Of a stretch of 36,624 bases of DNA, positions 1-36,624 are shown piece by piece. This DNA comes from Myxococcales bacterium (GTDB lineage Bacteria; Myxococcota; Myxococcia; Myxococcales; Myxococcaceae), in the NCBI GenBank assembly GCA_020846875.1, contig JADLDB010000195.1, forward strand, positions 1-36,624. The letters are read 5' to 3'. Within the stretch, counting starts at the first letter, position 1. Each line of letters opens with the position of its first letter. The notes under the pieces are model-generated. The model worked only from the letters and a program-made list of their open reading frames with translations, was not told the origin of the DNA and ran no database searches. Both the position numbers and the translations under genes were made by a program.

Positions 1-88
1 GGTCCGTCACTTCAGCGGACGCGCGGTACACGCGCATCACCAGGTCGTCCACCACCTTCCACGCCGCCACCCGGGAGAGATCGTTCAT
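1..88 (-). CDS. Four-helix-bundle protein, N-terminal fragment (cut by window edge)
   Basis: The reverse strand reads 29 codons from an ATG at 88 and runs off the window. The peptide begins MNDLSRVAAWKVVDD and continues LVMRVYRASAEVTD. This resembles the first helix of the four-helix-bundle family once called S23 ribosomal protein (a W/A-K-x-x-D helix followed by a V-Y-R-x-S/T turn). Proteins of this family have no settled biochemical role and often sit beside surface-polysaccharide genes. It is divergent from the epimerase gene at 205. No clear Shine-Dalgarno precedes the ATG. Only about a quarter of a usual protein of this family (roughly 120 residues) is visible, so the family call is tentative. 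Confidence 0.5.
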   Translation of the reverse strand, partial: MNDLSRVAAWKVVDDLVMRVYRASAEVTD

Positions 89-114
89 GGTGAGCGGTGT
101 AACGCATGGGGCTG

Positions 115-133
115 ACAACCGATTCTCGGTTGT
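115..133. promoter_or_regulatory. Perfect 8-bp inverted repeat between divergent genes (operator or 5'-UTR hairpin)
   Basis: ACAACCGA at 115-122, loop TTC, then TCGGTTGT at 126-133: a perfect dyad in the gap between the four-helix-bundle gene and the first epimerase. No T-run follows on either strand, so it is not an obvious intrinsic terminator. Its position suits a repressor/activator operator or a leader hairpin for the gene at 205. The function is inference. Confidence 0.45.
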
Positions 134-204
134 GTAAGTGCCTGAATCGACTGGATCGCGAATCCGTCGGGCGCAAACGGGAACGGGAGCCTCCTGAGGA
201 CGAC

Positions 205-1140
205 ATGGCCAAGGTGCTGGTGACAGGTGGAGCGGGCTTTATCGGATCGCACCTGTGCGACCGGCTGGTGGAGCGCGGCCACGAGGTGGTGGTGTTGGAC
301 GACTTCTCGCTGGGGCGGGAAGAGAACCTCCGGCAGGTCGCTGGCCGGGTGCGGATCGTCCGCAGCTCGGTGCTCGACATCGCGCAGCACGCGAAGGCGC
401 TGGAGGGCGTGACGCTCATCTATCACCTGGCGGCGCTGATCAGCTCGCACGACAGCCTGAAGACGCCGGACGAGTACACGCACGTGAACCTCGGAGGCCT
501 GCTGCGGTTGCTCGACGTGGCGCGCCCGCTGACGCCGCGGCCGAAGATCGTCTTCGCGTCGAGCTCGACGGTGTACGGGATTCGAGCCGAGCCGACCTGT
601 CGCGAGACGGACGTGCCGGCGCCGGCCAACGTCTATGCGCTGACGAAGCTGGCTGGAGAGCACCTCTTGTCGATGTACCAGGAGCGGGACGGCTACGAGT
701 TCTGCTGCCTGCGGCTGTTCAACGTGTATGGGCCACGGCAGAACCCACATCACCCGTACGCGAACGTGACGTGCAAGTTCGCCCACGCAGCGGCGGGGGA
801 TAGGAAAGTGAAGCTCTACGGCACTGGAGAGAACACCCGCGACTTCGTCTTCATCGACGACGTGGTGGCGGCGTTCCTCCGGGCCGCGGAGCCGACGCCG
901 TCGCGCCTGTACAACGTGGGCACCGGGAGGGACGCGTCGATCCAGTCGCTCCTCGCCACGGTGGAGCAGGTGTCGGGCGTGAAGCTCGAGGTGGAGCGGC
1001 TGCCGGCGTGGTCGAACGACATCAAGGCGATCCGCGCGGACGTCTCGCGGGCGGCCAACGAACTGAAGATCGAGGCGAGAGTGGGCCTGTCGGACGGACT
1101 CGCGCAGACGGTCGAGTACTTCAGGAAGAACCCACGATGA
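205..1140 (+). CDS. NAD-dependent sugar epimerase/dehydratase (extended SDR)
   Basis: A 311-residue extended short-chain dehydrogenase of the GalE/WbpP type, expected to act in the cytoplasm on a nucleotide sugar using bound NAD. The Rossmann motif GGAGFIG is at residues 8-14, the SSS triad element at 119-121 and the catalytic YxxxK at Y144/K148. LFNVYGPRQ and RDFVFIDDV are typical of the substrate-binding part. The ATG at 205 is chosen because GAGGA lies a few bases upstream and the Rossmann strand starts at once. The frame is open back to 106, but that part has no fold signal. The stop overlaps the next start by 4 nt (ATGA). Which sugar it epimerises (UDP-Glc, UDP-GlcNAc or a uronate) cannot be told from sequence. 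Confidence 0.9.
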   Translation: MAKVLVTGGAGFIGSHLCDRLVERGHEVVVLDDFSLGREENLRQVAGRVRIVRSSVLDIAQHAKALEGVTLIYHLAALISSHDSLKTPDEYTHVNLGGLLRLLDVARPLTPRPKIVFASSSTVYGIRAEPTCRETDVPAPANVYALTKLAGEHLLSMYQERDGYEFCCLRLFNVYGPRQNPHHPYANVTCKFAHAAAGDRKVKLYGTGENTRDFVFIDDVVAAFLRAAEPTPSRLYNVGTGRDASIQSLLATVEQVSGVKLEVERLPAWSNDIKAIRADVSRAANELKIEARVGLSDGLAQTVEYFRKNPR

Positions 1141-2054
1141 GCCCGAAGGTCTGTCTTGCCATCTCTGCCTACAAGTCCGACGCAGCGATCCTCCGACTAC
1201 TGGAGGAGGCATCGAGGGTCGAGGACGCGCCATGGAGCAAGGTGCTGGTCGTCGACTCGCTGGGATCGGGCGAGATCCCAAGGGCTATTCAGGAGCGCGG
1301 GTGGCGCGAGCGGGTCGAGTACCGCTCCTTCGATCGCAACCTGGGCAGCGCAGGGAACCTGGCGGAGCGGCTGAAGATCCCCGCCGAGCAGGGGTTCGAC
1401 TTCGTCTATGCGATCAACCACGACGGGCTCGTGGCGCCAGACACGGTCCGACGGTTGGTAGAGTTCGCGCTCGGGCAGGACCGGGTCGGGGCGGTCTATC
1501 CCCTTCGGCGGTACACGAAGAGCGGCAATCGGTTTGACCTCACCGGGACGACGCGATTCCCGCTGCCGGCGATTCGCTCACGAGAACTGCCCACGGCACC
1601 GTTTCTCGCGGTCCACTGGGGCTCGAGCAACGGGGCACTCTACGGCATGGCTCCCGTGCGGGACGGCCTCTGCGTCTGGGGCGATTTCTGGATGGGTTGG
1701 GAGGATCTCGCGTACGGCTGGCTGCTCGAAGAGCAAGGCTATCGTCAGTTCACACTTCCGAACGTCATTCTGGACGATGACTACGAGTACGAGGCCCGGG
1801 AACTCGGTCCCTTCTCGGTCTTCGTCTCCGACAAGCCCAGCTGGTACTGGTACTACCTGGGCAGGAACCTGCTGCTGGCGACCCGGCGAACCCATCGCGG
1901 CCCCCGGATCCAGGTACTGGTCGGCGCGAGAGTGCTGGCCGAGGCCGGCGTCACTGCGCTCTTTCGCAGCCGGAAGACGGAGCGCTTGAAGCTCCTCGCT
2001 CGCGGGATCCTCGACGGCCTGCGCGGGGTCAGCGGGAAGGGCGAAGTGCCCTAG
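1137..2054 (+). CDS. GT2-like glycosyltransferase
   Basis: A 305-residue GT-A type glycosyltransferase. It opens with VCLAISAYKSD, the first nucleotide-binding strand. It has NLGSAGN at about 69-74, NHDG at 94-97 in the place of the metal-binding DxD, and GWEDLAYGWLLEEQGY at about 187-202, the acidic catalytic-base region of rhamnosyltransferase-like GT2 proteins. No membrane segments are seen, so it probably works at the inner leaflet on a lipid-linked acceptor. It is translationally coupled to the epimerase by an ATGA overlap. Its stop codon (2052-2054) lies in the palindrome CTAG, which also provides the stop of the opposite-strand gene. Donor sugar unknown. Confidence 0.82.
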   Translation: MSPKVCLAISAYKSDAAILRLLEEASRVEDAPWSKVLVVDSLGSGEIPRAIQERGWRERVEYRSFDRNLGSAGNLAERLKIPAEQGFDFVYAINHDGLVAPDTVRRLVEFALGQDRVGAVYPLRRYTKSGNRFDLTGTTRFPLPAIRSRELPTAPFLAVHWGSSNGALYGMAPVRDGLCVWGDFWMGWEDLAYGWLLEEQGYRQFTLPNVILDDDYEYEARELGPFSVFVSDKPSWYWYYLGRNLLLATRRTHRGPRIQVLVGARVLAEAGVTALFRSRKTERLKLLARGILDGLRGVSGKGEVP

Positions 2055-2884
2055 CCGGCTCTCGTTCCAATGGAGCACCAGAACGGCGAGCCGGTGCGGA
2101 ACTGAATGTTCACCAGGCCGGCGTCGCTCATCATCTGGGCGATCTCCTCCCGCGTGAAGCGCTGCTCGAGGCGGGTGCCGAAGCGATCCAGGGCGTCGGT
2201 CCGCATTGTGTAGAAGCTCGAGTGCCGGTAGTCAGCCAGGGGAAAGTGGCTGACGTCGAGCCCTACTCGCTCGGCCAGTCGCGCGGCTGCAGCGAGAGGC
2301 AGGTAGACGCCGGTGGCGATTGCGTCCGTGATGAGGTGGCGGGCGCGGTGCGGCAACCGGGAGATGCGGCTCCGCCCCAGATCAGAAATCCTCCAGAGCG
2401 CACGGAACCAGACCGGGCGGTTGTCGAACCGGTAGTAAAGGTAAAGAAGCAAAGGCGCGCCGGGTTTGAGCTTACGGGCGCACGAGGCAATCGCCGCGGC
2501 CGTATCGGGTACGTGGTGCAAAACTCCGAGCGAGTACCCGAAGTCCATCGAGCCGTCGGGCAAGGGCATCGAATCCACCGACGCTTCGTGGAACTCGCAA
2601 TTGGCCCGATCGCTCAGGTTCTTCCGCGCCACGGCCAGGGCACGCGCGCTTGCGTCGATGCAGTGGAGCTTTCCCACCCGCGGAGCCACCTCCCGGGCCC
2701 AACGCCCACTGCCACAGCCAAGGTCGAAGCCCACCGCGTCCTTCGGGAACTCTTCCCAGGGGAAGAGCGAGAAATACTGAACGAAGTACGCCGCGAGCTC
2801 GGCCTCGGAGAGGTTCGACTGCTGAAACCGAGCCCACTCCTCACCGAATCCTTCGATGGTCTCCCGGTCTTGATTCTCTGGCAC
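2051..2884 (-). CDS. Class I SAM-dependent methyltransferase
   Basis: A 277-residue Rossmann methyltransferase. The SAM-binding motif FDLGCGSGRW lies at about 53-62, the acidic residue ending strand 2 is in HCIDAS, and SLGVLHHVPD is the usual motif after strand 4. I chose GTG at 2884 because GAGG sits about 6 nt upstream, overlapping the TGA of the aminotransferase gene before it; a TTG at 2905 is in frame but has no such site. It is the third gene of the pglD-pglE unit. Candidate roles are O- or N-methylation of a sugar or of the growing glycan; the substrate cannot be assigned. Confidence 0.8.
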   Translation of the reverse strand: MPENQDRETIEGFGEEWARFQQSNLSEAELAAYFVQYFSLFPWEEFPKDAVGFDLGCGSGRWAREVAPRVGKLHCIDASARALAVARKNLSDRANCEFHEASVDSMPLPDGSMDFGYSLGVLHHVPDTAAAIASCARKLKPGAPLLLYLYYRFDNRPVWFRALWRISDLGRSRISRLPHRARHLITDAIATGVYLPLAAAARLAERVGLDVSHFPLADYRHSSFYTMRTDALDRFGTRLEQRFTREEIAQMMSDAGLVNIQFRTGSPFWCSIGTRAG

Positions 2885-2891
2885 GTCCGCC

Positions 2892-4022
2892 TCATCTTCT
2901 CGCAAGAGCGCGAATGATCGACACCGTTCGGTCGCGATCGACCTCCGACAGGTTCGACCCCGACGGCAGACACAGCCCCAGCTCGAACGCGCGCTCCGCC
3001 ACCGCGCCGCCGAACACCCGGCAGCCCTTGAACACCGGCTGTAGGTGCATCGGCTTCCACACCGGTCGCGACTCGATGTTCTCCTTCTCGAGTGCGAGGC
3101 GAATGTCCTCGCGCGAGGCGCCGAAGCGCGCCGGGTCTACCGTGATGACGGTGAGCCACCCGTTCCATTCGCCGTGCGGCGAGAGCGGCATGAAGCCAAT
3201 CCCGTCGAGCTCGCCTAGCGCCTGCTCGTAGAACGCGCGGTGGCTGCGGCGGGCTGCGATGCGCTGGTCGAGGACTCGCAGCTGCCCCCGCCCGATGCCC
3301 GCCAGCACGTTGGACAGCCGGTAGTTGAAGCCGATGGTCGAGTGCTCGTAGTGCGGCGCCGGATCGCGCGCCTGCGTGGACAGGAAGCGCGCCCGCTCGA
3401 TGAGCGCCTTGTCCTGGCTCACCAGCAAGCCACCGCCGGAAGTGGTGATGATCTTGTTCCCGTTGAACGAGAATGCGGCACAGCGCCCGAAGGAGCCCGC
3501 GGGCCGTCCCTTCCAGGTCGCGCCCAACGCCTCGGCGGCGTCCTCCAACAGCGGCACGTCGTGCGCGGCGCAGATCCGCTCGATCGCTTCGTTGTCCGCG
3601 CACTGGCCGTACAAGTCCACGCTGACCACCGCGCCGACTCGCTTCCCGCGCCGCTTCACGTCGGCCAGCGCCTCCTCGAGCCGCGCTGGATCCAGGTTCC
3701 ACGTCGAGGCCTGGGAGTCGACGAACACCGGCGTCGCGCCCACGTACGTCACCGGGTTCGCCGACGCAGAGAAGGTGAGCGAAGAGACGATCACCTCATC
3801 CCCGGGCTTCACGCCGAGCAGCAGCAAACCCAGGTGCAGCGCTGCCGTTCCGCTCGACAGCGCCGCGGCGTGGGGCATTTGCACCCGCGCTGCCAGCTCC
3901 TTTTCGAACGCGTCGACGTTGGGCCCGAGCGGCGCGACCCAGTTGGTCTGAAACGCCTCCTGGACGAACTTCTGCTCCTCTGAGCCGAGGTGGGGCGACG
4001 AGAGGTAGACGCGCGCAGGCAT
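2892..4022 (-). CDS. pglE: DegT/DnrJ aminotransferase, PglE-like (UDP-4-keto-6-deoxy-GlcNAc aminotransferase)
   Basis: A 376-residue PLP enzyme of the DegT/DnrJ/EryC1 family. SSGTAALHL (56-64) is the phosphate-binding segment, D161 in LLEDAAEALG faces the PLP nitrogen, and K190 in FSFNGNKIITTSGGG is the Schiff-base lysine. The NGNKIITTSGGG string is characteristic of PglE-type enzymes, which aminate C4 of UDP-2-acetamido-2,6-dideoxy-4-hexulose with glutamate. Starting at ATG 4022 gives a full-length protein with AAGGG about 7 nt upstream. It lies 26 nt after a PglD-like acetyltransferase and near PglC and PglF homologues, which supports a bacillosamine role. A sister 4-aminotransferase with a different epimer product is possible. 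Confidence 0.87.
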   Translation of the reverse strand: MPARVYLSSPHLGSEEQKFVQEAFQTNWVAPLGPNVDAFEKELAARVQMPHAAALSSGTAALHLGLLLLGVKPGDEVIVSSLTFSASANPVTYVGATPVFVDSQASTWNLDPARLEEALADVKRRGKRVGAVVSVDLYGQCADNEAIERICAAHDVPLLEDAAEALGATWKGRPAGSFGRCAAFSFNGNKIITTSGGGLLVSQDKALIERARFLSTQARDPAPHYEHSTIGFNYRLSNVLAGIGRGQLRVLDQRIAARRSHRAFYEQALGELDGIGFMPLSPHGEWNGWLTVITVDPARFGASREDIRLALEKENIESRPVWKPMHLQPVFKGCRVFGGAVAERAFELGLCLPSGSNLSEVDRDRTVSIIRALARR

Positions 4023-4048
4023 GGCCGCACCCTTAGCAGAACCCGGGG

Positions 4049-4669
4049 CTACCGCAGCCGCCGCGCGGGCACCCCCACCGCGGTGACGCCCGACTCGAGC
4101 TGCTTGAGCACCACCGCGCCGCCGCCGATCACGCAGTCGTCTCCCACGGTGGCGAGGTTGAGCACCGTCGCGCCGATGCCGACATGGGTGCGCGCGCCCA
4201 ACTTCGCCCGGCCGCCAAGCACCGCGTTGGGAGAAACATGCGCGTAGTCTCCAAGCACGCATTCGTGCTCGACGACGCAGGCAGTATTCAAGATGACACC
4301 GCGGCCCACGCGCGCCTCGGCGTTGACGGTCGCGTGCGCCATCACCACGGTGCCGGCGCCCAGCTGTGCCGTCGGGGACACCCAGGCGCGGGCGTGGACG
4401 AAGGTGCCGGGGGTGTGTCCCTGAGCCGCCAGCGCCGCGGTGAGCACCTCTCGCTTGCGGTTGTCGCCGATCCCCAGCGCCACCACGCGCGGCCCCTGCC
4501 GTGACAGCCACTCGGCGTTTCCGAGGACCGGGAGGCCCAGCACTCGTTCCCCCGGCGCCACGAAGTCGTCCACGAAGCCTTCGACGACCAGCCCCGAAGA
4601 CTGGACAACCTCGGCGACCACGCGGCCGTGGCCGCCGGCGCCGAAGACGAGAACGGGAAGAGACGGCAC
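4049..4669 (-). CDS. pglD: PglD-like UDP-4-amino-sugar N-acetyltransferase
   Basis: A 206-residue protein in two parts. The N-terminal Rossmann-like domain has FGAGGHG at 9-15, which in PglD binds the UDP-sugar. The C-terminal left-handed beta-helix runs from about 95. NTACVVEHECVLGDYAHVSP (about 128-147) matches the PglD active site, with H135 as likely catalytic base, and GVPARRL closes the fold. It would acetylate the C4 amine made by the neighbouring PglE to give UDP-N,N'-diacetylbacillosamine. The start is GTG 4669, because the first beta strand begins immediately after it and there is no later start; the ribosome site is weak. The start lies only 21 bp from the divergent pglC start. Confidence 0.87.
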   Translation of the reverse strand: MPSLPVLVFGAGGHGRVVAEVVQSSGLVVEGFVDDFVAPGERVLGLPVLGNAEWLSRQGPRVVALGIGDNRKREVLTAALAAQGHTPGTFVHARAWVSPTAQLGAGTVVMAHATVNAEARVGRGVILNTACVVEHECVLGDYAHVSPNAVLGGRAKLGARTHVGIGATVLNLATVGDDCVIGGGAVVLKQLESGVTAVGVPARRLR

Positions 4670-4690
4670 GTTCCGAAGTATACGGAGGGT
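4670..4690. promoter_or_regulatory. 21-bp spacer between divergent pglD and pglC starts, with small dyad
   Basis: This is all the DNA between the two proposed GTG starts. It contains TCCG (4672-4675), seven bases including GTATAC, then CGGA (4683-4686), a short dyad. GGAGGG at 4684-4689 is the only obvious ribosome site for pglC but lies just 1 nt from its GTG. No promoter pair can fit here, so promoters probably lie inside the flanking coding sequence. Confidence 0.35.
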
Positions 4691-5308
4691 GTGACGCGGG
4701 AACAGCAACTGACCATCAAGCGGCTCGTCGACGTCCTCGGAGCGGCGGCCGGCCTCGCGGTGACGGCGCCGGCTCTGGCGGCGGCCGCGGCGGCCATTCG
4801 CGTCACGATGGGGGGGCCTGTGCTGTTCCGACAGCAGCGCCCCGGCCAGGGCGGAAGGCCCTTCCACATCTACAAGTTCCGCACGATGAGCGACGCGCGC
4901 GATGCGCAGGGCCACCTCAAGCCCGACCTCGAGCGCCTCACAGGCGTGGGCCGCTTCATCCGCGCGACGAGCCTGGACGAGCTCCCCCAGCTCCTCAACG
5001 TGCTCAAGGGAGAGATGAGCCTGGTGGGCCCGCGGCCGCTATTGATGCAGTACCTCGGGCGCTACAACACCCGGCAGGCGCGGCGCCACGAGGTGAAGCC
5101 GGGCATCACGGGGCTGGCGCAGGTGCGCGGCCGGAACGCCCTGAGCTGGGAAGAGAAGTTCGAGTTCGACGTGCGCTACGTCGAGCAGTGGTCGCTGGGT
5201 CTCGACGCGCGCATCCTTCTCGAGACGGTGAAGAAGGTGCTCCAGCGCGAAGGCATCTCCCAGCAGGATCACGCGACGATGACCGAGTTCATGGGGACGA
5301 AGGAGTGA
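4691..5308 (+). CDS. pglC: PglC-like phosphoglycosyl transferase (initiating enzyme)
   Basis: A 205-residue monotopic phosphoglycosyl transferase (bacterial sugar transferase family), the minimal PglC size rather than the long multi-TM WbaP type. It has a single hydrophobic re-entrant helix at about 12-38, YKFRTM at 61-66, the catalytic Asp-Glu dyad at D96/E97 in SLDELPQ, and VGPRP at 112-116. It would move phospho-diacetylbacillosamine (or a related UDP-sugar) onto undecaprenyl phosphate at the inner membrane, starting the glycan. GTG 4691 is chosen since homologues begin just before the KR-x-x-D segment. A GTG at 4628 would add a hydrophilic tail overlapping pglD and is less likely. The stop overlaps the next gene (GTGA). 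Confidence 0.88.
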   Translation: MTREQQLTIKRLVDVLGAAAGLAVTAPALAAAAAAIRVTMGGPVLFRQQRPGQGGRPFHIYKFRTMSDARDAQGHLKPDLERLTGVGRFIRATSLDELPQLLNVLKGEMSLVGPRPLLMQYLGRYNTRQARRHEVKPGITGLAQVRGRNALSWEEKFEFDVRYVEQWSLGLDARILLETVKKVLQREGISQQDHATMTEFMGTKE

Positions 5309-6465
5309 GCCGCGTCCCTCGTCGTGTGGTGCACGTGTTGACCGTGGCCGACTCGCTCGTCTTCGTCGACGAGGTCGTGCGGCGCTCGAAGGCGCGGGGC
5401 TTCGAGGTGACGGTGGTGACGTCGCCCGACGAGCGTCTCGCGGCTTTCGGCCGGCGCCAGGGCGTGGCGACAGTCGCGCTCGACATGCCCCGACGGGTGA
5501 CTCCCCTGGGAGACTGGCAGGCCCTCAGGCGGCTGCACGCCCTGCTGCGTAGCCTCCAGCCGGGGGTCGTGCACGCCCACACCCCCAAGGGCGGGCTCTT
5601 GGGGACCCTGGCCGCCGAGGCCGCCGGGGTGCCCGTTCGCCTGTACCACATGCGCGGGCTGCCCTTCGTCACGCTCAAAGGGCCCATGCGTGCCCTGATG
5701 CAGACGACGGAGCGCGTGTCGTGTCGCGCGGCCACGCGCGTGGTCTGCCAGTCGCCCTCGCTGCGCCGCACCGCGCTCGAGCGCCGCCTGGTCGCGCCGG
5801 AGCGCTGCGAGGTGATCCTCAAGGGGAGCAACGGGGTGGACTGCGACGGGCGCTTTCAGCCCGCCCGACAAGCGGAGTCAGGTCGCGCGCTCCGGGCGTC
5901 CCTGGGCATCCCTCCGGATGACCTGGTGGTGGGCTTCGTCGGCCGGTTGGTGCGCGACAAGGGCGTGCCGGAGCTGGTCCTGGCGTTCGAGCGGATCGCG
6001 TCAACCCGACCGAAGGCCTGGCTGCTCCTGGCAGGCCCGTACGAGCCGAGAGATCCGATCGACGCTCAAACGCGTAGACGCATCGAGTCCCACCCACGCA
6101 TCCGGACGCTGGGCTTCGTTTCGGACCCTGGCCCGGTGTACGCGGCCGCGGACGTCGTCGCGCTCCCGAGTCACCGCGAGGGCTTTCCCAATGTGCCGCT
6201 CGAGGCGGCGGCGATGGAACGGCCGGTGCTATCGACCCGGGTGGACGGCTGCACCGACGCGGTCGAGGACGGCGTGACAGGTACGCTGGTCGGCGTCGAG
6301 GACGTGGGCGCGCTCACAGCGGCGCTCGATCTCTACGCGGCCGATCCGGACCTGCGACGTCGGCACGGTCTGGCCGGTCGAGCCCGAGTGGAGGCCGACT
6401 TCCGGCGCGACCGCATCGCGGAGGCGGTGGTGGACCTCTACGAGCGCGAAATGCTGAGGGTCTGA
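5305..6465 (+). CDS. GT4-family glycosyltransferase
   Basis: A 386-residue GT-B enzyme. VVHVLTVADS starts the N-terminal domain, VVHAHTPKGGLLG lies at about 88-100, and FVGRLVRDKG at 211-220 opens the donor domain. The Ex7E motif is E292/E300 in REGFPNVPLE. It resembles the enzymes that add the second sugar to a PglC product (PglA/WbpH-like), which fits its place directly after pglC. The start GTG overlaps the pglC stop by 4 nt; the ribosome site AGGAG touches the start, so initiation may depend on coupling. The donor is unknown; a HexNAc is a guess from context. Confidence 0.86.
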   Translation: MSRVPRRVVHVLTVADSLVFVDEVVRRSKARGFEVTVVTSPDERLAAFGRRQGVATVALDMPRRVTPLGDWQALRRLHALLRSLQPGVVHAHTPKGGLLGTLAAEAAGVPVRLYHMRGLPFVTLKGPMRALMQTTERVSCRAATRVVCQSPSLRRTALERRLVAPERCEVILKGSNGVDCDGRFQPARQAESGRALRASLGIPPDDLVVGFVGRLVRDKGVPELVLAFERIASTRPKAWLLLAGPYEPRDPIDAQTRRRIESHPRIRTLGFVSDPGPVYAAADVVALPSHREGFPNVPLEAAAMERPVLSTRVDGCTDAVEDGVTGTLVGVEDVGALTAALDLYAADPDLRRRHGLAGRARVEADFRRDRIAEAVVDLYEREMLRV

Positions 6466-6468
6466 GAT

Positions 6469-6497
6469 TTGACTCAGGCGGGGCGCGGGGCCTACAC
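6469..6497 (+). promoter_or_regulatory. Candidate sigma-70-type promoter upstream of pglF
   Basis: TTGACT at 6469-6474, a 17-nt spacer, then CTACAC at 6492-6497, about 50 nt before the pglF start. The -35 matches well and the -10 poorly. It overlaps a small inverted repeat (CTGAG at 6462-6466, CTCAG at 6473-6477). This could let pglF be expressed apart from pglC. Weak call. Confidence 0.3.
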
Positions 6498-6545
6498 CGC
6501 GCGCTGAACCCGCGTCGGGCGGGCGGGCACGAAGGAGCCGTGACG

Positions 6546-8438
6546 ATGCAGGAGTCCAGCCAGTGGCTGCTGCGCTACCGCCGCGTGGTGGCGGTGGCCG
6601 TGCACCTGGGGCTCTTCTCGCTGGCGCAGGCCTTCGCCTTCGGCCTGCGCTTCGAGTTCACCATTCCCGACGTCTACTTTCCGGTCTTCTGGGTGTGGCT
6701 CGGGGCCAACCTGCTCACCCGGCTGGTGGTGTTCGGCTACTTCGGCCTCTTCTCCGGGATGTGGCGGTACACCGGGGCGAAGGACCTCGAGGCGCTGCTC
6801 AAGTCGGCAGCGCTCTCAACGCTCGTCTTCGCAGTGTTCATCGTGCTGGGCGGCTACCGGAGCTACCCGCGCTCCATCCTGGTCATCGACTTCCTGCTCA
6901 CGATGATCCTCGTGGGGGGCCTGCGCTTCGGGGTGCGCTCGTTGTGGCAACTCGCGGCAGCGGTCGGTCAGAAGCGGGAGGGTGAGCAGAAGCGGGTGCT
7001 GATCGTCGGCGCGGGCAACGCTGGCGAGATGCTGGTGCGCGAGATGCTGAAGACGCACGGCGGGCGCTACCTCCCGGTGGGCTTCGTCGACGACGACTCC
7101 AACAAGAAGGGTGTGTCGATCCACGGCGTGAAGGTGCTGGGCCGCCTTGCGGAGGTGCCGAAGCTGGTGCAGGCCCAGCGCATCGACGAGGTGGTGATCG
7201 CCATTCCTTCGGCCTCGGGGAACGAGATGCGCCGCATCGTCGATACGGTGAAGGGCGCGGGGGTCTCGATCCGCACCATGCCGGGCATCGACCAGCTCAT
7301 TTCCGGGCAGGTCACCATCAACCAACTGCGCAGCGTGAACATCGAAGACCTGCTGGGGCGGGAGCCGGTGTCGCTCGACATGGAGTCTCTGAAGAGCCTG
7401 CTCGCCTCTCACGTGGTTCTGGTGACGGGAGCGGGCGGGAGCATTGGCTCGGAGTTGTGTCGCCAGGTGGCGCGCTTCGCGCCCAGGCAGTTGGTGCTGG
7501 TCGAGCAGTCCGAGCCGGCGCTGTTCGAAACCCACCGCGAGCTGGTGGCCCACTTCCCCGGCGTGGAGATCGTGCCCTGCATCGCCGACGTCTGTGACGC
7601 GGCCCGGGTGCGCTCGCTGTTCGGGCGCCACCGGCCGACAGTGGTGCTGCACGCTGCGGCGCACAAGCACGTGCCGATGATGGAGTGGAACCCGGGCGAA
7701 GCGCTGAAGAACAACGTCGGGGGAACGAAGGTCGTGGCGGACGCGGCGCACGAGTTCAACGCGCAGCAGTTCGTCATGGTGTCCACCGACAAGGCGGTGA
7801 ACCCGACGTCCATCATGGGGGCGACCAAGCGGGTAGCGGAGCTCTACGTCCAGGCGATGAGCCAGCGCAGCAGGACGCGCTTCGTCGCCGTGCGCTTCGG
7901 CAACGTGCTTGGGTCGGCGGGCAGCGTGATCCCCATCTTCAAGGAGCAGATCGCCGCGGGTGGGCCGGTGACGGTGACCCACCCCGACATGCGGCGGTAC
8001 TTCATGACCATCCCCGAGGCGAGCCAGCTGGTGCTGCAGGCCGCCACCATGGGGCGGGGCGGGGAGATCTTCGTGCTCGACATGGGCGAGCCGGTGAAGA
8101 TCGTCGACCTGGCGCGGGATCTGATCACGCTGTCGGGGCTGACGCCGGACAAGGACATCGAGGTCCGCTTCACGGGCCTCCGCCCCGGCGAGAAGCTGTT
8201 CGAGGAGTTGTCGACGGCCGAGGAGAACGCGGAGAAGACGCGGCACCCGAAGATCTTCATCGGGAAGCTGCCGCCGCGGCCGTTGGAGGAGGTTTCCCGG
8301 CAGGTCGCGGCGCTCTTCGACGGCGCGAACGAGGTCAGCGCGGCGGAGGTCGCTCAGCGCCTGGGAGCCGTCGTGCCTGAGCTGCAGCGAGCGGACGCTC
8401 CGACCGCCCAGATCATCGCCCTGCGCCAGCGGGCGTGA
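6546..8438 (+). CDS. pglF: PglF/WbpM-like UDP-N-acetylglucosamine 4,6-dehydratase (membrane-anchored)
   Basis: A 630-residue protein with four N-terminal membrane segments (within about residues 13-135), a nucleotide-binding domain (VLIVGAGNAGEML, about 151-163) and the C-terminal extended SDR catalytic domain: VTGAGGSIG at 293-301, STDKAVNPTSIMGATKR at about 413-429. As is normal in this subfamily, Met replaces Tyr of the YxxxK motif (M424, K428), and the TDK triad does the dehydration. The reaction converts UDP-GlcNAc to UDP-2-acetamido-2,6-dideoxy-4-hexulose, the PglE substrate. ATG 6546 is chosen because GAAGGAG lies 8 nt upstream; GTG 6540 is too close. The 3' end overlaps the convergent membrane-protein gene by 26 nt. 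Confidence 0.9.
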   Translation: MQESSQWLLRYRRVVAVAVHLGLFSLAQAFAFGLRFEFTIPDVYFPVFWVWLGANLLTRLVVFGYFGLFSGMWRYTGAKDLEALLKSAALSTLVFAVFIVLGGYRSYPRSILVIDFLLTMILVGGLRFGVRSLWQLAAAVGQKREGEQKRVLIVGAGNAGEMLVREMLKTHGGRYLPVGFVDDDSNKKGVSIHGVKVLGRLAEVPKLVQAQRIDEVVIAIPSASGNEMRRIVDTVKGAGVSIRTMPGIDQLISGQVTINQLRSVNIEDLLGREPVSLDMESLKSLLASHVVLVTGAGGSIGSELCRQVARFAPRQLVLVEQSEPALFETHRELVAHFPGVEIVPCIADVCDAARVRSLFGRHRPTVVLHAAAHKHVPMMEWNPGEALKNNVGGTKVVADAAHEFNAQQFVMVSTDKAVNPTSIMGATKRVAELYVQAMSQRSRTRFVAVRFGNVLGSAGSVIPIFKEQIAAGGPVTVTHPDMRRYFMTIPEASQLVLQAATMGRGGEIFVLDMGEPVKIVDLARDLITLSGLTPDKDIEVRFTGLRPGEKLFEELSTAEENAEKTRHPKIFIGKLPPRPLEEVSRQVAALFDGANEVSAAEVAQRLGAVVPELQRADAPTAQIIALRQRA

Positions 8439-9744
8439 GGGTCGTCTGCCCGGTCACCGGAGCCGGTTGGGGCACCTCCCTGAGGACGAGCAGCAGAGTG
8501 AAGAAGAAGGGCATCATGGGGGCACGGTAACGCGAGAGGGTGCCGATGTTAGAGCTCGCCAGCCCGGTGCCGAGGGCCAGCGCGAAGGCGAAGGTGAAGC
8601 AGAACAGCATGGCTGGAGAGCCCCTGATGGCGCCGATCAGCCCAGACCACGTGCGCCGTCGGAGGACCTGCACGAACAGCACCAGGAGCACGGTCGCCTC
8701 GAGCGCGTTGACGAACTGCACGGCATTCCTCGCTTCGAAGATGAATGGCCGAAAGAAGGCCGTGAGGAGTGCGACGGGGGCCAGGGCGAGCTCCTGGCTG
8801 AGCGAGCGTTGCTCGACGTCTTCGACGGGGGCGGGCGCGTCGAGCTGGTAGTTCGATCCGCCTTCGATCTGGTAGCCCACGCGCCGCTGCGAGGCGAGCG
8901 ACGAGGCGGCGTTCGAGCTCTCCGCCTTGCCGAAGTAGCGTGACCCGAGCACTAGCCCCCCTGCACCGATGGCCAGGGCCATGATCACCGCGAACGGCTT
9001 CAGCGCGTCCTCACTCACTCTGAAGCGCGTCCAGAGGTAGAAGATCGCTGCGGAAATTGAGAGCGTCATGAGCACGTAGGGCTTGAGCATCGCCATCAAA
9101 GTGGCGCCTGGGATGACGAGGAGCACGGCCAGCGCCCGATGTTTGCCCAGGGAGAGCCACTTCAGGCCGAGCATGAGTGGGCCGAGCGCAGCCATGATCA
9201 GCGGCTCCTTCAGGACGGCGCTCGACCAGAAGACCGCGCTCGGCAGGAGGGTGGCGCCGATGAGGACCAGGCGCTGGCGATCTCTGGGAAAGTACTCGCG
9301 GAGCGCCCAGGCGATCATCAACTGCGAGACGTAGGTCACGATGCCGAGGAGGACTGATGCGGCATACAGCGAGTTGCCGACGAGGAAGAGAAGGAAGGCG
9401 GTCGCCGCCGACATCGATTGAGTGGACCCTCCGCCGGCGAGGTTGGCGGGCAGAAAGAACTCGTCACTCTGGAAGAAGGCCTTCACCAGCTCCGGTGCGA
9501 ATTTGGGGAAATCGGCGCGCAGCAGTTCGGCCAGCGGGACTCCGAACTCGTAGTAGGCGAGCATGTCTCCCCCGCCCTTGAAGTAGTACTTTACGAGCAG
9601 CACCTGGACGATCCCGCTTACGACATGGCCCGCAAAGCTCAGGGTGATCAGAGGTGCTTCACTGGGCGGGTGGCGGCGCAGGACGAGTGCGTGAATCCCG
9701 ATGCCGACGGCCAGCACAATCGGTGTGAAGATGAAGTCTTCCAT
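8413..9744 (-). CDS. Polytopic membrane protein, candidate Wzy-type polymerase
   Basis: A 443-residue protein with roughly ten hydrophobic segments. YYFKGGGDMLAYYEFG near residues 52-67 sits in a periplasmic-type loop like the GDxxxYY region of EpsG/Wzy-like and GT-C proteins. SRYRAPMMPFFFTLLL near the C-terminus resembles the R-Y-R-x-P-x-x-P ending of such proteins. A long soluble stretch falls at about 275-325. I cannot name a family with certainty; polymerisation of lipid-linked repeats is inferred from context. It stands alone on its strand: its start codon overlaps the start of the divergent gene at 9743, and its 3' end overlaps pglF by 26 nt. Confidence 0.68.
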   Translation of the reverse strand: MEDFIFTPIVLAVGIGIHALVLRRHPPSEAPLITLSFAGHVVSGIVQVLLVKYYFKGGGDMLAYYEFGVPLAELLRADFPKFAPELVKAFFQSDEFFLPANLAGGGSTQSMSAATAFLLFLVGNSLYAASVLLGIVTYVSQLMIAWALREYFPRDRQRLVLIGATLLPSAVFWSSAVLKEPLIMAALGPLMLGLKWLSLGKHRALAVLLVIPGATLMAMLKPYVLMTLSISAAIFYLWTRFRVSEDALKPFAVIMALAIGAGGLVLGSRYFGKAESSNAASSLASQRRVGYQIEGGSNYQLDAPAPVEDVEQRSLSQELALAPVALLTAFFRPFIFEARNAVQFVNALEATVLLVLFVQVLRRRTWSGLIGAIRGSPAMLFCFTFAFALALGTGLASSNIGTLSRYRAPMMPFFFTLLLVLREVPQPAPVTGQTTLTPAGAGR

Positions 9745-10771
9745 GGGTCTCGGCGCTGAGTCTCCTGGGGACTCTCCCCTATTCGAAGTGCTGGCGGGAG
9801 CGCCAGTGCCGCATGGCCCCGGTCCGTCCCTCGCGGCCGCGGCGGCACGCCACGGACTCAGCGCGCTGGTCGCCGACCACCTGGCGGGCACTGGTCGGCT
9901 GGTGCCCGAGGCCCTCGCTCGTGACGCGCGCGCGCAGATTGCCTATGGCCTGAAGACCAAGCGCCTGACGTTGCAGGTGGTTGATGCGCTGGCGGCGGAG
10001 GGGATCACGCCGATTCTGCTCAAGGGGTACGCCTTGGCCCTGCGGCTGTACCCGGATCAGCCGCTCGCACGACCGGCCAGCGACGTGGACGTGCTCGTGG
10101 CCGAGGGCGAGTTGGAGCGGGTGGGTCGGGCGCTGGGTCGGATCGGCTTCGTGCGCCACGAGGACGCGGCATTGGCCGACGTGTTCGAGGATCACCATCA
10201 CCTGTCCTTTGCCGGACCAGGGGGGCTCGTCGAAGTGCACTTTCGCCTCATCGCTACGCTGGGGCGGGCCTGCTTCGACGACGTGTCGCTGCGCGCGCGC
10301 GCTCGGGAGTGGACGGTCGACGGCCGAAGGGTCCGGCTGCTCGACCAAGAGGACGAGTTTCTGTACCTCGCCACCCACGCGGCCAACCACGCCTTCCTCC
10401 GAATCTCGTGGCTGGTGGATCTGCAGCGCTACCTCGCTCGCGCGGGCGGGTTTGACTGGGCCCGCATGGCAACCCGGGGCCGGAAGGCTGGCTTCCACAC
10501 CGCCGTCACCACCGCACTCGAACTCGTACAGCGCCTGCTGCATGTCTCGTTGCCGGCCGAGGCTCGGCGGAATTTCCCCCACTCTCGAGTGCGGCAGAAG
10601 GTCGACCGGCGCCTGTTCTCAAGCGCGCTCGTGGAGTCGGCAGCTGTGTCCAACCACCGGGTCGGCGCCTTTCTCGTGCGTCTATGGCTCGTCGACTCCC
10701 CCTCACATGGAGTACGACACTTGTTCGACGGAGCGCGCCGGTTCCTTCGCCGGGCTCGCGCGGAGGGGTGA
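9743..10771 (+). CDS. Nucleotidyltransferase-fold protein (PF14907-like)
   Basis: A 342-residue protein resembling the 'uncharacterised nucleotidyltransferase' family. LLKGYALALRLYP (about 92-104) is followed by PASDVDVLV (111-119), whose D114/D116 correspond to the metal-binding Asp pair of the polymerase-beta fold. A later HAANHAFLR.SWLVDLQRYL region is also typical. Members occur in surface-polysaccharide and natural-product clusters, but their substrate is not established. ATG 9743 is taken as start; the ribosome site is poor and other in-frame starts upstream (9725, 9731) would lie inside the divergent gene. The stop is directly followed by the GTG of the ligase gene, so the two are coupled. 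Confidence 0.72.
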   Translation: MGLGAESPGDSPLFEVLAGAPVPHGPGPSLAAAAARHGLSALVADHLAGTGRLVPEALARDARAQIAYGLKTKRLTLQVVDALAAEGITPILLKGYALALRLYPDQPLARPASDVDVLVAEGELERVGRALGRIGFVRHEDAALADVFEDHHHLSFAGPGGLVEVHFRLIATLGRACFDDVSLRARAREWTVDGRRVRLLDQEDEFLYLATHAANHAFLRISWLVDLQRYLARAGGFDWARMATRGRKAGFHTAVTTALELVQRLLHVSLPAEARRNFPHSRVRQKVDRRLFSSALVESAAVSNHRVGAFLVRLWLVDSPSHGVRHLFDGARRFLRRARAEG

Positions 10772-13240
10772 GTGCCAGCTTCCGACCACAGCCGCTGGTG
10801 GCTGGCCGCCGAGGCCGTGCTCATGCTCGCGCTTGTAGCCCTGCCTTGGTCGCTGGGGGGAGCGCCCACCTGGACCCTCTGGCTCGTCGTCGGTTTCGGG
10901 GCGACGTCTCTGTTGTTCTGGGTCGTCGGTGCTTCGCGGAATCATCGCCGCTGGGGCCCGAACCTGTTGATGACGCTGCCCGTCGCGATCGTAGCGGTGG
11001 CCTTGCTCCAGCTGGTTCCGCTGCCGCCCGCGATGCTATCGGCGCTCTCGGGACCGGGAGGCGAGCTCCGCGACTTCGCCCTGGTGCCCCTCGGGCTTGA
11101 TCGCTGGCGGCCGGTGAGCCTCGATGCTCCGTCGACGGCCCGGGCGCTCGCGCGTGCGATCGGCCTGGGGTCGATGGTCCTCGTGGCGCTGGAGCTGGGC
11201 CGGCAGGCTCACGTGCGGCGGAGGTTGCTCGCCGTCCTCGCGCTCTCGGGCGTTTCGGTCGCGGTCTGCGGCTGTGGACACCTCCTGGCGAACGCGGAGT
11301 CGCTCTTCGGGGTCCACCACTTTCAGACCGCCGTTCAGATCATCACGCCCTTCGGCAACGGAAACCACCTGGCGGCGTGGCTGACCCTGACGGGAACGGT
11401 GGCCCTGGGCCTCGCCCTCGACGCGAAGACCCGCGACGCGGCCATCGGGTGGGGGGCGGCCGCGTTTACCAGTGGGGTGGTCGTGTTCCTGTCCTACTCC
11501 CGTGGCGGCATTGGGACCTTCGTCGCGACGTGGGGGCTGGTCGGCGCCGCGGTGTTGGCGCGGAAGGGCGGAGGGATCCGCTCGGTGCTCCCTTGGGTGG
11601 CCATCGCCGCCACCGTCGTCTTCGCCGGCCTCCTCTCGTTCGAGCAGTTGCTGGCCCGCGCGGACACACTGAGCAGCGTCGAGAAGCTGCGAGCCACCAA
11701 GGTGGAGTTCTGGCCGATGTTCGCCCGCGCTGCGATCGCGTTCTGGCCCGCAGGCTTGGGGCTGGGGGCCTACGAGCTGGGGTTCGTCCAATACCAAGAC
11801 CAGCAGCTGAGCGTCACCTTCACGCACCCCGAGAACCTGCCGCTCCAGTGGGCCACTGAGGTGGGGTTGCCCCTGACCCTGGCGATGGCGGCGGTCGTCT
11901 GCGTGCTGTTCGTGCGGGTCCGGCGCCGGACCTGGGACCTGCCGCTCGAGCGGACGGCAACGATCGCCGTCGCGGGCGTCCTGCTCCACGATCTCTTCGA
12001 CTTTTCTTGCGAGCTGAACGCCGTCTCCGTCGGGGTCGCAGTCGTTGCCGGCCTGGTGTGCGCGGTGGGGCGTGAGGCCAGCGGGCGAGTCGCGGTTCGA
12101 CGCGTCGGGCCTGCCGCGGCGGTGGCGGTGAGCACGGTTGCCCTGCTGGCAGCCTGGCGCGGAGTTCCCAGCCACGTGGCCCGGGAGCAGACCCTCGCCG
12201 AGGCGATTTCGTCCGCGCAGCCCCTGGAGTCAGTGCGCGCGATCGCGATCTCGGCGATCGACCGGCACCCGGCCGACTGGGTGCTGTACGCGAACATGGC
12301 CGCCGATCTCGCCCGTCGGGGGCAACCGCGGGAGGCGTTGGCCTGGGTGAACCGGCAGCTCTTCCTGCGCCCCGCCGATCCCGGTGCCCACGTTGCGGCC
12401 GCACACGCCTTGCTGCGCCTGGGCAAGCCGCTGCAGGCGCTCATCGAGCTGAAGTCGGCGTGGAGGCTGGGAGACACCGCGTCGTTGGAGCTGGGGGCCG
12501 TCATCGCAGCGCGAGAGAACGCGTTCGATCGCATCCTGCTGGAAACGGAAGGGCACCTCACGGCCCTGTACCGGGCCCTCCGCACGGCGGGCCGCGTGGA
12601 GGACGTGATGCGGCTCCTCGACGCCGCAGCCCAGGCCAGCCTGGGGGAGAGGATCGACGCGGAGCTGCGCGTGCTGCGCGTATTGCACGCCGCGGAGCTG
12701 GGCGATCCGGAGGTCGCGTTGGCCAGGTGGGCCGAGCTGCCCGGTCCAGAACGGCAGAAGCCCGGCCTAGTGATGGTGAAGGTCCAGGCGCTGGGAAAGC
12801 TGGGCCGGCAAGACGAGGCCGTGGCGGAGTTGGAGCGCCTGTGCAACCGCGATCCCACCAACAGCGAGGCGGCCTTCGCGCTGGCGGTGGCGCTGGGGGG
12901 GCAACGCAGGCTGACCGAAGCCCGGCAGGTCCTTGGGCGGATTCGCTCGATGGCCGCGAGCCAGTCAGTCCGGGTACGGTCCTTCGAGCTCGAGGCGCGC
13001 ACCTGGGTGCTCGAGGAGCGGTGGCCACGCGCGCTCGAGGCCTGGCAGACGGCAGCGCGCATCGAACCCGCCCGCGCCGACCTCCACTATCGGCTAGCGG
13101 AGGTGTACGAGCGCATGGGGAGCCTCCACGCAGCCCTGGACGAGGTCCGTCGAGGGCGCCTGTTGGACTCGGCCGAAGGGGCAAAGGCCCAGGATCCCTG
13201 GGTAGAGCGGTTGACGCGGGCGCAGGCGGTGCCACCCTGA
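10772..13240 (+). CDS. O-antigen ligase/polymerase (Wzy_C superfamily) with C-terminal TPR domain
   Basis: An 822-residue inner-membrane protein. About 11-13 hydrophobic segments fill residues 1-470. The SYSRGG motif near residue 241 and the periplasmic stretch with GLGLGAYE and FTHPENLPLQWATEVG are marks of the Wzy_C (O-antigen ligase) superfamily. From about 490 to the end are alpha-helical TPR-like repeats (HPADWVLYANMAADLARRGQ and later copies), expected in the periplasm. It may ligate or polymerise the glycan. Because the cluster starts with a bacillosamine route, a protein O-oligosaccharyltransferase role (PglL-type, same superfamily) is also possible. GTG 10772 has GGAGGGG about 5 nt upstream and abuts the previous stop. 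Confidence 0.85.
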   Translation: MPASDHSRWWLAAEAVLMLALVALPWSLGGAPTWTLWLVVGFGATSLLFWVVGASRNHRRWGPNLLMTLPVAIVAVALLQLVPLPPAMLSALSGPGGELRDFALVPLGLDRWRPVSLDAPSTARALARAIGLGSMVLVALELGRQAHVRRRLLAVLALSGVSVAVCGCGHLLANAESLFGVHHFQTAVQIITPFGNGNHLAAWLTLTGTVALGLALDAKTRDAAIGWGAAAFTSGVVVFLSYSRGGIGTFVATWGLVGAAVLARKGGGIRSVLPWVAIAATVVFAGLLSFEQLLARADTLSSVEKLRATKVEFWPMFARAAIAFWPAGLGLGAYELGFVQYQDQQLSVTFTHPENLPLQWATEVGLPLTLAMAAVVCVLFVRVRRRTWDLPLERTATIAVAGVLLHDLFDFSCELNAVSVGVAVVAGLVCAVGREASGRVAVRRVGPAAAVAVSTVALLAAWRGVPSHVAREQTLAEAISSAQPLESVRAIAISAIDRHPADWVLYANMAADLARRGQPREALAWVNRQLFLRPADPGAHVAAAHALLRLGKPLQALIELKSAWRLGDTASLELGAVIAARENAFDRILLETEGHLTALYRALRTAGRVEDVMRLLDAAAQASLGERIDAELRVLRVLHAAELGDPEVALARWAELPGPERQKPGLVMVKVQALGKLGRQDEAVAELERLCNRDPTNSEAAFALAVALGGQRRLTEARQVLGRIRSMAASQSVRVRSFELEARTWVLEERWPRALEAWQTAARIEPARADLHYRLAEVYERMGSLHAALDEVRRGRLLDSAEGAKAQDPWVERLTRAQAVPP

Positions 13241-13298
13241 AGAACCCTGTGGCAAGGGGGTGGAGAGTTTGAACTTGGTCGCCGGGGGGTGGTACTGA
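13232..13298 (+). promoter_or_regulatory. Weak hairpin and candidate promoter ahead of the Wzc-like gene
   Basis: CCACCC (13232-13237) can pair with GGGTGG (13258-13263), with an inner CCCT/AGGG pairing, but no T-run follows. Just downstream TTGAAC (13269-13274), 18 nt, TACTGA (13293-13298) is a possible promoter. Either could separate expression of the kinase from the ligase gene. Both are weak. Confidence 0.25.
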
Positions 13299-13331
13299 GT
13301 CGAATCAGGCGGTTTCATCCAGGACGGGATC

Positions 13332-15503
13332 GTGTCGGCCAGTCCCCCCCAGACAGATGTTTTTGGTCGCGGCGGCGCCGACGCTCGGTTCTACCTGCGC
13401 GTCGTCCTTCGGCGGAAGTGGCTCATCCTGCTCACCTTCGCAGTCGTCGTCGGCGCGACGACGTTGTACACCACCCGCCAGCCGAGGGTGTACGCGGCGC
13501 AGATCTCCCTCATCATCGATCCCAAGGAACCCCGCTTCCTGGACAGCCAGATCCAGGACGTGAACAGCGACACCGGCTCGTACTACTGGGCGAACAAGGA
13601 GTACCTGGAGACCCAGTTCAAGATCATCCAGAGCCGGGCGGTGTCGCAGCGCGTGGTCGAGAAGCTGGGGCTGAACGCCGACCCCGACTTCCTGGGGCTC
13701 TCAAAGCTGTCGGACGAGAAGCGCCGCCAGGAGTTGATGCCGAGGATGGATGCGGTGGCGCGGCTGCAGGCCATGATCAAGGTCGAGCCCGTGAAGGACT
13801 CGCGGGTTTCCCTGATCAAGATCGAAGACTCCGAGCCCACCCGTGCCGCCCTGCTCGCCAACGAAGTTGCCCAGGCGTACATGGACGAACTGCTGGCGCA
13901 GAAGCTCAAGCTCACCGAGAACGCGTCGAAGTGGCTCGACGAGCAACGGGGCAGCTTGTCGGAGTCGGCCACCTCAAGTGAGCTCGCGCTGTACACCTTC
14001 CGTAAGCAGGCCGACATCCTCGCGATCGACGACCGCGCCAGTATGGTGTCGCAGAAGCTGCAGGAGACAAGCAAGGCGCTGACTGACGTGCAACTGAAGA
14101 TCGCGGGCCTTAAGGCGCGCGTCGCCGCGATCCGCAACGTGCAGCAGACTCACGGCGCCGAAGACCGCCTCTGGGCCGAGGCGTTGCCCGCGGCGCGCGA
14201 GAACGAGAACCTGAAGAAGCTGAAGGACCGCCTGCACGCGCTGAAGAACGAGTGCACCGATCTGCAGTCGCGCTACCTCGAGGGCCACCCGAAGCTGATC
14301 GAGTGCCGCGAGAAGCTGGCGGTGGCCGAGCGGGACGTCGAGCGGGACCTGTCGAACCTGGTGCTCTCCACCGAGGCCGAGTTGAGGGAGGCCGTCGAGA
14401 AGGAGCGAAACCTGAAGGACCTGTTTGAGGGCGCTAAGGCCGAGGCCTTCGATCTCGAGAAGAAGAAGGTCGAACTCGACAAGTTCAAGCAGGACGCGGA
14501 CAACGCCAAGCGCCAGTACGAGTCGGTCTACAAGCGCCTGAAGGACATCGAGCTGTCGGGCGCGCTGCGCACCTCGAACGTGAAGGTGCTCGACGCGGCG
14601 CGGCCGTCGATGGCGCCGATTCGGCCGAACGTGCCCCAGGGCGTGTTGATGGGGGTGATCGCCGGCCTCATCCTGGGCTTGGGAATCGCGCTGCTGCTCG
14701 AGTTCCTCGACTCCTCGGTGTCGTCTCAGTCGGAGGTGGAAGAGCGCCTGGGGCTTACCTTCCTGGGGTTCGTGCCGACGATCCCCGAGAACCCGAACGG
14801 GCCCAAGGACCTGCACGTCTTCCGGGAACCCAAGTCACTCATCGCCGAGTGCACGCGCGCGGTCCGCACCAACCTGCTGTTCATGTCACCGGACAAGCCT
14901 TTCAAGCGCATGCTGGTGACGTCCAGTGGTCCCCAGGAAGGCAAGTCAACCACCGTGATCAACTTGGGCATCACGATGGCCCAGAGCGGCAACCGGGTGT
15001 TGATCATTGACACCGACATGCGTCGCCCGCGGCTCCACCGCGCGTTCGGTGTTCCGAACGACGTGGGCGTGTCTTCGGTGGTGGTGGGAGAGGGCCAGGC
15101 GGAGGACGCGGTCAAGTCCACCGAGGTGCCCGGCCTGTTCGTGTTGCCCTGTGGCCCGGTGCCGCCGAACCCCGCCGAGTTGTTGCACACCAAGGCCTTC
15201 GCCGACCTGCTGAACCATCTGGGTGAGAAGTTCGATCGCATCCTCCTCGACAGCCCGCCGGTGGGCGCGGTGGCCGACGCGGTGGTGTTGGCAACCCAGG
15301 CCGACGGCGTGGTGGTGGTGCTGAAGGCTGGCCAGACGCACCGCGAGGTTGCTCAGCGGACGGTGAAGGCCCTGCGCGATGTGAAGGCCAACATCTACGG
15401 CGCGGTGCTGAACGACGTGAACCTCGAGAAGTCGAAGTACGGCGACTACTACTACGGGTACACGTACCGGTATTACGGCGAGGGCGAGAAGAAGGAGGCC
15501 TGA
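13332..15503 (+). CDS. wzc: Wzc-like polysaccharide co-polymerase with BY-kinase domain
   Basis: A 723-residue fusion of a Wzz/PCP-2a chain-length regulator and a bacterial tyrosine kinase. TM1 lies at about 29-48, followed by a Wzz domain, a long charged coiled-coil periplasmic part (about 190-410) and TM2 near 436-460 preceded by a proline-rich stretch. The kinase has Walker A SSGPQEGKST (about 531-540), Walker A' VLIIDTDMRRPR (about 556-567) and Walker B ILLDSPP (about 637-643). The C-terminal tail carries eight tyrosines in 13 residues (KYGDYYYGYTYRYY), the autophosphorylation cluster. It would set chain length and drive export with a Wza partner not present here. GTG 13332 has AGGA 7 nt upstream. 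The 3' end overlaps the convergent asnB-like gene by 31 nt. Confidence 0.93.
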   Translation: MSASPPQTDVFGRGGADARFYLRVVLRRKWLILLTFAVVVGATTLYTTRQPRVYAAQISLIIDPKEPRFLDSQIQDVNSDTGSYYWANKEYLETQFKIIQSRAVSQRVVEKLGLNADPDFLGLSKLSDEKRRQELMPRMDAVARLQAMIKVEPVKDSRVSLIKIEDSEPTRAALLANEVAQAYMDELLAQKLKLTENASKWLDEQRGSLSESATSSELALYTFRKQADILAIDDRASMVSQKLQETSKALTDVQLKIAGLKARVAAIRNVQQTHGAEDRLWAEALPAARENENLKKLKDRLHALKNECTDLQSRYLEGHPKLIECREKLAVAERDVERDLSNLVLSTEAELREAVEKERNLKDLFEGAKAEAFDLEKKKVELDKFKQDADNAKRQYESVYKRLKDIELSGALRTSNVKVLDAARPSMAPIRPNVPQGVLMGVIAGLILGLGIALLLEFLDSSVSSQSEVEERLGLTFLGFVPTIPENPNGPKDLHVFREPKSLIAECTRAVRTNLLFMSPDKPFKRMLVTSSGPQEGKSTTVINLGITMAQSGNRVLIIDTDMRRPRLHRAFGVPNDVGVSSVVVGEGQAEDAVKSTEVPGLFVLPCGPVPPNPAELLHTKAFADLLNHLGEKFDRILLDSPPVGAVADAVVLATQADGVVVVLKAGQTHREVAQRTVKALRDVKANIYGAVLNDVNLEKSKYGDYYYGYTYRYYGEGEKKEA

Positions 15504-17440
15504 CTTTCTCCAACCTGCGCCTGCGCTTCACTCCACGCTTGGAACATCAGTATGTCCCACAGGTGGTACTCCCACGGGCGCTGGCCGTGGAGAAGTTCGT
15601 CCCAGCGCGCACGGATGAGCGGCACGTTGAACCCGTGCTCTCGCAGGCGGGAAGGGGCCAGCAGCCCCTCGGCCCAGTCCCGTAGCGGCCCCCGGAGCCA
15701 TGCCCCAAGGGGGATTCCGAAGCCCATCTTCGAGGAAGAGAGGATCTCGGGCGGAACGTAGCGGGCCAGCACCTGCCGGAGAATCCACTTGCCGGTGCCC
15801 CCCCGTATGCGGAGGTGGCTGGGCAGCCGCCACGCGAACGCGAACAGGCGGTGGTCGAGGAGGGGCTCCCGGGCCTCCAAGCTCACGGCCATCGTGGCGC
15901 GGTCGACTTTGGTGAGAATGTCGTCCGGAAGGTACTGGATGGTGTCGCGGATCATCATCTCTTCGGCGACTCCTGCGCCGCCGCCCCGCACCAGCGGCTC
16001 GATCGGCAACCCCATGGGGAGAGGCTGATCGCTCAGCGCGTGCTCGCTGGGCAGCCAATGGCTGGAGAGGATCGCGTGCATCGCCTCGGGGCTGTCCGCG
16101 CTCAGGACTGACGCGGCCTTGTGAAGGCGGATTCCGGGTAGCCGGGGGGCAGGCATCACCCCGCCCAGCTTCTCAAAGAGCGCGTCCCAGGCCCCGGGGG
16201 AGCGTGCAGTGATGAGGCTCGACAGCGCGCGTCGCGCCGGGCCAGGGAGGAGACGTTCTGCCTGCCACAGGCGCGGCCCCCACTGGTGTCGCATGTAGCC
16301 GCCGAAGTACTCGTCTCCCCCGTCCCCCGAGAGTACAACCGTGACGTCGCGACGGGCCAACTGCGCCACGAGGAAGGTGGGAATCTGGGACGAGTCCGCA
16401 AACGGCTCGTCGTACATCATGGGGAGCCGGGGAATGACGTCCAGCGCGTCTCGCGCGGTGATCTTGAGGGACGTGTGGTGGGTGTTGAGGTGACGGGCGA
16501 CGGCCCGCGCCGCGGTCCCTTCGTCGAAGTCCGCGGTCTCGTTCTCGATGGAGAAGGTGTGGACGGGGATCTCGCTCTGCACCTGCATCAACGCGACCAC
16601 CGTCGAGGAGTCAATTCCGCCCGAGAGGAAGGCGCCGAGCGGAACGTCAGACACTAGGCGCAGCTTCACGGCGTCGCGAAGCAGCGAGTCAAGCTGTTCG
16701 ATAGCCTCGCGTTCGGTGCCCTGGAACGGCTCGGCGAGGCTGGCTCGGGCAACTCCGACGGCGTCCCAGTAGCGCGTGGTCGTGGGGGCGGCGGTGGGAG
16801 CTGAAAAGGTGAGGAAGGTCCCTGGTAGGACCCGGCGCGTCTCCTCGAAGATCGAGGCCTCGCCCGGAACGCAGTTGGCACGGAGGAAACCGGCGAGGGC
16901 GACGCGATTGATGCGGGTGACGAAGCCGGGGAGTCGCCGGAGCGCCTTGAGCTCGGAGCCGAAGCCGAGGCCTCGCTCCACCTTCGACCAGTAGAGCGGC
17001 TTGATGCCGACGCGGTCCCTGACCAGGTGCAGCCGCTGCTCTTGGCCGTCCCAGAGCGCGAAGGCGAACATCCCGATGAAGCGCCCCACCGCTGGTTCTA
17101 GGCCCCAGGCCTCGATGGCTGCGAGCATCACTTCGGTGTCCGAGCTGCCCCGCCAGGGTGGCGCCTTGCCTGCTCGCTCGAGCTCCTTCCTCAGGGCCGC
17201 GAAGTTGAACACCTCGCCGTTGAAGGTGATCACGTACCGGCCGGAGGCCGACGTCATTGGTTGGTGCCCGGCCGGCGAGAGGTCGATGATCGAGAGCCGC
17301 CGGTGTGCCAGCACGGGCCCGTTCACCCCACACCGCAGCACGCCGGAGTCGTCAGGGCCGCGGTGGGCGAGGGCCTGCGCCATCACTTGCGCAGAGGCCT
17401 CCTCTAGCCCAGGGGCCCAGAAGCCCGTGACGCCGCACAT
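15473..17440 (-). CDS. AsnB-like glutamine amidotransferase (first copy)
   Basis: A 655-residue glutamine-hydrolysing asparagine-synthase family protein. MCGV gives the N-terminal nucleophile Cys2 after Met removal, and HRGPDDSG, LAHRRLSIIDLS and FNGEVFNF form the glutaminase site. The synthase domain has the ATP PP-loop LSGGIDSS (about 270-277) and SGDGGDEYFGGY. In polysaccharide clusters such proteins are usually thought to amidate a uronic acid carboxylate, or another acid, rather than make asparagine. It is alone on its strand between the wzc and wbpB genes, and its last 31 nt overlap wzc. ATG 17440 is fixed by the obligatory Cys2, though no strong ribosome site is seen. Confidence 0.87.
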   Translation of the reverse strand: MCGVTGFWAPGLEEASAQVMAQALAHRGPDDSGVLRCGVNGPVLAHRRLSIIDLSPAGHQPMTSASGRYVITFNGEVFNFAALRKELERAGKAPPWRGSSDTEVMLAAIEAWGLEPAVGRFIGMFAFALWDGQEQRLHLVRDRVGIKPLYWSKVERGLGFGSELKALRRLPGFVTRINRVALAGFLRANCVPGEASIFEETRRVLPGTFLTFSAPTAAPTTTRYWDAVGVARASLAEPFQGTEREAIEQLDSLLRDAVKLRLVSDVPLGAFLSGGIDSSTVVALMQVQSEIPVHTFSIENETADFDEGTAARAVARHLNTHHTSLKITARDALDVIPRLPMMYDEPFADSSQIPTFLVAQLARRDVTVVLSGDGGDEYFGGYMRHQWGPRLWQAERLLPGPARRALSSLITARSPGAWDALFEKLGGVMPAPRLPGIRLHKAASVLSADSPEAMHAILSSHWLPSEHALSDQPLPMGLPIEPLVRGGGAGVAEEMMIRDTIQYLPDDILTKVDRATMAVSLEAREPLLDHRLFAFAWRLPSHLRIRGGTGKWILRQVLARYVPPEILSSSKMGFGIPLGAWLRGPLRDWAEGLLAPSRLREHGFNVPLIRARWDELLHGQRPWEYHLWDILMFQAWSEAQAQVGESQASFFSPSP

Positions 17441-17563
17441 AGTGGCCACATAAGCGAAAGCCGCGCCGGGATGAAGTGGTGCTTGCCGCTCTGGAGCGCT
17501 TCCGCTACAGCCCTCGGTCGGTGAATGCTGCGCTCCGTCGGGGGTACTGAGGTTCCTACGGGA
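17441..17563. promoter_or_regulatory. Divergent intergenic region asnB-like / wbpB with weak promoter candidate
   Basis: This gap must carry promoters for both the leftward asnB-like gene and the rightward wbpB unit. On the + strand TTGCCG (17483-17488), 16 nt, CTACAG (17505-17510) is the best candidate; its CTACA -10 core is shared with the pglF candidate. A GTGGCCAC palindrome lies next to the asnB-like ATG. No convincing leftward promoter was found. Confidence 0.3.
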
Positions 17564-18514
17564 ATGGTCCGGAATTTCGCGCTCATCGGCGCTGGTGGGT
17601 ACATCGCGCCGCGTCACCTCAAGGCCATTCGCGACACTGGCAACAGGCTGGTGGCGGCGATCGATCCGAAGGACTCTGTCGGGGTGCTCGATCAGTACTC
17701 CTTCGAAACTCGCTTCTTCACCGAGATCGAGCGGCTCGATCGGCACCTCGAGAAGCTCAAGCGCTCGGGTGAGGGGCACCGCGTCCACTACGTGACCGTC
17801 TGCTCGCCGAACTACCTGCACGACGCGCATTGCCGCTTGGGGCTCCGGGTGGACACCGATGTGATCTGCGAGAAGCCGCTGGTCATCAACCCCTGGAACC
17901 TCGACGCGCTGCAGGCCCTGGAGCGGGAGACGGGGCGCCGGGTGTACACAGTGCTGCAGCTCCGGCTGCACCCGAAGCTCATCGAACTGCGCGCGAAGCT
18001 GCTGACCGATCGCTCCCGGATCCACGAGGTCGACCTGAGCTACGTGACGTCACGTGGCAATTGGTACGACGTCTCCTGGAAGGGTGTGACCGAGAAGTCG
18101 GGCGGCATACCCACCAATATCGGTATCCACTTCTTCGATATGTTGGTCTGGCTCTTCGGGGGAGTGAGGCGCTCGAAGGTGCACCTGTTCGAGGTCCGAC
18201 GGGCCAGCGGGCTGCTAGAGCTCGAGCGCGCCCGGGTGAAGTGGTTCTTGTCCATCGACCACCGTGACCTGCCTTTCGCCCCGCAGCCCGGAAAGAAGAC
18301 GACGTTCCGCTCCATCACCGTGGACGGGGACGAGGTGGAGTTCTCCGAGGGCTTCACGGACTTGCACACGCGCGTATACGAGGAGCTGCTGGCGGGGCGC
18401 GGCTTCGGGATCGACGACGCCCGGCCGTCAATCGAGCTGGTCCACCTGATCCGCACGGCTCCCGTCGAGCCCGACGCCGACATGCACGCGCTGGCGAAGC
18501 AGCGACCGGGGTGA
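17564..18514 (+). CDS. wbpB: WbpB/WlbA-like UDP-GlcNAcA 3-dehydrogenase (Gfo/Idh/MocA)
   Basis: A 316-residue NAD-dependent oxidoreductase. [18 protein letters not shown] at the N-terminus is the WbpB/WlbA form of the Rossmann motif, and [14 protein letters not shown] (catalytic Lys) and NIGIHFFDM (active-site His) follow in order. [20 protein letters not shown] is also characteristic. It oxidises C3 of UDP-N-acetylglucosaminuronate. In the P. aeruginosa and Bordetella pathways NAD is recycled on the enzyme through 2-oxoglutarate, coupled to WbpE. ATG 17564 is chosen because the Rossmann strand begins at residue 4, as in WbpB; ATG 17525 would add 13 unmatched residues. It heads a five-gene unit. 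Confidence 0.9.
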
Positions 18515-18518
18515 GCGG

Positions 18519-19154
18519 ATGACCGAGCGGACGACCGAGAAGAGCTGGTACTCGCACCCGACCGCACTGGTGGATGAGCCGGTGCAGATCGGCGCCGGAA
18601 CGAAGATCTGGCACTTCTGTCACGTGATGTCCGGGGCGAACATCGGCGAGCGCTGCAGTTTCGGGCAGAACGTCTTCGTCGGCGCCGGCGTGCGCATCGG
18701 CACCAACGTTAAGGTGCAGAACAACGTGTCGCTTTACGAGGGCGTCGAACTCGAAGACGACGTCTTTTGCGGGCCGTCGTGCGTGTTCACCAACGTGATC
18801 AACCCTCGGTCGGAAATCGTCCGCCGTGGTCAGTACCAGCGGACGCTGGTACGTCGGGGCGCGTCGATCGGCGCGAACGCCACCATCGTGTGTGGCTCGA
18901 CCATCGGTCGCTATGCGTTCGTGGGCGCAGGCGCGGTGGTGTCGAAGGGTGAGGTGCCCGACTACGCGCTGATGCTCGGGGTCCCTGCGCGGCGCAAGGG
19001 GTGGGTGAGCCGTCACGGTCACGTGCTGGAGGCCGGGGCGGATGGGATCATGCGGTGCCCCGAGAGCGGTTTCCGCTACCAGGAAGCCTCTCCCGGGGTA
19101 CTGAGGTGCCTCGACTGGGACGAAGACAAGCCGCTGGCGGGGACGGGGCAATGA
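18519..19154 (+). CDS. wbpD: WbpD/WlbB-like UDP-sugar 3-N-acetyltransferase
   Basis: A 211-residue left-handed beta-helix acetyltransferase. The N-terminal [20 protein letters not shown] and the central [16 protein letters not shown] and [11 protein letters not shown] are hallmarks of the WbpD/WlbB group. The C-terminal CPESGFRY tail is also typical. With acetyl-CoA it acetylates the C3 amine of UDP-GlcNAc3NA-uronate, giving UDP-2,3-diacetamido-2,3-dideoxyglucuronate. The start is 4 nt after the wbpB stop and its own stop overlaps wbpE, so the three steps are encoded in one coupled block. Confidence 0.9.
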
Positions 19155-20299
19155 AGGTCCCGCTGCTCGATCTCAAGGCACAGTACGCGGCGATCCGTGG
19201 CGAGGTGGACGCCGCCATCGCGCGGGTCGTCGAGAGTCAGCACTTCATCCTGGGGCCCGAGGTGGAGGCGCTGGAGAAGGAAGTCGCCCAATACTCGCAG
19301 TGCGCCCACGCGGTCGGGTTGTCCTCGGGAACGGACGCGATCCTGGTGGGCCTGATGGCCCTGGGCGTCGGGCCCGGCGATGAAGTGGTGACCAGCCCGC
19401 ACACCTTCATCGCCACGGTGAGCTGCATCGTGAGGCTGGGCGCCCGGCCCGTCTTCGTCGACGTGGATCCGGCCAGCTTCAACCTGGACGCGCGACTGCT
19501 CGAGCGGGCGCTCACGCTCCGGACGAAGGCGATCATGCCGGTGCACCTGTTCGGCCAGCTCGCCGACATGGAGGCGATCACCGCCATCTCCCAGCGGCAC
19601 CGCGTGCCCGTCATCGAAGACGCCGCGCAGGCCGTCGGGTCCGAGTGGAGGGGCAGGCGCGCAGGGGCCTGGGGGGCGCTGGGGTGCTTGAGCTTCTTCC
19701 CTTCCAAGAACCTGGGGGCCTTCGGCGACGCTGGGGCGGTCGTGACCAACGACGCCGAGCTGGCCCGGAGCGTGAAACTGCTGCGAGCGCAGGGCCAGGA
19801 GCCCAAGTACTTCAGCAAGATCTTGGGCGGGAACTTCCGGATCGACGCCATCCAGGCCGCGGTGCTTCGCGCCAAGCTCGTGCACCTCGACGCCTGGACC
19901 GCTGCGCGCCAGCGCAACGCCGCCCGGTACCGGAAGTGGTTCGCTGCGGCGGGCTTCGACGTGAGCCAGGTGAAACCCACGCGCGAGCACCCGCTGGTCC
20001 TTCCCCCTGAGCCGGCGCACGTACGCCACATCTACAACCAGTTTTCGATTCGCTCGATCGAGCGAGACGCGCTGAAGCAGCACCTGCAGGAGCTTGGGAT
20101 CGGCACCGAGATCTACTACCCACAACCGATGCACCTGCAGGAGTGCTTCGCGTCGCTGGGGTTCAAGCGCGGCGACTTCCCCGAGGCCGAAGCGGCGGCC
20201 GCCCAGTCGCTGGCGATCCCCATCTACCCAGAGCTCGAGGAGGCGCAGCAGCGCGCCGTCGTCGAGGCGATCGCGGCCTTTCACCGGCGCCGGCGATGA
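19151..20299 (+). CDS. wbpE: WbpE/WlbC-like UDP-3-keto-GlcNAcA aminotransferase
   Basis: A 382-residue DegT/DnrJ PLP enzyme. LSSGTDAIL (58-66) binds the PLP phosphate, D157 in [10 protein letters not shown] faces the ring nitrogen, and K186 in [14 protein letters not shown] is the Schiff-base lysine. The [14 protein letters not shown] form is that of WbpE/WlbC and other 3-aminotransferases, unlike the NGNK form of the PglE-like protein in this window. It would use glutamate to aminate C3, the product being the WbpD substrate and 2-oxoglutarate going back to WbpB. It has 4-nt overlaps with wbpD upstream and the hisH-like gene downstream. Confidence 0.9.
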
Positions 20300-20937
20300 T
20301 CACCATCGTCGACTACGGTCTGGGGAACCTCGGCTCCGTGGCGAACATGCTGCGGAAGGTCGGCGTGAAGTCCGTCATCTCGGGTGACGCTTCGACGGTG
20401 GCAGCGGCCGAGGCATTGATCCTGCCGGGCGTCGGCCACTTCGACATGGGCATGAAGAATCTGCGCGAGCGCGGGCTCGAAGGGGTGCTCACCAGCTTGG
20501 TGTTGGAGAAGAAAGTTCCGGTGATCGGGATCTGCCTTGGCATGCAGCTCCTGGCCCGGAAGAGCGAGGAGGGGAAGGAGCCGGGGCTGGCGTGGATCGC
20601 CGCGGACGTGAAGCGCTTCGACTTCACCGGGCGCCCGCCGTTGGCGATCCCCCACATGGGGTGGAGCGAGGTGGAGACGAAGGACGAGGTGCTCTTCAAG
20701 GGCCACGTGCCCGGCGAGACGCGGTTCTACTTCGTGCACTCGTACCACCTGGTGTCTGACGACCCGTTGGACGTCGCCGCGTGGGCGACTTACGGCTACC
20801 GCTTCGCCGCGTCGGTGCGGCGGGGGAACATTTGCGGCGCGCAGTTTCACCCTGAGAAGAGCCACAGGCACGGGATGGCGCTGCTGAAGAACTGGGTGGA
20901 GCTGGCCGGTCAACGAGACGGGAAGGGACAGACATGA
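20296..20937 (+). CDS. hisH: HisH-like glutaminase for acetamidino-sugar synthesis
   Basis: A 213-residue class I glutamine amidotransferase with the full triad: C80 in GICLGMQLL, H185 and E187 in QFHPEKS. VDYGLGNLGSVANMLRK at the N-terminus is as in HisH. A second, non-histidine HisH is known in surface-polysaccharide clusters (P. aeruginosa B-band, Legionella, Campylobacter PtmG-like sets). There it supplies ammonia through a HisF partner to a WbpG/PseA-type enzyme that turns an N-acetyl into an acetamidino group. Such HisF-like and WbpG-like genes lie 1 kb downstream on the other strand. No other histidine gene is nearby, so histidine synthesis is unlikely. Confidence 0.88.
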   Translation: MITIVDYGLGNLGSVANMLRKVGVKSVISGDASTVAAAEALILPGVGHFDMGMKNLRERGLEGVLTSLVLEKKVPVIGICLGMQLLARKSEEGKEPGLAWIAADVKRFDFTGRPPLAIPHMGWSEVETKDEVLFKGHVPGETRFYFVHSYHLVSDDPLDVAAWATYGYRFAASVRRGNICGAQFHPEKSHRHGMALLKNWVELAGQRDGKGQT

Positions 20938-21956
20938 CCGCGACGTGGCACCAACTACCGGGGTGGTTCTGGGAGCTGTTGGAGACACGGGGACCGGCCG
21001 AGGGGGCCGAGCTCTCGGTGCGTGGCCAGAAGCTGGTGGTGCAGCAGGGCCTCCCCCGGAGCGCCACCCTGGTGTCGGCGCGGCAGCAGCAGACCTCGGA
21101 CACCTTCGGCTTCAAGTGGGCGCTCCGCGACACTTTCGAAGGCCCGGCAGCGCGGGCGCGCATGCGGGAGTGGCTGGTGGAGCGCTACGGCGCGCTCGAG
21201 ACGGATCCATGGCTGGACGAGCACGGGCCCGGTGCGGTGCTGGTCGACGCAGGTTGTGGTGCCGCCCTGTCAGCCCTGGAGTTGTTCGGCGCGCGGCTCA
21301 AACGCCTTCGCTACGTGGGCGTTGACGTGTCCACTGCCGTCGAGGTGGCCAGCGCGCGCTTCGCCGAGCGAGGGATCCCCGCCGGGTTCATCCAGGTCGA
21401 CCTGAACGCCATTCCCCTCGCGCCGCAGAGCGTGGATCTCATCTTCTCCGAGGGAGTGCTGCACCACACCGACTCGACCGAGAAGGCCCTGGCCGCCCTC
21501 GTCCCCCTGCTGAAGAAAGGGGGGCGCATCATGTTCTACGTCTACAAGAAGAAGGGCCCGATCCGGGAGTTCACCGACGACCACGTGCGCCAGAAGCTCC
21601 AGGGCCTGCCCCCCGAGAAGGCCTGGGAGCTGATGATGCCCCTCACGAAACTGGGCAAGGTGCTGGGTGATCTCGACCTCGAGCTGGACGTGCCCGAGGA
21701 CATCGAGCTCCTCCAGATCCCCCGCGGGAAAATCAACCTGCAGCGCTTCTTCTACTGGCACGTCTTCAAGGCCTTCTACCGGCCAGATCACACCCTCGAA
21801 GAACTCAACCACATCAACTTCGACTGGTACGCCCCGATGAACGCGCACCGGCAGACGCCGGAAGAGGTGAGGGCCTGGTGCAAGGCGTTGAGCCTTTCCA
21901 TCGAGCGGGAGATCATCCAGGAAGCCGGAATCACGGTGATCGCGAAGCGATCGTGA
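20934..21956 (+). CDS. SAM-dependent methyltransferase
   Basis: A 340-residue class I methyltransferase. VDAGCGAALSALE at about 104-116 is the SAM-binding glycine motif, YVGVDVS the acidic strand-2 end, and FSEGVLHHTDSTEKAL the motif after strand 4. A 100-residue N-terminal part with a TFGFKWALRDTFEG segment may be an acceptor or regulatory region. The first 45 residues look loosely Trm112-like but have no zinc cysteines. It overlaps the hisH-like stop by ATGA, so it is co-translated with the uronate pathway; methylation of the amidine-bearing or another residue is possible. It converges on the hisF-like gene with 20 bp between stops. Confidence 0.8.
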   Translation: MTATWHQLPGWFWELLETRGPAEGAELSVRGQKLVVQQGLPRSATLVSARQQQTSDTFGFKWALRDTFEGPAARARMREWLVERYGALETDPWLDEHGPGAVLVDAGCGAALSALELFGARLKRLRYVGVDVSTAVEVASARFAERGIPAGFIQVDLNAIPLAPQSVDLIFSEGVLHHTDSTEKALAALVPLLKKGGRIMFYVYKKKGPIREFTDDHVRQKLQGLPPEKAWELMMPLTKLGKVLGDLDLELDVPEDIELLQIPRGKINLQRFFYWHVFKAFYRPDHTLEELNHINFDWYAPMNAHRQTPEEVRAWCKALSLSIEREIIQEAGITVIAKRS

Positions 21957-21976
21957 ACCGGGCGTGGCGTTGACGG

Positions 21977-22741
21977 TCAGGTGCGAAGGGCGCTGCGCAG
22001 CTCGTGCTGATCGGGGAAGTTCACCAGCACGCCCAGGCCCTCCCCCTGGAAGACGACCATGCTGCCCACCGCGACCGCAGACGCACCGGCGCGAATGGCC
22101 GCGGCCAGGTGGCCCACGCTCCCAGCGCCACCATTGGCGATGACTGGCACCGACACGCGGCGGCTGACCTGCCTGACCAGCTCGAGGTCGTAGCCGGACC
22201 AGGTGCCCTCCCGGTCGATGGCCGTGAGCAGGATCTCACCCGCCCCGGCGTCGGCTGCGCGGGCGGCCCACTCGCTGGGCTCCAGCTGTCCGCGCCGCGT
22301 CCCCGACACGGTCATCACTTCATAGCGGCCGAGCAGCTTGCGGCGCACGTCGATGCTGATCACCACCGCCTGGTTGCCGAACTGTCGCGCCGCCTCGCCG
22401 ATCAGCGCCGGCCGCTCCACGGCTGCGCTGTTCAACACGACCTTCTCGAAGCCCATCCTGAGCAGCTCGGCGCAGGTGTCCAGCGAGCGCAGGCCCCCTC
22501 CATAGGAGAGCGGCATGAACGCCTCGGTGGCCAGCTCACGCAGCAGCTCGAGGTTGGGGGGGCGGCCCTGGCGCGTCGCGCTGGTGTCCAGCACGCACAA
22601 TTCGTCTACCTCCAGCTCGTTGAAGATGCGGACGGTGTTGGCCGGATCGCCGATGTAGACACCGCCCTGGAAGCGAACCGTCTTCACCAGGCTCGCTCCG
22701 TCCAGGAGTAGGCACGGGATGACGCGGGGCCGAGAACTCAT
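21977..22741 (-). CDS. hisF: HisF-like cyclase subunit of the acetamidino-sugar system
   Basis: A 254-residue (beta-alpha)8 barrel clearly homologous to HisF: VIPCLLLDG, LSYGGGLRS, VVLNSAAVE, VVISIDVRR, LLTAIDREGTWSGYD and VIANGGAG in order. The general-acid Asp of true HisF (D11 in the CLDV motif of T. maritima) is replaced by Leu at residue 12. The other catalytic Asp (D130) is kept as D131. The CLLL form is that of the WbuZ/HisF2 subgroup found in polysaccharide clusters, where the barrel probably channels ammonia from the HisH partner rather than making imidazole glycerol phosphate. The WbpG-like gene lies 6 nt upstream in the same unit. Confidence 0.88.
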   Translation of the reverse strand: MSSRPRVIPCLLLDGASLVKTVRFQGGVYIGDPANTVRIFNELEVDELCVLDTSATRQGRPPNLELLRELATEAFMPLSYGGGLRSLDTCAELLRMGFEKVVLNSAAVERPALIGEAARQFGNQAVVISIDVRRKLLGRYEVMTVSGTRRGQLEPSEWAARAADAGAGEILLTAIDREGTWSGYDLELVRQVSRRVSVPVIANGGAGSVGHLAAAIRAGASAVAVGSMVVFQGEGLGVLVNFPDQHELRSALRT

Positions 22742-22747
22742 CGCCCG

Positions 22748-23953
22748 TCAGATCTCGTTCTTCGACGTGTACTTCAAATAGAAGCTCATCGGCACCAGGT
22801 TGGCCTTCGCCAGCACGTAGAACATCGGGCGCAGGCGCTCGAAGCGCTTCTTGTACGTCGGGTAGTCCCGGTAGGACTTGTTCGGCTGGCGGAGGATCCG
22901 CAGGAACTCATGGTTGGACAGCCCCAGCCGCTTCTTGAAGTAGTCCAGCAGGCCCTCTTCCATGTACGGCGTCTGCCGGTAAATGGAGACGGCTTCGTCA
23001 CGCGACAGCTGGCCGTTCCTGACTAGCGCCGACAGGGTGTTGTTCCGGTTGTCGAAGCCAAACTTCACCGGGTTGTAGTAGGCGTGGTGGAAGGCGGTGA
23101 TGCGGTTCTCCAGGTGGTGACCGCCGTAGTCCTGCCAGCCGAGCTCGGCGCTGAGCCGCTTCTTCGCCTCTTCCTTCGAGTACGCGATGTACCAGAGAGG
23201 GCGGATCTTCCGGATGCGCTGCACCACCGTCCACTTCATGAACGCGGCGAAGTCCATGTTGGGGTACGTGCGCATCGGCATCGTCCCGAACATCCGGTGC
23301 ACGGACCTGATGTACTTCCCGTCCATGTACACGTTGCCCAGCGGCGAGATGCCTTCGGCCATGAACGAGTGGCCCTCCAGCACGTACTTCACCCCGTGCT
23401 TCGCGGCCGCGCGGTACAGTGTCTCGGCCAGCGCGATGTCGGTGGCGCAGTCCAGGTCGGGCACCGAGGCCTTGAAGAAGGCCCGGATGATGTCGTCGGC
23501 CTCTTTGTTGTCGACGACGTGCGTGTAGAGGTCGACCTTCAGCTTCGAGAGCACCTTGCGGATGTTCTCGGTCGCGATGGCCGTGTTCCAGGTGTTGTCG
23601 TAGTGCGCGGCGAGCGGGCGCAGGCCCCACTCCTTCGCCCTGAGGAGCATGAAGGACGAGTCGGTTCCTCCGCTGACGCCCACCACGCAGTCGTACTTGC
23701 GGCCCTTTCCGTCGCGCTTGATCTGCTCGATGATCTCCTGCATCCGGGCCTCGCCTTCGGGCGTGCCGGTGCCGTAGTCCTTCTGCAGGTTCTCGACGGT
23801 GCGGCAGTACACGCAGACGCCTTCGGCGTCGAAGCTGATGCCATTCACCTGCTCGTCGTAGACGCACCGGGTGCACAGCTTGAGCTTGCTGATGTCCCGC
23901 CCGGTGGGGATGGGCAGCTCTTGGTTGGAGTGGATCCGCGCAGGTTCGGTCAC
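22748..23953 (-). CDS. wbpG: N-acetyl sugar amidotransferase (WbpG/WbuX/PseA family)
   Basis: A 401-residue ATP PP-loop enzyme. LCTRCVYD (C27, C30) and CVYC (C47, C50) form a zinc-binding site. VGVSGGTDSSFML at about 91-103 is the PP-loop that adenylates the amide. EGHSFMAEGISPLG and the C-terminal NHEFLRIL region are typical. It would activate the N-acetyl of a UDP-2,3-diacetamido-uronate and, with ammonia from the HisH/HisF pair, make the acetamidino (NAm) derivative found in P. aeruginosa O5 as ManNAc3NAmA. GTG 23953 is chosen for the AAGGAG 5 nt upstream; the frame is open ten codons further but without a ribosome site. Confidence 0.9.
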   Translation of the reverse strand: MTEPARIHSNQELPIPTGRDISKLKLCTRCVYDEQVNGISFDAEGVCVYCRTVENLQKDYGTGTPEGEARMQEIIEQIKRDGKGRKYDCVVGVSGGTDSSFMLLRAKEWGLRPLAAHYDNTWNTAIATENIRKVLSKLKVDLYTHVVDNKEADDIIRAFFKASVPDLDCATDIALAETLYRAAAKHGVKYVLEGHSFMAEGISPLGNVYMDGKYIRSVHRMFGTMPMRTYPNMDFAAFMKWTVVQRIRKIRPLWYIAYSKEEAKKRLSAELGWQDYGGHHLENRITAFHHAYYNPVKFGFDNRNNTLSALVRNGQLSRDEAVSIYRQTPYMEEGLLDYFKKRLGLSNHEFLRILRQPNKSYRDYPTYKKRFERLRPMFYVLAKANLVPMSFYLKYTSKNEI

Positions 23954-24009
23954 GACGACTCCTTGTGGCTTCGGGCCTACCACGGCGCGGGCCAGGCGCC
24001 CAAACGCGG

Positions 24010-25914
24010 TCAGGCGTGCACGCGGGCCTTATACTCTCCATCTACGAAGATCCTGTTCCACCACTCGAACGACAGCAGGGACCAGATCAACAGGCGCCGG
24101 TTGGTGGTGCCGCTGAAGTGCTCCTCGAGCGCCACCTTCACCGAGTTGAACTCGAGGTACTCGTAGATGCGCGCGCGCGGGTCGAGCAACAGCCGGCGGA
24201 TGTACTCGATGCTCGAGCCCTTGAACCAGGACGCGTCCGGCGCGGAAAACCCCTGCTTGAGCGCGGTGGTGTAGTCGGGCGGCAGGTACTTGGTGAGCGC
24301 CTTGCGCAGCACCAACTTCCCGTCGTTGGTCTCGAGGAAGTACGTGTTGTGCTTGGGGCGCACGTCGTTCTCGTTGAGCCGCGGCTGATCGCCCAGCTCC
24401 CGCAGCTTGTACCGGACCGGCACCTTCATGGCGAAGTCTACGAGGTCATTGTCCAGGAACGGCACGCGCGTCTCGAGGCTGTGCGCCATGCTCAGCTTGT
24501 CGTCCACCACTAGCAGGCCGGACAGGAAAGTCTTGGCCTCGAAGTAGAGCGACGCGTTCACCGACTGCTCGCGGGACATCACGGTGCCCAGGCGGCTGCC
24601 GAACACGCCGCGGAACACGTCGTAGGCGAGGCTGTCCGGTACGCCAGCGAGGGCCGCGGGCCGGAAGAACGCCCTCTTCTTCGCGTCCGGGAGCAGGCGC
24701 TGCCAGAAGTCGTAGTAGTGCTGCACGTAGTGGTCCGGATCGCTCAAGTCGAGCGTGCGGTAGTAGCGCCACGGGTAGCCAGCGAACAGCTCGTCGCCAC
24801 CGGTGCCCGACAGCACCACCTTCACGAACTTCGAGGCCAGGCGGGAGATATAGAAGTTCGGGTACGATTGTCCCACGCGCAGGTCCTCGAGGTGCCAGAT
24901 CAGGTCTGGCATTACGCGCTCCATGTCGCCGGCCTTCAAGACGGCTTCGTACTGTTCGGTCTTGAAGAGGTTCGACAGGAACTCGGACCGCGCCCGCTCG
25001 TCGAAGTTGAGCTCGAGGCCGGAGGCCGAGGAGAGGTCGAAGCCACAGGTGAAAGTCTTGAGGTGTTTGTGCTCGCGCGCGGCCAGGCAAACGATCGCGC
25101 CGGAGTCCATGCCCCCTGAGAGATACGCGCCGACCTCCACGTCGGACAACAGTTGCCGCTTCACGGCCTGCTCGAAGAGGCGATCGAGTTCTTCGATCGT
25201 CTCGCGCTCGTCCTCGACGCGCTGCTCGCGGAAGTCGAAGTCCCAGTACTGCTTCGGCTTGCCGACCTGTGCGTCGCCGAGCCGCACCTGGAGGAAGTGG
25301 CCGGCGGGCAGCATGTGTACGCCCTTGAAGAGCGTGCGATCAGAGAAGATGTTCTGGAACGAGAAGTACTCGCTCAAGGCCTCTGGGCTGACGCCGACCG
25401 AGAAGCCGGGGAACTCCAGAAGCGACTTGATCTCCGACGCGAAAAGCAGGGCGCGGTCGCGGAAGCACCAGTACAGCGGCTTGATGCCGTAGCGGTCGCG
25501 CACCAGCGTGAGGGTGAGCTCTCGAGCGTCCCACAGGGCGAAGGCGAACATCCCGTTGAGCCGGGAGAAGATCGCCGGACCCCACTCGGCGTAGCCCTTG
25601 AGCAGCACCTCGGTGTCGGTGCGCGAGCGGAAGCGGTGACCCTTCGCCTCCAGCTCCATGCGCAGGTTGGGGAAGTTGTAGATCTCCCCGTTGTACGAGA
25701 TGACAAACTTGCCGTCCTCGGTCTGCATCGGTTGGTGGCCCGCAGAGGACAGGTCGATGATCGCCAGCCGGCGGTGCCCAAGCCCCACGAAGGACTCGGC
25801 CCAGTACCCCTCACCGTCCGGACCGCGGTGGTGGAGGACGTCCGTCATCCGCTTGATGGTCTGGATGGAGACCGGCTTGCCGTCAGTCTGAAATGCGCCG
25901 GCGACTCCGCACAT
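24010..25914 (-). CDS. asnB: AsnB-like glutamine amidotransferase (second copy)
   Basis: A 634-residue asparagine-synthase family protein. It has MCGVAGAF with nucleophile Cys2, HHRGPDGEG, LGHRRLAIIDLS and YNGEIYNFPNL in the glutaminase domain. The synthase domain has PP-loop LSGGMDSG (about 260-267; the usual last Ser is Gly), SGTGGDELFAGYPWRY, and SLETRVPFLDNDLVDFA. It is closer to classical AsnB than the copy at 15473. In this setting amidation of a uronic acid residue is the best guess. GAGG 7 nt before ATG 25914 overlaps the stop of the upstream aminotransferase gene, so the two are coupled. Confidence 0.87.
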   Translation of the reverse strand: MCGVAGAFQTDGKPVSIQTIKRMTDVLHHRGPDGEGYWAESFVGLGHRRLAIIDLSSAGHQPMQTEDGKFVISYNGEIYNFPNLRMELEAKGHRFRSRTDTEVLLKGYAEWGPAIFSRLNGMFAFALWDARELTLTLVRDRYGIKPLYWCFRDRALLFASEIKSLLEFPGFSVGVSPEALSEYFSFQNIFSDRTLFKGVHMLPAGHFLQVRLGDAQVGKPKQYWDFDFREQRVEDERETIEELDRLFEQAVKRQLLSDVEVGAYLSGGMDSGAIVCLAAREHKHLKTFTCGFDLSSASGLELNFDERARSEFLSNLFKTEQYEAVLKAGDMERVMPDLIWHLEDLRVGQSYPNFYISRLASKFVKVVLSGTGGDELFAGYPWRYYRTLDLSDPDHYVQHYYDFWQRLLPDAKKRAFFRPAALAGVPDSLAYDVFRGVFGSRLGTVMSREQSVNASLYFEAKTFLSGLLVVDDKLSMAHSLETRVPFLDNDLVDFAMKVPVRYKLRELGDQPRLNENDVRPKHNTYFLETNDGKLVLRKALTKYLPPDYTTALKQGFSAPDASWFKGSSIEYIRRLLLDPRARIYEYLEFNSVKVALEEHFSGTTNRRLLIWSLLSFEWWNRIFVDGEYKARVHA

Positions 25915-25923
25915 GACCGAGCC

Positions 25924-27087
25924 TCACTTCCAGGACTTCAAGTTCTCCACCACGAAGTCGTGCTCTTCGGCGGTCATGGTCGCGTACACCGGCAGCGTCA
26001 CTGTCAGGTGGTCGGCGATCAGCGCGCGCGGAAAGTCCTCGGGGCGGATCCCATACTTCTTCGTGTAGTAGCCCAGCGTGGTGACCGCGTGGGTGCCTTG
26101 CCGAGTGGAGATGCCGCGCTCCTCGAGGGCGATCATCATCTCGTTGCGCGCCTCGAACAGTTCGTCGAGGTTGGCCAGGCTGGGTTCCTTCGGTGCGAAG
26201 AGAGTCACGTAGGACTGGTAGCCGTGCCGGAAGCCCCTCGGCACCGTCGGCAGCCGCAGCCAGCCCAGGCCCTGGAGCTTGTCGTCGTACCGCTGCGCCC
26301 AGGACACACGGCGCCGCTGGATGTCGGCAGCCTTGTTCATTTGCGCCACCCCGAGCGCACCCTGGATGTCGGTCATCCGGTAGTTGAAGCCCCTCACGTT
26401 GTACTCGGCGAGGAGGAACGCGTTCTTCGCGCCGTGGCGGCTCAGGTCACTCCGGCTGGCGCCGTGATCGCGCAGGGTGCGCGCCGCCTGGGCCAGCGCA
26501 GGATCCTGGGTGGTGTTCATGCCGCCCTCGCCGGTGGTGATCGCCTTGCGGGGGTGGAAGCTGAAGCAGCCGAAGTCGCCAAAGGTGCCGACGTGGCGGT
26601 CCTGGTAGTACGACGCGAAGCCGCAGGCGGCGTCCTCGACCACGCGCAGCTTCTTGCGCCGGGCGAGGTCCATGATCGGCCCCATGTCCGCCGCCAGGCC
26701 AAAGAGGTGCACCGGGATGATCGCCCGCGTCCGGGGCGTGACTTTCCGTTCCAGCTCCGCGACGTCAAGGTTGAAGGTCTGCAGTTCCACGTCGCAGAAG
26801 ACCGGGCGCGCTCCCACGTACTCCACCACGTTGGCGGTCGCGACCCAGGTGAAGGCCGGAACGACCACCTCGTCCCCCGGCCCTATCCCCAGCGCCTCCA
26901 GCGCCACGTGCAGTCCGGTCGTGCAGGAAGACACCGCCACCGCGTGCGCTGCTTTCGTGAACTCGGCGAACTTCTCTTCGAACTGCTTCACCCAGGGCCC
27001 CTGCACCACCCAGCCCGTCTCCAGTGGCTTTTGGATCAACGCGAAGTCTTCCGCCTCGAAGACCGCCTTGGTGATGGGGACCTTCAT
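25924..27087 (-). CDS. DegT/DnrJ/EryC1 sugar aminotransferase
   Basis: A 387-residue PLP enzyme, the third of its family in the window. SSCTTGLHVAL (53-63) binds phosphate, D152 in VVEDAACGF faces the ring nitrogen, and K181 in FSFHPRKAITTGEGGM is the Schiff-base lysine. The HPRKAITTGEGGM string is shared with perosamine-synthetase-like 4-aminotransferases. Its keto-sugar substrate is not obvious: it could use the PglF product, or a keto-sugar made by the epimerase/dehydratase gene immediately upstream, to which it is coupled by a 4-nt overlap. ATG 27087 is chosen from that overlap and from homologue-like length. Confidence 0.85.
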   Translation of the reverse strand: MKVPITKAVFEAEDFALIQKPLETGWVVQGPWVKQFEEKFAEFTKAAHAVAVSSCTTGLHVALEALGIGPGDEVVVPAFTWVATANVVEYVGARPVFCDVELQTFNLDVAELERKVTPRTRAIIPVHLFGLAADMGPIMDLARRKKLRVVEDAACGFASYYQDRHVGTFGDFGCFSFHPRKAITTGEGGMNTTQDPALAQAARTLRDHGASRSDLSRHGAKNAFLLAEYNVRGFNYRMTDIQGALGVAQMNKAADIQRRRVSWAQRYDDKLQGLGWLRLPTVPRGFRHGYQSYVTLFAPKEPSLANLDELFEARNEMMIALEERGISTRQGTHAVTTLGYYTKKYGIRPEDFPRALIADHLTVTLPVYATMTAEEHDFVVENLKSWK

Positions 27088-28073
27088 CGCGCCTGCCTCG
27101 CCCGCTCGGCCACCAAGGCCTTGTGCGCGTTGCGCCACTCGATCAGGTGCTTGAGCCCCTCGCGCAGGTTGACCTTGTACTTGAAGCCGAGGTCCTTCTC
27201 GGCGCGCTCGGTGCTGCCGATGCGGTTGGTCACAAAGGTCTTCCCCGCGGGCTCGTACTGGATCTTGAGCTTCGAGCCGGTGAGGTCGAGCAACAGCTCG
27301 CAGACCTCCTTGATCGACGTTCGCGTACCGCTGCCCACGTTGTAGAAGCGGTCGCTGGCGTTCGACTTGAGCGAGCAGACGTTCGCGCGGGCTACGTCGG
27401 TCACGTAGATGAAGTCGTAGGCCTGGGAGCCGTCGCCGTAGACGATGGGCGGCTGGCCCTGGTCGATGCGGTCGAGGATCTTCATGATCACCGCGATGTA
27501 CGTGCCCTTGTAGTCCTGCCGGGCGCCATACACGTTCATGTACCGCAGGCCCACGTATGGCAGCCCGTTGCGATCGTTGAAGGCCCGGCACATCGCTTCG
27601 CCCGAGATCTTCGTGGCGCCGTAGAAGGTGCGGTTGTTGAACGGGTGGTCTTCCGTCATCGGGATCTGCACGGCGTCGCCGTACACCGAGGCCGACGAGG
27701 AATAGACGAGCCGCTCGATGTTCGCGTCGCGGCAGGCCTCGAGCACGTTGAAGGTGCCCCGGATGTTCACGTCGAAGGCTGCGCGCGGGTACTCGTAGCA
27801 CTGCAACAACCACAGGGCCGCCAAGTGGACCACCGCGTTGGACTGCTTGACCGCGCCCGCGAGGATGTCGGTCTGCAGGATGTCGCCGCCGATCTCGTAG
27901 ATTCGCACCCGGGGGTCCTTCAGGGCGTCCTCCAGGTTCTCCTTCGAGCCGCGGCAGAAGTTGTCGTAGACGATGATCTCCTTCACGTCGTCCTTGCGGA
28001 GCTCGTCGACCACGTGCGAGCCGATGAAGCCCGCGCCGCCAATCACCAGGATCTTCTTGCCGCGAATGTCCAT
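27084..28073 (-). CDS. NAD-dependent sugar epimerase/dehydratase (extended SDR)
   Basis: A 329-residue extended SDR with IGGAGFIGSH (11-20), SSSASVYGD (125-133) and catalytic Y151/K155 in FYGATK. AALWLLQCYEYP and DFIYVTDVARANVCSL fit the UDP-glucose/UDP-uronate 4-epimerase branch. It is only distantly like the epimerase at 205, so the two probably act on different sugars. ATG 28073 has GAGGA five bases upstream. Possible substrates include UDP-GlcNAcA or UDP-GalNAcA (C4 epimerisation). This could provide the acid amidated by the AsnB-like protein two genes on. Confidence 0.87.
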   Translation of the reverse strand: MDIRGKKILVIGGAGFIGSHVVDELRKDDVKEIIVYDNFCRGSKENLEDALKDPRVRIYEIGGDILQTDILAGAVKQSNAVVHLAALWLLQCYEYPRAAFDVNIRGTFNVLEACRDANIERLVYSSSASVYGDAVQIPMTEDHPFNNRTFYGATKISGEAMCRAFNDRNGLPYVGLRYMNVYGARQDYKGTYIAVIMKILDRIDQGQPPIVYGDGSQAYDFIYVTDVARANVCSLKSNASDRFYNVGSGTRTSIKEVCELLLDLTGSKLKIQYEPAGKTFVTNRIGSTERAEKDLGFKYKVNLREGLKHLIEWRNAHKALVAERARQAR

Positions 28074-28102
28074 CTCGTTCCTCGCCTGACCCGCTCGCCC
28101 CG

Positions 28103-28693
28103 TCAGGGCTCGGGGCCCTCTGTCTTCACCGGGTCCACCGGCCCCGCCACGCGGCAGGGAATGCCAAAGGCCCTCGAGTTCGCCGGAACGTCCGTCAACA
28201 CCAGCGAGTGTGCGCCGATGATGCACCCGTTGCCGATGGTGACGCCCTTCGCCACGACTGTCTGTGGGCCGATGTACACCCGAGAGCCCACCTTCGTCGC
28301 CGCGCGCTCGTACGGTGCCGCCCCACCCGACTGAGCCCACTTCACGGTGTCGTGCGAGTACAGCTGCACTCCCGCCGAGATGCTGCAGTAGTCGCCGATC
28401 TCGAGGCCGCCCGAGCCATCGAGGATGGTGAAGGGCCCGATCCAGGTGTGTTTGCCGACCCGGACGTCGCCGAGCACCAGGCTGGAGTCGTAAATGCTCG
28501 TCGCCTCACCGAAGCCCAGGGTCTGCGCCCGCTCCCAGCGGTCCGACAGGTAGTCCCCCAGCGGGAGGTCGCGTTTCCACCTCGCCTGGATCTGCTGCTT
28601 CAGGTGCCCCAGGAGCCGGCGAAGTGTGTGGTACAGCCTCGCTTCTTCGCGCAGCGCGTCCGGGAACTCGAAGGCGGGCTTCTCGATGGCCAT
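28103..28693 (-). CDS. Left-handed beta-helix acyltransferase
   Basis: A 196-residue hexapeptide-repeat acyltransferase. An alpha-helical N-terminal part of about 65 residues is followed by repeats such as VGKHTWIGPFTILDGSG, GSRVYIGPQTVVAKG and NGCIIGAHSLV, closing with the usual FGIPCRVAG. H114 in LYSHDTVKW is a likely catalytic His. It may O- or N-acylate a sugar nucleotide or the glycan. It lies 29 nt before the epimerase gene in the same unit. The ATG at 28693 has no good ribosome site. The donor is probably acetyl-CoA by family. Confidence 0.8.
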   Translation of the reverse strand: MAIEKPAFEFPDALREEARLYHTLRRLLGHLKQQIQARWKRDLPLGDYLSDRWERAQTLGFGEATSIYDSSLVLGDVRVGKHTWIGPFTILDGSGGLEIGDYCSISAGVQLYSHDTVKWAQSGGAAPYERAATKVGSRVYIGPQTVVAKGVTIGNGCIIGAHSLVLTDVPANSRAFGIPCRVAGPVDPVKTEGPEP

Positions 28694-28810
28694 CAGGAGG
28701 ACTCAGGGCGGCGGACAGTAGTGCATGCGACCAGGAGTGTCGCGGGGTTTGGGGGACCAATTGCAGGCAGGCGGCGTGCGGCCTTGGTGCCCGGTGAGGG
28801 GGCGCTGAAT
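28694..28810 (-). other. 117-bp gap inside the leftward operon
   Basis: The longest gap in the nine-gene leftward unit (21977-32237). It has no coding sequence of its own. ACCAA/TTGGT complementary blocks are too far apart for a convincing hairpin, there is no T-run, and no clear promoter was found. It may still mark an internal transcript boundary. Confidence 0.4.
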
Positions 28811-29827
28811 TCACTCGGTCCGCTCCATCCAGAAGCTCATCGGAGCGCGCGCGCGATGTTCGCGCAGAATGGGCAGGGCCGTAGCCAGCGCCTCGAAGTG
28901 ATCGCAGAACAGGTGGTTGAGTGCGGCCAGCACCCGGAACTTCGTGTTGAAGGTGAGGAAGGACTCCAGCAGGTACTGCTCGTCCCACAGCAACATCTGC
29001 TTGAGGACCCAGTGCTCCGGGTAGTCGCGCGGGGTGAAGACGTCGTGCACGTGGATGACGACGCCGGGGCGGAGCCGTGGCAGCACCTGCTGGTACAGAA
29101 AGAGCACATCGCCCTGCGGACGGATGACGTGCGACGAGTCGATGAAGAGGAAGTCGCCGGGCGCGAGGGCCTCGAAGAACCCCAGGCCGACGTCTTCGAC
29201 CCGCGTCCGCTCTACCGTGACGGAGAGCTTCTCCAGCCAGGGCATTTCGTACGGCTCGATGCACACGTGCTCGGTCGTCGCGCCGTTCTCCCGATTCGCG
29301 CGGATCGCCAACTGGGCCACGAGTGTAGAGTTCCCGGCGCCGATCTCGATCACCCGGCGAGGCTTCCGGGCCCGGATCATCGAGTAGTAGAAGGCCGCGT
29401 CGCCGAACGCGAACGTGCCGTTGGAGTAGCCGAACTGGGTCGGAGACGTCTGCTCCACCGGGATCCGCAACAACTCCGTGCCGAAGGTGAACGTCTCGAG
29501 CACCTTTAACTGGCCGGCGGTGTTCAGGTCCAGACCGGGGAGGGCGCGTGGACGGTTGAGGGGCTGGCGCAGATCCTCCGCGCGCACCAGCGGCTCGTAG
29601 TAGTGAGCCTGGATCGGGTAGATGCCGATCCGCTTCAGCAGGTCGCGGTTGCGGGACAGCTCGCCGATGCCGAAGCGCCGCAACAGCCTCAGGTAGGCGG
29701 CGCTGAGCGCCGTGGCCGGCAGGGTGGCCGCGTCCAGGACTCCGAAGGCCGGGCGGAGCCGCTCGCGCAGCCGAAGGCGGAAGCGGAGATCGTAGAGGCG
29801 CTGCGTGAGGTCGGACTTCGCGGTCAT
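28811..29827 (-). CDS. Class I methyltransferase (Methyltransf_24-like)
   Basis: A 338-residue protein. VIEIGAGNSTLVAQLA at about 159-174 is the SAM motif, CIEPYE ends strand 2, and GDFLFIDSSHVIRPQGDV contains the acidic D-S-S-H element typical of the Methyltransf_24 group. VVIHVHDVFTPRDYPEHWVL is also typical. The first 130 residues are mostly basic helices and may bind membrane or acceptor. AGGAG six nt before ATG 29827 supports the start. It overlaps the upstream glycosyltransferase stop by 4 nt. It may methylate or cap the glycan; the acceptor is unknown. Confidence 0.8.
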   Translation of the reverse strand: MTAKSDLTQRLYDLRFRLRLRERLRPAFGVLDAATLPATALSAAYLRLLRRFGIGELSRNRDLLKRIGIYPIQAHYYEPLVRAEDLRQPLNRPRALPGLDLNTAGQLKVLETFTFGTELLRIPVEQTSPTQFGYSNGTFAFGDAAFYYSMIRARKPRRVIEIGAGNSTLVAQLAIRANRENGATTEHVCIEPYEMPWLEKLSVTVERTRVEDVGLGFFEALAPGDFLFIDSSHVIRPQGDVLFLYQQVLPRLRPGVVIHVHDVFTPRDYPEHWVLKQMLLWDEQYLLESFLTFNTKFRVLAALNHLFCDHFEALATALPILREHRARAPMSFWMERTE

Positions 29828-31059
29828 GAGTCACTCCTGGGACGCTGCCTCGCGCGATCGACCGCTCCGGTCAAGGCGCTCACGTAGCCGTCGACCGACC
29901 TGACCAGGGAGTACTCCCGGACTCCGGCCGCCCGGCAGGCGCTGCGCAGCTCATCTCTGCGCGCGCGAGCCGAGTCCACAACGAAGTCCGCCGCGGCGCG
30001 CAGGCTCGCGGCGTTGAAGTCCGGGCACAGGTGCGCGACGTCCGCCGAGAGCTGGGCGTCGAGATCGCCCACCCCGGTGTTCGCCACCACGGGCACTCCG
30101 CACAGGAGGTACTCCGCCACCTTGATCGGGCACACGCCGCGCATCGACAGGGCCGGCTCTCGGAAGGCGAGGCCCACGTCGGCCGCCGCGAGCAGCCCCG
30201 GCACGTCGCCGGGTGGCACCCGCCGAATCGTGAAGCCGCGGTCCACACCCGCCTCACGCAGGGCACCCCGCACGGCGTCCGCGGCGCCCGTGAGGACAAG
30301 GAAGTGCGCGTTGGGGACGCGGGCCTGCACCTGGCGGAAGACCTCGGCCATCGCCTGGGGGTGGTACTGCGGCCCAATGGAGCCGGCGTACACCACGATC
30401 AGTTGCTCTGGAGTGAGGCCCAGCGCCCGCCGCACGGTCGAGCGATCCGCGGACGCGCCTGGAGAGAACTGGTCGACGTCCTTTCCGTTGGGTACCACGT
30501 GCAGTTTCGACGCGTCGAGGGAAGGCACCCGCTCGCGAAACAGCGCGGCCGCCGCGCGCGTCCGCGTGAGCGTCGCCTCGGCCCGCCGTAGCATGGCCCG
30601 CTCAACAGCCCGGAACAGCCGGTAGTTGACGCCGTCCCGCCGCCAGGACCCGAAGTCGGCCCGCTCGTCAGGGACAAGGCCGTCGGAGTCCCATGCGATG
30701 GCCACGGGTGGAAGCAGCGGCGTGGCTGCCAGCACCATCGCCGCGGGGATGTGAGAGCGTGGCACCACCACCTCCACCGAGCGCGCGCGCACCGCTTTGG
30801 CCACGTGCAGCGCGCCGGCGGCAATCGCCGCGGCGGTGGCCAGCTGAAGCGGCCGCCGGGGCACACGGTGGTACTCGTAGGTGATCCCGTGTCTCGCGGC
30901 GACCGCCTCGCGCTCCTCGAAGACGCGCGCCTCACCCCAGGAGAACTGCGCGACGTGCACCGAGACGCCCGCGCGGCCGGCGGCCTCGAAGAGGGGAAAG
31001 AAGAGGGACTCGAGGTACGGCTGGTCCGGGCCGTCCCAGGTGACGTAGAGGGCCTTCAT
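29824..31059 (-). CDS. GT4-like glycosyltransferase
   Basis: A 411-residue GT-B enzyme. The N-terminal domain opens with ALYVTWDGPDQPYLES; the donor domain has VPNGKDVDQF and IVVYAGSIGPQYHPQAM. The loop ALSMRGVCPIKVAEYLLCGVPVVAN corresponds to the Ex7E region, with E in KVAEYL retained and the first Glu replaced. No membrane segments are seen. It is coupled by ATGA overlaps to the glycosyltransferase before it and the methyltransferase after it. Its donor and linkage cannot be read from sequence. Confidence 0.82.
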   Translation of the reverse strand: MKALYVTWDGPDQPYLESLFFPLFEAAGRAGVSVHVAQFSWGEARVFEEREAVAARHGITYEYHRVPRRPLQLATAAAIAAGALHVAKAVRARSVEVVVPRSHIPAAMVLAATPLLPPVAIAWDSDGLVPDERADFGSWRRDGVNYRLFRAVERAMLRRAEATLTRTRAAAALFRERVPSLDASKLHVVPNGKDVDQFSPGASADRSTVRRALGLTPEQLIVVYAGSIGPQYHPQAMAEVFRQVQARVPNAHFLVLTGAADAVRGALREAGVDRGFTIRRVPPGDVPGLLAAADVGLAFREPALSMRGVCPIKVAEYLLCGVPVVANTGVGDLDAQLSADVAHLCPDFNAASLRAAADFVVDSARARRDELRSACRAAGVREYSLVRSVDGYVSALTGAVDRARQRPRSDS

Positions 31060-32237
31060 CGGAGCTGCGAGGCCATCAGCCGGGCGAGGGCCGACGAGGC
31101 GGTGGAGAGCGGGCCGAAGCGTCCCCGGCGGGCGGCCGTCAGGCCGGCGAGCTCGTCGTACAAGCCGTTCAACGTCCGCGCGTAGCCGGCAGGCGACATG
31201 CGCGCCTCCACCACCCTCCGGGCGGTCTCGCCGAGTGAGAGGCGCTCGCGCCTCGAGAGGCCTGCGAGGCGCTTCAGGGCCGAAGCCCACCCCTGCTCGT
31301 CGGTCGGCTTCACCTGCCAGCCAGCCGGGTAGCCGTCGACAGCCTCGTTGATGCCGTCGGCGAAGGACGCGACGAAGGGGCGCGAGCGGGCCATCGCCTC
31401 GGCGAGGCTGATGCTCGTCCCCTCCGAGAACGACGGGATGACGTACGCGTCCGCGTCGTCGAGCAACTTCCTGACGTCACTCTGAAAGCCGAGCAGGGTG
31501 ACGCGGCCCTCGAGGCCGAGCTCCCGTACGAGCAGCTCCAGCTTCTCGCGCAGGGGTCCCTCTCCGGCGAGGTGGAGCTCGACGTCGGGAAGCTGGGTGG
31601 CGGTGTGCTTGAAAGCTCGCAGCAGCGTCTCGTGGTTCTTCACTTCCACCAGCCGCCCTACGGCGAGGAACCTGAAGCGCCGCCGGTCGGGCAGGGGAGT
31701 GCAAGGCTCGAGGAAGAGGGGGCTGACGCTGTTGTAGACGAGCCGCACCTTGCCGGACGGCAGGTGGTGCTCCGAGCGCAGCGCCTCGCACGTCCGCTGG
31801 GAGACGCCGATCACCACGTCCGCAAGCCGGTACACCGCCCCGAAGGCGACGCGCGCCGCGAGGCGACGCTGCGGCATTCCAACCTCCTCGATCGCCACCG
31901 ACGCGGCTCCGGGCAGGCGCCGGTTCAGCGCCGCGTGCACGTTGGCCTCGAGGATGCTCGCGTGCACGACGTCAGCGCGCGAGTCCTGCAGGTACTCGTA
32001 CAGGCGGGCGGTGGCGCGGGGGTTCTTCGGGGAGGGATCTACGTCCAGGCAGTCGACCCGCACCCCGAGCTCTTCCACTTTCAGCGCGGCGGCTCCCTTC
32101 TTCCAGAAAGTGCACACCCGGTAGTCGAGGCGCTGGTGGTCGATGAGCGCGGCCTGGGTGACGATGCGCGACTCCACTCCGCCGAAGTCGAGCACCGGCA
32201 TGAGGCGAATGACCCGCGGGCGTGAAGGGGTGGCCAT
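31056..32237 (-). CDS. GT4-family glycosyltransferase
   Basis: A 393-residue GT-B enzyme at the head of the long leftward operon. VLDFGGVESRI near residues 14-24 is the glycine-rich acceptor loop; FRFLAVGRLVEVKNHETLL starts the donor domain, and PSFSEGTSISLAEAMA carries the Ex7E motif. Start ATG 32237 is chosen because AAGGA lies about 10 nt upstream and the first strand (RVIRLMPVL) follows; the open frame continues further but overlaps the divergent gene. Transcription should begin in the 100-bp gap shared with the gene at 32338. Confidence 0.86.
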   Translation of the reverse strand: MATPSRPRVIRLMPVLDFGGVESRIVTQAALIDHQRLDYRVCTFWKKGAAALKVEELGVRVDCLDVDPSPKNPRATARLYEYLQDSRADVVHASILEANVHAALNRRLPGAASVAIEEVGMPQRRLAARVAFGAVYRLADVVIGVSQRTCEALRSEHHLPSGKVRLVYNSVSPLFLEPCTPLPDRRRFRFLAVGRLVEVKNHETLLRAFKHTATQLPDVELHLAGEGPLREKLELLVRELGLEGRVTLLGFQSDVRKLLDDADAYVIPSFSEGTSISLAEAMARSRPFVASFADGINEAVDGYPAGWQVKPTDEQGWASALKRLAGLSRRERLSLGETARRVVEARMSPAGYARTLNGLYDELAGLTAARRGRFGPLSTASSALARLMASQLR

Positions 32238-32337
32238 TGCAGGGGCGTCCTTACACGCAGTCGGCAGGCAGACCAACCGGGTGAATGTGCCGCCGTGCGA
32301 CGGGGACTTCAGCTTGCGCCCACGCGGTGATGGTGCG
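32238..32337. promoter_or_regulatory. Divergent intergenic region between two glycosyltransferase genes
   Basis: This 100-bp gap must hold promoters for the nine-gene leftward unit and the three-gene rightward unit. Leftward TTGGTC, 17 nt, TAAGGA is a loose promoter match, but its AAGGA is better read as the ribosome site of the leftward gene. No dyad or clear rightward promoter was seen. Confidence 0.35.
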
Positions 32338-33648
32338 ATGCCGACGGGGGGCCTCACCGGCATGCGGGTCGCGTTCTACGGCAACATCTGCAACAACCTC
32401 TTCCACGTCGCTCGCGCGCTTCGTCAAGGGAGCGACATCGACGCGCACCTCTTCGTCGACGCCGTCCACGACTTCCAGATGCAGCCCGAGAGCGATGACC
32501 CGTCGCTCAAGGACAACTACCCTTCGTGGATCCACAAGCGGCGGTACATGTACCCGTGGGTTCGCTTCGCGCCCTGGGTTTCCCCGCTGGTTGCCGAGCT
32601 GCGGAACTTCGACGTGGTGGTGGTGAGCTCGAACGGCCCGCTGTACGCCCAGTTCTCGGGGAAGCCGACGTTCTTCTGGGTGAGCGGTGCGGACCTCAAC
32701 GTCATGCCTTTTCCCTTCGACTTCGCGAACAAGCGTCGAGGTGTGAAGGCGCATCTCGACGCGCTCCTCACGGCGTTCTGGCAGCGCCGCGGCATCCGCC
32801 ACTCCACCGAGATCTGGACCCAGGAGTTCCTGCCCTTCGAGTACTCGCTCGAGCAACTGCGCGTGCGCAGGGACCAGATCGCCCCAGTCTACTTCCCGCT
32901 GATCGTCGACCCGGCCATCGTCAAGGCAGCACCGCGCGCGGAGCTGGAGGCAGACCCGCAGATCGCCGAGATCCGCCGCCGGTCGGACTTCGTGGTCTTC
33001 CACCCCTCGCGGATCATGATCCGGACCAACCCGGCGCTCCCGCGGGCGCGAGCCCTGGTGGAGACCAAGCGCAATGACCGCCTGCTCGACGGGTTCGCGC
33101 AGTTCGTGAAGCACGGCCTCGCCCGCCACCCGCTCCTCGTCATGCCCGAGCGCTCGGCATCGCCCGACCTGGACGTGGCCAGGGACCTGATCGCCAGGTT
33201 GGGGATCGGGCAGCACGTGTATTGGGCCCGACCGCCGGTCGCGCTTGGCTTCCCGCGGTCGGAGCTGATGCGCTACTACACCGTCGCGGACGTGGTGGCG
33301 GACGACTTCGGGGACATCGGCTGGTTCGGCTCGGTGGCGGTCGAGGCGGCGGCGGTGGGGACCACGTTGATCTCCCACTTTGACGAGCGGGTGGTGTCGA
33401 AGATGTACCCGTGGCACCCCTTCGTGTCGGCGAGGGAACCTGGGGAGATCGCCGCGGCTCTCGAGCGCCTCTTTCGCAGCCCGGAGGAGCGCGCGCGGCG
33501 GGGCGCGGACGGCAAGCGGTGGTTCGCGTCCTTCCATTCTCCGGCAGGGGCCGGGCGCGTCTACGTCGACCGTTTCGTCGAGCTCGCGCGGCGGCTTGGG
33601 CTCCCCTCCCCGCGCGTGGTCCCCGTGCCGCTGGCGACCGCCTCATGA
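32338..33648 (+). CDS. Glycosyltransferase (GT-B, GT4-like)
   Basis: A 436-residue protein. MRVAFYGNICNNLFHVARAL is a GT-B opening. The middle contains VVFHPSRIMIR, where the donor domain starts. Near the C-terminus, DDFGDIGWFGSVAVEAAAVGTTLISH is the nucleotide-sugar binding region with Glu in VAVEAAA. FFWVSGADLNVMPF in the first domain is seen in a group of such proteins from exopolysaccharide clusters. The start is uncertain: ATG 32338 or ATG 32362 (428 residues, directly before RVAFYGN), the latter with a G-rich stretch upstream. The stop overlaps the flippase start by 4 nt. Confidence 0.78.
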   Translation: MPTGGLTGMRVAFYGNICNNLFHVARALRQGSDIDAHLFVDAVHDFQMQPESDDPSLKDNYPSWIHKRRYMYPWVRFAPWVSPLVAELRNFDVVVVSSNGPLYAQFSGKPTFFWVSGADLNVMPFPFDFANKRRGVKAHLDALLTAFWQRRGIRHSTEIWTQEFLPFEYSLEQLRVRRDQIAPVYFPLIVDPAIVKAAPRAELEADPQIAEIRRRSDFVVFHPSRIMIRTNPALPRARALVETKRNDRLLDGFAQFVKHGLARHPLLVMPERSASPDLDVARDLIARLGIGQHVYWARPPVALGFPRSELMRYYTVADVVADDFGDIGWFGSVAVEAAAVGTTLISHFDERVVSKMYPWHPFVSAREPGEIAAALERLFRSPEERARRGADGKRWFASFHSPAGAGRVYVDRFVELARRLGLPSPRVVPVPLATAS

Positions 33649-35012
33649 TTCACTGGGTTTCCCGGGGCGCGTCGCGCGAGTTCTGGCGGAACCTGCTCGC
33701 TCAACACGGCGCGGCGATCGTCAGTCTGGGCGCCGGCTTCGTTCAGTCCTTCGTCGTGGCGCGCGCGCTGGGCCCGGCGGCCGTCGGGCTGATGGCGGCG
33801 TGCTCCGCGGTGGCTGCGATCGTCTTTCAGTTCGTCGAACTCCGCCTCCATGAGGCGGTGATCAAGTACTCGATGGAGTACGCCGCGGAGAAGAACGCGC
33901 GCGCGTGCCACGGCGTCGCGCGCGTCTCGCTGCTGCTGGACGCGGGGACCGGCGTGCTGGCCACGCTCGTGTCGCTCGCCGCCGGGTGGGTGGTGCAGGA
34001 GCGGATCGTGGCGAGCGAGCCATCGATGGCGGACCTCTACTGGCCCATTTTCCTCCTCTCGGCCGCCACCACGGCCTTTGGCCGCGTGGGCATGGCGACC
34101 GCCCTCGGGCTGATGCGCGTCTACGACGGGTTTCGGCTGCACGCGCTCGTCGTGGCAGTGAGCGCGATCCTCCGTCTTTCCGCCATGTGGGCAGCGCTGG
34201 TGCTCGGGTTCGGGATCATGGGGGTGTCCATCGCCGGGGCCGTGGTGGCGCTCGGAACGACGGCCGTGTTGGTGCCGCTCTCGTTCCGCCGGCTCGAGCG
34301 GCGCTTCCCGGGCGAGAGAGGCGGGTGGGAGGAGCTCCGCCCGCGGGCGCGGGAGATGAGGAGGTTCGTGCGTTCGACGTACCTCATCTCGGTCACCCAG
34401 ATCCCCACCAAGGAGCTGGACGTGGCGCTCCTCCCTCAGCTCACGTCGCTGGAAGTGGTCGGCGCCTACAAGATTGCCAAGAACTTCATGGCTGCGGTGT
34501 GGGTGCTCGCCGATCCCCTCTTCAACACAGTGTACCCGGAGTTCACGCGGATGCTCGCCGAGAAACGACCTGCCTCGGCCCGGCGTTTTGCGCTGCGGCT
34601 GACGGCGGTCTTCGGCGTGGTGGGGCTGACGGGCAGCTTATTCGCGGCGCTGGTCGTACCGCCGCTGATCCACGGCGTGCTGGGCGATCGCTTCGCCGTG
34701 GCCACACCGCTGTTCCTGCTAATGCTCCTCGGCGCGGCGCCCTGGCTGGCGGCTTTCTGGGCGCACCCGTTCATCATCGCGGCGGGCCGGCCGGATCTCT
34801 CCCTTCGAGCCATGCTGGTCTCATCGGCGTTCATGTTCGTGGGGCTCCTCGTTGCGACGCCGCTCTGGGGAGGCATGGGGGCTGCGGCCGTGTCGGGGCT
34901 GAGCAGCTTCGCGGGGGTGGCAACGGTCCTCTTGTTCGCGCGCACCTCGGGGGTCTTCCCCCGCGCGGACGCGGTGGATGCCCCGCAGCCTGAAGCAGAG
35001 GCCACGGCATGA
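33645..35012 (+). CDS. wzx: Wzx-type lipid-linked oligosaccharide flippase
   Basis: A 455-residue membrane protein with about 12 hydrophobic segments and the layout of the polysaccharide biosynthesis/MATE-like flippase family. It has GAGFVQSFVVARALGPAAVG near the start, a central charged cytoplasmic loop (ERRFPGERGGWEELRPRARE, about 223-242), then TYLISVTQIPTKELDVALLP and AYKIAKNFM. It would turn undecaprenyl-diphosphate-linked repeats across the inner membrane for polymerisation. It is coupled by ATGA overlaps to the glycosyltransferase before and the oxidoreductase after. It is the only flippase in the window, which supports a Wzx/Wzy pathway over an ABC-exporter pathway. Confidence 0.87.
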   Translation: MIHWVSRGASREFWRNLLAQHGAAIVSLGAGFVQSFVVARALGPAAVGLMAACSAVAAIVFQFVELRLHEAVIKYSMEYAAEKNARACHGVARVSLLLDAGTGVLATLVSLAAGWVVQERIVASEPSMADLYWPIFLLSAATTAFGRVGMATALGLMRVYDGFRLHALVVAVSAILRLSAMWAALVLGFGIMGVSIAGAVVALGTTAVLVPLSFRRLERRFPGERGGWEELRPRAREMRRFVRSTYLISVTQIPTKELDVALLPQLTSLEVVGAYKIAKNFMAAVWVLADPLFNTVYPEFTRMLAEKRPASARRFALRLTAVFGVVGLTGSLFAALVVPPLIHGVLGDRFAVATPLFLLMLLGAAPWLAAFWAHPFIIAAGRPDLSLRAMLVSSAFMFVGLLVATPLWGGMGAAAVSGLSSFAGVATVLLFARTSGVFPRADAVDAPQPEAEATA

Positions 35013-36136
35013 GCACCGAGCTCGACACGGACGTCGCCGTCATCGGCGCGGGGGTGATCGGGCTGGCTGTCGCCGAGCGCCTGTCGCGCCCGGGACGAGC
35101 GGTGGTGGTGGTCGAGAAGAACCCGACCCCGGGTATGGAGACGACCTCTCGCAACTCCCAGGTCGTCCATGCGGGCATGTACTACCCGACCGGAACGCTG
35201 AAGGCGGCGCTCTGCGTTCGGGGCAACGCCTCCTTGCTCGAGTGGTGCCGCGCGCACGCAGTTCCCCACGCCCTCGTCGGAAAGCTGATCGTCGCCACCT
35301 CCGCCGACGAGGAGCCGGAGTTGGACGCGATCTTCGAGCGGGGCAGGGCGAATGGGGTGGGGCACCTCGAGCGGGTCGACGTCCGGTTTGTGCGTGGGAA
35401 GGAGCCTGAGGTGGCTGCGACCGCGGCCCTGTGGAGCCCCCACACGGGCGTCATAGACGCCCAGGCCTTCGTCGGCTCGCTGCTCGAGCAGGGCAGGGCG
35501 CAGGGGGTGGTGCTGGCGCTGCGGCACCGGCTCCAGGCGGCAGCTACCAGAAGCGATGGCTTCGGGCTCGAAGTGCTGGGCCCGGAGGGAGATCGAATCT
35601 CCATTCGCGCCCGGCGGGTGGTGAACGCTGCGGGACTGCATGCGGACACGGTGGCCGCACTCCCGGGGATCGACGTCGACACCGCGGGCTATCGCCAGCA
35701 CTTCGTGAAGGGGCACTACTTCCGGGTGCGGGCGCGGGGGCGCGTGCGACATCTCGTCTACCCCGTGCCCGTGAAGGACCTCGCGGGGCTCGGAGTCCAC
35801 GTGACGGTCGGACTGGACGGCGACGTGCGCCTCGGCCCCGACGTGAAGTTCCTGGACGGGCGTCAGGAGGACTACGACGTCCCCGAGGAGCTCGCGGAGA
35901 GCTTCTGGCGCGGCGCTTCCCGCTACCTGCCCTGGCTTCGTCCCGAACTCTTGGCGCCCGACCAGGCGGGCATTCGGCCTAAGCTGTCGTCGCGCGGTGG
36001 CGGCTTCCGCGACTTCGTGATCGCCGAGGAGTCTTCTCGAGGGCTCTCTGGGTGGATCAACCTGCTGGGGATTGAGTCTCCCGGCTTGACCTGTGCCCTG
36101 GAGATTGCTGCCGAGGTCGAGCGGCTCTTGGCCTGA
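35009..36136 (+). CDS. FAD-dependent oxidoreductase (LhgO/DAO family)
   Basis: A 375-residue flavoprotein. VAVIGAGVIGLAVAERL (about 9-25) binds the FAD ADP part. TTSRNSQVVHAGMYYPTG (about 45-62) and LKAALCVRGN are the pattern of L-2-hydroxyglutarate oxidase-like enzymes, and LLGIESPGLTCALEIA near the end completes the FAD site. The known E. coli family member oxidises 2-hydroxyglutarate, but relatives occur inside glycan clusters with unknown substrates. Co-translation with the flippase (4-nt overlap) suggests a role tied to the glycan. One possibility is removal of 2-hydroxyglutarate formed as a side product of the WbpB 2-oxoglutarate recycling step; this is speculation. Confidence 0.83.
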   Translation: MSTELDTDVAVIGAGVIGLAVAERLSRPGRAVVVVEKNPTPGMETTSRNSQVVHAGMYYPTGTLKAALCVRGNASLLEWCRAHAVPHALVGKLIVATSADEEPELDAIFERGRANGVGHLERVDVRFVRGKEPEVAATAALWSPHTGVIDAQAFVGSLLEQGRAQGVVLALRHRLQAAATRSDGFGLEVLGPEGDRISIRARRVVNAAGLHADTVAALPGIDVDTAGYRQHFVKGHYFRVRARGRVRHLVYPVPVKDLAGLGVHVTVGLDGDVRLGPDVKFLDGRQEDYDVPEELAESFWRGASRYLPWLRPELLAPDQAGIRPKLSSRGGGFRDFVIAEESSRGLSGWINLLGIESPGLTCALEIAAEVERLLA

Positions 36137-36139
36137 ACC

Positions 36140-36381
36140 TCAACTCTCCGCCGGTCGCTCGTTCGGTGCCCGTCGTTCGAGCGTGAAGTACTTCTTGAGC
36201 TCGAGGAAGCGCGTCTCGAAGTACCGGAAGGACAGCGCCGCAACGGTGAAGGCCCCAGCGACGCCCGTGGCGATCGCCAGCAGGTAGCGAGGCTCCGGGC
36301 GGCGCTGAGCTTGTGAACGACGGCTCGCAGACCGTCCAGCGCGGGAACGTGGTTCTTCACGGCTGGCGGCTTGGACGACAT
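36140..36381 (-). pseudogene. Acyltransferase-3 (OafA-like) gene with large internal deletion
   Basis: Reading leftward from ATG 36381, MSSKPPAVKNHVPALDGLRA is the classic N-terminus of an acyltransferase-3 membrane protein (the x-P-x-LDGLR motif). After about 22 codons the match ends. From about 36300 in another frame comes ATGVAGAFTVAALSFRYFE, then TRFLELKKYFTLERR and a stop at 36140: the last membrane helix and basic tail of the same family. A full gene is about 1.1 kb, so roughly 0.9 kb of the middle is missing and the joined ends are out of frame. Family members O-acetylate surface glycans; this one should be dead. An assembly error is less likely but possible. Confidence 0.72.
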
Positions 36382-36511
36382 GGCGGGCGCGGTTTAGGTC
36401 AATCCCGTCGGTCTGTCGCCCGTTTGGGAGGTTCCATTCAGGGCAGGAGCTACGGGCCGCTGTCGGTGCTTCAAAATCCGTCCGTGCTATGGCCATTCAG
36501 GAAGGGGACGC
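36382..36511. other. Intergenic region with a 9-bp direct repeat
   Basis: CCATTCAGG occurs at 36434-36442 and again at 36493-36501, 59 bp apart, the second copy next to the ribosome site (GAAGGGG) of the last gene. A TGCTATGG extended -10-like string lies at about 36485-36492 without a matching -35. No terminator was seen. Confidence 0.3.
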
Positions 36512-36624
36512 ATGCACGCCATGAACAAAGAGCCCTTCCGCCCCGGCCCCGCCACCCTCACCACCGCCGCGCTGCTGGTGATCGTCTTCGTCCTCGAGGT
36601 CGCCCTCTCCGGCGACGAAGTCAC
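36512..36624 (+). CDS. Membrane protein, N-terminal fragment (cut by window edge)
   Basis: An open frame of 37 full codons from ATG 36512, preceded by GAAGGGG. The peptide starts MHAMNKEPFRPGP and then has a hydrophobic helix TLTTAALLVIVFVLEVALSG before running off the window. Helix placement and the Gly-Asp after it resemble the first helix of rhomboid-family proteases, but this is too little to assign. A second ATG at 36521 is less well spaced. It marks the right-hand border of the glycan cluster if it is a housekeeping gene. Confidence 0.5.
   Translation, partial: MHAMNKEPFRPGPATLTTAALLVIVFVLEVALSGDEV

Follow-up and report, generated by a model that had tools for sequence, protein, structure and literature searches.

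A probable acyltransferase-3 gene remnant at the edge of a variable polysaccharide locus in a Myxococcales bacterium

The right edge of a polysaccharide locus in a Myxococcales bacterium carries what is very likely a dead, non-functional remnant of an acyltransferase-3 (AT3, PF01757) gene, left by an internal deletion of about 0.9-1 kb. The window analyzed here, the whole stretch of 36,624 nucleotides, is a complete contig (C195) of a 7.06-Mb, 200-contig assembly. Genes were called with our own codon-usage script, and 29 of the 30 genes called in C195 were scanned with Pfam. The features discussed below are listed in Table 1; C196 and C42 are two other contigs of the same assembly that share end sequences with the window.

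Table 1. Features of the window and their relationship to contigs C196 and C42
Feature	Coordinates	Strand	Evidence or remark
Left end, identical in C196	1..127		DNA comparison
Glycan-locus core	2892..17386		Nine called genes with C196 homologues, 69-93% protein identity
Glycan genes without a close C196 counterpart	17564..35012		Gene calls and family matches; weak paralogues (30-35%) only
LhgO-like FAD-dependent oxidoreductase (DAO fold)	35009..36136	+	Convergent with the remnant
AT3 remnant, last transmembrane helix and basic tail with its own stop codon	36140..36298	-	Homology
Junction zone	36299..36318	-	Frame shifts by 2 (mod 3); fixing the exact breakpoint requires the parent gene
AT3 remnant, N-terminal piece	36319..36381	-	Sequence (MSSKPPAVKNHVPALDGLRAV); LDG[LV]R in 28/28 AT3s
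Region upstream of the AT3 remnant	36382..36467		In C195, absent from C196
Right flank common to C195 and C196	36468..36624		157 bp, 1 mismatch; final 127 bp without mismatch in C196 and at the end of C42
Rhomboid and Sel1-repeat protein gene, start	36512..36624	+	630 aa, complete on C42 to the right

An earlier sequence-only reading described the LDGLR N-terminus and the terminal helix with basic tail of an AT3 protein on the - strand, in different frames and about 20 bp apart, and this arrangement is confirmed by the sequence and by the homology to AT3 genes. The N-terminal piece starts with the - strand ATG at 36381, reads MSSKPPAVKNHVPALDGLRAV and ends just past LDGLR. The C-terminal piece of 52 aa is read from 36298 in another frame, offset by 2 (mod 3) (36298-36143, PEPRYLLAIATGVAGAFTVAALSFRYFETRFLELKKYFTLERRAPNERPAES), and consists of a hydrophobic helix, SFRYFETRFLELKKYF, and a basic tail; its stop codon (TGA, 36142-36140) lies 3 bp from the stop of the convergent LhgO-like gene. 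The GC content at the three codon positions fits two coding pieces in two frames: the values are 0.71/0.48/0.81 for the N-terminal piece and 0.65/0.50/0.85 for the C-terminal piece, next to 0.74/0.48/0.86 for the neighboring LhgO-like gene, whereas the N-terminal frame extended beyond the junction yields 0.53/0.80/0.67, unlike the LhgO-like gene.

The assignment to the AT3 family rests primarily on the C-terminal piece. Searching 96 genomes from the family with it, at a cut-off of E <= 0.1 in each genome, returned 33 non-self matches, the best with an E-value of 1.1e-5. Apart from the source genome itself, no member of its genus was among the 96. The loci of 29 of these were fetched (the other 4 are outside the counts), and in 28 of the 29, the exception being L065, an AT3 ORF covers the match; Pfam identifies all 28 ORFs as PF01757, and the piece aligns near their C-terminal ends, 9-33 residues short of the terminus. 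At E <= 0.001, matches were also detected in five genomes beyond its own among 195 genomes of the phylum, with 51-55% identity for the best. A profile built from 37 AT3-like ORFs gives the piece 33.1 bits, while none of 5000 shuffles exceeds 8.8 bits, and in a six-frame search of C195, C196 and 19.8 kb of C42, the C-terminal ORF is the sole match above the inclusion threshold (E 7e-9); the score, the shuffle margin and the E-value are partly circular because 28 of the profile sequences were retrieved with the C-terminal piece itself. The N-terminal site was scored with 28 AT3s (15 distinct sites among them) picked solely via the C-terminal piece and ranks 4 of 148520 16-mers, a good but not unique position that, taken alone, counts against a deleted AT3 gene. 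The same applies to the failure of two other searches: hmmscan of both short pieces against Pfam gave no family at E <= 1, and the remnant was not found with a profile of 9 other ORFs from PF01757 loci, which represent other subfamilies and some of which were probably mis-picked. By descent, the surviving pieces belong with PF01757, being homologous to AT3 genes.

The lack of a Pfam match would also be expected if the resemblance were due to chance or if the region encoded a functional small protein, a reading that we consider highly improbable. A chance match was rejected in view of the matches in the family genomes, where all but one of the fetched homologous loci are AT3 genes, along with the uniform Pfam assignment of these genes, the rank of the N-terminal site and the shuffle control. 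A functional short ORF was rejected given the frame break and the loss of the coding signal past the junction.

In the 28 intact relatives, the stretch that begins 2 residues after LDG[LV]R and runs up to where the C-terminal piece aligns gives an estimate of 285-334 residues (median 295) for the missing segment, which supports the earlier claim that most of the gene was deleted; of the full PF01757 domain (326 profile positions), about 21 + 52 residues are left. The available portions of the literature describe the AT3 domain as comprising 10 transmembrane helices (PMC9833829) and the R-x10-H motif as conserved and essential in AT3s (PMC7448272; PMC9833829). This motif, in the first helix, is present in all 28 intact relatives; in the remnant, the R is kept and the His at that spacing is gone. 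With this His, the catalytic core and nearly all of the membrane domain missing, the product cannot be an AT3 enzyme. Intact AT3 proteins acylate carbohydrates with a group, usually acetyl, that they pass through the membrane, and the position of the remnant suggests that the lost enzyme acylated the glycan made by this locus. Accordingly, of the lost O-acetylation step postulated in the sequence-only reading, the loss of an acyltransferase stands, and O-acetylation of this particular glycan goes no further than an inference; a recent date for the loss is no more than a possibility.

We propose that the right edge of the polysaccharide locus once carried an AT3 gene on the - strand, convergent with the LhgO-like gene and beside the rhomboid-Sel1 gene, and that an internal deletion of some 0.9-1 kb, as judged from the anatomy of the intact relatives, would have taken nearly all of the membrane domain. 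Such a deletion would have joined the codons just past LDGLR to the last helix in the other frame, the join itself being directly apparent. The parent gene was not found intact, so the deletion is deduced rather than seen, and the two ends could in principle derive from two different AT3 genes.

Alternatively, the gene could be intact in the cell, the assembler having dropped its middle or joined the alleles of two strains at the edge of the locus. At 243 bp from the remnant, the contig stops at a branching node with two alternative arms, and the region is therefore hard to assemble. We nevertheless regard an assembly error as improbable. No AT3 match in the assembly corresponds to the missing middle, since the 7.06 Mb contain a single PF01757 match, a full gene on contig C68; no further copy of the 331-bp stretch that bears the remnant was seen among the best 40 of 218 candidates scored in the whole assembly; and the 127-bp overlaps between contig ends (120 bp at another fork) suggest a long k-mer, so that reads probably spanned the junction.

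The sequence-only reading pointed to the interval between the LhgO-like and membrane-protein genes of related genomes as the place to look for an intact counterpart; none was found in the loci examined. At least one PF01757 match is present in 95 of the 96 family genomes, and the relatives' loci were scanned by tblastn with the 37 AT3-like ORFs. No intact AT3 gene was detected near the LhgO-like gene in 18 loci of LhgO relatives (as much as 6 kb per flank, several truncated at contig ends), around LhgO in G006, G016, G020, G026 and G048 (20 kb in G016 and no more than about 1.5 kb per flank in the other four) or next to the two rhomboid-Sel1 genes closest to that of the window (20 kb surrounding the G018 gene and the 3.2-kb G116 contig). 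The two neighbors, LhgO-like and rhomboid-Sel1, were seen together only in C195 and C196 and in no locus of a relative that we examined; because of this, and because several of the loci are short, the negative result is a weak one. Within the assembly itself, the 16 kb around the AT3 gene on C68 yielded no DNA match to C195 or C196.

The locus that the remnant adjoins has, as judged by family matches, the composition of a Wzx/Wzy-type polysaccharide locus: an initiating sugar transferase (PF02397), a flippase (PF01943, E 1.3e-7), a polymerase (PF04932), a Wzc-type kinase (NCBIfam eps_fam) and several glycosyltransferases. The nine core genes encode an aminotransferase, the initiating sugar transferase, a glycosyltransferase, Polysacc_synt_2, Wzy_C-like, Wzc-like kinase and asparagine-synthase-like proteins and two others. 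The genes to the right of the core encode Gfo/Idh proteins, hexapeptide transferases, DegT aminotransferases, methyltransferases, glycosyltransferases and the Polysacc_synt flippase-like protein, together with a HisH-like, AglZ-HisF2 and WbuX set of acetamidino modification genes (20296-23953) that scores above the NCBIfam cut-offs and therefore indicates an acetamidino sugar. The LhgO-like protein encoded next to the remnant matches the DAO fold (PF01266) and, at 231.9 bits, falls below the NCBIfam equivalog cut-off of 299 bits (NF008726) for L-2-hydroxyglutarate oxidase LhgO.

Two further observations were made around the edges of the locus. On contig C26 (28542-28971), an 85-91% copy of the left edge of the window (1-114) is joined to part of the epimerase gene (253-579), the intervening 138 bp being absent; this is perhaps a second truncated glycan gene. 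On C42 (L029:17254-17917), two small overlapping ORFs adjoin the rhomboid-Sel1 gene and may form a pair resembling toxin-antitoxin systems of the VapBC type.

The assembly contains a second contig, C196 (36090 bp), whose two ends each coincide with those of C195 for exactly 127 bp, and C42 terminates in the same right-hand 127 bp. The two contigs are colinear from 2.9 to 17.4 kb at 74-79% DNA identity, save for one extra gene in C196, and their right halves are mostly unrelated apart from weak paralogy and the LhgO-like gene. Pfam analysis, which covered 19 of the 27 called C196 genes (the other 8 comprise 7 genes of the core plus the gene at C196 18970-20208), identified members of the FdtA, MopE-type, GNAT, FkbM and UDP-glucose dehydrogenase families in the right half of C196, and no counterpart of the HisH, AglZ-HisF2 and WbuX genes was found among the 27 called genes (blastp, E 1e-20). 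One C196 gene (L027:16947-18851, - strand) encodes a predicted protein of 634 aa with MopE-type Cu-binding motifs (PF11617). The AT3 remnant is absent from C196: the 331 bp bearing it are specific to C195, and in C196 the shared right flank starts immediately past the LhgO-like stop codon. Given the identity of the contig ends, C195 and C196 are probably two alternative versions (alleles) of one locus in a mixed sample. The strain-level glycan variation proposed in the sequence-only reading is thus plausible. The grounds for it are contig C196, in which both ends are the same but the remnant is absent, rather than an intact AT3 allele.

It is somewhat doubtful, however, whether C195 and C196 might instead be two loci on one chromosome that are joined to the same repeats, an alternative that concerns C196 rather than the remnant. 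The contigs agree at both ends, their cores are colinear and similar in length, and the right-hand node, where the rhomboid gene begins, turned up only in C42, C195 and C196 (best 40 of 218 candidates), all of which argues for alleles. On the side of two loci, C26 carries a 91% copy of the left end, none of the best 40 of 285 candidates was a contig that leads into this shared end, and the contamination estimate for the assembly is just 0.55%. We further looked at the starts of other contigs: no fork was seen at C42 (best 40 of 815 candidates) or at C160 (best 40 of 943), but C68 starts at a fork in a repeat, where two other contigs share its first 120 bp, showing that forks in this assembly can be repeat-driven and weakening the two-strain reading.

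The LhgO-like proteins of C195 and C196 share only 53% identity, and the C195 protein is closer to those of L068 (64%) and G016 (61%), which suggests a different ancestry of the two right ends. The same comparison, along with the confinement of the remnant to the C195-specific stretch next to the shared flank, bears on another origin of the remnant, namely a scar of locus exchange, in which an AT3 gene at a cassette boundary lost its middle, or two AT3 ends were joined, during cassette replacement. We consider this unlikely: both ends are AT3-like and lie in the right order and orientation, a plain internal deletion needs fewer steps, and no parent sequence was found. Starting again from the two contigs as alleles, we tentatively put forward, as a broader possibility that we hold with less than even confidence, that two strains of one species carry different glycan cassettes between the same flanks, in a serotype-like swap, with the AT3 remnant as a footprint of exchange at the cassette boundary and with acyl decorations that come and go at the edge of the locus.

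Taken alone, the remnant is one more decayed gene, a commonplace case of decay where a variable glycan locus ends, and more is to be learned from C196. Should the two contigs be alleles of strains that occur together, they capture the replacement of a glycan locus within a natural population, with a dead acyltransferase at the boundary and acetamidino-sugar genes in one version that lack a counterpart in the other. According to the available part of the literature, acylation of surface glycans can change phage susceptibility, so that losses of acyltransferases may be selected.

The closest known parallels come from the surface glycans of other bacteria, and the literature searched offers general precedents for the position of AT3 genes and for the decay of remnants, with none of the titles listed on this particular case. 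The stand-alone O-antigen acyltransferases Oac and WbaK (PF01757) share with the remnant LDGLR at the start of the first helix, a final helix and a basic tail, a likeness of family features rather than of aligned sequences; unlike these proteins, the remnant lacks the core and the His of R-x10-H and is not an enzyme. In the WcjE capsule acetylation protein, reduced function in clinical isolates of Streptococcus pneumoniae is recorded in the accessible text of one report (PMC7448272), likewise a natural impairment of a surface-glycan acyltransferase, but there a single natural point change with known chemistry is involved, compared to a large deletion with unknown chemistry here. The wzy remnants in the O-antigen loci of Salmonella groups B1 and D1, as far as the consulted portion of PMC3715488 describes them, are also non-functional remnants in a polysaccharide locus that vary between forms of the locus; in that case, the gene is a polymerase and an intact form is known, whereas here the gene is an acyltransferase and none was found. 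The AT3 gene wbaK is described as lying at the end of an O-antigen cluster, as the remnant does in its glycan cluster, and, according to PMC3715488, is missing from some isolates. With the position of wbaK and the wzy remnants on record, both the position and the decay of the AT3 remnant are of a known kind.
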